Assembly: GCA_016858145.1 (NCBI GenBank)
Contig: JAEHOE010000025.1
Location: 372,001 to 436,000 of the forward strand
From: Edaphochlamys debaryana
Lineage: Eukaryota > Chlorophyta > Chlorophyceae > Chlamydomonadales
Reading direction: 5' to 3'
Length of the DNA stretch: 64,000 nt
Shown here: positions 1 through 64,000 of the stretch, piece by piece
Position numbering within the stretch: the stretch's first letter is position 1
Layout of the letters: the number at the start of each line of letters is the position of its first letter
Notes under the pieces: generated by a model
Told to the model about the DNA's origin: nothing
Seen by the model: the letters and a program-made list of their open reading frames with translations, nothing else
The model's database searches: none
Made by a program: the position numbers and the translations under genes

Positions 1-156
1 GCGCGGACGCGTTGCTTTGCTGCCGGCAGGGCCCTGGTGAACACCTGTTGCGGAAAGCCTGGCGTGCAGCGCGCGCAGCGCGGGGGCCACCACCAGTATG
101 AGAGCACGCCACATCCTCCCTATTCACTGCTCCGCCCCCCGCCCACCCTGCCCCAG

Positions 157-2380
157 GCGCCATGCGTCTGCTGGCCCACCTCGATCCCAGCCAGCCCCTC
201 GCACTAACGGACCACATCTGGTGAGGGGCTGGTCGCAGTCGTCCCGGGTCGAGGCGCCCCGGGTGTTCTGGGGGCCGGCCCGAGCCCCTAGAATGCGCGC
301 GCTGATTACGTTGGCTTGACCCATATGATTCTTCCCTTCATCCGGCCCTTCCTCTGCACTCGCCCGCAAGGTTCGCTGACCGGCGCCACGACGCCGACGC
401 CCCCAAGTGCCTGCCCTGCTCCTTCAACACCTCCTTCCTGCGGGCAGCACACGGCGAGGTGGGCGCACGGCCCGCTGCGGCCCAGCGCGGACGGCTGCCC
501 TGCCCGCCTCCCCTTTGACTGCTGACCACCCTGCCCGCCGCTTGCCCCCTCGCCCCCTCGCCCCCTCGCCCCCTCGCCCCCTCGCCCCTCGCCCCCACCA
601 GGACGGGGCCTTCCACCCCCGCCCCGCCTGCCCCTTCTGCACCGTGGACCTCGCCTGCGCCCGCTACGGCCCCCAGCACCGCTGCGGGCCCGCGCACGAC
701 GCAACCTTCCGAGCAGCCTACAGCCCCCGCCTGCAGGGCCGGCCCAACGGAGGCCCGGGCCGTGAGGAGGACGTCGAGCTTTTCAACAGCCACTATGCGG
801 TTTGGTTCAGCAGCCAGCGTAACGCGGAGGATGCAGCACGCAGCGAGGCAGAGGGGGCTGATTCCGTGGAGCAGCCGGATGAGAGCGAGGGCGCCCGGGG
901 GCAGGCGGGGGCAGGGAGGACAGGCCGGGGCTCTGCTGCGGAGTCGAGTGGAGGTCTCGAGGCGTTCGAAGCAGCCGCTCATGATGAGCGGGTCTGGGAG
1001 GCGGCAGCCAGCCTGCCCTTTCCCTTCTGCGCAAGGCACGACGACAGGTGGGTCCTTGGGCGGGCAGTCGTCGCCGGGGTCGCCCCCGGCGCTTGCGCCA
1101 ACAACTCCCTTAGGAACCCTCCACGATCCCAACCCCCCTTCCAAGCGCCCCTTTGTCCTGGTCCTCAGGGTGCACTCGAGGAAGCCACCAGCAGGGTGCT
1201 TGGGGAGCTCCTTCTACGGCGGCTCGGGGCTGGTCGTGTCGGTGGGCCTCATGCGCGCGCTCGACCTGGCCGCGGCGGAGCGACTCATCCGGGGCCTGCG
1301 CAACGCCACGGGCGGCGACTACATGCTGTCCAGGTACGACCGCTCGAGCGGAGAGCTGCATTGTGATACCGTTACACCCGAGCATGACATTCAATCCGTT
1401 TAGCATCCCATCTCTCGTCGGGCACTCCCGTGGCTGCTCCATCCCACCCGACGCTGATTTGGCCCTGGGAAAACCGTCAACGACTGCAGGGCCCTGGAGG
1501 CCCAAGGCTTCGGACTCACCGACCCGGGGTTGCACCACCTCCACGACGGCGGGTCGCGGCACTACCGGCAGGTGAGGCCCCGCCCCGCCACTGGCCCCAC
1601 CTCGCATGCTCGAAACGGGTACTGGCATTAACCCGCCCGACGCCTTGTCCATCGCTACGGCGCCCTCTCCGCTCACCCCTCACTTGTGCCACCGCAGTTT
1701 GGGGGCCACCGGCGGACGCTGATGGACAGTCTGGAGGCCTTTGCGCTGTGCTCGGAGCCCCTCCAGAACCCGGAGGTACGCCCGTCCACTGCGGAGGGAA
1801 CGCGCGGCGGCTGGCAGTGCGCTGAGCGGCAGCCGTGTGGGAGGGCTGTATGGCAACCCGCGCCTGCGCTGGTGCAATGACTTCCCGGTCGCCTGAGCCA
1901 AGATTCTGCGATTGCTCAAAGGCACTCAGTACCTGCAGCCCCTCCTTCGCGTCCCCCCAGGTGCTGCCCGAGGAGCGGCTGTGGCTGCTGGAGCACGCCG
2001 TGGCGCAGCACGCGCGCGCGTCCCACACGGAGGGGGTGAGACGGGAGAGCCGGGCCCCCGGGCTCCCCGCCCGGATAGTGGGGGCCGTGACCCTAACCCT
2101 ACACATGCCTGCCCACTTGCCAAGCGCCCTTTCACCTGTGCCCCGCTGCTCCTTGTCCCCGTGCGCGCAGGCCGCGGAGCTCATGGCCCGGCGCGCCGAG
2201 ACCCACATGGCTTTGCACACCATCGCCGCGCGGCTGCAGCGGGACCCGCGGGTCAGGGCCGGCAGGCTGGCGCTGTGGGAGGGGCTGCGGCAGGACGTAT
2301 GCGCCAAGGGGGCGGCAGCCCAGCCTGGGCGGGACCAAGACCAGAAGCAGGAGGAGGAGCAGAAGGAAGGGCTAGGGTAG
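157..2380 (+). CDS. Fringe-like glycosyltransferase (GT31-like), 5' end unresolved
   Basis: Probable Golgi/ER glycosyltransferase of the fringe-related type that is common in volvocine algae. Acceptor and sugar are unknown. Exons: 157-220, 371-458, 602-1047, 1169-1333, 1490-1571, 1698-1775, 1961-2035, 2171-2380 (stop TAG). All junctions keep phase and give about 401 residues. Visible landmarks are LLAHLDPSQPLALTDHIWF (the fringe-like 'level, then on display' block), a Cys-rich stretch (KCLPCSFNT, PACPFCTVDLACARYG), FYGGSGLVVSVGLMRAL (equivalent of the fringe YGGAG loop) and GGDYMLSR followed by GFGLTDPG. No signal anchor is visible. It should lie upstream, because position 157 looks like an internal splice acceptor and bases 1-156 give no exon I can join in phase. 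The second intron holds a CCCCCTCG minisatellite. A TGTAA at 2991-2995 may be the poly(A) signal. The family call rests on remembered motifs, so it is moderate. Confidence 0.6.
544..591. repeat. CCCCCTCG minisatellite in an intron
   Basis: About six tandem copies of an 8-bp C-rich unit just before the acceptor of the third visible exon of the glycosyltransferase gene. It extends the polypyrimidine tract. Confidence 0.85.
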
Positions 2381-3975
2381 GAGTGGCGCGAAGCGGGTGC
2401 CTGTCTCGTGAGGCCCATGCGGCAGCTGTTGGGGCAGAGTAGTGATAAATGCATAGGCAAGTGCTCCGGGAGCCTTGGCCTTTTGCGTGGCAGTAGGTCT
2501 GATCACAGGATGCGCTGCCGAACAAGATGCCGGGATGGAGAATGTGCAGTTGTGGTCGTACAATGTACTGGGGGCGGATGGGCATGTCGTGGACATGCAT
2601 AGCCTGAGACGTTGCCCGCATGGTGTCCGGGTATTTGCAGATGGCTTGCTAACTTGCTAACGAGTCAGAGCTTGCATAGGACTGGTTCAGTGGACACCAT
2701 AAGCCGAGCCGAGCCAGGGCTTGGAAGCGGGAAATGCGCTCGAAATGGGATTTCTGGACTTGCGGCGCACGAGCGAGAGGTCTCAGTTACAAGGGAGTGC
2801 AGCATTACGGGCCCGCGCTGCCGGCTGCCACCGTTAGCCACGTCATCGCTAGGACCTGTGCGAAGGCTAGCCAGGTGAGGGGTAGGTGGCCCGTGCTCTC
2901 ACACGCGCCGGGGCAGAGACCGCTATCCCCACGCACCCCGTCTTGCCATGGGGTCTGGACGACGGCCGGCATAGCACTAAGATTACGGTCTGTAACATGC
3001 CTCCCATGCAACAGCGACGCTCGGATAAATGGGCACGCCACTCATTGCACGCTTTAAGGTTTCACAATTGGTTTACGGGCGGAGCCCACAACGCAGGATC
3101 CTTCGTCTGGACCCCATCCTTAGGTCTACAGTCAACCCAGCTCCTCCAGCCCGACCCCATAAGCATTATGCATGCCAAACTCCCAAGCCAAATGGGGCCA
3201 TCTTCGTGTACCATGCGCCCTAAGCCTTAGCTGTACCCTTCCCCGCCTATGCTCAACAAGTATCACGATCAAACTGCACCACAGCCCGTGAAGGTGCACA
3301 CTAACACACCGCGGGTATTGAACTAAACCGCATGGCACCAGCCCTCCCATTGCCACGATCCCCACTAACCACGCGTGGGGTTTTCCAGGTGTCGTGCAAC
3401 GCAAGGTCGATGCGTGAAGGGCTGCTCTGCCTGCTCATGTGAGCCGGGGAAGCGTCGGCCCGGCGAATACACGGCCGGTTCTAAGGTGCCCGAAGCCCGT
3501 CCCAGGTGTCAAGGCTGATGTGTGTGACACCGGCAACTACCCTCCGCCCTCCCCATGAAGAGATGCGTGCAAGCCCCCAAACACTCCTGCGCACCCTCGT
3601 GCGCACGTATGACGTTTATGTTGGGATGTCTCTCGTGCATTCGGCAAGCAGCGCCGCGAGGCACCGGAGGCTGCTGGAGCCCGCCCTCGAAGGCAACGCT
3701 CTCCACACTTGAGTCATGTCCAATACAAACCGCTCTGCGAGGCTCACGGCCACAACGCCGCACCCCGTCGAGGCTGACAGCCGCGCACGTGGCATCCCCC
3801 GACGCTCCATACCGTATGCTATCTGTGCTCTTGACCGTTCCAAGCAGCAAGTGCTTAGGCCGCCCTCCGCGCTCCTCCGTCCTTTCCACTCCCCAAGCTG
3901 CCCGGCGACTGCGTTCGCGGTCCTGCCCTGCTGCCGCTGCGGCCAGATCACTCGGCGCAAACCACACGGCGCAGA
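2381..3975. other. Convergent intergenic region, no gene seen
   Basis: Lies between the 3' ends of the glycosyltransferase (+) and PFL-activating enzyme (-) genes. It is less GC-rich than the flanking exons. Small open frames occur but show no family motif or spliced continuation. It probably holds both 3' UTRs. TGTAA at 2991-2995 is a candidate poly(A) signal for the plus-strand gene. Confidence 0.6.
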
Positions 3976-6247
3976 TTACTCGGCGCAGATGACGGCCACA
4001 TCGTTGTTGTTGAACTCCTTGATCACGGCCCTGACCTGCGGGCGGGGGCCAAGACACCAATCAAGGACGCTGTCAGCGCACCGGCTGTCCGGAAGCCTGG
4101 GCTGGTGCAGACTGCTGCTGCTGCCACGTGTCCACGCTTCGAGCGAGGCCCTTCCGATCGACCCAGCTGATCTGCCCAACAGAAAGACCCCAGCGAGGCG
4201 GAATGCGGCCGATGCCGACGCCCAGCGCACCTGCTCGCGTGGCGGCGTGGACACTCCGTCGAGCGGGTAGGGGATGTCCATGACCTGTGGGCACCGGACG
4301 GGGCGGCGGCGCGCGCACCTCAGCGCATGTGGAGCGTCGGCATGCGCCGTGGTAGCAACCCTAGATTCCCTACTGTGGTGTAGCCAGTCATGCACGGCAG
4401 CGTTTCTTCACGCCACGCGCCAAACGCACCTCCCACTTGTTGCGGCCGAGCATGTGATACGGCAGCAGCTCCACACCCTGTACGGCCACGAGGCACGTGG
4501 ATGGGTAGCAAGCGAAACATGAGCAGGCGGCCGAGGCAAGGCTCCATAACATCGGCCCTGTCGCGGGGTGGCGGGCATGACTGCTCCCACGCTACCCTCT
4601 GCTTTCGCCGCCGTCCCATGGGCCTCTCCCTGCCCGCCTGGCCCACCTGAAACGTGGGCTGCTTCTTGGACCACTCAATCAGCCGCGAGATGTCCTTGGG
4701 ACCGTCCGTGTAGCCTGCAAGAAGGGGGTTGAGGTTCGGCACAGCCAGCCAAAGGTTGGACTCAGGGTGAGGACGGGCCACGACAGCGCACAGGAAGCCC
4801 AAGCGTCGGGTGCTGGACTCAGGACGGGGTGGGTTCAGTGCAACCTGCTTCCCAAGCGGTCAGCACGGGCAGCTGACATGGAGGGGACCTGCCTGGGATG
4901 TAGACGTATCGCAGGTAGAAGGGGATGTTCCTCTCCGCCAGCTCATCCGCGAACTTGAGCGCGCCCTTCTGCTTCATGCCTGAGCGAGATAGGGGTAGGT
5001 GGTTTTCCTCGGGCCAGTGACCAGGGGCACGGCCGAGGCCCTCCCCTGCTCTCCACGCCGGCTAGTGCAGCGCCCTGTCGCCCCCTGCCCCCCTCACCTG
5101 TGAGCGCCTCGTACTTGAGCGGGTCGATGTGTTTGATGCAGAACAGCACCAGGTCCGTGTGGGGGAGCACCACGTCCCAGTTGCGCGCCTTGGTGCCCTG
5201 CCCCGTCGTGTCCACCGTGGTGTTGAGACCCATGGCGTGAACCTCCTGTGGGGCCACGGTCCCAGGGATACGGACCAGTCGGCAACGGGATCACGTGGCC
5301 CTAAGTACAGCCACCCTGCGCACGCTCTAAGCGCAGCGGGCAGCATGCGACAAGTAGCTTGCGCCATCACTCAACCTGTTATACTGCACATGTTTTGCCC
5401 CACCGCTCCTTCATCCCCACCTGGAACATGGTAGACACGAACTGCGGCTGTAGCATGGCCTCTCCCCCCGAGATGGTCACACCGCCCCGGGGCTTGAGGT
5501 AGTTCTTAACCTGGGGGAGCGCAGGGGGTGAGGGGCGTCAGTTTACGGATTGGCCCTCCCCAGCTGAGCACATGCAGCCCCTCCTCCGCATCCTCCTCAG
5601 CACCTTTCGCCCCTTCCCCACCCCGCCCTGCCCCCCCCGCACCTTGCGTATCTGCTCCGCCAGCTCCTTGCTGGAGGTCTTCTCCCCGCCCTTGAGCTGC
5701 CAGGTGTCCGGGTTGGAGCAGAACAGGCAGCGCATGGCACAGCCCTGCACGAACACCAGGAACCTGCGGGCAAGCGCACACGAGGGGGATTACACAAGGG
5801 GGTAAGCAGGTTCTGGCACGCAGCTCCCGGCTCAGGACGCATGCGCCCGTCCACGGATCCCTCCGCCCTGCCTGCCAGCCTTGGGCGGTCCCTTGCGTCC
5901 ATCTTCCAAGCCGCGCACCTGACGCCCGGCCCGTCCACCGTGCTCATGCTCTCGGTTGAGTGCACATTACCGAAGACCTCGGGGATGGAGGAGGGGTCGA
6001 TGGGCTCGCGCTGGGGGAGCTCGACGGCGTAGTGCGTGGTGAGCAGCGGGTGCTTGGGTTTCGCCTCCTCAACCCTCGCCGGCGCAACGAAGGCTCGGCG
6101 TGAAGTCCTGCCCCAGCTGGAAGGCGCTGCTGGTCGTGCGCTGAGGCCGCCTCCTGTAAATCCGACCTGCATGCCTTGCCTGGAGGCCCCTCGAAGCATA
6201 CTACGCGCCATTGCGTGCATCCAGCTCATGAACGTTACAGAAGACAA
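3976..6247 (-). CDS. PFLA: Pyruvate formate-lyase activating enzyme (radical SAM)
   Basis: Glycyl-radical activating enzyme. It uses a [4Fe-4S] cluster and S-adenosylmethionine to install the glycyl radical on pyruvate formate-lyase, the anaerobic pyruvate-to-formate route of green algae. Exons (minus): 6247-5919, 5763-5643, 5510-5421, 5245-5098, 4979-4893, 4714-4647, 4477-4430, 4284-4231, 4035-3976. These total 1005 nt, or 334 aa plus TAA. The radical SAM motif CAMRCLFC gives C118-x3-C122-x2-C125, preceded by [12 protein letters not shown]. The SAM-binding GGE is at 165-167 ([12 protein letters not shown]), then [20 protein letters not shown] and [13 protein letters not shown]. The bacterial enzyme is about 246 aa. 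The extra N-terminal ~90 residues are Ser/Arg/Ala-rich and look like an organelle transit peptide. Start chosen at the first Met of the open frame; Mets at residues 7, 10 and 13 are alternatives. Intron 5 appears to use a GC donor. Divergent from the TTLL gene. Confidence 0.93.
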
Positions 6248-7003
6248 TGGCCTATCGGGCTAGTACAGAAGTCATAGAGAGCTGCTCGCTGATGCACTTC
6301 GCTGGTGTTTGGTCAACGGCGTACTATGAGTACTATGGTCTATGGCGCCTTAAGGTCACAGAGCATACATAGGCGCTACGCACGAGACCCGGGTTAGCAT
6401 ATGGGGGATGAAGAACCGCGAGTCTGACTTGACGGACGCCTCTGAACCTGCCTTCTGAACCCCCGAGTACTTGAAGAAGTGTCCTGTTCCACTAGGGCCT
6501 GGAGACGCACTCATGGTGTAGAGTGCGTGTCGGGGTGCGTTCAAAGCAGGGTTCAGCCTCGAAGACTAGGTCGCGCGAGGGTACGGGGTTTCAAGGAGCA
6601 GGATCTTTAACAACTGCTGTTGATTAGAGGGGAGGGCTGGAACTGCGCCCGGTCTGGGTTCGGCGCGAGGGGGGTGCGTGGGGAAGGGTGGGGGCTGCGA
6701 CGTCGCGAGACGTCGTGCCGAACACACCAGCGTTCCGTGGAGTTCTTGCACGGGGACGCCTTGCTAAGAATTGATATCTAGGTCGGTAAGCCTCACTGCG
6801 TGTTCGTTGATACTGACCGTGCAAACAAGCCTGACCTTCGAGGTTCACCTGGCCAACACGAAAGGCCCGACATGTAGGCGCCTCTCTGTCGAGTCCTTGA
6901 CCTGACTTACATACAGCTTGAACCCGGAACAGACCTGGAACAGACGCCGACCAGAACGGACTTCCATGCCGCATCCTGCTTCCTTTGTGTAGCCCGAGGA
7001 CAG
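6248..7003. promoter_or_regulatory. Shared upstream region of PFLA (-) and TTLL (+)
   Basis: 756 bp between two divergent start codons. No convincing ORF. No TATA box or operator could be assigned. It should contain both promoters and 5' UTRs. A minus-strand frame through 6624-7267 has no family motif. Confidence 0.45.
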
Positions 7004-10000
7004 ATGTTGAGCGATAGTGGGCTGCCGGCGACGGCGGAGCTCGTGGAGCCCGGCGACAAGGAGAGCAAGAAACAGCTTCTGCTCTTGAAACACCAAACTT
7101 ACCTTCAGCAGCTCGCGCAGCAGAGAGCACAGCAGCAAGCACTTGCTCAGGCGGCAGTGGAGCAGGAGCAGGTGGGAGCGGGCGTCGGGACGTGTCCTGT
7201 CCAGGATACCCAGCCAAGCTAGGCCTCCGCTAACCGCCCTGTCACGCGCTCTGCTGTCACTCCTCACGCACAGAGGCTAAAAGCGACGCTTGCCCGCCGC
7301 GTCCTGGGCGCATCCTACGAGCGGCTGTACCCTCGGCAAGCACCTCCCTCTGCCATTCGAGCGGGCGAGGCGGGCGGCGCTGCCTCCAGCAGCGCCTCCG
7401 ACGCCGAGGCCTGCGCGGCAGCCGGTGCCCGCATTGGCTCCCCATCCGCAGCTGCCGACGGGGGCGGACCCAATGCAGGAGGCCCAGCCGAGCGATGCGA
7501 CAGCCCCCACTCCCAGATCCCCAAGCTGCCGCCCCTAGGCGACTGCGCCGACCCTACCCCGCCCCACACCACCGACACCACCCTCCCGGCCCTCGCTGCC
7601 AGCGGCTCCCCCTCGGTGCCCACAAGCCATTCCCCGGGAGCTGCCCACAGCACCAACAGCCCGAACCCCACCGGCCGGCCTCCGCTCGGCGCCCGCCTCA
7701 GCCCCAACGCAAACACGCTGCGCCGCTCCGCGCCGGCCCCCTTCGGCCGCTCGCAGTCCCTCAACGCCAGCGGCCTGGCCGCCTCCCTGGCCGCTTCCCA
7801 CGCACCGGGGCACGGGGCCTACAAGTCCTCCGACGGAGGCCTGGGCGGGGGCGGGGGCGGAGGCGGGGCGGCGGCCAGCCTGGCGGCGACGGGCCGCCAG
7901 CGGCGCAACACGCTCTCCAACCCGCCCATGCTGCCCGTGCGGGAGGGCCCCGGCGACGATGGCGACGACGAGGGGCCCGACGTGGGCGCAGGCGACACGC
8001 ACCGCCCCACGCTGCGTCGCCAGGCCTTCGACAAATCCCCGCCCGGTGCCGCGGGCTCCCCAGCGAACAAGCCGGGCGCTCGTGGGGCCGGGGCCTCCCC
8101 GACCCGCCACCGGCCCTCCTCCCCAGGGGGATCTGGATCTGGATCGGGACCCGGGGCAGGGGCAGGGGGAGGATCCACGAAGGCGGCGCTGAAGCTGTAC
8201 GGCGCTGGCTCGCTGCCCGTGAGCCCCGCCGGCCACGTCCAGTTCAAGCAGCGGCTGCGGCTGCCGGAGGGGCAGCGCGTGTTCTGTATCTCCGGCAGCG
8301 GTGCGCACTCGACAGGCATCCGCACGGGTCTGCTGGCGCGCGGGTGGTGGGAGAACCCCGACCACAACTCCCCCTTCTTCGACTTCAAGTGGGCGGGTGA
8401 GCGGAACCGCGAGCGCGCGGGACAGGCGCTGTGTCCTTTAGGCGGGCCAGGGCTGCAGGTTCTGCTCCCTCACGGCCCCATGTCAATGTACTTCCGTCGG
8501 CCGCGTGAACCGAGGCGCGGACCCGTTTCCCTGCCCACCCTTTTGGCGCCCTTTCGCCTTGCCCACATGCCGCAGCCAACCCGCTGGACATTGCGCACGA
8601 GCAGTTGTGGCCGGGGCAGGTGGTGAACCACTTCCGCCACTCCACCTGCCTCACCACCAAGCACGGCCTGTGCCAGACCATACGCGACATGGTGTGGTAC
8701 GAGGCTGCGGACCCCGCGGCCTTCTACCCCCGGTGAGGGGATGGTTACGGGAGGATGGAGGGAGGGATGCATGGGCACGGTTGAAAAGGGCGTTGTGCAA
8801 GGAAGGCCTCTCGCCTCCAGAGCTGCCGAGAGCGTCGCACAGGGCGTGAAGGGCAAACGCAGAGGGCTGGGAACGGACGTGAGCGACATGTTTGTCATGT
8901 GCTGAGTGCATGTAATGTTGTGCTCGTACAGGGCGTACGACATCTCGGAGGAGGCCACGCGGCGGCAGTTCCTGCAGGACGCGCGCATGACGGCGGCGGA
9001 GTGCCTCATCAAGCGCGCGCTGCTGGACGGCGCTGTGTGCACAACACACGTGCCGTACAATCCCGTACACCCGCGCAAGAAGGCGGGCAGCACGGCATCC
9101 TCCGCCACCTCGGCCGCCTCACCGCCGTCGCCGTACCTCCCGCAGCGCTCTACCTCCGGGTCTGGGTCGGGGCCCCACGGCCAGGGGTCGCCGCGGCAAG
9201 GAGCGGCCGGAGGAGGCTGGGTTGGCGCAACCGGAGAGGCGGGCTCGCCGGGGCCGGGGCCTGGCGAGGAGGAGGCGGCGGCGCCTGAGCGGCTGCAGAC
9301 GCGCACGGACCCGGGGCCCCTGGTGGACCTCCCCTCGCTGCGGCTGGCGTGCAGGCGCGTGTGGGGGAGGCAGGAGCGCATGCGGAGAAGGCGGAGGGAC
9401 AGGGCGAGAAGTGGAGCAGAGTGGCGAAGGACGGGCTCGGGGCATGTATTGGGGCTCGGGATGGGCGTGGAAAGGGGTTTGGGATCCAGCGTTGTTCAGC
9501 TTGCCCTATTCCCAAACTCGACGCAGGGTTGTGGCGGCCCGCCTGAGGCACCAGCGGCACCTGCGGGTGGTACGGAGCGGCGCCGCAGCAGGTGGCGGCG
9601 GCGGCGGCAGGGGTGGCGGCGCCGCCGAGGAGCTGTCTCCAGAGGAGCTCGATCTGTCGTGCGGTCAGTGGCAGCAGCTCGTCAAGCACAAGGCGCTGTT
9701 CTGCTCGGCGCCGGCCTTGCCAGAACCCCAGTTCGATCCGGAGTGGATGAAACGGAGCTTCATCACGATAGCGCGACAGCCACGGCCGCCGCCGCGGCGG
9801 GGCGGAGGCGGCGGCCCCAAGAGCCCAAGGAAGGGCCACGGCAAGAAGCGGCGCGGCGCGAAGGGCGGCTCGGGAGCAGTGGCGGCGGGGGCGGAGGCCG
9901 ACGGCGCCGCCAGTGCGGGCGTTACAGAGGGCGAGGCGGCGGCGGGCAGCGCGGCCGAGGGCGCCGCCACCGGAGCCGCCACTGGTGGCGGCGGCGACGG

Positions 10001-13000
10001 TTCGTCTTCCTCCTCGACGTCGGCGGCGGAGGAGTCAGACAGCGAGCCGACGGCGACGCCTCCGCGACCCACGGCGGCGGCGGCGGCTCGCGGGGGCTCC
10101 GTGGCGGTGGCCGATGCCGCTGAGTTGCTGCGGGAAGCGTACCACCGTAACGCCCGGCGGCGGCACTCGGCCCCAGCGGTGGCGCCCGAAGAAGCCGGCG
10201 GCGGCGCACTGGCCCCGCCAGGGTCAGCCGGTGACGACGGCGGCGGAGGCAGGGACCAGGACGGCCCCGGCCGCGGCGGTGACGGCGCTGGCGGCGCCGC
10301 TGGCGGGGTCGCTGCCGGCGGAGGGGGTGACGCTGGGGACGGCTGGCTGCCGCGGGACCTGCCGGCCATATGCTACGACGACGCAGCGCTGGGGGTGGGT
10401 GGCGGCGGGTCGTCAGCACGGTCAGGGTGACTTGGGGACAAAACGCACCCTGCGAAGAAGGGGTAACGGCATCGGGCGTAGGGACTTAGCCTTCTCTTCT
10501 CGTCCCATGCCTCCGAAACCCCCCACACATTACTGCACTGCCGTCATGCTCCCTCTCGGCTCCCCCACCCGCCTTGACAGGCCCTGAACATGACCAATTG
10601 GCGGCCCGCCGCCGAGGCCATCCTGGGCGCCCTGGCCTCATCTGCCGTACAGACCCACATCAGTGGCACCAACAACATCTGGATCGTCAAGCCGGCGGGT
10701 GGGATCGGGTTGGGATGGGTTTGGGAGTCACGATGACCAGGGCGGAGGCGGAGGCCGGTGCCAGTGCCGTGCTGCTAGCTATGCCGGCCCACAGGCTGAT
10801 CCCGAGCTTGACCCCTCTCCTGCCGTGCCCACCCTCATGGCCCATCCGACACCACCCCCAGGCAAGAGCCGCGGGCGGGGCATCCGTCTGTTCAACGACA
10901 TTGATGCGTTGCTGGCCTACACTCGCGGGGAGGAGGCGCAGGTGGGAAGGCGGGAGGGCGTGCCAGGACCACGTGGGCACAGCAACGGCGAAGAGGGGCT
11001 GCGCGCCGGTATGCAAATGCGGCGAAACTGCAATCCCCCAGGAGCTTGGAGGGGGCGGTAAGGAGAGGCGGGGAGTATCAGGCTGCGAATGGGAGATGAG
11101 CCCCGTCTGGCTGCGGAGAGAACTCACCCCAAAGTCACCAGCCCTGCCGCCTCGCTGGCTCCCAAACCCCACCGCCCCCAGGGCCTGGAGTCGCGCTGGA
11201 TCGCTCAGAAGTACGTGGAGCGGCCGCTGGTCATCTATGGGCGCAAGTTCGACATCCGGCAGTGGGTGCTGGTCACCGACTGGAACCCGCTGCAGGTGCG
11301 CGCGCTGCTGCGGGCGCGGGCGCGTGCGCGGCCCCGTGTGACCACACGAGTTGGGCCGCACGCACATGTGCCAAACAATTGCGTCTGGGTCCGTCGGCGA
11401 CTCTTGCGCCGCAGCCCCGCGCCTCGTCCCCATGACCGCCCACACTCGCCCTTGCCCCTGCACGCCCCAGGCCTACTTCTACTCGACCTGCTACCTCCGC
11501 TTCGCCGCCGACGACTACGACCCCAACAATCTGGACCTCTTCCAGCACCTCACCAACAACTCGGTGTCAAAGTACTACGAGGGGCCCCGCAAGGAGGGTG
11601 AGGCGGGGTGGCTGGGGGAGAGGCCTCAGGAGGGCGGCCGCAGCATGGAGGGACCGAATGCTCCCCCTCCCGCCCCGTCCTCACCATCGCACAATCCTCC
11701 TGCGAGGGCGGCCTGACTTTCGTGAGCCCAGACGCATCCTTGGACCCACGACGCGTGCTTGGAGCCTTCCTGCCGCTACTGACACCTCCTTCCTCCTACC
11801 CCCTGCTGCGTGCCCCAGACGAGATCACGGTCGCGGGCAACATGTGGTCCATCCCGCGCTTCCGGCGCTGGCTGGCGGAGACGTACGGCCGCGACGACGT
11901 GTGGGAGGCGCTGCTGCAGCCGGCCATGAAGCACATCGCCATCTGCACGCTCAAGTCGGCGCAGGTGGGGAGCGAGGGAGAGGACTGGGCTGGGGGCTGG
12001 GGGCTGGGGCTGGCAGGGGCTACCGCTGTTCAATTGCGAACTGGAGCTGGGAGCGGCAGGTGACTCTGCCCTCGTCTCTCCCCGGCTCCGAATCCTCAGG
12101 ACGTGATCACGCCGCGGAAGGGCTCGTGCCAGCTGTACGGCTACGGTGGGTAGTTGCGTCGGGGGGCGCGCGGTGGGAAGCTGTTGGGGGCGAGGCGTCT
12201 GGTTGGGGCCACCAAGTGGGCATGTCTGCGTGCATATTGGTGTTCAGGGGCGGGTTCTAGCGCTTTGAACACACCGTGAAGAACGAATGGCCCTCATGCG
12301 CGCCCCGCAGACTTCCTGATCGACGACCAGCTGCGCGTGTGGCTGCTGGAGGTCAACTCGTCCCCCACCCTGGAGGCGTCCACCCCCATCACAGCGCAGC
12401 TGTGCGCGGAGGTGCAGGTGCGGGGGCGGGCCTGGGGGTGGGAGCAGAGGCCAGAGACGGGGGCGAGCGATGGGGACATGGTGGCCGTAACCGAGGGGCG
12501 TGGGGCCAGTTTAACCAGGGTGGATCTGGGGCCACGCCAAACCGCCAACCTCCCAACCTCCCAACCGCCAACCTCCCAACCTGCAGGATGACATCCTCAA
12601 GGTGGTTGTGGACGTCCCCGACCAGATCGCCGCCAGCCGCCGTCTGAGCCGCGCAACGGCCGCAACCGCCGCCGCCGCGCCAACCGCCGGCGAGCCCGAC
12701 TCAGCCGCCCCTGACGCCGAGCTCGCGGACGGCGACGCCGGCGGCGGTGCCGGTGGCGGCGGCGGCGATGGGCCTGGCGGCGTTGAGTGCGGCGGGGGCT
12801 TGGAGTCGCCCCGGCCGCAGGACACGGGGAAGTGGGAGGTGATTGTGGAGGGCGGAGAGGAGCTGCGGCGGCCGGACTACACAGGGCTGAGCCTGGCGCT
12901 CAAAGTGAGTTCGGGCAGCGGGGTTTCTGGGAGAGCGGTTCCCTGGGGATTGAGCGTTGTGGCCAAACTCTAGCCTCACCTCGCCAGCCCTTGCTCTTCC

Positions 13001-14080
13001 TCCTCCTAACACTCGAGCCTGCTGTCTTGCACCAACCCCTGCTTCTCTGCTTCCCCTCCCCTCGGTGCTACCCCCCCCCCCCCCCAGGGCACGGCCATCT
13101 CCATCCCCTCCCCCTCCCGCTCCTCCGCCGACCGCCCCTCCCCCTCCGCCTTCGTTGGCCGCCTCTACGCCGCACGCGACCGGGAGCGGGACCGGGACAA
13201 GGACTGCAGGGAGAAGCAGGCGGAGGGGAAGCACGCATCGCCGGGCAAGCCCCCGCTACACCCGGGGGTAGCGCCAGGGTCGGGCTCGGGAGTGGGGCCC
13301 GGGGCAGCGGCGGCGGGTGCCGCATCCGGGGACGAGGACGGGCTGGCAGCGGAGGCGGAGGCAGCCGGGCTGCCCGACGGGATCAATCCATTCGGTGGCG
13401 GAGGCGGCGTCGGCTCGCCCGGTGCCGCGAGCTCCTTCGCGGCCCACCTGAATGCGTCACTGCGGACGTACGCAGCAGCGGCGGCCGCCGCGTCCAACGT
13501 CGCCGCCACGTCACCGACACGTTCGTCGTACCGTGTACCGCGCCTGAGCGCCGGGATGATCGTACTGCCGACGCCGCAGATGCAGGCGGCTCTGTCGGCC
13601 AGTGTGTCTGGCGGCCTGGCGGGGGCTGCTGGCGGCGGCGGTGTGGGCGGCGGCCGCGGCGGAGGGGCGCTGAGCGCCACGTGGGACGGCCGCTCGGTCG
13701 ACCCCGTCGCGTGGTCGGAGCTGCTGGCAACCGCCAACGGTATCGCGGCCGCCAACGGTCTCAACGGTCTTAACGGCTACGGCCCCCTGGGACCGCCCCA
13801 GCGCCTCACGCCGCGCAGCGATGCGAACCTGGCTGTCCTCGCGGCAAATGCTTCGGCGGCGGCAGCGGCAGCGGCGGCGGCAGCGGCGGCCGCGGCCGCC
13901 GCGGTGGCGGCGGCTGGTGGCGGCGCTGGGCCTGGGCCCGGGCCTGTTGCGGCTGGGCCCGTGCCGGGCCTGGACGTGCAGCTGAGTGGCTCCCGGGCGG
14001 CGCTGTTCGTACGGCCGGGCCATGGGTCTCCCGGGGCGGGGCCGGCCCCCGGACCAGCCACGGGTATGCGGGGCCGATAG
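7004..14080 (+). CDS. Tubulin tyrosine ligase-like protein, glycylase (TTLL3/8-type) clade
   Basis: Predicted ATP-grasp ligase that adds amino acids, probably glycine, to axonemal tubulin. Fourteen exons: 7004-7171, 7274-8396, 8576-8732, 8932-9348, 9527-10394, 10581-10698, 10862-10941, 11182-11295, 11471-11597, 11819-11964, 12100-12145, 12311-12417, 12587-12904, 13088-14080. These total 4782 nt, 1593 aa. Residues 1-50 are Gln-rich and probably coiled coil; 57-380 are low complexity. TTL landmarks follow: [20 protein letters not shown] (~465-490), then a ~290-aa Gly/Ala/Ser insert, [16 protein letters not shown] (~942-957), [20 protein letters not shown] (~985-1005), [11 protein letters not shown] (~1045) and LLEVNSSPT (~1133), which holds the catalytic E-x-N. 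The C-terminal ~450 residues are Ala/Gly-rich and disordered. TTLL3/8 placement rests on the EADP...FYPR block, and TTLL10 is possible. TGTAA at 14420-14424 may be the poly(A) signal. Confidence 0.88.
13071..13085. repeat. 15-base poly-C tract at the last TTLL intron acceptor
   Basis: Fifteen consecutive C residues directly before AG at 13086-13087. It acts as the polypyrimidine tract. Length is likely variable and prone to sequencing error. Confidence 0.9.
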
Positions 14081-15211
14081 TGGGCTGTTGTCTGTAGCGG
14101 ACAAGTGCGACTGGTTGCGGGTGATGCGTGAGCATCGGGGCGAGTATCAAGTCCAGTGTGGATAAGTACGGTCCCATACGTCGGTGTGGAGCTGTCATAG
14201 ATCGGGCTTAGTGGCGTTGAGTGACTAGGGCTGCGTGGACACCCGTACTGACTTCATCTGCTGCATGATTGGGACGCGCTGAGAGCATGCGCACATTACT
14301 GGATTACTGCGGCACTGGACTTGGGGCCATACGAACCTGTGGGGTACTGGTGCTACTGGATACTAGCAGCGCTACCGCTGCAGGAAGCATCGGGTTGGGA
14401 ACTTGGGATGCGGATCCTTTGTAATGCCAATACGGTCGCCTGGAGACCTCACTGCATGGGCGTGAGCACAGCCCGGAAGACCTTGCCCTAGAGCCCCAGC
14501 TAACAGCCCTGGTAATCATAGCTTTCCCAAATGTTCGTAGTCAGGGTCGGCCCGCGTACCCATCTAGAGGCACAGCTCCGGCCAGGGGTGACCACCAGGG
14601 CCCGCCGGGAAGCCTTGCAGACATCATAGTGTTACATACCGCCGACCGACCGTCGAGGCTGCGTTCCAGGCACGCAAATCCTCAGGAAACCTCTCGAAGC
14701 CTCGGGGACCCTCAGTACCCTTCTCGAGACGCTACCTGAGTCCCCAGAAAGACATGCGCCAGCCACCTCCTCGTCCCGAGGCCGCTGCCCACGTTCACCG
14801 CATTGCAAGCCAGCAAGGGGTACGTTCCCTGAACCTCCCGGGAGACCACACCCGTGTATCCGCTACGCGCCTACGTGTGTTCGGGCCGCAAGCGACCGGC
14901 CCTGTTGCAGCTCCAGAAGCCTACTGCGGGCCCTCCGGCTTGTCCTCCGGCCGCCCGACCCCAGCCTCCCCTCCGGACTTCGGCCCCTCGGCCCCGGCTC
15001 GCACCCCGGCCTGCATGGGGCAGAGCGTGAGGAGGATGGGGGCGATAAGCGCGGAGGGTGGCGATGCCAGGGGCCTTGGGTTGACGAAGGCACGAGACAC
15101 CGGGCGTGGCGAGGAATCAAACGCTTGACTGCCGTGCGTGCACTACTTGTTACCGGCCCCGCTGTCCCTCCCTTGCTCTCTATCCTTTCCCTTAAATCTT
15201 TTCAGGCCCCT
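14081..15211. other. Convergent intergenic region, no gene seen
   Basis: 1.1 kb between the 3' ends of TTLL (+) and the zinc-finger gene (-). Candidate poly(A) signals: TGTAA at 14420-14424 on plus, and its complement TTACA at 14632-14636 for the minus-strand gene. Short open frames at 14754-15128 have no recognisable motif. Confidence 0.55.
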
Positions 15212-16992
15212 TCACTTCACTTCCCGGCAGCCGCTGCGCACCTTCATGGCCTGCAGAGTGGCCTCCGTGCGGGCCAGCGCTGCCGCCTGCTTCTCGGGGT
15301 CGGGGGCGGCCGGCACGTCGTACAGCACGCTGCGCTGGCCCTTGGGCTGCAGCAGGGGGCCGCCGTTGCCGGGGGTGGCGTTGGAGGAGAGAAACATCTG
15401 CCACGAGATCTGCGGGCGGCGGGGTGAGGTCACAATTAAAAAGGAGGGAAGCGGATAATGAGGGTGGGAGTGGCCCTTCACAGACACGGGTTCGCCTGAC
15501 CTCTACCCCATACAGTATTCATTGCACCCTCATCGCTGCTATAATGGGGGTTACAGTGGGCATTTGCCTAGTTTCAACTAGAATGTCAGCGCGACGTCGA
15601 GGACTTGTGAGCTGGCAGCCGCCGCTTCATATAACCACATGGTAACCGACTGTTCGGGACACGCTCGGTCCCGGCATGCCCACCCGACATGCTCCGCACA
15701 CCCCACCTACGCGCTCCTCCCAGCCGCCAGCCGCCAGAACACCATGCTGTAACCAACTCACCCAGGGGAAGAAGCCCCCGCACGTAGGGCATTTGCGCAG
15801 ATACTTGTCCCGGCCCGGCCCAGAGGAGGGCGCCAGCCCGCGCCCGCCGCACTCCTCGCAGCGCAGCTGAATGAGCTGTGTCGGGGAAGGGGGGGGGGGA
15901 GGTCAGGGGAAACCCTCGGGCGCTGACGGTGCCGTGGCATGCAGTGGCTTGCGGCATGACACATAAGCCGGCCCGTGGCCGCCTCTCGTCGCTCGGCTCG
16001 CCATTGCCTGCAGTCCCTCGTAGCCTCACCAGGACCCTTGGCTCAGCTGCAACCATCGTCGCCGACAGCCTCACCGGGCCTTGCAGTCTACCGCTTTCGG
16101 CGATTTCCCCCTACTCATGAAACACGCTCTGCTGTTCTGCTCAGAGGTCAACCTGCCTGCCTGTGCACGCCTGATGCGTAACCCTCCTCCCTCACCCCTC
16201 CCCCGGAACTTTGACTCACGATGCGCTTGCCGAACTCGTACGATCCGATGGCGAAGGGCACCACGCCCGCCACGAACCCCACCCAGATCTCCCAGCCCGG
16301 CTCCACGGGGCTGGGCACGTAGCGCCCCTCAGCCACCGCAGCGCTGGCGGCGGCCGCGGCGGCCGCCGCGGCGCTGGCGGCGGCGGCGGACGCTGAGGCC
16401 GCGTCTCCACCGCTGCTCGTGGCAGCCTCGATCGCCCAGGCGGCCGGGGCTGCGGGGATTGCAAGTGATAAGGGACACGGAAGGAGATAACCCTGAAGCA
16501 TGCGTGTAGGAAGCCTGGGGGACGATGTGTGATGCGCGGTGGTGCCTTGCCGCGGAAGCAACGGAAGCACAGCCGTTGCCGCACGTGATGCCCTTCCCTG
16601 GATCCACTACCTGTTGCCAAGCCTCATATCCAGTTCACCGTGGTGCCCTCACCTCCAAGCGCTGCCAGCGCAGCTGTCACTGCCGCCCCGGCCGCGAGCA
16701 TCCCTGACGGCCTCCGCACACCCCCTGCTGCGTGGCTGCAGCGGCCGGAGGAGCAGCAGCCCCCTTCAGAGCGAGAAGACGTCGAGAGCAGCACATCCAG
16801 GACCGTAGAGGACACGAGGGAAGGCGGGGTGGAGGTGGAGGAGGACGGGGAAGAAGGGGTAGAGGCTGGGGCGGCAGCACGCGTCCGGCTGAGGCGGTGC
16901 ACCTCGGCTGAGGGGAGCACGCCAGACGCCGGCCTCGCCGGGGCTATGGGACACGTCGCGGGTCGCGACGACGCTAGAAGTGGTCGCGGCAT
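15212..16992 (-). CDS. Plastid (thylakoid) membrane protein with DnaJ-type zinc finger
   Basis: Exons (minus): 16992-16653, 16449-16220, 15875-15762, 15409-15212. These total 882 nt, 293 aa. Residues 1-85 are Ser/Pro/Arg-rich, like a stroma-targeting peptide. VRRPSGMLAAGAAVTAALAA (twin Arg at 92-93) plus an Ala-rich core and an A-W-A site at 117-119 look like a bipartite thylakoid transfer signal of the Tat type. A poly-Ala linker follows, then one membrane helix WVGFVAGVVPFAIGSYEFG (~169-187). Next comes a two-knuckle zinc finger, CEECGGRG (196-203) and CPTCGG (219-224), ending FFPWISW. Plant plastid proteins such as LQY1-type and other DnaJ-zinc-finger membrane proteins share this plan. I cannot assign it to one of them. 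Role is probably photosystem assembly or thiol chemistry (inference). Head-to-head with the DCC gene. Confidence 0.7.
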
Positions 16993-17346
16993 CGTCGGGT
17001 GCTGTTGTTACCCCCGCGAGCTTGTCTGGAGCTGTGTGAGGAGCAATCGCAATTGAGGATGGCGTGGGGCTCGACACAACCGGTCGCGTGTATCGCGGTG
17101 CTTGAAGGCTGGAGAGAGTTCAATGGAGCTACACGAGTTCCACTAGATGTATGATGGGTGGAGAGGTGGCGCCACGGTCATTGGCGCTGCCCAGCGTGTG
17201 GTCCTGGGCGCGGTCGCCGATGAACTTCATTCCAAACACTTGCCCACAGTCGTCGCTAGCAGCTTGCGCTTATACAAACTACAAGCCGCTCAAGCGCCTT
17301 AGAAACTCTTCGACCACAGCCAGAGCGACTCTTCGGCTCCGCAATT
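16993..17346. promoter_or_regulatory. Shared upstream region of zinc-finger gene (-) and DCC gene (+)
   Basis: 354 bp between two divergent starts. It must contain both promoters if the start choices are right. Both products have plastid-like N-termini, so co-regulation is possible. No specific element identified. Confidence 0.4.
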
Positions 17347-19483
17347 ATGAGCTCTATGGCGCTCGCTGCTCGCCGTATGGTGCGTGCCACACCCTGTGGA
17401 TGCCATAGTGTTGCCTGGTCGGTGGAGGCTGGGTAGACTGTGGGTCTCAACCCGCTCCACGCCTGCGCAGGCCCCCGTGGCGCGGCAGCGACTGGCCCCA
17501 GCGCTCGCGGCCCCGCGGCCGCGACTGATGGCAGTGCGGGCAGCAGCATCGTCTGCGGCAGCAGGTGGGAAGGCACGCCAAGTGCACCTCACAGGGAGCC
17601 TGTGCTTTCGAATACGGTGTGCCAACGGGGAGGGAGCATGGGGAGGGGGCCTGGGTCCCGCCCGTGCTCTCAGCTTCCTCCCTTGCTTCCCTTCCATCTT
17701 GCCAGAGCCGGCGTCCGCCTCCCGGTCTGCCTGGGAGCTCAAGCTGCTGTACGATGGCCAGTGCCCACTCTGCATGCGGGTGCGTACGTGCTTGATAAGG
17801 CACAGGGAGGGAGAGAGCAAGGCGCCTTGGTCGTGCCGTGCCGGGGAGCAGGTGTCAGAATTAGGGTGAGCTACATCTGCTGAGACCTGAGACAATCCGT
17901 TCTCCTGTTGCCCACAGGAGATCGACTTCCTCAGATCGTGAGCGAGGCCAGGAATGGGACAGCTTCCTCTGGGATTCAACAGGGCCAGCGTGGCAAATAT
18001 GGCTTGGGGCCTGGCGGCTCTGGGCCACGAGTTTGTGCCCGGGCCGCGCAAGCCACCTGCCCTGACGCGCATCCCTGCTGTCCCGCAGTCGCAACGGCGA
18101 GGGCAAGCTGGCCTTCGTGGACATTGCGGAGCCCGACTACGACCCCGCAGACAACGCCAACATCTCATTCGACCAGGTGGGTGGGGTGCCGGCGTGTCGG
18201 GACAGGGGTCGGGCCTGAAGGCTCGGGCCTTGGGGTGCCATACTGGGGCGTGCGGCCTGGAGGCATGTGGCTTGGGGTGTCACTGGAGCAGTGCGGCCTC
18301 AGCTGGGGTCTGGCGGAAGGCCCTCTGGGACCGAGGTGAAGGGACTGGCGAGCGGAGGCACCGGGCGGATGGGAAGAGGCCCGCGAGGGCCTAACCCGGG
18401 TACAGTTGCACACGAGCTGTTGTTCAAAGAGCTGTTCCTCGCAACGGCTCGCCGCTCGGCCCCTGAGCACCTGGCCTTTACGACTCCCCAAACTGTCCCC
18501 TGCAGGCGATGGCCTACATCCACGCCATTGCCAAGGACGGTAAGACGGCGGCTGGGCCCCGCGGGATGTTAAGCGTGTTCGCCTCGCCGTGGCTGGTTCC
18601 AGTGCAGGGGTCTAGGCACAGGCCGCGGCAAGGGCCCTTCTCCCGAAGTTTCTTCCTTGTGCGGAGTAGGAGATGTTTTTTGAAGGCCTAACCCTTCCCC
18701 ACTTTCGCCTGACCCTGCTCCAGGCCGCGTGCTGACCGGCGTGGAGGCCTTCCGCTACACGTACGAGCTGATCGGTCTGGGCTACGTATACGCAGTCACC
18801 AAGTGAGCGCAGAGTTCAAGCGTGCGCACACGGGGCACAGGCAGGCAGCTTCGTGGCCGGACTCCGCGGCCTCGTGTTAGAGGCGCAGCATGCGGTGCGG
18901 GTGGCCCCGTGCGCCACAGCATGAAATGATAGGCTTTGCTGACCTCTCAGTCCTTGCTTAATCTCCGTTGGCTGTCCGGCCCTCAGGCTGCCCGGCGTCA
19001 TGCCCATTGCCAACGCCGTGTACGACCTGTGGGCCAAGTACCGCACTCAGGTCCGGGCTGAACGTTTGAAGCTGTGCCCTGCAGTGCTTGCCCGTCCTCC
19101 CGTACCTCTCGGCCTACTCGGGTGCTGCAAGCGGCTGTCCTCGCTCTTGCGGCTCGTCGTCACCCGTGCCAAACCTTTGACCTCGCACTCGGGCCCTCTT
19201 GGCACACCCTGAGGGCGCCTCCTGCCTGAGCTCGTGTGTTGTTCATGCATACCGCTAGTGCCTGGTCCCACTCCCCATCGCCAGTACAGCAGTACCCAGC
19301 CCAGGGGCGCGATGCCTACCAACCGCAGCCTCGGCACCCAACGCGTGCTCCCCTTTGCCCCCGCAGCTCACGGGCCGGGAGGTGCTGGGCGTTATCCTGG
19401 AGCGACGGAAGCTGGAGGAGGCGGGCAAGGCGTCGTGCCGCACCGTGGGCGAGGCGCAGGCGTGCGAGGTCAAGGCGCCATAG
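17347..19483 (+). CDS. DCC-family (DUF393) thiol-disulphide oxidoreductase-like protein
   Basis: Small organellar protein of the DCC family, named for its conserved D-x-x-C-x-x-C motif and predicted to be a thioredoxin-like redox protein. Exons: 17347-17421, 17471-17581, 17708-17779, 17918-17937, 18089-18176, 18506-18539, 18724-18802, 18987-19050, 19367-19483 (stop TAG). These total 660 nt, 219 aa. The motif YDGQCPLCMREIDFL has C81-x2-C84. It is followed by FVDIAEPDYDP, GRVLTGVEAFRYTYELIGLG and LPGVMPIANAVYDLWAKYR, all in the family's usual order. The first ~60 residues (MALAARRMVRATPCG..., Arg/Ala/Ser-rich) are a likely plastid or mitochondrial transit peptide. The first intron would be only 49 nt. 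If it is not spliced, translation could start at the Met at 17528 instead. Exon 4 is a 20-nt microexon. Substrate unknown. Confidence 0.85.
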
Positions 19484-20410
19484 CTGCTGCAAGCGGTCGA
19501 TGGGAGGGGGCTGACGGGGGAGGCTGACCTGATGGGGGCCGGAGGTGTTGCAGTGAGGGTTGTGAGGGGTAGCTTGGCGATGGGTGCCGCTTGACGGAAG
19601 GTACCGGTATACTTGAATGTGATTCGTAAGGTATCGAAGCAGCAGGAGAGTGCATTGCAGCAGGAGAGTGAGGGTTCTGACTGGAACTGGCAAGTTCTGC
19701 AGCGGAGCGCTTCGAGTGTGAGGAGAGAAAGGGTTCGGGTGTACTGGTTGAAGGGCATATCGCATGACAGAGAACGCCGTGCACCAGCAAATAATTGAAT
19801 GGAAGGCTGTGCTAGCCACTGATGTTGGTGAGGTTCCAACGAGGTCCCAGGAGAGTTTGGCGCCACGTGTTTCAACCAGGTTCCAGAACAGTTTGGCGCC
19901 AAGTTCCGCAAACAGCACGGTCTCCATGCCCGAGTCCATTCCCTGACTAGCGTGAACGGCCTTGATGCCGTCACCAATAGCGTGCTACCATACCCCTAGG
20001 CCGAGCACTGGGACGGCTGTCCCCGAAACCATGAAGGCGATATCGCCTGGCAGATCTATCGAGCCCGCCAATCAGCAGACTGAGCATCAGTAGCCAATCC
20101 TCATGTGTGGCGCTTAACCTAATTGCCCCGCAAATCAGCGGACCTCGACACAGTCGTATACCTGTCCTATGCCTCTCATTCCCAAGCGCCAACCCACTGC
20201 GTCTATCAGCTCTGTCTCACGCCAGACGGCGTCCGACTCAGGAGCCCTTGGCCCTTGCTCTCCACACCACAGCGCTGCAGCGCCGCAGTCCACGGTTCCC
20301 CGCAGACGGCTGGCTGCCCGCCCCAGCCCGTGGCCTGAGGCCCAAGCGCATGCACAAATATCGGTACTCCCGGCCCACAGAGCCGGCTCTACAGCGTCCG
20401 GAAAGCTGCT
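19484..20410. other. Convergent intergenic region, no gene seen
   Basis: Between the 3' ends of the DCC gene (+) and the unknown 511-aa gene (-). A pair of imperfect direct repeats ending AGTTTGGCGCCA lies near 19852-19902. No coding motif in the short frames. Confidence 0.55.
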
Positions 20411-22719
20411 CTACACCGCCCCGGCAGCCACCATGGCCGCCCAGTTGGCCGCCAGCTCCGCATTGAGGTCCGCCATGCCGGCACGCAGCCGCTCCCTGGA
20501 GGCAGGAGTGGCAAGGCGGTGGCATGAAGTTCATGAGCGTGTGAGAGGAGATGGGTCAGCATATGGTCCAGAGGCCAGTGGGCCGAGCAGGTCAGGTGAC
20601 GCAAGGGAAGGTGTGAAAGGTTCACGCGTCAAGGTTCGATGTGGAAGCAAGGGAACGGTCGGGCTTAACGCAAGCGGCGCACCTGTGCCCAATGTGGGAT
20701 GCGTCGTACTCGTACTGCTTCCACATGCTGCCGTACGCCTGCTGTGCAAGCGGGCCCCGGCCGAAGCGGCAGTCTGCGACGAGGGGAAGCCGCGTGGGTG
20801 CTTTGGGTTTAGAGCCTGGATGCCGGCGCATTAGCGAATACTGAACCGGCCGGGCAACCACCTATAGAGCAGCCTCACGTTCCACACACACGGTAAGTAG
20901 CCCTAGCGGAGGCCCCAGCAGACGCTTCTAAGAGTACGACAGCGTGAGAGTCCCCGATCGTAAAACCGCCCCGCACCCACCAGCGAACTTGTGCGCCGAG
21001 CCCGCCTCCAGCAGCCGTACAGGCTCACTCCAGGCCGCTGCTGCTGAAGTGGACGGCGCCCGTGCAGCCGCCAGCGCCTCCCCTGCTCCTGGCCCTGGCC
21101 CTGCACCCGGCGCCGCCGCTTCGCGGGCGCCGAACATGGACCTCAGCGCACCCAGCGCCGCAGCAGAGCCCACGGCGTTGCCCGCCGCCGCGTGCCGTCG
21201 GGCCTCGGCCAGCGCCTCCGCCGCAGCCTCCGCCGGCGAGACAGCACCTCGCGTCACCGCTGCAACGCCGCTGCGCTCGAATCCCGCAGGGGGCCCATGC
21301 GGCCAGGAAGTTGACGGTCCCAGGGAGGCGGGGGCAGGGCCGAAGTCCAGCCGGCGCCGCGCAGTCCCTGCGCCAGCCCCCATGGCCCTTGCCTCGAGCC
21401 CCGCTGCAGCCCCCGACGTCGCCGCCAGTCCGAATCCTGGAGCTTGAGGGGTGACTGGCGCCGACCCGCTTCCTTGCCCCTGCCCCTGCCCCTGCCCCAG
21501 CTCCGGCGCTGGCCGACGCTGCGTGGGGGGCGGCTCTAGGCGAGCCGCGGTGGGTCGTGGCACGGTGGGGGGCGTCTGCAGCTGCCGTGCCGTCATCCCC
21601 GGCGCTGCCACGCCATCGGAGAACGGCGACCAGGCAGCCAGCGTGGCCTCGAAGCCTGCCTTTGGGCCCCCCTGAGGCCCTGTGCTGCTGCCGCTGGCAT
21701 GGCGCGAATGGATGGGGGTGGAGGCGAGGGCCGAGGCGGAAGCGGGGCGCCCCTTCACCGGCGGCGTGTGGACAACGCGGGCAGAGGCTGCTGCCGCCGC
21801 CAGCGCCTCCAGCCGCGAGCCCAGCGCTGCTTGCTCTGGGGTTGGCCGATGCGCACGGGGCAGGGAGGGAGGAAGGCAGGTCAGCCGGGCCCCAAAGAGT
21901 CCGACAGCTGAGGGACCAGAGCCAGTCGGCCCAAGTTTATCCAGCGTCCCCAGCCTGGAGCAGGACAGCCACAGCAGGACAGCCACAGCAGGACACCCCG
22001 CTGCCACGGCCTCCAGTGTCCCCACCTTCCGCCAGCTCCTGGGCCACCTGGGAGGCAAAGCCCGCTGGCAGCCTTGCCGCAACCTGTGTTGGGCACAGAC
22101 ATACAGGGGCATGCTCACCATCTGACACACAGCTCTGCAGCGGGGAAGGAGGCCGCCGTCGGTCCCTCTGCTGGCCAAGCGCCGGCTAGGATCCAACCAT
22201 ACCGGTATGGAGGGAGCTGGGTGCCTAACCTCCACTCCCTATCCGCCCCCCCATGCAACACGGACGACAGACCTGCCGGTGCTCCCGGGCCGAGGGGCTG
22301 AGGGACTCTGTCGGCTGGGACCGGCAGGAGCGCAGCGGCTCTGAGAACTCCTGGTTGGCGTACTCCGCCGCCACCCAGGCCGGGCGCCGGGCCGCGGGGC
22401 CGGTGCGCTGCTGCAGCGTGCTGTGCACCCGCCTCCGCCGCGCCTCCGCCTGCGCACGCAGGGCCTTCTCCGTGGGGGCTGCGTAGCCCGGCGGCTCCAG
22501 GGAGATGGGTTGTGAAGGCCCAGTGGAGGAGGGTAGGTCAGGGGATGTAGAAGCGGCGGGCTGGGGCGCTTCGGAAGGGCGGTGCGGTGAAGGCAGAGGG
22601 GCTTGCAGTGGGGTTGCGTCGACGGCCGGCCCGGCAAGGAGGCAGCCCTCGTCGATAGACCGCTCCAGCGCCCGCAGCGCGTCAAGCGCCGCCACTAGCC
22701 GCTCCGCTGCGGCCGTCAT
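20411..22719 (-). CDS. Unknown protein, 511 aa, low complexity
   Basis: No family recognised. Exons (minus): 22719-22273, 22083-22026, 21835-20981, 20773-20683, 20495-20411. All junctions keep phase and the total is 1536 nt, 511 aa with stop TAG. Start is the first ATG in the frame. The N-terminus MTAAAERLVAALDALRALER is a likely amphipathic helix. Exons 2-3 give VAQELAEEQAALGSRLEALA, another helical or coiled-coil stretch. The middle ~250 residues are Pro/Ala/Gly-rich with a GQ repeat (GQGQGQGQG) coded by a CCCCTG minisatellite at about 21470-21500. The C-terminus is more ordered: GPLAQQAYGSMWKQYEYDA, then ERLRAGMADLNAELAANWA. It shares a 335-bp divergent promoter with CFAP96, so a ciliary or basal-body role is worth testing, but only by context. 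Confidence 0.6.
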
Positions 22720-23054
22720 CTTCAGCGGCCGAAGCGGGGCCCGCGCGAGCGCGTTTAGCAATGGATGCTGTTGTGGGTTTTGGGTCACCGTGCCATGAGG
22801 GGCTTGTTCAGTGCGTAGCAGTTAATATGTGCATACCCCACACGCTTTGTTTAGCGTGCGCAGCCACGATCGGTGCAGTGGGCCCCCCCTCGACTGCATC
22901 GCCGGCGGACCTTCGAAGGACCACTGAGACATTTACCTGCTCACACGCAGACCTATTTCACCCGCAACCAACAAGACACCATCTCTATCCAGACACGAAG
23001 GCACACGAGCTTTATCAGGCCTTTGGCTAGAGAGGGCACACACCGCGAGCAACC
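22720..23054. promoter_or_regulatory. Bidirectional promoter region, unknown 511-aa gene (-) and CFAP96 (+)
   Basis: 335 bp between two divergent start codons, with no ORF of note. Head-to-head arrangement could co-regulate the two genes. No defined element seen. Confidence 0.45.
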
Positions 23055-24932
23055 ATGACATCCGCAGTGCCGACGAAGTATGGCATGTTTATGGAGCACG
23101 TATACCTGAAGCCAGGCAACCCTCCACCGCCTGGGATGGAGCCGGTCGAGGGCGCACCAGGAGAAGGGTCTGCGGGGAGGACGGCCAGCCCCTCCGCAGA
23201 GATTGGCACAGCGCAGCGAGACCAAGGGCTAAACTTCAAGGCGACTGTGGGGAGAACGGGCAAGGTAGGCGTCTGCGATATCCGGGCGACTCCACATCCC
23301 GCTGGGGTCGGAGCTTCCCCATACAACCGAACAGTGCCGAGCATTGCTGAGCAAGGCTAGGGCGCTGGTGCCACAGCAAGCGGGGCTGCTATTGCGAACC
23401 ACCGGCTGCGGCTGGTATTGTGCACGCTCGCCCTGCCTCCCCCTCCCCCCTTCCCCTCTTCCCTTCTGACCTTGCCCCCCCGTTTCCTCGCAGAACAATG
23501 ACGCCACCTTTGAGCCGTTCAAGTCGCTGCACCAGGGCGATCGCTTCGTGGACCCCAGCCGGCGGCGGCTACAACAGCAGAACGAGGCGCGCGCCAAGCA
23601 GGTGGCGCCAGCGCCCTTCAAGGCCGCTTCGCCGATGAAGCACTCGACAACGCCCGGAGACTTCGTGGGGACGCTACAGGGCAAGGTCCAGTACATGCCG
23701 GTGAGAACGGGAACACGGATCAAGGGATAAAGGGTCCCACCAGGGCTGGTGAGGCTGTTGGCTTGCTGGCACGGGCGGTCCGCGGGCTTTCTCCTGCTGA
23801 CCACTTCGCCCAACTTCCCCACCATCCCCGCCCCAGGGCTCCACCGTCTACTCGCAAAAGACTCGCGCGGACGTGCAGGGCCAGCCGCGCGGCTTCTACA
23901 CGTCTCCCGCCAAGAAGGGCGGGTTTGGGTTTAACAAGACAACCATGTCGGAGCGCCAGGGCTTCAAGGGCGTGGCAACAGAGTACGAATACCAGCACGA
24001 TCCAGATGAGCTGCACCGCATGCGGCGGATCCAGGTACGGCAGATCTACTTTCCCCTGATGACAAAAATGCTGCATGTTGCCTGTGCGCCGGTGTCACTG
24101 GGTCAGCTAAGCTCACTTGCAGCAATGTTAAGGCACGAGTTGCATGCAGACTTGCAAACGAAGTGTTCTTTTCGGCTTTTGTATCCGCAGGAGCGCGAGG
24201 CGGACATGGCGGCCCGGCAGCCGGCGCCGTTCCGGCCGTCCAACCCGCCCAAGAAGGGCGGCGCGGGCGTGCCCAACATCACCATCTCCAAGGGCAAGGG
24301 CGTGGCGGGGGAGTACGAGTATATCCCCGGCGCCGACCCCGCCTTTGCGCCCGTGGACCCCAACGCTCCCCCCGTGGACCCCAATGACCCCAACGCCTCC
24401 CCCGCGCGCCTCATCCGCGCCAAGGGTGAGCCCGGGCCCGGCTGCGGACGGCTGTGGGCTGTGGGGTGGCACTTCATGGCTTTTGGGCACAAGGTCCAAC
24501 GCGGGCGGGCAGCCTTTTAACACATGCGCCTCCCTGTTAAACCCGCAGCCGAGGAGACGGGCCCCGCCTTCAAGCCCGCCTCGCTCCAGCCGCGGCACCT
24601 GGGCCGCCAGCCCGAGTACATCCACGACCCAGAGGTCCCCAAGATCGGTGAGCGGGCTGTGGGGGGTGTTCGGGGGCCGGAGGCCTGCAGGGGCCGTGCT
24701 CCGGCTGAGACTCACTGCTTTTGTGGAAGGAATTCTCGATATCATTCCTCACTTGCTCTAGGGCTCACCCGCTGACCAAAAGTCCCGCTCGGCTGTCGCT
24801 CGTGCAGAGGCGGAGCACAACCGGCGCAAGGCGGAGATCGCTCGGCTGGCGGGCAGCGGCGCGTGGCGGCCCAACAACGCGGGGAAGACGGACATGGTGC
24901 GGTCCATCGTGCGCATGAACCTGCGCGGGTGA
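23055..24932 (+). CDS. CFAP96: Cilia- and flagella-associated protein 96 (C4orf47/UPF0602 family)
   Basis: Homologue of human C4orf47/CFAP96, a ciliary/centrosomal microtubule-associated protein without an enzymatic domain. Exons: 23055-23264, 23494-23700, 23837-24034, 24191-24425, 24549-24647, 24808-24932 (stop TGA). These total 1074 nt, 357 aa; the human protein is about 310. Family landmarks in order: KYGMFMEHVYLKPG near the N-terminus (human GLFSEMEYITVGD-like), LNFKATVGRTGK, FEPFKSLHQGDRFVDPSRR, a first GKKG-type repeat SPAKKGGFGFNKTTMSERQG, a second repeat PPKKGGAGVPNITISKGKG, and the C-terminal WRPNNAGKTDMVRSIVRMNL. Repeats end in E-Y-E-Y motifs (VATEYEY, VAGEYEY). Start is the first ATG, with the conserved N-terminal block immediately after. 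Together with the TTLL gene it marks a ciliated alga. Confidence 0.9.
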
Positions 24933-26267
24933 CCGGGGCCCTCGTTTGCATGAGGGGTGGGAGGGAAGCTGGTGCTTGTGCTCCGGGGCTGGGATAGCGC
25001 CTGGGGAATAGACTGATTGAGCACGCGGGTTTGTGCTTGGTGCGCGCCTGGCCAGGGGGCATGTTCGCCGGGTGCGGACCGGTGTACTCGCGAAGGCACC
25101 GCGCGGGCTGCGGCCTTGAGCTTGGTTGAGAATGCAACTCTGGGGGCGCATGCGCGGGCATCGTGGGGCATCGGCTGGGTCGCTGGTGGGGGGCCAAGGG
25201 GCATGTGTGGTTGAGCTATGCATGTTGTATTGTCGTGAGCGCCGGGCGTCTGTCTGCAGGAGGGGGGCACGCTGGCCGGCTTCAAGCCCGAAGCGGCGGT
25301 TGTGGGCATCGAGGGGGGTGCAGGCGCCGTTGAGGCGTTCTCGGCGTTTGAAGTGGGGTTATGAATCCCGGTGTGCAGATTCAGGCGGGGGTGGCAGGGC
25401 TTGTAGGGCGCAGGAATGGTGCGGGTAAGGTGTACAGCTAGCGCGCTGATGCGGTGGGGGCGAGCATGGCACGGTGGTGCGTTTGATCCCGCTCCGAGCC
25501 GCCGTAAGGGGGACGAGAAGGCGTTGCCACGCCGTCCCGCAAGGGGCGTTGCACGAGGCCCTAGAGTGGCGCTAGCAGCCATAGAGAGTAGCAAAGGAAT
25601 GGACAGGTGGACGCGGGGCATTGCGGTTAGGGGTAGGAAAGCCAGACGAGTAGGCTAGGATACTAGATTCATAGGTGTAGACGAAATCGGCGGGGGCTGG
25701 ACCCAAGACTCCCGGCTGGAGGCATTTGTGACACGTGAGTGCTCCGCTTCCCCCACCATTGCATTCACGATGAGATCTCGTCTGCCCGTCGCACCGCTTT
25801 CCAACAGCTGCCTGCAGCTCGGCACGTCGCTCTTGCAAAGCAAGCACGTGCTTGCTGATATTCCCATGTCATGGCGCCCGCGTCAAATGTCAGACGAAGG
25901 CCTCAAGGGCACGAAGCCAAGCAAACGGCAGCCTGTGCCCCCGCCTGGACCCCGTCCCGCGTCTCCTTCCCAACGGCTCACGTCAGTCCCACAGCCATGC
26001 AGTGCCTCTCACTCGCTTCATGCGGCAGAACATCTCGCTCAGCACTCTGACCCACTCCGATGCAGACCACCCCCTCTGCTCCGCCTTGCTATGTACTGCG
26101 CATCCCATTGCCCCCAGACAGCCGCTGTAAGCCACGCAGCCCTCACCCAGAACGGCCCTCCTCCCCGTACCTTCCCAACCCTGCCGCCCTCATACCCGGA
26201 CCTCTGTTGCTCTCATCCCCCCCTCCCGGCTGCCGCCCTCCCCCCTTCCCCCCCGGTGCCCCTGCCC
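24933..26267. other. Convergent intergenic region, no gene seen
   Basis: 1.3 kb between the 3' ends of CFAP96 (+) and TRM7 (-). Long GC-driven open frames occur on both strands (for example 24758-25621 minus, 25728-26429 plus). They lack family motifs and overlap the neighbouring 3' exons, so I do not call them genes. Confidence 0.5.
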
Positions 26268-28844
26268 TCAACCCCCCTGCTGCTGCCCCGTGCGGACCCG
26301 CGCGATGGCGGTCTTGTAGTTGGGCGCCGTGGGGGGCTGCACGGGGTCCAGGGGCACGTAGGTGGCCTGAACCGGGGGGAGGGGAGGCGGGGAGGAGGGG
26401 GCACGGAAGCTGAGCGGCAGTGGGGGTGATTGCACGTACGGGAGCGTGGACGCTGGGGAGCTGCGGTGTGCCCCGCCGAGCTGCCGGCAAGGCGCCTTGC
26501 TGGTCTCCATCTAGGCCTCTTTCAAGACGGCTGTCCACCACATGTGGCCCCACCCCACCCACCGGGTCCAGGTCGTAGCTCCGGTCCGCGTCCCCCCCCG
26601 ACAGGTCGCCGCAGGACAGGAAGGGCACGGCCCGCGCCAGCAGGGGGGCGTTGACGGGGTCCACGTGGTGGGGCTGGAGGTGGGGAGGGTGCGGGAGGGG
26701 ACGGGGTGAAGGGGAGAATGAAGGGGGGTGGGGGCACACCGGTTGGCTTGGCGGCCCCGGTACGTGTCATCGCAGCCCGCGCCCCGCTGCCCCCTGCCGC
26801 CCCCCGCCTCACCTCGCCGTCCGGCGACCCCGCAGCGCCGAAGTAGGCCTCCGCCCCGCCCGCCAGCAGCGCCTGGGGACAGAAGGGGGAGGCAGCACGT
26901 GCAAGCAGTTTTGCGAGCAAACGGTACCAGAACGGGGACCCCATTGACACACGCAGCCGCCTTATCGCGCCAACGTGTCTCGCCAAGACGTGCCATCGCT
27001 ACTTCACCCAGCGCCGGCGGCAGAGGCCTCCCACTTCCGCCCTGCCGCCACGCAAGGGGGACCGCCCACGCACCTGCAGCGCGCCCGGCCCCGCCAGGCC
27101 CGGGGGCGGGTCGAAGCGGCGGCAGACCACGAAGGCCTCTATGGAGCTGTTGCGCGAGGACTTGGGCTTGGCCACGTAGACCTCGGGGAACAGCAGCTTG
27201 AGCTGGGCGTACAGCAGCGCCACGTCCTTGCCTGTACGGCAGTGCAGTGCAGTACGGCATGCTCATCGGCCGTTGTTCCTTTGCATGAGCAGGGCTGGAG
27301 CGCTTCGACCCTAAACTTTAAGGTTTCTGCCTCTCCACAACATCACCCCCCTCAGACAGTGACTACGTGCCCCGCCGGCCCTCCGCCCGTTCTCTGCCCC
27401 CCCTGGCCCCACCTCGGAAGATCTTAGCCACGAAGGTGCCCCCCCGCCGCAGCACCGCGCACGTGATGGAGGCAGCCGCCAGGAGCAGCTGGGCCTGAGG
27501 GGGTGCAGTGAAAGAGGGAGTTGGGAAAGAGACTTGGGAAAACAAAGAGGACCAAGGGCCAAGGAAGGGGAAGGGGGCTGAGGTGCGGGTTATGGGTAAG
27601 GCGGCCGCAAGCAAGTCGGCCAAGGCTGTGAGGGGCAAGGGGTCTCGGGAGGTGCGGCAATTGGCTGTCCACTGTCCAGTCCCGTACGGCTGTCGTACCT
27701 GTACGTACTCGTCCAGGTCGTGCAAGCCGGTAACGTCAGGCGCTCCGTCGCACACCACCAGGTCAGCGGGGCGGCCATGGAAGTGGGAGATCACCTGATG
27801 CAAAAGTACGTCAGGATGAGGAGTGCTCTGTTTCTCGAAGTGCTCCAAAACCGCCCCCGGCCAACCCCTGACAGTGCTGCACTACCTGTACTGCGAAATG
27901 CGGCTGGCAAGCTCGGCTACCGCTCTCGCCCTGCTTGAGCTGCGGGGCCCCGCGCAGCCAACAGCCCACGGACCGGCCCGCGCCCTGACCCCACAGGACG
28001 CCTCCCCTGCACTCCCCCCCCCCTCACCTGCTGAGCTGTGGACTCGGAGGTGATGTCTCCCTGCGCGCCAGGGGAGGGTGCCCGCCAGGGGCGGGGGGCG
28101 GGGGCGGTGAGCCATGGCAACCTACATCCCCATGGGCCTCAGTCGAGGGGCAGCCTTCCCCCTGCCCAGCCGAGCCCCTTCGAACTGCACTGCCCGTCGG
28201 CATCCGCGGCACGGGCTGAGGGGTCTGCGAACGGCCCTTCACGCCCGCCGTCTACCAGCCCCCCCCCCCCCCGGTCAGAGGCCTACTTTCATGCACGTGC
28301 GCCCCCCTCCTTCCCCTCCCTTCCCCCCCCCTCCCCACCTGCAGCTGCACCACCCCCTCGATGGGGGCCATGGGCTGCAGGTCCACCGCCACGATGGTGG
28401 GGGGGCAGGGCGAGCCCGCGCGCAGCGCAGGGAGGTACAGCTTGCGCGACAGCACCTGCGGGGAGCCGGCGGGGTAGGTGGGTGAGTCGGGGGGCCGTGA
28501 GGGACCCACCCCCTTCCCCCCTTCCGTCTCCTTCCATGCCCTAAGCGCACCTGGCTCCAGCTCCCTGGCGCGGCACATAGGTCCACCGCGTGTTCCACGC
28601 CTGCAGGCCGCCGCGGGTGCAGTGGGTATGGCAGGGGTCAGGGGCTGTGGTCTGGCATGCCACTAGGCATGGCGGCAGCCGGCGACACCCCCGCATGCCA
28701 TATATACTCATATGAGGTCTAACCTGTGAAGATATCAAAGGCTTCATCTATTTGCAGCAGCTTGTAGGCGCTGCGGGCTCGCCAGCCCTCCTCTTTCGCC
28801 TTCCTGTAGAATACATCGCGCTTATCTTTCGATGCTTTCCCCAT
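26268..28844 (-). CDS. TRM7: tRNA 2'-O-ribose methyltransferase TRM7/FTSJ1
   Basis: SAM-dependent RrmJ/FtsJ-type enzyme that 2'-O-methylates anticodon-loop positions 32 and 34 of tRNAs such as Phe, Trp and Leu in the cytoplasm. Exons (minus): 28844-28724, 28600-28551, 28455-28339, 28060-28028, 27794-27699, 27494-27413, 27231-27074, 26872-26813, 26673-26563, 26366-26268. These total 927 nt, 308 aa plus TGA, close to yeast Trm7 (310). The N-terminus [20 protein letters not shown] is diagnostic. The K-D-K-E catalytic tetrad is visible: K28 (SAYKLLQ), D123 (VVCDGAPD), K163 (FVAKIF), E198 (SSIEAFVV). SAM motif I is [12 protein letters not shown]. No transit peptide, so cytoplasmic rather than the organellar RrmJ. 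Start codon is only 184 bp from the divergent TatC start. Confidence 0.95.
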
Positions 28845-29028
28845 ATTGTTGTAAAGACTTGTATATGGAGGGGGGCTGACAGCGTGTTTCTTTTGCAGCA
28901 GGGGGATGCAGGCCCATGCGGGGAAACATACAGAGGGCCGAGAGGCACACGGATTCCACACTAGCATTTCGCTCACGCTTTGGACAGGTTGCCTCGTTGT
29001 CTGCACCACGTTGTCTCGTGCAAGCACA
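28845..29028. promoter_or_regulatory. 184-bp bidirectional promoter, TRM7 (-) / TATC (+)
   Basis: Very short gap between two divergent start codons, both well supported. A TATA-like GTATATGG lies near 28861. AT content is higher than in the surrounding exons. Transcription starts and 5' UTRs of both genes must fit here, or a UTR must overlap the other gene. Confidence 0.55.
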
Positions 29029-31654
29029 ATGCTCCTCAGCACGCGCACGCCGTCCCTGCTTCTGGGCCAGCGACGATGCGTGGCTGCAGCACGAGCTGTT
29101 GCCAAGCCCGTGGCTGGCATGCGGAGGAGCCTGGTGTGCCGGGCGACGCCAGAGGAGGAGCAGCCCAAGCCCATCGTGCGCGAGACCGGTGCGCCTGAGC
29201 CTTGCGCACGCTTGTGGAGGTCAATTGCATGCACGATCCGTGAAAAAACCTAGTGGGCGTGTCGGGACCTCGGGTTTGTGCTGACCGAAGCCTCTGTGGA
29301 CCCGCAGAGCCCGTCCCGTCGCGCCTCCCTGACCTGAACATGGAGGACGACGACGAGGAGCCCCTGGAGCCCTCCCCGGTGGCCAAGTTCCTTTACCCGG
29401 ACCCGGAGGAGCTGCCCAATGACATTCAGATGCCCATTTGGGACCACCTGGAGGAGCTGCGCGAGCGCGTCTTCGTGGGCCTGCTGGCCTGCGGTGCCGC
29501 GATTCTCACGTGCTTCGTGTTCAGCAAGGAGCTGGTCGTGTTCCTGGAGGCGCCCGTGGCGGATGCAGGCGTGCGATTCCTGCAGCTCTCGCCCGGCGAG
29601 TTCTTCTTCACGACCCTCAAGGTAGCTGCGGGCTGGACAAGACTAAGCAGAAGGCCGTATTCAGGGGGGCTGAGGGGGCGGCAGCTGAGGCAGGAGGGCG
29701 GGCTGGGCCTCAGGGGTCAACGGCAGGTGGGGGTTCGTGGCACGAACACGGCCACAGCACCTGTCGTCCAGCGTGGCAGGCCACCTGGACCCTGTGCCTC
29801 GGCGAGGGGCCAGGGTTCCCATCTCCCCATGAAGCACGCTGCTAGGCTCCGCGTGCTTTGGCCTTGGAGACTTTTGGTCGTCTGGGGCCGGGGCGGAACA
29901 AGCGGGGCTGAAGGCCGGCTGGGGCCTTGACGGCAAGCTGCTGGGGTGCTGCTGCCGAGGCGTCAGCACCCGCACAGCCGCCATGGACCAGGGGCTGGCG
30001 TGGAGCCCTCTGGCCTCGGAGGTTGGGGCCTGGGGAGCCCAGGCCTGCCCCAGCGGCAGAGGGTACCATCCAAGGGTGTCTCGGGGTGGCAAGCGCGCTC
30101 GCCACGCAGATGAGGAGCGGTCAAGGCCGCAGGGGAGAGGGGGGTTAGATATCTTTGACACTACCTCCCATCCACCACCCCCTTCAACTTCAAACAGTGT
30201 GAACCGGGCGCCCGGCAGCAGTGCCCTGCTCGAGGCGCTCGCAGCACGCACCAGCACGCTCTGCACCGGGTGGCTAGGCTGCTTCCCGCCATCCTCTCCC
30301 GCACCGTCTTCCCCCCCTTCCCTCTCCCCAAACTCCTACCCGCTCACCTCAGGCCCTGCTCCCCCCCTGCCCCCTGCCCCCCCTCCCGCCAGGCCTCGGG
30401 CTACGCGGGCCTGCTGGTGGCCGCCCCCACCATGGTGTACGAGATCATTGCCTACGTGGTGCCCGGCCTCACCAAGAGCGAGCGCACCTTCCTGGCGCCC
30501 ATCGTCTTCGGCTCCTCGGCGCTATTCTACCTGGGGTGAGAGTGGGCACTACCTGGGGTGGGCGCACCTCCATCACGGTTCATTATGGATTGGCTGGCCG
30601 CAGTATTGGTATTTGAGACGCTGCGTGAGGCGAGCAGGGGTAGCTAGTGGCGGCGTTCCAGCGTTCGGGGTCGGAAACCGGTGCTGCTGCGCGTCTCTGA
30701 GAGTGGATGACCGGGCGATGCCACGGAAATCCCACGCCAGCAAGCCTTGGCGCACTTTTCCAGCAGCCACGGCGCTCCGCCCGGCGCCGACCCGGCACCC
30801 TCTCACAGTTCCATTGTGTCCCCCAACCTTGCACCCCCTCCCCCAGCCTCTTCTTCTCGTACGAGATCCTCACGCCCGCCGCCCTCAACTTCTTTGTGTC
30901 GTACGCCGATGGCGCCGTGGAGTCGCTGTGGTCCATCGACCAGTACTTTGAGTTCGTACTGGTGCTCATGTTCTCCACCGGCCTCTCCTTCCAGGTGGGT
31001 GATTGGGTGTCACCAAAACACCTGGGCACATCTGCGGCGGACGCCCTTGAGGAGGCGCCATGCCATGCAGCTGCATCCCCGCCCCCTTGTCCACTGGACT
31101 CCCGTGTCCCGACCCTGTTGTCCCCCTCCTCTCCCCTCCCCTCTGATCGCCTCCTGCCCTGCCCCTCCCCCCCTGTCAGGTCCCCGTGCTGCAGGTGCTG
31201 CTGGGGCAGCTGGGTGTGGTGAGCAGCGAGCAGATGTTCTCCATCTGGCGCTACGTGGTGGTGGGATCCACAGTGGCGGCGGCGGTGCTCACGCCCTCCA
31301 CCGACCCCTTCACCCAGGTGCGCGCCGGAGGCAGGGAGGGTTGCTCTGGGGGGGGAACATCAAGGGTCCCAGGCAGGCTTACGTGGGCGCGACGTGCGCG
31401 TATTCCCTGCCGGCGGACCTCCGAGAGCGCCGGCAGCGGTGCGACCCTAGACAAATGCTAGAACCTGCGGACCCACTCATCCAGGCTCTGCTACAAGCGC
31501 CGTTCTCACCGCTGTCCACCCCGCTGCCCGCCCTGCCTCCACCCCTATCGGCCCCCAGGCGCTGCTGGCCATCCCCCTGGTGGGGCTCTACATGGGCGGC
31601 GCCAGCGTGGTGCGCCTCATCGAGCAGTCCCGCGCCAAGGGGGCGGCGGCATAA
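29029..31654 (+). CDS. TATC: Chloroplast twin-arginine translocase subunit TatC
   Basis: Core subunit of the thylakoid delta-pH/Tat pathway. It binds twin-arginine signals and with Hcf106 (TatB) forms the receptor for folded proteins entering the thylakoid lumen. Exons: 29029-29188, 29308-29621, 30393-30535, 30847-30994, 31180-31317, 31559-31654 (TAA). These total 999 nt, 332 aa. Residues 1-45 are a plastid transit peptide (Arg/Ala/Ser-rich). After an acidic linker the mature part starts at [18 protein letters not shown], the TatC signature. Further hallmarks: [66 protein letters not shown] and [19 protein letters not shown]. Six membrane spans are predicted, as in the family. The start gives a full transit peptide. 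TGTAA at 32075-32079 is a candidate poly(A) signal. Confidence 0.96.
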
Positions 31655-32296
31655 GCGCGCTGCGATCTGATTCCTTCTCATGGAGGCGCTGCTGTGTGGC
31701 ATGTATTGCGCATGGGCAGCGGCGCACCTGAGCGTGAGAGTGAGCGTGGCACTGAGAAAGAGGGCGTGAGGGGAATCGACTGTGGGTGCCGGGGTCTAGA
31801 GAGGCAGATACGAAGAGCTTTCGAAGTGTTGCTTCTGACGTTTGGGTAACATAGGACGGGCTTGCTCCAGTCGCTGGATTGGTTGGGCGGGGTAAGCTTA
31901 GTGAGGGATGGGGTGGGGTGGGGTGGCAGTACTGACAGGCAGGATGCTGGACCGCGCGTGCACTGGCGTATTGGGTTTGGCTTGGTGGGGGTCAAGAGGC
32001 GTTGAGTATTTCACTGTTTGTTGGTAAACAAGGGTGACGATCACCGGCGGGGAAGACAGTGGGCGGTTCGGAGGTGTAAGTGGAAGTCTGCCAGGATTCG
32101 TGCCACTCTGCGGCGGGCAATGCAGCGCTCCCCGCACGATGCCCCCCTGAATGCTCATTACGAATTCTTGCCCTGCTAGTCAATTCCGCACATTCATATA
32201 CCTACATATCACTCCCGTGCTCGTGAGACTGCGAACCTAAGAGACGATGGTCCATCTACCCTTCTAGCCCGAAACTGTGTCTTGGTCACGTCCATC
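31655..32296. other. Intergenic: TatC 3' UTR and promoter of the OPR-like gene
   Basis: 642 bp between two plus-strand genes. TGTAA at 32075-32079 would end the TatC transcript, leaving about 200 bp for the next promoter. GGGGT-type short repeats near 31910-31926. No ORF of note. Confidence 0.5.
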
Positions 32297-35200
32297 ATGA
32301 CGCGCTCTTCGCTATCACTGCTAGCCGCTCTAGGCAGATGCAGGGGTGAGGCCGCGCAGTCGCTGCACTTGGCGCTGATGCAGTCCCACGCAAGGCGAGC
32401 TCTTGTGCGACGGCTGCCCTGCTTATCTACAGGTTCAGCACCTCGGGAAGCAAGCTCTGTGCTGCATGGCGCTGGGTCGGCAGCGGCGTCGGCGAGCGAT
32501 GGATGCAGCACGAGCGGCTCGCTGGACGGCTGGACGCTCAGCAGGCAAGCGTGAACGCTGCCTTCACCCAGCTTTTGACACGCTTGCGTTGGCAGATGGC
32601 ACGATGCGCGTTCGGGGGCACTCAAGCCCGATCATTGCGTGTCGCGTGCAGGATGGGCACCGGGACGCAGGTGCAGTCGCGACGTGGAGCGCATCGCTCG
32701 GCTTACAACTTCATCCAGCCGGTTGAAACCAACCACATCAACGCGCTGCTGGAGTCGGCGACGGTGCTGGAGCACGCTGCGCTGCCTGTGCTGCAGTATG
32801 GCGCCTGGTTCGACCCCGAGCAGGTCACGCGCACGCTACAACGCGTGCCCCGCATGCTGCGCTACCAGCAACGCAAGGGGGCTGCAGGTACGGGGCAGGG
32901 CGTACACTGGCCCCTTGCAGGGTCACCGCAGCCCTTGGGGAAGCGCCATGGGCAGGGGTGTTGTCCGGCCGCCACGCCCCACGCAGGGATCTTTGCATCA
33001 GCCTCAGCCTTACCTACGCCTATCGCCTTTAACAACCCCCCTGTCCCCGTGGTTTCATGCAGCCGCCGCCTCCCAGTCCGCAAGCGCGACAGCCACGCGC
33101 ATGCTGGACACCCTGGGCGTGCGGCTGGCGGCCGTAGCGAAGGACTGCAGCGACGAGCAGCTGGCACGGGCGCTGTGGGCGTACGGCGCCAGCAGGTACG
33201 GCACAGGCGTACGGCGCGCTCCGCCTCCCCTCAAAAGCACACGTGCTCAACCCGTCCCTTGCGCCGGCCGTGCCGCCCAGGCACCCCCACCCGGCCGTGA
33301 TGGCGGCTGCCTGCGAGGAGCTGCCCCGGCGCCTGCCCTCCATGCCCATGGCCCACATGGCGGCCGCCGCCTGGGGCCTGGCGGCGGCGGCCGGGGGCCC
33401 CGGAGGCGGCGCGGCGCGGGAGTCCGTCAGGGGCGCCCTGCAGGTGGGGGCCGTGGGTGGACGGGACTGGGAAGCACGGCGAGGAGGGACAACGGCCGTG
33501 GGAATGGGCAGCCGATGTAGCTTAATTAAGAAGAGATGTAAGGCTGGGGCTACCTGCCGAGAATGCCTTAGCCGGGCACAAAACCCTGCCGCACTAGCTG
33601 CATGTTCCGATGTCGTGCTTCTGCATGCCTCGCAACCCCAGGCCGTGGCTCGTCACATCGTAGCGGCGCGCCCAGAGAGCTTCACACTCCCAGCCGCACC
33701 GGCCCCCTCGGCCTCGCTAGCCTCCTCATCCACCTCGGCCTCGTCGGCCTCCTCCAAAGCCAGGCCGAAGGGCAAGCGGCGGCTGGCCTCCAGCGAGGCA
33801 GGCTCGCGGTCCGGATCTGGATCTGGGTCGGCCGCTGCCGTACAGCCGGCGGCGGACGTGATGGCGGCGGCGGCGGCTCGGGCGGGTCTGGAGGCTGCTC
33901 GGCCGTGGATGGACCACCGGGCGGCGCTGCAGCTGGCCTGGGCCTTTGCATCAGCGGGGGTGGCGGTGCCTCAGGTGAGAGCGTGCACACTCTGCGCACG
34001 GTTCACAATAACATGCAGCAAGCTCCATTGCTTGGGTCGGTCTCGTGACTGAACCAACTCACCGGTCACAACTCTTCCATGCCTGACCTCCGCCCGGCCA
34101 CTCCCGCGCCCCCGACCCCGGACCCCACTGCAGGCGCTGGATGCTGTCGCGGACGCAGCGGCCGCCCGCATCACATCACAGATGCAGGTGCGGAGGGCGA
34201 CAGGGAGCGGCGGGGGCTGGCGCCCGGCCCCTGGGTGGCTTGTGTGCCCAGCGGCGGGGCCGCAACTGCGGTGCTCGTTCGGCAACGTGGGACTGCACCC
34301 GCCTGGGCCGGGGTACGGCAGCTTCCGGGAACCCCAATCAGGTTACCGTTGACTCTGCCCAGTAGGGCTCACTTGCGCTGCCCTTCGGTGCCTCGTCCGC
34401 CGCAGGAGCATGACGCCGCCTCGGGCCCGCTGGCGCCCCGCCGCACCTACCTCTACCGCACCATCCGCGGCTGGCAGGCCTGGCCCCGCCCGCGCCCTCC
34501 CACCCCCCGCAATGGGTGAGAGCCTTCGTGAGGGGTCTAGGGGAAGGGTTCTGAGGTTCCTCATGCTCCAAACAAGACGTAAGGCGGGGGACGTACTCCG
34601 GCGGCTGACGCGGGCCGTATTGCGCGCGCGACTGACTGCGTCTTGCGTCTTTCGCCTCCTCAGGGGCCGGCGCTCGGTCTACCTGTACGACGACCGCCCC
34701 CGAGTCGTGCTGCGCGACTTCGCGCTCAGCACGCTGGCGCCCCTGCTGACGGCCTTCAGGAGGTGGGATCACGGACCATGCAGCTTGGGCGCAGAGGGGC
34801 TGTTGCACCGGACTCGGCATGGCGGAGTGTTATTAACATCAGGCGTAGAGCTGTGGCTCAGCAGAGGGGCGGGCTGCCAAGCTGCCGACTCCCTCGCGTG
34901 CGCTCGTTACCCAATACGTCGGCCCTGCCCCCTCTCATCCCTCCCCTTCCCAGGCTTGACTACCGGCACGAGGGTCTGCTGACGGTGAGCGGCGAGGGGC
35001 CGGTAGCGGGGCCGCAGGGGTTGCATACCGTCCTACAGCTACATCAGCTTTCCATGCGGACCGTCATTCTGGAATCCCAATTCGCTGTCCTCCCCCTGTG
35101 TTGACGGGCTTCGATTGACCCTGTCCCCGCGCCCGTTGGCCCCCCTCTCGGCAACGCCCCAGGCGAGCGCGCAGCACCTGGCTGCATCGGCGGGCCCCGC

Positions 35201-36656
35201 CCTCCGTGTGGACCCTCCCCAGCTGGCGCGGGCCCTGGGGGCACTGGCGGCGCTCCACGCGCCCCCCGGCCCCGCCGCCGCCGCCGCCGCCAGCCTGCTC
35301 CGCTGCACGCGCCTTTCGGACGTACCCACGCCCGCCCTCGTGCGCCTGGCCGAGCTCTCGTCCAAGTGGGGCGTACGGCAGCCAGTGCTGTACGGCCGGA
35401 TCGTACGGCAGATCCAGGCGCGCGGCTGGGTCCGGCCGGGCGGGCAGGGCTCCGACCGGTCCGTCGTGGCGTACGACGGTCCTCGCGCGGAGGTTGCTGA
35501 CGTGGAGATGATTGAGGAGTGGGAGCCGCAAGAGCCGCAGGTGACGGCGCTCGTACCCGTGACGGCCGCCAAGGATGGCGGCAAGAAGGCCGGCGAGAAG
35601 GAGAAGGAGCTGACGCCCGAGGAGGCGGCGGCGGCGGCGCTGGCGGCGAGCAGCGAGTCGCCGCGGGTGGCTCGGGCGGCGGTTTCGAGCTGGCGGCGGC
35701 AGGTGGCGGTGGCGGGGCCCGGGGCCGCCAGCTACCTGCGGGGCATCACGGCCCGTGAGGCCGGGGAAGTGGGCCCGGCGGCACGCGACGGCCTGGACCC
35801 GGGGGAGGTGGCACGGCTGCTGCTGGCACTGGCGAGGGTGAGCGGCCGGGAGGGGCCGATATGGCAGGGGCAGGGGGCAGCGGACACGGCGCTTGCGCAA
35901 GAGTTCTGTGTTGCTACTTGGAGGGAAGGGGTGGGCGGGCCCTTCGCCAGGCCGTGCACCGCAACCGCAACCTTCGTCCCTGCTCGTCTCCTTCCCACCC
36001 CTTCTCACCCGCCGCCCCTCCCCTCCCCGCTCACCCCACAGGCCGGGTACGATCTGCCCCGCCCCGACAAGGGCCTGCCCGCGGGGCGCCACTCGGGCGA
36101 CCCCGCCTTCGCCGGTCGCCTGCTGGACGCCGCCCTGAGCCCCCTGGACGAGTGGCTGAGGGCCGACGCGGCCGCCGGGGCCCGCGGCGGCGGCGGCGCA
36201 CGTGACGCCGCTGCGCTGCTGGCCGCCGCCGCCGTGTCGTACGGCGACCTGGTGGGAGCCGAAAGGGCGCGGAAGCTGCTCGGCGAGCTGACTCACGCCA
36301 CGCTGTACGGCAGCCGGACGCGCGACGCTGGCGGGGACCTGAGGAGCCGGCTGCTGGCGCTGACGGGCGCCGGCGCCGCATCCCCTTCCGTAGCCGCTGG
36401 CGGCGCCGCCGACGATGCGGCGGCGCTGCGCGCCAGCGTCGGCGTGTCGGCCGCCGCGGCGGCGGAGCTGGCGCTGGCGCTGGCGGCTCAGCCCGGGGCG
36501 GTGGAGGAGGCGGAGCTGAAGGCGGCGCTGGCGCTGCTCGGGGAGGGCCGGGGCGTGAGCAAGGAGCGCGTGGCGGAGGTGGTGAGGCGCGTGCGGACGG
36601 CGGGGCGGGGCGCGGCGCTGCCGCCGCGCCTGGCCGGAGAGGCGGCGTCCGCCTAG
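32297..36656 (+). CDS. OPR/FASTK-like helical-repeat protein, probably organellar RNA factor
   Basis: Exons: 32297-32550 (tentative), 32652-32887, 33063-33195, 33281-33443, 33642-33974, 34134-34187, 34406-34515, 34664-34762, 34954-34984, 35163-35837, 36042-36656 (TAG). The total is 2703 nt, 900 aa, in one phase. Repeated helical-pair signatures of the octotricopeptide/FAST-kinase-like type recur: QLARALWAYGASR, MAHMAAAAWGLAAAAG, HRAALQLAWAFASAG, QLARALGALAALHAP, EVARLLLALARV. Such proteins bind and stabilise, splice or translate specific plastid or mitochondrial mRNAs in green algae. Exon 1 gives an Arg/Ser/Ala-rich N-terminus (MTRSSLSLLAALGRCRGEAA) like a transit peptide. An alternative start is the ATG at 32653 (815 aa) or 32503. 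YLYRTIRGWQAWPRP and SVYLYDDRPRVVLRDFALS are unassigned. The target RNA cannot be predicted. Confidence 0.7.
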
Positions 36657-37563
36657 GGCCGAGGCGATAAGGTGGCTGGCATGCAAGGTATCGAGCGCAG
36701 ATGGCAGGCCTGGCCGCAGCCGTGCTCTATCTGGGAGCGCCTGGCGGAATCCGCGTAAGGAGCCGCACGGGCGGCGGCGTAGTGTGGCATGCAAGGAGGG
36801 AGACACTGTCTTGGGCGGAGGAGCTTGGGAAGGGGGGTGAGGGAATTGCAGGCGGGCGCTGGCAGGAGGGGGCGAGGCGAGCGCGAGACAAGGTTTGAGT
36901 ACCGTAAGACGCCCGGTGACCGGGGCTCTGGGGTTGTCGGGACGGGCGGAGGGGCTGCCCGCAGGGGCTGTCTGTGGGCGTTGACGCGCGGATGGAGGGC
37001 TAGGCCTTGGAGCAACGCGCACCTGGAGTGTCACGCGCAAGCATGTGAGCAGCGCTGTCCCCACTGTGCTTCTGCGTTCACCGGTGGTGGGTTGCCACCT
37101 GGGCACGTTAGCAAATTCCTGTCGTTACAGCCCTGCACTGGCATCTTCACGGCTGTAGGGCTGACGGCTGATACCCCTCAGCCTCCCTCAGGCCTCAGCA
37201 GTCGGCCACTGGCCCACTGCTGTCGTCGGCCTCATGGCCCTCAGCAACACTCTGGGGTCACGTGCGAGCGGTCGCCGTCCACAGACATGGCCGAGCTCTC
37301 GATGTGCTCCTACCTACCCTCACGTCCTACCCGCCTGCCCACTCGCTTGCCTCTTACTCGTGCCCGTCGGCTTTCAGCGTCTAGCTCTAGATAGCTCTCT
37401 CCAGTCCACACCAATCGCATCTCCCAGCTCCAGCCCACAACCTTCCTCCTGCGTCCCGCCTGTCCCACCCAGGGTCCGGAGCCAAGCGTGCCATCGTGCT
37501 CTGCGCTGCATTGCGCTTTGCTTTAACCCAGGGTCCCAACGCTCCCACTCTCCCCAAAGGCCT
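36657..37563. other. Convergent intergenic region, no gene seen
   Basis: Between the 3' ends of the OPR-like gene (+) and the AlkB-like gene (-). TTACA at 37125-37129 (TGTAA on minus) is a candidate poly(A) signal for the AlkB-like gene, about 440 nt past its stop. Open frames here lack motifs. Confidence 0.55.
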
Positions 37564-40500
37564 TCACGGCAGCAGGAACGCGCCGTCCTCGCCCCGGATG
37601 CGCTGCTTGAACACCAGCGACATCCGCGGGCCGGCGTCGTCAGCGCGCCGCTCCACGCGGATGCAGTGCTGCAGGCGGTCCTGTCGGAGAGCAGGAGAGC
37701 AGGGTGGGAGGATGGGGGAGGTATGGATGGGGCGAAGTGGGGCGTCAGGGGGCAAGGCGGGGCAAGGGTCCAGAGTTGACAGCCGTCGTCCCAGCGCCGC
37801 GGGACCAGAAATGGCGCCCGGCAGAGCCGAAGGGCGGCCGCAGGGATGGACCTCCCTGGCCGAGGCTCGCCGCCAAGTTATTCTCATCGTACCCCCCTGG
37901 TTGGACCTCCCTGCATGGGGCTGGACCTCCTTGGACGAGGCCCTGTGACTCCCCTGGGCGCTAACTCAACACAGCCACGCTCAGCCGCATCCCCGCTTAA
38001 CATCTTCCGCGCGTACCACTCCGTGTGGTGCTGGACAGCCTCGTAGCTTGTGCGCCACGCGGGGGACATGCCCCCCGCCCCCCGGGCGGCCGCTCACCTG
38101 GCAGTCGCCAAACATGTGGACCATGTCGCCGTTGGAGACGCGGTAGAGCCAGCGGCTGTCGTAGTCCGAGATCTCCCGGAAGATGAAGGTGCGCGTGTCC
38201 CCCAGCGACACCACCGCCTGGTGGGGGGTCCACCTGGGCGCCGGGGGGTGGGCGGGGGAGCGGGCCGGACAGAGGCGCAGGTTGGGCATCAGGTTTGGCA
38301 GTGCGTGTGGAGATAAGAGTGCTGGCGGCCAGGGCCTCGGGCAGTCGGGCTGCAGCGTGCTGGCGGGGCTAAGATGCGACGCTTTCTATGCAGCGCAAGC
38401 TCAACCAGGGGAGCCTGGGGTCCCGTATGGACTACGCGTCACTCACTTGCCGTACAGGGGGTCCACGTGGTACCGCATGCCGCACTTGCCGTCCTCGTAG
38501 AAGTTGATGAGGCATGAGTCATAATCCACGCCGGTGCGCTCGTACAGCAGGTCCCGGACCTGAGGCGGGGCAAATGTCATCAGCTCCCAAGCCGCGAGCT
38601 GATAAGGTGCATCTCATGCAAGGACGACTAGGATGGCAGGCCGTCCCAGCAACGCACATGCGGTGAGGGCGACCTGCAAGGCCAAAGCGAGGGCGGAGGT
38701 GGCCCCTGGCCCATCCGTGCGGGCTGATCAGGCGCCGCCCTTCACGGTTGACCGCTGAGCGCGCACTCGCGAGCCCGTCAACCCGTTGCCTAAAGGACTG
38801 ACGGCTGACGCCGGAGCCTGCTACGCCGCCACCAAGCGCGCCAGCTAGGAATTGCGGAGCGAGACCGCAGGGAGGGGGGCACTTTGGGCCCGCCTTGGGC
38901 GACCGTGCCGTTCAGAGGCACAGCCGGCTTGGCGGCGCCGCACAGCGCTAGTGCCCTGCCAGCCGCCCACCCACCCGGCTCACGGCAGGCGAGAACCCGC
39001 CGTCCTGGGGCTGCATCTCCTTGCCGCTGTATCTGTGAGCGAGGAAGCGAAGGAAGCCAGGGCGGGACGGGCAGACGTTAAGCAACCTGTGAAGGGAGGA
39101 ACAGGGCAGAATGACAGCAAAGAGCGGCCCCAAAGGTTCTATCTGGACCCCCATCCGCTTGTGCAGCTCGGATGGCCCGAAAACCATGTCCTCCCCACTT
39201 GAATGTTGCACCAATCTCCGACTGCCAGCCAGTCAGCCGGGCCTCCTCGACCGCTCTGCAGTAGGTGAGACGGCAAGGGCGGGCATTCGAGTTGATAACC
39301 TCTGCAAGTAACACTTTACCAGTGCGACGTGGTAAACAAATAAGAATGGCGTGGAAATGCACCGGCAAGAAAACTCCATTCCCCGCAACCCCACGCGTGT
39401 GTGGGCGTCCCTCGGGGCGCACAAAAGGCCTCCGCAGGCCCCGGCTCACGCCAGGGACCCAAGAGAGCAATGCTTTGACGAGGATGGGATTTGAACCCAC
39501 GCCCTTTCGGACTAGTAGCTTCACGCCGGACTTCCGTTCCGGCTAGTAGCATCCTGAAACTAGCGCCTTAGACCGCTCGGCCACCTCGTCGAACCGCTGC
39601 ACGCGCCTTCCAGAGGAAGGGGGGCGGATGACACGCAGGCACACAAACCCCGCCCGCTCGCGCAAAAGCCACCCGAAAAGCGACGGAAAAGAGCGCTCGG
39701 GGCTCAGGACGCCACGCGCCAGCAGGGAAAAAAGGGCCCACGCGTGGAGACGCGCCAGCGGGCAAGAAAGCGGCCAAAAGGCCAGCTGCGGAGGAGCCCG
39801 CCCAAGCCTCAGCCGCAACGCAAGCCTCTGGAGGCCACGCGGGCCGGGCGTTGCGGGCCGGGCGATGCAGGCCGGGCGTAGCAGGCCCCCTGCCAGCAGA
39901 CCCCTGGGGAGAGGGGCCGGCCCTGACGTGGGCCGACCCTCCGTGTGGCCCGCGCCGCCCGTGACGCCCCGGGGGCCTACGCCGCTCCGGGGCGTCCAGC
40001 CGCTAGGGCTGGCCGCCGGACGCTGGACGCAGCGCAGGCTGCGCGGCAGCAGCAGCCGAGGCAGGCACGCCGCCAGGCGCCTGGCACTCGGCCTTTTGAC
40101 CACGGGCCGGGAGAGCGGCGGCCTGACCAGGAGCATGCCCCGGCCCACATTCGGGCCCCATGCCCACATGCCGCCGGCCCGTGCGCCGCTCGAGTGGCTC
40201 CCCGCCCTGGCGCTGCCAGGTCCGCCGCTGTGCAGGCACCCTCCGCCACGTGCCTCCATTCCCGGCGTGGCCGCTTCAGCGCCAGGTCCACCATCCAGCA
40301 GGGTGCCAGGCGTCCATGCCGCGTCCGCATGGCCGCCGTCCTCCTTGCCGCCTCATCGCGCGCGGGCTACGTGGTATCCCCCCCTGCGCTTCTGTCCCCT
40401 TCCTGGCTCCTAGTAGACTGTGCACTGACCTCTCCCCCTCCCCAACATCGCTCCTGCCCATTCCTCCGCTCCGCTCGCCCCAAAGTCCCCCTCCACCCCG

Positions 40501-43500
40501 GCGTCCCCTGTTCGAATCCTCCCGAGGCCCCACGCGTGTGTGGGCGTCCCTCGGGGCGCACAAAAGGCCTCCGCAGGCCCCGGCTCACGCCAGGGACCCA
40601 AGAGAGCAATGCTTTGACGAGGATGGGATTTGAACCCACGCCCTTTCGGACTAGTAGCTTCACGCCGGACTTCCGTTCCAGCTAGTAGCATCCTGAAACT
40701 AGCGCCTTAGACCGCTCGGCCACCTCGTCGAACCGCTGCACGCGCCTTCCAGAGGAAGGGGGGCGGATGACACGCAGGCACACAAACCCCGCCCGCTCGC
40801 GCAAAAGCCACCCGAAAAGCGACGGAAAAGAGCGCTCGGGGCTCAGGACGCCACGCGCCAGCAGGGAAAAAAGGGCCCACGCGTGGAGACGCGCCAGCGG
40901 GCAAGAAAGCGGCCAAAAGGCCAGCTGCGGAGGAGCCCGCCCAAGCCTCAGCCGCAACGCAAGCCTCTGGAGGCCACGCGGGCCGGGCGTTGCGGGCCGG
41001 GCGATGCAGGCCGGGCGTAGCAGGCCCCCTGCCAGCAGACCCCTGGGGAGAGGGGCCGGCCCTGACGTGGGCCGACCCTCCGTGTGGCCCGCGCCGCCCG
41101 TGACGCCCCGGGGGCCTACGCCGCTCCGGGGCGTCCAGCCGCTAGGGCTGGCCGCCGGACGCTGGACGCAGCGCAGGCTGCGCGGCAGCAGCAGCCGAGG
41201 CAGGCACGCCGCCAGGCGCCTGGCACTCGGCCTTTTGACCACGGGCCGGGAGAGCGGCGGCCTGACCAGGAGCATGCCCCGGCCCACATTCGGGCCCCAT
41301 GCCCACATGCCGCCGGCCCGTGCGCCGCTCGAGTGGCTCCCCGCCCTGGCGCTGCCAGGTCCGCCGCTGTGCAGGCACCCTCCGCCACGTGCCTCCATTC
41401 CCGGCGTGGCCGCTTCAGCGCCAGGTCCACCATCCAGCAGGGTGCCAGGCGTCCATGCCGCGTCCGCATGGCCGCCGTCCTCCTTGCCGCCTCATCGCGC
41501 GCGGGCTACGTGGTATCCCCCCCTGCGCTTCTGTCCCCTTCCTGGCTCCTAGTAGACTGTGCACTGACCTCTCCCCCTCCCCAACACCGCTCCTGCCCAT
41601 TCCTCCGCTCCGCTCGCCCCAAAGTCCCCCTCCACCCCGGCGTCCCCTGTTCGAATCCTCCCGAGGCCCCACGCGTGTGTGGGCGTCCCTCGGGGCGCAC
41701 AAAAGGCCTCCGCAGGCCCCGGCTCACGCCAGGGACCCAAGAGAGCAATGCTTTGACGAGGATGGGATTTGAACCCACGCCCTTTCGGACTAGTAGCTTC
41801 ACGCCGGACTTCCGTTCCAGCTAGTAGCATCCTGAAACTAGCGCCTTAGACCGCTCGGCCACCTCGTCGAACCGCTGCACGCGCCTTCCAGAGGAAGGGG
41901 GGCGGATGACACGCAGGCACACAAACCCCGCCCGCTCGCGCAAAAGCCACCCGAAAAGCGACGGAAAAGAGCGCTCGGGGCTCAGGACGCCACGCGCCAG
42001 CAGGGAAAAAAGGGCCCACGCGTGGAGACGCGCCAGCGGGCAAGAAAGCGGCCAAAAGGCCAGCTGCGGAGGAGCCCGCCCAAGCCTCAGCCGCAACGCA
42101 AGCCTCTGGAGGCCACGCGGGCCGGGCGTTGCGGGCCGGGCGATGCAGGCCGGGCGTAGCAGGCCCCCTGCCAGCAGACCCCTGGGGAGAGGGGCCGGCC
42201 CTGACGTGGGCCGACCCTCCGTGTGGCCCGCGCCGCCCGTGACGCCCCGGGGGCCTACGCCGCTCCGGGGCGTCCAGCCGCTAGGGCTGGCCGCCGGACG
42301 CTGGACGCAGCGCAGGCTGCGCGGCAGCAGCAGCCGAGGCAGGCACGCCGCCAGGCGCCTGGCACTCGGCCTTTTGACCACGGGCCGGGAGAGCGGCGGC
42401 CTGACCAGGAGCATGCCCCGGCCCACATTCGGGCCCCATGCCCACATGCCGCCGGCCCGTGCGCCGCTCGAGTGGCTCCCCGCCCTGGCGCTGCCAGGTC
42501 CGCCGCTGTGCAGGCACCCTCCGCCACGTGCCTCCATTCCCGGCGTGGCCGCTTCAGCGCCAGGTCCACCATCCAGCAGGGTGCCAGGCGTCCATGCCGC
42601 GTCCGCATGGCCGCCGTCCTCCTTGCCGCCTCATCGCGCGCGGGCTACGTGGTATCCCCCCCTGCGCTTCTGTCCCCTTCCTGGCTCCTAGTAGACTGTG
42701 CACTGACCTCTCCCCCTCCCCAACATCGCTCCTGCCCATTCCTCCGCTCCGCTCGCCCCAAAGTCCCCCTCCACCCCGGCGTCCCCTGTTCGAATCCTCC
42801 CGAGGCCCCACGCGTGTGTGGGCGTCCCTCGGGGCGCACAAAAGGCCTCCGCAGGCCCCGGCTCACGCCAGGGACCCAAGAGAGCAATGCTTTGACGAGG
42901 ATGGGATTTGAACCCACGCCCTTTCGGACTAGTAGCTTCACACCGGACTTCCGTTCCAGCTAGTAGCATCCTGAAACTAGCGCCTTAGACCGCTCGGCCA
43001 CCTCGTCGAACCGCTGCACGCGCCTTCCAGAGGAAGGGGGGCGGATGACACGCAGGCACACAAACCCCGCCCGCTCGCGCAAAAGCCACCCGAAAAGCGA
43101 CGGAAAAGAGCGCTCGGGGCTCAGGACGCCACGCGCCAGCAGGGAAAAAAGGGCCCACGCGTGGAGACGCGCCAGCGGGCAAGAAAGCGGCCAAAAGGCC
43201 AGCTGCGGAGGAGCCCGCCCAAGCCTCAGCCGCAACGCAAGCCTCTGGAGGCCACGCGGGCCGGGCGTTGCGGGCCGGGCGATGCAGGCCGGGCGTAGCA
43301 GGCCCCCTGCCAGCAGACCCCTGGGGAGAGGGGCCGGCCCTGACGTGGGCCGACCCTCCGTGTGGCCCGCGCCGCCCGTGACGCCCCGGGGGCCTACGCC
43401 GCTCCGGGGCGTCCAGCCGCTAGGGCTGGCCGCCGGACGCTGGACGCAGCGCAGGCTGCGCGGCAGCAGCAGCCGAGGCAGGCACGCCGCCAGGCGCCTG

Positions 43501-46500
43501 GCACTCGGCCTTTTGACCACGGGCCGGGAGAGCGGCGGCCTGACCAGGAGCATGCCCCGGCCCACATTCGGGCCCCATGCCCACATGCCGCCGGCCCGTG
43601 CGCCGCTCGAGTGGCTCCCCGCCCTGGCGCTGCCAGGTCCGCCGCTGTGCAGGCACCCTCCGCCACGTGCCTCCATTCCCGGCGTGGCCGCTTCAGCGCC
43701 AGGTCCACCATCCAGCAGGGTGCCAGGCGTCCATGCCGCGTCCGCATGGCCGCCGTCCTCCTTGCCGCCTCATCGCGCGCGGGCTACGTGGTATCCCCCC
43801 CTGCGCTTCTGTCCCCGTCCTGGCTCCTAGTAGACTGTGCACTGACCTCTCCCCCTCCCCAACACCGCTCCTGCCCATTCCTCCGCTCCGCTCGCCCCAA
43901 AGTCCCCCTCCACCCCGGCGTCCCCTGTTCGAATCCTCCCGAGGCCCCACGCGTGTGTGGGCGTCCCTCGGGGCGCACAAAAGGCCTCCGCAGGCCCCGG
44001 CTCACGCCAGGGACCCAAGAGAGCAATGCTTTGACGAGGATGGGATTTGAACCCACGCCCTTTCGGACTAGTAGCTTCACACCGGACTTCCGTTCCAGCT
44101 AGTAGCATCCTGAAACTAGCGCCTTAGACCGCTCGGCCACCTCGTCGAACCGCTGCACGCGCCTTCCAGAGGAAGGGGGGCGGATGACACGCAGGCACAC
44201 AAACCCCGCCCGCTCGCGCAAAAGCCACCCGAAAAGCGACGGAAAAGAGCGCTCGGGGCTCAGGACGCCACGCGCCAGCAGGGAAAAAAGGGCCCACGCG
44301 TGGAGACGCGCCAGCGGGCAAGAAAGCGGCCAAAAGGCCAGCTGCGGAGGAGCCCGCCCAAGCCTCAGCCGCAACGCAAGCCTCTGGAGGCCACGCGGGC
44401 CGGGCGTTGCGGGCCGGGCGATGCAGGCCGGGCGTAGCAGGCCCCCTGCCAGCAGACCCCTGGGGAGAGGGGCCGGCCCTGACGTGGGCCGACCCTCCGT
44501 GTGGCCCGCGCCGCCCGTGACGCCCCGGGGGCCTACGCCGCTCCGGGGCGTCCAGCCGCTAGGGCTGGCCGCCGGACGCTGGACGCAGCGCAGGCTGCGC
44601 GGCAGCAGCAGCCGAGGCAGGCACGCCGCCAGGCGCCTGGCACTCGGCCTTTTGACCACGGGCCGGGAGAGCGGCGGCCTGACCAGGAGCATGCCCCGGC
44701 CCACATTCGGGCCCCATGCCCACATGCCGCCGGCCCGTGCGCCGCTCGAGTGGCTCCCCGCCCTGGCGCTGCCAGGTCCGCCGCTGTGCAGGCACCCTCC
44801 GCCACGTGCCTCCATTCCCGGCGTGGCCGCTTCAGCGCCAGGTCCACCATCCAGCAGGGTGCCAGGCGTCCATGCCGCGTCCGCATGGCCGCCGTCCTCC
44901 TTGCCGCCTCATCGCGCGCGGGCTACGTGGTATCCCCCCCTGCGCTTCTGTCCCCTTCCTGGCTCCTAGTAGACTGTGCACTGACCTCTCCCCCTCCCCA
45001 ACACCGCTCCTGCCCATTCCTCCGCTCCGCTCGCCCCAAAGTCCCCCTCCACCCCGGCGTCCCCTGTTCGAATCCTCCCGAGGCCCCACGCGTGTGTGGG
45101 CGTCCCTCGGGGCGCACAAAAGGCCCTCCGCAGGCCCCGGCTCACGCCAGGGACCCAAGAGAGCAATGCTTTGACGAGGATGGAATTTGAACCCACGCCC
45201 TTTCGGACTAGTAGCTTCACAGCCGGACTTCCGTTCCAGGCTAGTAGCATCCTGAAACTAGCGCCTTAGACCGCTCGGCCACCTCGTCGAACCGCTGCAC
45301 GCGCCTTCCAGAGGAAGGGGGGCGGATGACACGCAGGCACACAAACCCCGCCCGCTCGCGCAAAAGCCACCCGAAAAGCGACGGAAAAGAGCGCTCGGGG
45401 CTCAGGACGCCACGCGCCAGCAGGGAAAAAAGGGCCCACGCGTGGAGACGCGCCAGCGGGCAAGAAAGCGGCCAAAAGGCCAGCTGCGGAGGAGCCCGCC
45501 CAAGCCTCAGCCGCAACGCAAGCCTCTGGAGGCCACGCGGGCCGGGCGTTGCGGGCCGGGCGATGCAGGCCGGGCGTAGCAGGCCCCCTGCCAGCAGACC
45601 CCTGGGGAGAGGGGCCGGCCCTGACGTGGGCCGACCCTCCGTGTGGCCCGCGCCGCCCGTGACGCCCCGGGGGCCTACGCCGCTCCGGGGCGTCCAGCCG
45701 CTAGGGCTGGCCGCCGGACGCTGGACGCAGCGCAGGCTGCGCGGCAGCAGCAGCCGAGGCAGGCACGCCGCCAGGCGCCTGGCACTCGGCCTTTTGACCA
45801 CGGGCCGGGAGAGCGGCGGCCTGACCAGGAGCATGCCCCGGCCCACATTCGGGCCCCATGCCCACATGCCGCCGGCCCGTGCGCCGCTCGAGTGGCTCCC
45901 CGCCCTGGCGCTGCCAGGTCCGCCGCTGTGCAGGCACCCTCCGCCACGTGCCTCCATTCCCGGCGTGGCCGCTTCAGCGCCAGGTCCACCATCCAGCAGG
46001 GTGCCAGGCGTCCATGCCGCGTCCGCATGGCCGCCGTCCTCCTTGCCGCCTCATCGCGCGCGGGCTACGTGGTATCCCCCCCTGCGCTTCTGTTCCCGTC
46101 CTGGCCCCTAGTAGACTGTGCACTGACCTCTCCCCCTCCCCAACACCGCTCCTGCCCATTCCTCCGCTCCGCTCGCCCCAAAGTCCCCCTCCACCCCGGC
46201 GTCCCCTGTTCGAATCCTCCCGAGGCCCCACGCGTGTGTGGGCGTCCCTCGGGGCGCACAAAAGCCCTCCGCAGGCCCCGGCTCACGCCAGGGACCCAAG
46301 AGAGCAATGCTTTGACGAGGATGGAATTTGAACCCACGCCCTTTCGGACTAGTAGCTTCACGCCGGACTTCCGTTCCAGCTAGTAGCATCCTGAAACTAG
46401 CGCCTTAGACCGCTCGGCCACCTCGTCGAACCGCTGCACGCGCCTTCCAGAGGAAGGGGGGCGGATGACACGCAGGCACACAAACCCCGCCCGCTCGCGC

Positions 46501-49500
46501 AAAAGCCACCCGAAAAGCGACGGAAAAGAGCGCTCGGGGCTCAGGACGCCACGCGCCAGCAGGGAAAAAAGGGCCCACGCGTGGAGACGCGCCAGCGGGC
46601 AAGAAAGCGGCCAAAAGGCCAGCTGCGGAGGAGCCCGCCCAAGCCTCAGCCGCAACGCAAGCCTCTGGAGGCCACGCGGGCCGGGCGTTGCGGGCCGGGC
46701 GATGCAGGCCGGGCGTGGCAGGCCCCCTGCCAGCAGACCCCTGGGGAGAGGGGCCGGCCCTGACGTGGGCCGACCCCCCGTGTGGCCCGCGCCGCCCGTG
46801 ACGCCCCGGGGGCCTACGCCGCTCCGGGGCGTCCAGCCGCTAGGGCTGGCCGCCGGACGCTGGACGCAGCGCAGGCTGCGCGGCAGCAGCAGCCGAGGCA
46901 GGCACGCCGCCAGGCGCCTGGCACTCGGCCTTTTGACCACGGGCCGGGAGAGCGGCGGCCTGACCAGGAGCATGCCCCGGCCCACATTCGGGCCCCATGC
47001 CCACATGCCGCCGGCCCGTGCGCCGCTCGAGTGGCTCCCCGCCCTGGCGCTGCCAGGTCCGCCGCTGTGCAGGCACCCCTCGCCACGTGCCTCCATTCCC
47101 GGCGTGGCCGCTTCAGCGCCGGGTCCACCATCCAGCAGGGTGCCAGGCGTCCATGCCGCGTCCGCATGGCCGCCGTCCTCCTTGCCGCCTCATCGCGCGC
47201 GGGCTACGTGGTATCTCCCCCTGCGCTTCTGTCCCCATCCTGGCCCCTAGTAGACTGTGCACTGACATCTCCCCCTCCCCAACACCGCTCCTGCCCATTC
47301 CTCCGCTCCGCTCGCCCCAAAGTCCCCCTCCACCCCCGGCGTCCCCTGTTCGAATCCTCCCGAGGCCCCACGCGTGTGTGGGCGTCCCTCGGGGCGCACA
47401 AAAGGCCTCCGCAGGCCCCGGCTCACGCCAGGGACCCAAGAGAGCAATGCTTTGACGAGGATGGGATTTGAACCCACGCCCTTTCGGACTAGTAGCTTCA
47501 CGCCGGACTTCCGTTCCGGCTAGTAGCATCCTGAAACTAGCGCCTTAGACCGCTCGGCCACCTCGTCGAACCGCTGCACGCGCCTTCCAGAGGAAGGGGG
47601 GCGGATGACACGCAGGCACACAAACCCCGCCCGCTCGCGCAAAAGCCACCCGAAAAGCGACGGAAAAGAGCGCTCGGGGCTCAGGACGCCACGCGCCAGC
47701 AGGGAAAAAAGGGCCCACGCGTGGAGACGCGCCAGCGGGCAAGAAAGCGGCCAAAAGGCCAGCTGCGGAGGAGCCCGCCCAAGCCTCAGCCGCAACGCAA
47801 GCCTCTGGAGGCCACGCGGGCCGGGCGTTGCGGGCCGGGCGATGCAGGCCGGGCGTAGCAGGCCCCCTGCCAGCAGACCCCTGGGGAGAGGGGCCGGCCC
47901 TGACGTGGGCCGACCCTCCGTGTGGCCCGCGCCGCCCGTGACGCCCCGGGGGCCTACGCCGCTCCGGGGCGTCCAGCCGCTAGGGCTGGCCGCCGGACGC
48001 TGGACACAGCGCAGGCTGCGCGGCAGCAGCAGCCGAGGCAGGCACGCCGCCAGGCGCCTGGCACTCGGCCTTTTGACCACGGGCCGGGAGAGCGGCGGCC
48101 TGACCAGGAGCATGCCCCGGCCCACATTCGGGCCCCATGCCCACATGCCGCCGGCCCGTGCGCCGCTCGAGTGGCTCCCCGCCCTGGCGCTGCCAGGTCC
48201 GCCGCTGAGCAGGCGCCCCTCGCCACGTGCCTCCATTCCCGGCGTGGCCGCTTCAGCGCCAGGTCCACCATCCAGCAGGGTGCCAGGCGTCCATGCCGCG
48301 TCCGCATGGCCGCCGTCCTCCTTGCCGCCTCATCGCGCGCGGGCTACGTGGTATCCCCCCCTGCGCTTCTGTTCCCGTCCTGGCCCCTAGTAGACTGTGC
48401 ACTGACCTCTCCCCCTCCCCAACACCGCTCCTGCCCATTCCTCCGCTCCGCTCGCCCCAAAGTCCCCCTCCACCCCGGCGTCCCCTGTTCGAATCCTCCC
48501 GAGGCCCCACGCGTGTGTGGGCGTCCCTCGGGGCGCACAAAAGCCCTCCGCAGGCCCCGGCTCACGCCAGGGACCCAAGAGAGCAATGCTTTGACGAGGA
48601 TGGGATTTGAACCCACGCCCTTTCGGACTAGTAGCTTCACACCGGACTTCCGTTCCAGCTAGTAGCATCCTGAAACTAGCGCCTTAGACCGCTCGGCCAC
48701 CTCGTCGAACCGCTGCACGCGCCTTCCAGAGGAAGGGGGGCGGATGACACGCAGGCACACAAACCCCGCCCGCTCGCGCAAAAGCCACCCGAAAAGCGAC
48801 GGAAAAGAGCGCTCGGGGCTCAGGACGCCACGCGCCAGCAGGGAAAAAAGGGCCCACGCGTGGAGACGCGCCAGCGGGCAAGAAAGCGGCCAAAAGGCCA
48901 GCTGCGGAGGAGCCCGCCCAAGCCTCAGCCGCAACGCAAGCCTCTGGAGGCCACGCGGGCCGGGCGTTGCGGGCCGGGCGATGCAGGCCGGGCGTAGCAG
49001 GCCCCCTGCCAGCAGACCCCTGGGGAGAGGGGCCGGCCCTGACGTGGGCCGACCCTCCGTGTGGCCCGCGCCGCCCGTGACGCCCCGGGGGCCTACGCCG
49101 CTCCGGGGCGTCCAGCCGCTAGGGCTGGCCGCCGGACGCTGGACACAGCGCAGGCTGCGCGGCAGCAGCAGCCGAGGCAGGCACGCCGCCAGGCGCCTGG
49201 CACTCGGCCTTTTGACCACGGGCCGGGAGAGCGGCGGCCTGACCAGGAGCATGCCCCGGCCCACATTCGGGCCCCATGCCCACATGCCGCCGGCCCGTGC
49301 GCCGCTCGAGTGGCTCCCCGCCCTGGCGCTGCCAGGTCCGCCGCTGAGCAGGCGCCCCTCGCCACGTGCCTCCATTCCCGGCGTGGCCGCTTCAGCGCCA
49401 GGTCCACCATCCAGCAGGGTGCCAGGCGTCCATGCCGCGTCCGCATGGCCGCCGTCCTCCTTGCCGCCTCATCGCGCGCGGGCTACGTGGTATCCCCCCC

Positions 49501-52500
49501 TGCGCTTCTGTTCCCGTCCTGGCCCCTAGTAGACTGTGCACTGACCTCTCCCCCTCCCCAACACCGCTCCTGCCCATTCCTCCGCTCCGCTCGCCCCAAA
49601 GTCCCCCTCCACCCCGGCGTCCCCTGTTCGAATCCTCCCGAGGCCCCACGCGTGTGTGGGCGTCCCTCGGGGCGCACAAAAGCCCTCCGCAGGCCCCGGC
49701 TCACGCCAGGGACCCAAGAGAGCAATGCTTTGACGAGGATGGGATTTGAACCCACGCCCTTTCGGACTAGTAGCTTCACGCCGAACTTCCGTTCCAGCTA
49801 GTAGCATCCTGAAACTAGCGCCTTAGACCGCTCGGCCACCTCGTCGAACCGCTGCACGCGCCTTCCAGAGGAAGGGGGGCGGATGACACGCAGGCACACA
49901 AACCCCGCCCGCTCGCGCAAAAGCCACCCGAAAAGCGACGGAAAAGAGCGCTCGGGGCTCAGGACGCCACGCGCCAGCAGGGAAAAAAGGGCCCACGCGT
50001 GGAGACGCGCCAGCGGGCAAGAAAGCGGCCAAAAGGCCAGCTGCGGAGGAGCCCGCCCAAGCCTCAGCCGCAACGCAAGCCTCTGGAGGCCACGCGGGCC
50101 GGGCGTTGCGGGCCGGGCGATGCAGGCCGGGCGTGGCAGGCCCCCTGCCAGCAGACCCCTGGGGAGAGGGGCCGGCCCTGACGTGGGCCGACCCCCCGTG
50201 TGGCCCGCGCCGCCCGTGACGCCCCGGGGGCCTACGCCGCTCCGGGGCGTCCAGCCGCTAGGGCTGGCCGCCGGACGCTGGACACAGCGCAGGCTGCGCG
50301 GCAGCAGCAGCCGAGGCAGGCACGCCGCCAGGCGCCTGGCACTCGGCCTTTTGACCACGGGCCGGGAGAGCGGCGGCCTGACCAGGAGCATGCCCCGGCC
50401 CACATTCGGGCCCCATGCCCACATGCCGCCGGCCCGTGCGCCGCTCGAGTGGCTCCCCGCCCTGGCGCTGCCAGGTCCGCCGCTGTGCAGGCACCCCTCG
50501 CCACGTGCCTCCATTCCCGGCGTGGCCGCTTCAGCGCCGGGTCCACCATCCAGCAGGGTGCCAGGCGTCCATGCCGCGTCCGCATGGCCGCCGTCCTCCT
50601 TGCCGCCTCATCGCGCGCGGGCTACGTGGTATCTCCCCCTGCGCTTCTGTCCCCGTCCTTGCCCCTAGTAGACTGTGCACTGACATCTCCCCCTCCCCAA
50701 CACCGCTCCTGCCCATTCCTCCGCTCCGCTCGCCCCAAAGTCCCCCTCCACCCCCGGCGTCCCCTGTTCGAATCCTCCCGAGGCCCCACGCGTGTGTGGG
50801 CGTCCCTCGGGGCGCACAAAAGCCCTCCGCAGGCCCCGGCTCACGCCAGGGACCCAAGAGAGCAATGCTTTGACGAGGATGGAATTTGAACCCACGCCCT
50901 TTCGGACTAGTAGCTTCACGCCGGACTTCCGTTCCGGCTAGTAGCATCCTGAAACTAGCGCCTTAGACCGCTCGGCCACCTCATCGAACCGCTGCACGCG
51001 CCTTCCAGAGGAAGGGGGGCGGATGACACGCAGGCACACAAACCCCGCCCGCTCGCGCAAAAGCCACCCGAAAAGCGACGGAAAAGAGCGCTCGGGGCTC
51101 AGGACGCCACGCGCCAGCAGGGAAAAAAGGGCCCACGCGTGGAGACACGCCAGCGGGCAAGAAAGCGGCCAAAAGGCCAGCTGCGGAGGAGCCCGCCCAA
51201 GCCTCAGCCGCAACGCAAGCCTCTGGAGGCCACGCGGGCCCGGCGTTGCGGGCCGGGCGATGCAGGCCGGGCGTGGCAGGCCCCCTGCCAGCAGGCCCCT
51301 GGGGAGAAGGGCCGGCCCTGACGTGGGCCGACCCCCCGTGTGGCCCGCGCCGCCCGTGACGCCCCGGGGGCCTACGCCGCTTCGGGGCGTCCAGCCGCTG
51401 GGGGCTGGCCGCCGGACGCTGGACGCAGCGCAGGCTACGCGGCAGCAGCAGCCGAGGCAGGCACGCCGCCAGGCGCCTGGCACTCGGCCTTTTGACCACG
51501 GGCCGGGAGAGCGGCGGCCTGACCAGGAGCATGCCCCGGCCCACATTCGGGCCCCATGCCCACATGCCGCCGGCCCGTGCGCCGCTCGAGTGGCTCCCCG
51601 CCCTGGCGCTGCCAGGTCCGCCGCTGTGCAGGCACCCTCCGCCACGTGCCTCCATTCCCGGCGTGGCCGCTTCAGCGCCAGGTCCACCATCCAGCAGGGT
51701 GCCAGGCGTCCATGCCGCGTCCGCATGGCCGCCGTCCTCCTTGCCGCCTCATCGCGCGCGGGCTACGTGGTATCTCCCCCTGCGCTTCTGTCCCCGTCCT
51801 TGCCCCTAGTAGACTGTGCACTGACATCTCCCCCTCCCCAACACCGCTCCTGCCCATTCCTCCGCTCCGCTCGCCCCAAAGTCCCCCTCCACCCCCGGCG
51901 TCCCCTGTTCGAATCCTCCCGAGGCCCCACGCGTGTGTGGGCGTCCCTCGGGGCGCACAAAAGCCCTCCGCAGGCCCCGGCTCACGCCAGGGACCCAAGA
52001 GAGCAATGCTTTGACGAGGATGGGATTTGAACCCACGCCCTTTCGGACTAGTAGCTTCACGCCGAACTTCCGTTCCAGCTAGTAGCATCCTGAAACTAGC
52101 GCCTTAGACCGCTCGGCCACCTCGTCGAACCGCTGCACGCGCCTTCCAGAGGAAGGGGGGCGGATGACACGCAGGCACACAAACCCCGCCCGCTCGCGCA
52201 AAAGCCACCCGAAAAGCGACGGAAAAGAGCGCTCGGGGCTCAGGACGCCACGCGCCAGCAGGGAAAAAAGGGCCCACGCGTGGAGACACGCCAGCGGGCA
52301 AGAAAGCGGCCGAAAGGCCAGCTGCGGAGGAGCCCGCCCAAGCCTCAGCCGCAACGCAAGCCTCTGGAGGCCACGCGGGCCCGGCGTTGCGGGCCGGGCG
52401 ATGCAGGCCGGGCGTGGCAGGCCCCCTGCCAGCAGGCCCCTGGGGAGAAGGGCCGGCCCTGACGTGGGCCGACCCCCCGTGTGGCCCGCGCCGCCCGTGA

Positions 52501-55500
52501 CGCCCCGGGGGCCTACGCCGCTTCGGGGCGTCCAGCCGCTGGGGGCTGGCCGCCGGACGCTGGACGCAGCGCAGGCTACGCGGCAGCAGCAGCCGAGGCA
52601 GGCACGCCGCCAGGCGCCTGGCACTCGGCCTTTTGACCACGGGCCGGGAGAGCGGCGGCCTGACCAGGAGCATGCCCCGGCCCACATTCGGGCCCCATGC
52701 CCACATGCCGCCGGCCCGTGCGCCGCTCGAGTGGCTCCCCGCCCTGGCGCTGCCAGGTCCGCCGCTGTGCAGGCACCCTCCGCCACGTGCCTCCATTCCC
52801 GGCGTGGCCGCTTCAGCGCCAGGTCCACCATCCAGCAGGGTGCCAGGCGTCCATGCCGCGTCCGCATGGCCGCCGTCCTCCTTGCCGCCTCATCGCGCGC
52901 GGGCTACGTGGTATCCCCCCCTGCGCTTCTGTCCCCTTCCTGGCTCCTAGTAGACTGTGCACTGACCTCTCCCCCTCCCCAACACCGCTCCTGCCCATTC
53001 CTCCGCTCCGCTCGCCCCAAAGTCCCCCTCCACCCCGGCGTCCCCTGTTCGAATCCTCCCGAGGCCCCACGCGTGTGTGGGCGTCCCTCGGGGCGCACAA
53101 AAGCCCTCCGCAGGCCCCGGCTCACGCCAGGGACCCAAGAGAGCAATGCTTTGACGAGGATGGGATTTGAACCCACGCCCTTTCGGACTAGTAGCTTCAC
53201 GCCGAACTTCCGTTCCAGCTAGTAGCATCCTGAAACTAGCGCCTTAGACCGCTCGGCCACCTCATCGAACCGCTGCACGCGCCTTCCAGAGGAAGGGGGG
53301 CGGATGACACGCAGGCACACAAACCCCGCCCGCTCGCGCAAAAGCCACCCGAAAAGCGACGGAAAAGAGCGCTCGGGGCTCAGGACGCCACGCGCCAGCA
53401 GGGAAAAAAGGGCCCACGCGTGGAGACGCGCCAGCGGGCAAGAAAGCGGCCAAAAGGCCAGCTGCGGAGGAGCCCGCCCAAGCCTCAGCCGCAACGCAAG
53501 CCTCTGGAGGCCACGCGGGCCGGGCGTTGCGGGCCGGGCGATGCAGGCCGGGCGTGGCAGGCCCCCTGCCAGCAGACCCCTGGGGAGAGGGGCCGGCCCT
53601 GACGTGGGCCGACCCCCCGTGTGGCCCGCGCCGCCCGTGACGCCCCGGGGGCCTACGCCGCTCCGGGGCGTCCAGCCGCTAGGGCTGGCCGCCGGACGCT
53701 GGACACAGCGCAGGCTGCGCGGCAGCAGCAGCCGAGGCAGGCACGCCGCCAGGCGCCTGGCACTCGGCCTTTTGACCACGGGCCGGGAGAGCGGCGGCCT
53801 GACCAGGAGCATGCCCCGGCCCACATTCGGGCCCCATGCCCACATGCCGCCGGCCCGTGCGCCGCTCGAGTGGCTCCCCGCCCTGGCGCTGCCAGGTCCG
53901 CCGCTGTGCAGGCACCCCTCGCCACGTGCCTCCATTCCCGGCGTGGCCGCTTCAGCGCCGGGTCCACCATCCAGCAGGGTGCCAGGCGTCCATGCCGCGT
54001 CCGCATGGCCGCCGTCCTCCTTGCCGCCTCATCGCGCGCGGGCTACGTGGTATCTCCCCCTGCGCTTCTGTCCCCGTCCTTGCCCCTAGTAGACTGTGCA
54101 CTGACATCTCCCCCTCCCCAACACCGCTCCTGCCCATTCCTCCGCTCCGCTCGCCCCAAAGTTCCCCTCCACCCCCGGCGTCCCCTGTTCGAATCCTCCC
54201 GAGGCCCCACGCGTGTGTGGGCGTCCCTCGGGGCGCACAAAAGCCCTCCGCAGGCCCCGGCTCACGCCAGGGACCCAAGAGAGCAATGCTTTGACGAGGA
54301 TGGGATTTGAACCCACGCCCTTTCGGACTAGTAGCTTCACGCCGGACTTCCGTTCCGGCTAGTAGCATCCTGAAACTAGCGCCTTAGACCGCTCGGCCAC
54401 CTCAACGAACCGCTGCACGCGCCTTCCAGAGGAAGGGGGGCGGATGACACGCAGGCACACAAACCCCGCCCGCTCGCGCAAAAGCCACCCGAAAAGCGAC
54501 GGAAAAGAGCGCTCGGGGCTCAGGACGCCACGCGCCAGCAGGGAAAAAAGGGCCCACGCGTGGAGACACGCCAGCGGGCAAGAAAGCGGCCGAAAGGCCA
54601 GCTGCGGAGGAGCCCGCCCAAGCCTCAGCCGCAACGCAAGCCTCTGGAGGCCACGCGGGCCCGGCGTTGCGGGCCGGGCGATGCAGGCCGGGCGTGGCAG
54701 GCCCCCTGCCAGCAGGCCCCTGGGGAGAAGGGCCGGCCCTGACGTGGGCCGACCCCCCGTGTGGCCCGCGCCGCCCGTGACGCCCCGGGGGCCTACGCCG
54801 CTTCGGGGCGTCCAGCCGCTGGGGGCTGGCCGCCGGACGCTGGACGCAGCGCAGGCTACGCGGCAGCAGCAGCCGAGGCAGGCACGCCGCCAGGCGCCTG
54901 GCACTCGGCCTTTTGACCACGGGCCGGGAGAGCGGCGGCCTGACCAGGAGCATGCCCCGGCCCACATTCGGGCCCCATGCCCACATGCCGCCGGCCCGTG
55001 CGCCGCTCGAGTGGCTCCCCGCCCTGGCGCTGCCAGGTCCGCCGCTGTGCAGGCACCCTCCGCCACGTGCCTCCATTCCCGGCGTGGCCGCTTCAGCGCC
55101 AGGTCCACCATCCAGCAGAGTGCCAGGCGCCCGAGCCGTGCCCTTGTATCGCACAATGCTTCTCGCGTTTGCTTTCTCAAGTCTTGCCCGTCCCTCAGTC
55201 ATCAACCATGAACCCTAATCCATTTACGGTTGACTGTAGCCGGTGTTGTTAGCTGGGTGAAGGAAACTTTCATTTCCGTAGAGAGCTTGAGGCAGCATTT
55301 GACTTTGCACTGCTAGGGTAGCCCTCTCATACAGTAGTCCTCCCATTCCATCCCATCCCACCACCACCCCTGCCCCCACCTGGCCCCTCCGTCCAGGTAG
55401 ATGGTGTCACGGTGCAGGGCCACCTCCCCCATGAAGTCCTGGGGCGAGAGGCGAGGGGAAGCGTAAGAGAAACAGGGGACAAGTACTGATGGTTTCAGAG

Positions 55501-57309
55501 GGAGAGGGGTTCAAAGCAACGCATGGCGGCCCCTGGGCTCTGTGCTCTTCCTGCATCCCCCAGCAGGCAGGCCTGCGCACCTCCAGGCGAAGCTCGGGCG
55601 CGAACCGGGGCCACACGCGAAAGGGCACCGCCAGCGCTGGCCATAGGGAGGCGTCGGCATGGGCTCTGCGGGTGGGGCCCAGGACGAGCCCGTGTGGGCA
55701 GCTAGCTTCAGCCCTGGCTTGGCCCTGGCCCGACCTTGCTAAGCATACAGGCCTGGTCCATAGCACCTCGACGTGGCAACCGGGCCAAACCCCCTTTCCC
55801 GATTGGCCCTTCAGCACACTGACCCGCTGCACGCAAAGCAGCCTCCCGTACACGACCCAGTTCCTCCGCTCCTCTCCGCTATCCGCCACCCCTCCCGGTG
55901 CGCCGCCATCCGCAGCGCCTCCTTCCTCCTCGGCCGCCACGCACTGCCCCAGCTCCTTCACCCAGCTCCCGGGCGCCCCGCCTCACCGGTCCCAGTGCGC
56001 CACCGCCCACACCAGCTCCGCCTGCTCCTGCTGCCCCAGGCCCCCCTGGCGCACCTGCGAGGGGGCAGCGGTAAGAAACAACACGTGCAGCAGGAGGAGC
56101 GGGAGACACGCGTGGGGTTTGGCGGGGCTATCATACGTCTGTATGTGGCTTGTAACAGGGTACAAGCGCTGAAGCGGGCAGGGCAGGGGGCGTACTTGGG
56201 CCCCACGGCTGAGCATTCCCTCGCTGATTGAGCCCCGGTGCTATGCCTGCGAGCATGCCCCCAAGCGACACCAGCCCTTGATCTGTTTATGACCCCCCAC
56301 CCCAAGCCCTGCACGCCCACACACCCGATCGTCCACGGCCTCCTTGAGGAGGCGCAGCCGCGCCACAGCCGCTGTCGGCAGCGCTGCCTCCACCCCCTCC
56401 GCGCGGCTGTCTCCACTGGAGCGGGCAGCGTCGAAAGAGGAGGCCGCAGCGCCGGAGGCTGCGCGACTGGCGCCATGTGCTGGCACGTGAGCAGCGCTGC
56501 GGTCGCTGTCGTACAGGACGAGCTGGTCGACCCAGATCGCGGCCAGGTCTGCCAGCTGCCGGCCCGTCAGGCTGCGCAGGTCGGGCAGGGAGGCGGGCAG
56601 CGGCGGGCCGGGGGCCAGGAGCGCGGGCCAGGGGAGGGGAATCCCCGCAGGGACTGCCTCCGGTGGAGACGCCGAGGGGGGTGGCGTGGGGGTGGGGGCC
56701 GAGCGCGCCGACGCTGCGGCCGCTGCAGGCTTGGCTGTTGCCAACGCGGCAGGCGTGGGAGCAGGGGCCTGGCGCACGGCCTTGGAGCGACGCTCCTCAG
56801 CGGTACCGCCCTTTGTGCCGCGGCCGGCCGCAGGCACGGCGGGTGCGGAGGGGCCGGCCGCAGGCGTGGGTGTGGAAGTGGATGCGGGCTGAGCGCCCCC
56901 TGCCCCAGCCTTGCTGAGCTTGGCGTCCCGCTGCTGTTTGGGGGGCTGCGGGTTGGTGGCCTCGGGTTGGCGGGGCGCCTGCCGCTGCGACTCCTCCCAC
57001 TTGCTGCGAGTCGGCGGGGAGGCGTGGTGGGAGGGTTGTGGTGGGCATCGACGGCACGATGAACCCCACGCAGCCGCGGGTCGCTTCCGCTTACCGTCGC
57101 TGCGCCGCGAGCCTCTTCTGCCGTGGCGTCAGCGCCTCGCTGGTTGCTTTCAGGGCCTGCGGCTCCGAATCGGCGCCGACGCTCGCGGTCGCCACAACAG
57201 CCAGCCCGCGGCGACTGTGCCTACATGCGCTTTGCGGTGTGGGCCAAAGGCTGGCGCGTCGGGACAGAATTGAGCTTGCATGCTCAGAAAGAATCGCGGA
57301 GAGCGACAT
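37564..57309 (-). CDS. AlkB-like 2-oxoglutarate/Fe(II) dioxygenase with a 16-kb intron holding the tRNA-Leu array
   Basis: Predicted nucleic-acid (or protein) demethylase/hydroxylase of the AlkB family. Exons (minus): 57309-57095, 57003-56325, 56054-55987, an uncertain exon within about 55900-55800, 55665-55581, 55438-55380, then 39255-39199, 39032-38984, 38559-38447, 38233-38098, 37680-37564 (TGA). Across the array, DTIYLDGGA ends with AG and the next exon starts with A, giving DGGARAVEEARLTGWQSE, then GATFKYSGKEMQ. This is the usual AlkB order (substrate-lid RLTxWQ, then YSG). The catalytic core has the motif NFYEDGKCGMRYHVDPLYG (HxD), distal His in QHCIRV and Arg in PRMSLVFKQR. Exon 1 is an Arg/Ser/Ala-rich transit-like peptide ending RQKRLAAQRRKWEE. 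A ~230-aa Pro/Ala-rich region precedes the core. The ~55900-55800 exon and its junctions are unresolved. Which AlkB subfamily is unclear. Confidence 0.72.
39476..39590 (-). tRNA. tRNA-Leu(CAG), copy 1, with 35-nt intron
   Basis: Class II tRNA. Acceptor stem GACGAGG/CCTCGTC is perfect (7 bp) with A73, the leucine discriminator. D-arm GCC...GGC, anticodon stem CTAGT/ACTAG around TTCAGG (anticodon CAG), variable arm TCCGAAAGGGC, T-arm GTGGG-TTCAAAT-CCCAT. The intron follows position 37 and folds on GCCGGA/TCCGGC. A box TGGCCGAGCGG and B box GGTTCAAATCC are internal. The first T4 on the coding strand is about 50 nt downstream (39423-39426). CCA is not encoded. Confidence 0.95.
40615..40729 (-). 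tRNA. tRNA-Leu(CAG), copy 2
   Basis: Mature sequence identical to copy 1. The intron stem has one change (GCTGGA/TCCGGC), a U-G wobble. Confidence 0.95.
41754..41868 (-). tRNA. tRNA-Leu(CAG), copy 3
   Basis: Same as copy 2 throughout, including the intron. Confidence 0.95.
42893..43007 (-). tRNA. tRNA-Leu(CAG), copy 4
   Basis: Mature sequence as copy 1. Intron stem GCTGGA/TCCGGT, still pairable with two wobbles. Confidence 0.95.
44032..44146 (-). tRNA. tRNA-Leu(CAG), copy 5
   Basis: Same as copy 4 throughout, including the intron. Confidence 0.95.
45172..45288 (-). tRNA. tRNA-Leu(CAG), copy 6, longer intron and T-stem change
   Basis: Two single-base insertions, both in the intron (37 nt), give a possible AGCC/GGCT extension with a bulged base. 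The T-stem C61 is changed to T, so the near-invariant G53-C61 pair becomes G-U and the B box is altered. Acceptor and anticodon arms are intact. Confidence 0.85.
46313..46427 (-). tRNA. tRNA-Leu(CAG), copy 7, T-stem change
   Basis: C61 to T in the T-stem/B box, as in copy 6. Intron as copy 2. Otherwise intact. Confidence 0.88.
47453..47567 (-). tRNA. tRNA-Leu(CAG), copy 8
   Basis: Identical to copy 1 in mature sequence and intron stem (GCCGGA/TCCGGC). Confidence 0.95.
48592..48706 (-). tRNA. tRNA-Leu(CAG), copy 9
   Basis: Mature sequence as copy 1. Intron as copies 4 and 5. Confidence 0.95.
49731..49845 (-). tRNA. tRNA-Leu(CAG), copy 10
   Basis: Mature sequence as copy 1. Intron stem GCTGGA/TTCGGC, paired with two wobbles. 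Confidence 0.95.
50871..50985 (-). tRNA. tRNA-Leu(CAG), copy 11, acceptor and T-stem changes
   Basis: The 5' end reads GATGAGG, so position 3 pairs U-G instead of C-G. C61 is also changed to T. Both changes fall in functional arms. Intron as copy 1. Confidence 0.8.
52012..52126 (-). tRNA. tRNA-Leu(CAG), copy 12
   Basis: Mature sequence as copy 1. Intron as copy 10. Confidence 0.95.
53152..53266 (-). tRNA. tRNA-Leu(CAG), copy 13, acceptor change
   Basis: The 5' end reads GATGAGG (U3-G70 wobble). T-stem normal. Intron as copy 10. Confidence 0.87.
54292..54406 (-). tRNA. tRNA-Leu(CAG), copy 14, acceptor stem disrupted
   Basis: The 5' end reads GTTGAGG, giving a U2-U71 mismatch and a U3-G70 wobble in the acceptor stem. 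It is the last gene of the array. It may be a decaying copy. The rest, including the anticodon and intron (as copy 1), is intact. Confidence 0.7.
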
Positions 57310-58492
57310 AACGCGTGGCTGCGAATGTGGCCTAACTACACTAAGAAACGGCTTATGCAGTGCTTGTGAGTTATCAGTAAGCCGTGCGCGTGAGGTTCAG
57401 GTGTGCGGATCCAACTTGCGCACGCCGGGCGCGAAACCCTGGGTCCTGGATTTCACCCCCGCCCCCTGGGGCCCCCTGGGGCCCCCTGCGTCGGCCAACA
57501 TCATGCGACGCCAACACCGCGGCACTACGCCCCGTTGTCTATAATAACCCCTGGGGCCCCCCGTTGTCTACAAATAGCCCCAACTGCCCCATCCCCCATA
57601 GCACTAGGGTCGACAATTCTCGACAACTGCCGTGCACGCTGGTCCCGGAAGCGTGGTGCCCGCCCACACCTTGGGTGCCTGAAGCCGGTAGCAAGCTGCG
57701 AAGGTGCTCAGCGGGCCTTCAGAGGCTGCGTGAGGTACGGGTGGCTACTCCGACGAACACATTACACGTCGACGTGCGCCTGCAGAGTTCCCGCCTCCGC
57801 CGGCTCCTCTTCACCCTCATCCCATCCCTGCTGCCCCCAGCAATCCTTCTCTGGCACATGGGGAGCTCCGGTTGCCACCTCCTCAAGCCTCAAGCAAATC
57901 TAGGAACCAGGAATGGGTATCAGCTACTCAGCACAAACTATGCGTGGCCCAGCGCTAATCCCGCGCTACGGAAGACGCAGCTCAGCAGCCAATGCAGCTT
58001 GCAACTCCTCCATCTCCGGCTTACCCGGTTCAATCCGTCCCTCCGGCCGTCAGGCTACCGGTATGTAGCTTTCGCACGTTGCGGTCCAGGACACGTCTCT
58101 CCCTTTCCTTGCCGCCCTCCCTGTTCCCCTAGAGGCAACACGCGCCGAGCCGACACGCTGATGCATGGCAGCTCTCCTCACAGGCACACCCGTGGTTCCC
58201 GCCGCTGGCCTTCGGGGGTAGCGGTGCACCTCCCTCTCGGCGTCAGCCGGCTTCCTGCTCCCCCAAGGCCCCTCCAGAAGGGCGTCTCCCCTCCACCCAC
58301 ACCCCTGGCCCACGAGGTCCGGTCTGCGCTGTACCCTAATCCCTCGCCCTCCATGCATCTCGTAACCCCCCATGCCATAAACCCCCATGCCATAACCCTT
58401 CAGGGTGTGGTCGGCTTGCGGCGGCATAGACTCGCCATGCCCACCTCGCCGCCACCTGGCCAGAGGTGATCCCTAGAAACTCGCTCGGTAGC
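57310..58492. other. Intergenic: AlkB-like promoter and RNF10 3' UTR
   Basis: 1.2 kb between two minus-strand genes. A period-10 GGGGCCCCCT repeat lies at about 57463-57490, with a related piece at 57550-57562. TTACA at 57762-57766 (TGTAA on minus) is a candidate RNF10 poly(A) signal. A 361-aa plus-strand open frame (57384-58469) has no motif and is probably composition-driven. Confidence 0.5.
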
Positions 58493-61400
58493 TCAGTACT
58501 TGCGCACGTTACCCGTGCTGAAGAGCAGCATACCCTTGCCGGACTTGGGCTTCTTAGAGCCACCCCCCGCGCCGTCGCCATCGCCGCCGGCAAGCGCAGC
58601 GGCGAACCCGCCCGGCTTAGCGCCCGCGGGCCCTGCTGGCGACGCGGCGGCAGCGGAGGCGGTGGCGGCCTTGAGCGCCGCACCGCCCTTGCCGCTGCCC
58701 CAGGCGCCGCCGGGGCTGGGTGCCGCCGCCGCGGCGGGGCCCGGCGCGGGGCCGCTGGCGGCGCGGGTGCCCCAGGTCCCGCCGGGCATCGCCGCCGCTG
58801 CAACGGACACCGGCGGCGGGCTGGTGCCGAGCGCCGGGCCGGTGGCGGCGAAGCCGAGCTTAGTAATACGAGCGAAGGACACGCCGCCGCCGCCGCCAGG
58901 CGGCGCCCCACCTGCCGCCGCCGCGGCGGCGGCGGCCTCCTCAAGCGACGCCTGCAGCGCAATGCTCTCCGCCACCTCTGACGGCGACAGCTGCATCTCC
59001 CGCGCCAGCGCCGCCGCCGCCGCGCTCGCCGCCTCCATCAGCGCGCTGCCGCCAGCGCCGCCGCCGCCGCCAGGGGCGGTGGCGGCGCGGCCGAGCGTCG
59101 GCATGGCCTGCAGCTCCTCCACACTGGGGCCGATCCGCGCCGCCGCCGCGCGCGCTGCCGCCGCCGCCGCGGCGGCGGCCTCGCGGCGCTCACTCGCCTG
59201 CTGGCGGCGCCGCCGCTTCTCCCGCGCGCCCAGCTCCTCGGTGAAGGGCGTCAGCGACGCCGCCGGCAGCAGCTCCGACACCGCGACCTCCGCCAGCTTG
59301 AACGCGCCCGCCAGCGGCAGGTGCGACAGGAAGCGCCACCGGCGTCGCGTCGCGTCGCCCTGTACGACATCCTCCAGCTCCAGGAGGCGGGCGGTGATGA
59401 CCGGTGGGCAGCTGTCGTACGAGCCGTAGTGGTGCAGCAGGCAGCTGCACACGCGCATTCGGGAACGGGGATCAGCAACGGCCGCTTGCAAGGGCACATG
59501 CTCCTACCGAAGAGACTCTCTCCCCGTGAGACGCCTTTACATGGTGCAACCGTCAGACTTCCCGATCCCTCCCTTCCACCCTCCCCCGGCCCCTCCACCG
59601 TGGGCTCACCGCAAGTTGAGGGGGTGCAGGAACACCCAGCTGCCGTCCACCGCCTGGTCAGGAGCGGAGCCGTGCGGGGGCAGCACACAAGTCAAGATGT
59701 CAGGCGCGGACGCAGCCCGCCGAGAGCCGGTCTGCTCGCCTTCGCACACCTGCGCAACCACGCTCCGCCCCAGCGACCCCCCTTCTGCCCCCGCCTCCAG
59801 CGCTGCAGGCGAGCCCATCATCGGCGACGTGTCCACACCCAGGCGTCTGCCCCGCAGGCCGTAGGTACCCCACTGCCTCCGACCTCTCACCTGGTACGTG
59901 TAGAACTCGCCCTGGCTCCCCGGCGTGTTGAGCGGCGTGTTGGCGGTGGGGGAGGTGCCCATGAGGGACTCTGACGCCGCCGCGCCGCCGCCGCCCGCCA
60001 GCCCGCCGCCGCCGCCCGCGCTGCCGAGGCTCGAGGCCAGGTCTGGGCCCGCCGCGGCGTCGGAGCCCAGCGTCAGCAGGCCGGCGGCAAAGCTGCCGCC
60101 ATCTGCGCCGGACGCCTCGTCAGCGCCGGACGTGCGGCGGCCGTACCTAGAGCCGCTGTCGTCCGCGGCGCCGTCCGCGCCCTCCTCGCCCTCGTAGTCG
60201 CCAAACACGGACTCGAAGAAAGGCCGCTCGCCCGACGGCTGAGTGGTGGCGGTGACGGCCGCCTCGGCGGCTGGATCTGGGTCGGCGGCGGCTGCTGCTG
60301 GCGCCGCCGGGGCGGATGGTGGCGGCACCGACGCGGCGATGCTGCCCGCGGGGCGCCCGCCGCCGCCAGCGAGTCCGGCCCCAGCCCCGGCTGCGGCCCC
60401 GCCAGGGGGCGGCGACGCCGGGGCGGCTGCAGCTGCGGCAGCGGGGCCGCTGGCTCCACCAGCGCCAGCCCAGGCGCTGCCGCCGACACCGCCGCCGCCG
60501 CCGCCGGGGCTTTTGGCGACGCCCGCAGCGGCGGGCTTGGGCGCCAGGGACGGAAACTGCGCCTCCGCGGCCGCCTCCTTGACGGCTGCCTCCTGGGCGG
60601 CGGTGGCGTCCGAGACCGCCGCGGTGAACATCTGGTGTAGGGTCAGGGGCGGGGAGGGCCCAATCAATGATCGGCTTCACTATCACCCGCATCCCTGACC
60701 CGTATCCCTGGCGCATCGCATCCTGCCCTGGCACATAACCCGCAACCCACGGGCCGACCTTCTTCACGGCCGCCTCCGCCGCTGCGCCCAGGGCCTCCGG
60801 CGCCGCCGCGGTCCCCTCCTTGGCCGCCAGCAGCCCCCGGCCCTCGAGCAGCTCCCCGCGGTGCTCCGCCCAGCGCCGCGCCCGCGCCGCCAGCTGGTCC
60901 AGTGCGCCGTACACGTACGGCGCCTCGGCGGCGGCGTCGGAGCCGCCCTCCGCGACAAGCTGCGGGGACAGGGGCCGAGCCAAGAGTGAGGGGAGGCACC
61001 GAACAGTGTGGGCCGGCCGCGTCGCACGGCCGCAGACGCACGGCCAGCGCCGCCCTAGTTCGACCCCCACGTCTACTACCGCCCACTCGGTATACTCTCC
61101 CACCGCAATAACCTTCACCCCCGCACGCACCCCGCCCACACGCACGCACGCACCTGCATGGCGCACCCCGCCAGCTGCGCCGCCGCCGCGCGCCACAGCT
61201 CCCCCGCGTCTCCCGCCACCACGAACTTGGCAAACGGGTTGGCGTCGAACCCCGACTCCCCTCCTCCTCCTCCCCCTCCGCTTCCCCCTCCGCCGCCGCC
61301 TCCGCCGCTGCTCTTGCGCGCCTCGCCCTTCTCGCCGCCCCTGCCGCCGCCGGCGCCGCCAGTGCCCGCCGCCGCCGCGGCCGCCGCCGCCGGGTCGACG

Positions 61401-63690
61401 GCTTGCGGCAGGATGGAGGCGCGGTTGCGGCGGATGAGCGCCAGGGTGACCCGCTGGCCCACGCGCGGCACGGCCAGGGGCCGCACGCGCACCAGGCGCA
61501 GCTCGCGCGCCACGATGGGCGCGAAGCAGAGCGGGCAGGGGGCGGAGCGCCTGTCGGGGAGCAAGAGTGTGGGGAGGAGTTGCAAAAGGGCGACTCGCGC
61601 TCTGTGAAGACATATGCTTCTCTCAAGCTTTGTGAGGGGGGTAGCGGGAGGGGCGGCATGGTGCTGGGCTCTGCCGCTGCCCATGGCATTCCAGCCGCAA
61701 GGCAATGTATCGACTGCCCGCAGCTGCGCACCTCAGCTGCTCGCCCCCGTGGTTGATGAGGTGGTGCATGATGGCGGGGAAGGAGAACACGTGACCGCAG
61801 GGCGTGATCTGGTGGGGGTGGGGGAAGGCAGGGGCGGCACAGGGCAGGCGGCTGGGGTCAGCAGCATGGAGCACGGAGCCGCGCCGCTGTAAGTGCCACC
61901 CTGCTCTGCCCCTTGCCCTACCGCTTGGCCCCTATGCGGCAATGCCGTAACGCATCTGGTATGTGAAAACCAAAGCCTGCTGCTTCGACATGTCGCTAAG
62001 CCGGTCCCTGCACCTGCAGTCGGCTTCCCTCCATCCACAGCGGCCGCCCCGCGCACGCGACCCCAGCCGTCCCCACCCCACCTGCGGGCACAGCGGCGGC
62101 GAGTCCAGCGAGATGGGGCACTGGATGGGCACCGCCGAGGACATCTCCACCTGCAGCGCGGGAGGGGGAGGCGGGAGCGCCAAGTTGCCGGCTTGCCAAG
62201 GGGTATGCTGCCATGTGCGAGGGGCAGGCGCGGAGTCGGGGGTCCTCGGACAGGTGGACGCACACAGCACGCACCGCACGCACCGCACCTGCAGCACGTC
62301 GTCCCAGTCAAACATTTTGTCCGCGTCAGCCTCGTAGCCGGACACATCCACGGCATCTGCGGGATACGGGAGTGTGCTTGAGCCGGGTAGCGGAAGCGCC
62401 AAGGAGGGACTCGGACCCCGGAGGTGGGGCCCCCTGACCGAGCCTCACGGGCTGAAGCCTAAGCGCGGCAGCCCATTTAAGCCGCCGCTGCCCGGCCATG
62501 CCACCGCCCCCACGCTCCATGCCCCCACCTGAGACCAGGAACCGGAAGTTAGCCTGGCAGTGGCAGGTGAGGGGGAGGGAGTGAGGGTTAGAGAGGGGAT
62601 GGGGTGAGCATCCTAAGAGACCGGCCAAGCAGTCGGAGCGTGGCCGGACATTGGGACGGAGGTGTGCTCAAGGGCCCTTCAAACCTTATTTTCAGCACGC
62701 CTTAATTGCACAATGGCCCATGCCCGTTGCCCCATCTGCCAAAGTCCGTGCCCACAACGGGCGGCAACCCGACTCCCCAGATCCCACCTGCAGAAACTTG
62801 TTCTTGTCGTACTTCTGCGGCTTCTGCGCGTACGGGTTGCGCCGAGCGGAGGAGGCGGAGCCGCCGCCGCCGCCGCCACGGGAGCCGCCGCGGCCGCCGC
62901 CGCCCTGCATCATGTGGCACCCCACGGACGGCGCTCGGAAGAGCACCCATGCCCAGAGGCCTGGGCATGTCTAAAACCCCGCTCGCCATTCCCCCGAGTC
63001 GAGCACCATGCAGTTGTCCCCCTTCTCTCCTGGACCTGTGACTCTCAGGCCCATCCTCGTTCCCTTCACTCCCTTTGTCAGCCGGATGTCACCCGCTTCC
63101 CACCGCACCCGGCCGCGTGCCGACTCGTACTGGAAGTTGAGCAGGTGGTTGGCATTGGCCATGCCCCCGCGGCCACCCCCTGCAGCGCCTGCACCGCCAC
63201 CTCCAGCTCCGCCTGCGGCACCGCTGCGGCTGAAGCCGCCCGCGCCATTCTCGGCCGGGGCCGCTGCACCTGGCTCGCCAGAGGTTTGCCTGCCGGCAGG
63301 TAGCATCCGGGCCCGGAGACTCAGTGGAGAATAAAACCGTCCCCGAAGCTCCAGGCCAATAAGCAGCGCTTAGCTATGACTGGTTATGGCCAATTGGATG
63401 GGCTCGTGGATGCACAGGGTCCTGCGCCCGTGTACCGCTTTCAGGCCATGCGTTAGAACCCACCTCGCGGGGGGTTGCTGGCCCCCTCCCCCGCCGCCGC
63501 CGCCACCACCACCGCGGCCTCCTACTGCCGCGGAGAGGCCGCCGCGGCCCCCGCCGCGACCACCACCGCCGCGGCCGCGGCCGCCGGGGTTGGGGCCCTG
63601 CACGTGTGGCAACGTATGCGGGTTACGCGTGAGGCTGACGCTCGCGGGTGACCAGGGAGGGTTACTCCCGAAAGTGCCCGCTGGTGCCAT
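58493..63690 (-). CDS. RNF10: RNF10/Mag2-like protein with degenerate RING
   Basis: Homologue of RNF10/Mag2, a RING E3 that monoubiquitinates 40S proteins (uS3/uS5) in ribosome quality control. Exons (minus): 63690-63464, 63289-63109, 62904-62788, 62553-62529, 62356-62289, 62150-62082, 61808-61732, 61550-61154, 60959-60759, 60631-59891, 59653-59610, 59444-58493 (TGA). These total 3099 nt, 1032 aa; human RNF10 is 811. The N-terminus is RGG/Gly-rich. Core family blocks: KPQKYDKNKFLQANFRFLVS, FDWDDVLQVEM, the RING region CPISLDSPPLCPQ...CGHVFSFPAIMHH...CPLC (217-263), then VDGSWVFLHPLNLRCLLHHY, RWRFLSHLPLAGAFKLAEV and a Lys/Arg-rich helix EKRRRRQQASERREA. Long Gly/Ala inserts separate the blocks. 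Zn ligands C2, C5 and C6 are Ser220, Ser238 and Ala241, so classical RING activity is doubtful. Confidence 0.9.
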
Positions 63691-64000
63691 GGCATCAGAG
63701 TCTGCTCATTTGGGCCGCCGACCGGATCGTGCCCGCACGCAAGGTTGGGCGGGGCTGTCGCGGATGCCGACTGAAGTCCGCAACCCGAGCTCCCCGCGCT
63801 GATCTGAGCCGCACCTGAGCATTGCGAGGGCGCGCATTGATTCTTCCTGTCGGGTTTGCAGGAAGAATGGCCCGGGGACAAGTTTAACACCATGTTCAGG
63901 GAGCCCTAATTTAGCCAACCAGAGCTGATCTGCGGAACGTTTGCTGCACAACGGCACAAGCAAGCGTATGGAAGCGCACCTGGCTCGTCTACCAGTTGCC
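63691..64000. other. Upstream of RNF10; hairpin, no gene seen
   Basis: Presumed RNF10 promoter/5' UTR. A perfect 9-bp inverted repeat (TTCTTCCTG / CAGGAAGAA, 9-nt loop) lies at 63841-63867. No coding signal was recognised before the window end. Confidence 0.5.

Follow-up and report, generated by a model that had tools for sequence, protein, structure and literature searches.

Introns are known to hold tRNA genes, and tRNA genes are known to form tandem arrays. In C. elegans, 44–47% of tRNA genes are reported to lie in introns, with an effect of the host promoter on the single such gene tested there; the same source describes lower Pol III occupancy on same-strand than on opposite-strand intronic tRNA genes (PMC4999229). 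A reporter test in which Pol III units were placed in an intron showed no measurable loss of host expression with sense units, while antisense units are reported to have lowered it (PMC5358760). We found no description in the literature of a large co-oriented tRNA array within one intron. In the 64,000-nt stretch of Edaphochlamys debaryana DNA analysed here (the window), a 15.75-kb array of 14 intron-bearing tRNA-Leu(CAG) genes, arranged head to tail, lies within a single intron of an AlkB-like gene and on the same strand as its host (Table 1).

The AlkB-like host gene and its fifth intron

The gene encodes an AlkB-like 2OG-Fe(II) oxygenase, and our gene model consists of ten exons and nine GT-AG introns in phase, with an open frame of 525 aa and the exon ends placed by hand at GT-AG sites. 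The PF13532 profile matches the spliced protein with 54.5 bits in the C-terminal 203 aa of the model, above the cut-off of 31.2. The protein carries an HxD...H motif (YHVDPLYG at 434, LQHCIRV at 490) and an Arg residue (GPRMSLVFKQR at 504), which we take, from known AlkB structures, to be the iron ligands and the 2OG-binding residue, respectively. Among solved structures, human ALKBH3 chains are its closest relatives. All seven pieces used in tblastn fell at their own locus, and at E ≤ 0.001 the rest of the genome gave no second AlkB gene of the same kind; dispensability through a second copy was rejected on this basis.

Intron 5 begins directly after the end of exon 5 at 55380, with the donor GT at 55379-55378, and its acceptor ends at 39256, splitting the codon of Arg369 as AG+A. 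These GT-AG ends and their phase fit the open 525-aa model, in agreement with the single, exactly joined intron proposed in the first-pass annotation. The sequence TGTAA, a green-algal poly(A) signal, occurs 0 times on either strand of intron 5, an absence without significance, given that the array amounts to 14 samples of a single unit. The tandem units make up 98% of the intron, which is about 80 times as long as the median intron of the species, reported as 198 bp (PMC8226300). The remainder, about 374 nt, is of ordinary size in E. debaryana.

Table 1. Features of the AlkB-like gene and its intronic array, in window positions
Feature	Positions	Strand	Basis
AlkB-like exon 1 (ATG at 57309)	57095..57309	-	gene model; identical in HYH03_006565
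AlkB-like exon 2, low-complexity linker	56325..57003	-	gene model + HYH03_006565
AlkB-like exon 3	55987..56054	-	gene model + HYH03_006565
AlkB-like exon 4	55581..55665	-	gene model + HYH03_006565
AlkB-like exon 5, DFMGEVALHRDTIYLDGGA-, last letters AG of split Arg codon	55380..55438	-	gene model
Intron 5, GT-AG, 16,124 nt	39256..55379	-	gene model
Unique 5' part of intron 5, 241 nt	55139..55379	-	array homology stops at 55138
Tandem array, 13.8 units of 1,139-1,141 bp, each with a single tRNA-Leu(CAG) gene	39389..55138	-	self-BLAST edges, unit alignment, Rfam
Decoy exon, cryptic acceptor in unit 14 leader (CCCCCCTTCCTCTGGAAG/G), frame into tRNA gene to stop	54359..54422	-	HYH03_006565
tRNA-Leu(CAG) 14, A2T + C3T (acceptor-stem mismatch), edge unit	54292..54406	-	Rfam, unit alignment
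tRNA-Leu(CAG) 13, C3T (wobble pair)	53152..53266	-	Rfam, unit alignment
tRNA-Leu(CAG) 12, canonical	52012..52126	-	Rfam, unit alignment
tRNA-Leu(CAG) 11, C3T + C61T	50871..50985	-	Rfam, unit alignment
tRNA-Leu(CAG) 10, canonical	49731..49845	-	Rfam, unit alignment
tRNA-Leu(CAG) 9, canonical	48592..48706	-	Rfam, unit alignment
tRNA-Leu(CAG) 8, canonical	47453..47567	-	Rfam, unit alignment
tRNA-Leu(CAG) 7, C61T in B box	46313..46427	-	Rfam, unit alignment
tRNA-Leu(CAG) 6, 37-nt intron, C61T in B box	45172..45288	-	Rfam, unit alignment
tRNA-Leu(CAG) 5, canonical	44032..44146	-	Rfam, unit alignment
tRNA-Leu(CAG) 4, canonical	42893..43007	-	Rfam, unit alignment
tRNA-Leu(CAG) 3, canonical	41754..41868	-	Rfam, unit alignment
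tRNA-Leu(CAG) 2, canonical	40615..40729	-	Rfam, unit alignment
tRNA-Leu(CAG) 1, canonical mature sequence	39476..39590	-	Rfam, unit alignment
Unique 3' part of intron 5 incl. acceptor, 133 nt	39256..39388	-	gene model + self-BLAST
AlkB-like exon 6, (R)AVEEARLTGWQSEIGATF(K)	39199..39255	-	gene model
AlkB-like exon 7, YSGKEMQPQDGGFSPA	38984..39032	-	gene model
AlkB-like exon 8, HVD motif	38447..38559	-	gene model
AlkB-like exon 9	38098..38233	-	gene model
AlkB-like exon 10: distal His (QHCIRV), Arg (GPRMSLVFKQR), stop	37564..37680	-	gene model

The tRNA-Leu(CAG) units

Above its gathering score, Rfam model RF00005 detected 14 tRNA genes between 39476 and 54406, each on the - strand, matching the 14 host-oriented tRNA-Leu genes noted at first pass. 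ARAGORN reported 0 tRNA genes in the array at default settings and the same 14 with introns allowed, labelled SeC(TCA). Reading by hand gave a tRNA-Leu(CAG) with an 80-nt mature RNA, A73, a class II variable arm, and an intron that follows position 37 and measures 35 nt, or 37 nt in copy 6. ARAGORN calls the nearest relative elsewhere in the genome tRNA-Leu(cag) with a 37-nt intron, and names the relative at C44:305427-305578 Leu(cag). A selenocysteine tRNA was rejected on the mature sequence, A73, and the ARAGORN call for the nearest relative; the SeC label is wrong because the program misplaced the intron.

Comparison of units 1–13 revealed variable columns at 2 of 80 positions in the tRNA exons, 5 of 37 in the tRNA intron, none of 100 in the leader, and 26 of 846 in the remainder. 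The mature tRNA carries substitutions in five of the 14 copies, three of them with a hit in the B box, and the other nine are identical to four dispersed copies (three in C14 and one in C21). The introns of those four differ in sequence and length (27–33 nt) while the mature sequences are identical, so the tRNA exons are the conserved part. The array introns fold as a hairpin in 14/14 copies (-11.3 to -15.9 kcal/mol). A TTTT lies 50–51 nt downstream of the tRNA in every array copy and 5–13 nt downstream in five dispersed copies; the array units have no close terminator. A hairpin is reported to be able to aid Pol III termination at T4 under in vitro conditions (PMC9278858). In the array units a GC-rich structure precedes the T4, but its reading as a strong hairpin terminator was rejected, since the array trailer folds no better than its shuffles (z -1.0). 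A sigma-70/terminator scan is uninformative for nuclear DNA. Rfam applied to one unit at E up to 1 returned the tRNA and a single weak match far below its cut-off, and a further RNA gene in the unit was rejected accordingly.

Two different patterns bear out a count of 19 full-length, undamaged-looking tRNA-Leu(CAG) genes found in the genome, 14 of which belong to the array. The CUG-reading tRNA owes most of its gene dose to the array, with about three quarters of the sound copies found sitting at one repeat-driven place, so that the loss or gain of units should alter both tRNA gene dose and intron length. CUG accounts for 29 of 44 Leu codons in the AlkB-like gene alone and for 101 of 149 when three window ORFs are added, a sample that is biased because the ORFs were chosen by a score built on AlkB codon use. 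Selection for tRNA dosage may have acted at the array.

The repeats also bear on the assembly itself. According to the unit alignment, units 1–5 are separated by merely 1–4 positions, and 15.75 kb is near the limit of read span, as would suit an artefact in which two loci were fused via near-identical repeats or the copy number is wrong. We regard this as very improbable. At its two edges the array joins the complementary halves of a single conserved gene, with phase and strand in agreement, an arrangement that a chance join of unrelated loci would not produce; units 6–13, up to 24 positions apart, serve as markers, and the library is reported as sheared to ~20 kb with size selection of 15–50 kb (PMC8226300). 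The copy number in the assembly may still be off.

Continuity of the host gene across the array

Full-length volvocine homologues and one MMETSP transcriptome protein cross the junction with zero residues missing. The proteins of Pleodorina, two Volvox species, Astrephomene, and C. schloesseri show 66–72% identity over 91–100% of the region, and the homologues are collinear with the AlkB-like protein at the split codon, which excludes a chance joining of the halves. The C half shares 75–77% identity with its six nearest homologues, and its branch (0.23) falls inside the range of the others (0.05–0.37). The first-pass annotation had taken the halves as one gene and had named orthologues with never-joined halves as the contrary outcome; the comparison bears out the single gene, since the proteins of Pleodorina, Volvox, Astrephomene, C. 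schloesseri, and others, including the MMETSP transcript protein, join both halves at the same residues.

The deposited, RNA-seq-aided annotation splits the gene into HYH03_006565 (389 aa, N half) and HYH03_006564 (132 aa, C half). The two models flank the array, as expected if there were two separate genes, or a host broken by the array and dying, with transcripts that stop in the array and a C half that starts independently. However, the last 20 residues of HYH03_006565 come from translation of unit 14, through its leader into its tRNA gene, and were reproduced exactly. HYH03_006564 starts at residue 394, in the middle of the AlkB domain, covering profile positions 90–192 of 194 versus 23–192 in the Pleodorina protein, and it is without the R, T, W, and Y-S-G-K columns, which do not vary among 18 homologues. 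Each half keeps an open frame and a degree of conservation similar to that in other species, although a very recent break would look alike. We therefore consider separate or dying halves improbable. The annotated split looks like a prediction error, because the first model ends in tRNA-unit residues and the second begins inside the AlkB domain, and the single-gene reading would thereby correct a published model that divides the gene and takes part of its sequence from a tRNA gene.

The site used by HYH03_006565 raises the question of a splicing switch, in which 14 identical pyrimidine-rich leader AG sites would compete with the true acceptor, yield a truncated protein without the catalytic core, and let the array tune its host. 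Each of the 14 units contains one copy of the decoy acceptor context, and the leader is invariant in units 1–13. A gene predictor may, however, choose a site without a supporting read, and 0/100 variable columns is just mildly unusual against 26/846 in the rest of the unit. Such a switch seems unlikely to us.

Proposed origin and comparison with known systems

The reading that we favor, with a probability of roughly 0.8, is that the intron-nested 14-copy array derives from one acquired unit and that host and tRNAs are both functional. An ordinary intron of ~374 nt would have taken in one tRNA-bearing unit, and the unit pattern suggests that unequal crossing-over and homogenization expanded it to 13.8 copies. 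Pol III would read each tRNA gene through its own internal A and B boxes, while Pol II would transcribe the entire locus in the same direction. The intact, conserved, and phase-matched exons suggest that splicing removes the 16,124-nt intron and that the product is the 525-aa protein. Against this stands the deposited RNA-seq-aided annotation, which does not bridge intron 5. The array copies may be weakly used because same-strand intronic tRNA genes are reported to be less Pol III-occupied in C. elegans (PMC4999229). The missing close terminator, the unremarkable trailer fold, and the substitutions in five of the 14 mature tRNAs also weigh against it.

On the favored reading, Pol II would traverse 14 co-directional Pol III units, and 14 identical potential acceptors would have to be bypassed. 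Provided that splicing of the host persists, the locus would offer a natural test of the tolerance of a Pol II gene for Pol III units and of the effect of their copy number. A functional coupling, in which Pol II passage and host splicing are tied to the array by decoy acceptors or Pol III occupancy and its copy number or activity tunes the AlkB enzyme, appears improbable. ALKBH3 has been reported to demethylate tRNA. Should tRNA be a substrate of the AlkB-like enzyme as well, the locus would link a set of tRNA genes and an enzyme that modifies tRNA in a feedback.

Other tRNA arrays of E. debaryana have units of ~1.4 kb (C44), 2.1 kb (C126), and 2.65 kb (C31), or irregular steps of ~4.8 kb and more (C206); 63 of 1469 genome tRNA candidates were scored. 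No gene spanning these four arrays appeared from flank coding scores and partial Pfam searches, with a scorer that also sees AlkB exons 6–10 poorly, and no homologues were found for one ORF from their flanks.

Like the nested tRNA genes of C. elegans, the tRNA genes described here lie within an intron of a Pol II gene; unlike those, which are not tandem arrays as that source presents them, they form 14 co-oriented, near-identical units with most of the sound genes of an isoacceptor (PMC4999229). The head-to-tail, uniform, tRNA-bearing units resemble the arrays of Entamoeba, whose units are described as carrying as many as five tRNA genes and as accounting for >10% of the genome, and for which the available portion of that account mentions no intron location; here, each unit has one gene and the array is intragenic (PMC2652664). 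The human 1q23.3 tRNA VNTR is likewise a tandem tRNA-bearing repeat, with reported alleles of 9–43 units of 7.3 kb, and the word "intron" is absent from that paper's main text (PMC4041453). The Polr3e intronic MIR shares with this locus a Pol III unit in an intron of a Pol II gene, but it is described as one antisense unit that lowers host expression, whereas the AlkB-like gene of E. debaryana holds 14 sense units (PMC5358760).

The AlkB-like gene on both sides of the array

Exon ends placed by hand at GT-AG sites, with the conserved protein as guide, gave a ten-exon AlkB-like 2OG-Fe(II) oxygenase gene with nine introns of matching phase, encoding a protein of 525 amino acids. The protein matches the Pfam profile 2OG-FeII_Oxy_2 with 54.5 bits (cut-off 31.2), and ALKBH3 chains are its closest solved relatives by sequence (E 3.9e-7). 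It carries HVD and the distal His, which are the iron ligands in known AlkB structures, and the 2OG-binding Arg. Of 3,011 candidates, 19 were homologues at E up to 0.001, the top ones from Pleodorina, Volvox africanus, Astrephomene, C. schloesseri, and V. carteri. The first-pass annotation had read the exons on either side of the array as one gene, and this reading holds, since the halves are joined in the homologues: a 13-sequence alignment is continuous across the exon 5/6 junction with 0 residues missing (DGS-R-AVEESR in Pleodorina versus GGA-R-AVEEAR in the host), and an MMETSP transcriptome protein (P0023) likewise joins both halves. All matching pieces in the E. debaryana genome (7/7) lie at the host locus. 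The C half is 75–77% identical to the six nearest homologues, with a branch length of 0.23, inside the range of the other twelve (0.05–0.37).

Two of the homologue matches are deposited models from E. debaryana itself, HYH03_006565 (P0015, 389 aa, N half) and HYH03_006564 (P0020, 132 aa, C half). P0015 is identical to the ten-exon model up to residue 369 of 389 and closes with RVQRFVEVAERSKALVSGCY, a tail that is exactly reproduced when exon 5 is joined to an acceptor in the leader (the 100 nt upstream of the tRNA gene) of unit 14, the unit nearest exon 5, and read into the tRNA gene. P0020 is identical to the model from residue 394 (Met, exon 7) to the end and spans Pfam profile positions 90–192 of 194, versus 23–192 in the Pleodorina protein. 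Because the P0015 tail comes from the unit 14 leader and tRNA gene, and P0020 starts at a Met in exon 7 with a partial profile, the gene prediction appears to have cut a single host gene in two, at an intron far above the species' usual length. Excerpts of Craig et al. 2021 (PMC8226300) give the prediction as BRAKER with RNA-seq and the species median intron as 198 bp.

Identity and variation of the tRNA genes

The Rfam search identified 14 tRNA genes in the window, with scores of 39.0 to 48.7 bits (all above the family cut-off of 29) and a spacing of 1,139–1,141 bp; all are on the minus strand, in agreement with the fourteen co-oriented copies described earlier, a copy number taken from one assembly. 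ARAGORN at default settings detected none of these 14 genes in the window. With introns allowed, it labeled them SeC(TCA), a label rejected on hand reading after intron removal. Position 37 is followed by an intron of 35 nt (37 nt in copy 6), the removal of which yields an 80-nt class II tRNA with a CAG anticodon and A73. ARAGORN named the closest relative outside the array, on contig C44 of the same genome, tRNA-Leu(cag) with a 37-nt intron. The earlier assignment to tRNA-Leu was thus right, with CAG as the isoacceptor.

The mature sequence of 9 of the 14 copies (1–5, 8–10, and 12) is identical to that of four dispersed copies on contigs C14 and C21, the introns of which differ despite this identity; a fifth dispersed copy, on C44, has one different base, in the variable arm. 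C61T in copies 6, 7, and 11 alters the B box (GGTTCAAATCC in 11 copies, GGTTCAAATTC in 3). C3T in copies 11 and 13 keeps a wobble pair, and A2T with C3T in copy 14, at the edge adjoining exon 5, produces an acceptor mismatch. TTTT lies 50–51 nt past the tRNA in every array unit, versus 5–13 nt in the five dispersed copies.

Self-comparison resolved 13.8 units, among which units 1–5 differ from one another at 1–4 positions across the whole unit. In the first 905 columns of the alignment, edge units 11, 12, and 14 group apart (3–5 differences within, 13–20 from the rest), while units 7, 10, and 13 are mutually close (1–4 differences) yet interleaved with other types. This mosaic with diverged edge units would be the pattern expected from unequal crossing-over. 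Variable columns, counted in units 1–13 because the upstream end of unit 14 is cut, were 2/80 in the tRNA exons, 5/37 in the tRNA intron, 0/100 in the leader, 2/61 in the trailer (the downstream stretch), and 26/846 in the remainder. Each of 13 units also carries a B-box-like GTTCGAATCC on the strand opposite to the tRNA genes, either a possible TFIIIC-only site or a chance occurrence; about 0.001 are expected per unit by base composition, for a motif picked after the fact.

Coordinates of the features at the host locus and of related loci on other contigs of the genome
Feature	Location	Strand	Details
Host gene	57309 to 37564	minus	
Intron 5	55379-39256	minus	
Repeated DNA	39389-55138		
tRNA-Leu(CAG) genes	39476-54406	minus	
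Acceptor-stem changes	50871-54406	minus	copies 11, 13, 14, all at exon-5 end; copy 14 seems least sound
First exon base of P0015 tail	54422	minus	
B-box-like sites	40510, 41649 ... 54187	plus	13 places, one per unit
14-bp minisatellite	39842-39887 and 13 further copies		GGCCGGGCGTTGCA or close variant, ~3.3 copies, every unit
Long open stretch	35007-36653	plus	549 stop-free codons with a high codon score; converges on AlkB gene 3' end
Nearest relative of unit	C44:305427-305578		
Second tandem array	C44:285434-305578		1,401-bp units, each with tRNA-Phe(GAA) and a degenerate tRNA-Leu(CAG) passenger (seven read); single sound tRNA-Leu(CAG) at upstream end
Repeated tRNA locus	C126:328773-339218		~2,074-bp multi-tRNA units (Lys, Ala, Gln, Glu, others)
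Repeated tRNA locus	C31:501820-515110		~2,650-bp tRNA-Leu(AAG) units
Repeated tRNA locus	C206:108831-140370		irregular steps, ~4.8 kb and more, near contig end

Contribution to the genome's tRNA-Leu(CAG) genes

With up to 3 mismatches allowed, scanning the whole genome for the A-box region picked out 54 places, against 15 for the reversed-pattern control; 26 of the 54 matched exactly (14 in the array, eight on C44, three on C14, and one on C21). Scanning for the exact tRNA-Leu(CAG) anticodon arm with intron gave 20 places and 0 in the control. The array accounted for 14 of them, C14 for three, C44 for one, and C21 for two, of which one breaks off after the T loop. The array holds 14/19 full-length, undamaged-looking tRNA-Leu(CAG) genes, a count from which copies with a more altered anticodon arm would escape in both scans. 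This share leaves out the seven remaining copies on C44, which are carried along in a tRNA-Phe(GAA) array and have the anticodon stem and T arm changed in 7/7; it becomes 14/26 if they are included. In the AlkB gene, 29/44 Leu codons are CUG; together with three further long ORFs of the window the figure is 101/149, a pointer only because these ORFs were picked by a score built on AlkB codon use. No spanning gene emerged from a coding scan of the flanks of four other tRNA arrays, a scan that overlooks short exons, as seen in its control.

Origin, polymerase traffic, and known systems

The unique intron flanks of the array measure 241 and 133 nt, so the array-free intron would be about 374 nt; the gene's other introns are 91–424 nt. 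An ordinary intron probably acquired a tRNA-bearing unit, which then multiplied. Similarity between the unit and its nearest relative found is confined to about 150 bp surrounding the tRNA gene (91%); beyond that stretch the unit had no counterpart there, in a search in which the array itself went unlisted too.

Pol III would be expected to rely on the internal boxes and to terminate at TTTT, and Pol II to pass the array in the same direction as the tRNA genes. In a mammalian reporter, as excerpted from PMC5358760, an intronic sense Pol III unit had no measurable host effect, whereas an antisense unit lowered the host by 20–30%; co-oriented units may thus be tolerated better. For C. elegans, PMC4999229 describes lower Pol III occupancy at same-strand intronic tRNA genes and an effect of the host promoter on the nested tRNA tested; the copies in the array might therefore be damped in part. 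Any coupling of host and array, through decoy splicing or through the traffic of polymerases, is purely speculative.

In the open-licence literature searched, no account came up of a large tandem array of tRNA genes within one intron, and the word tRNA is absent from the main text of the E. debaryana genome paper. The separate elements are known, as far as the consulted parts of the sources go: C. elegans has many intronic tRNA genes (PMC4999229), tandem tRNA arrays occur in Entamoeba (PMC2652664) and at human 1q23.3 (PMC4041453), and 56% of tRNA genes in Chlamydomonas reinhardtii and 41% in Volvox carteri are clustered (PMC2888827).
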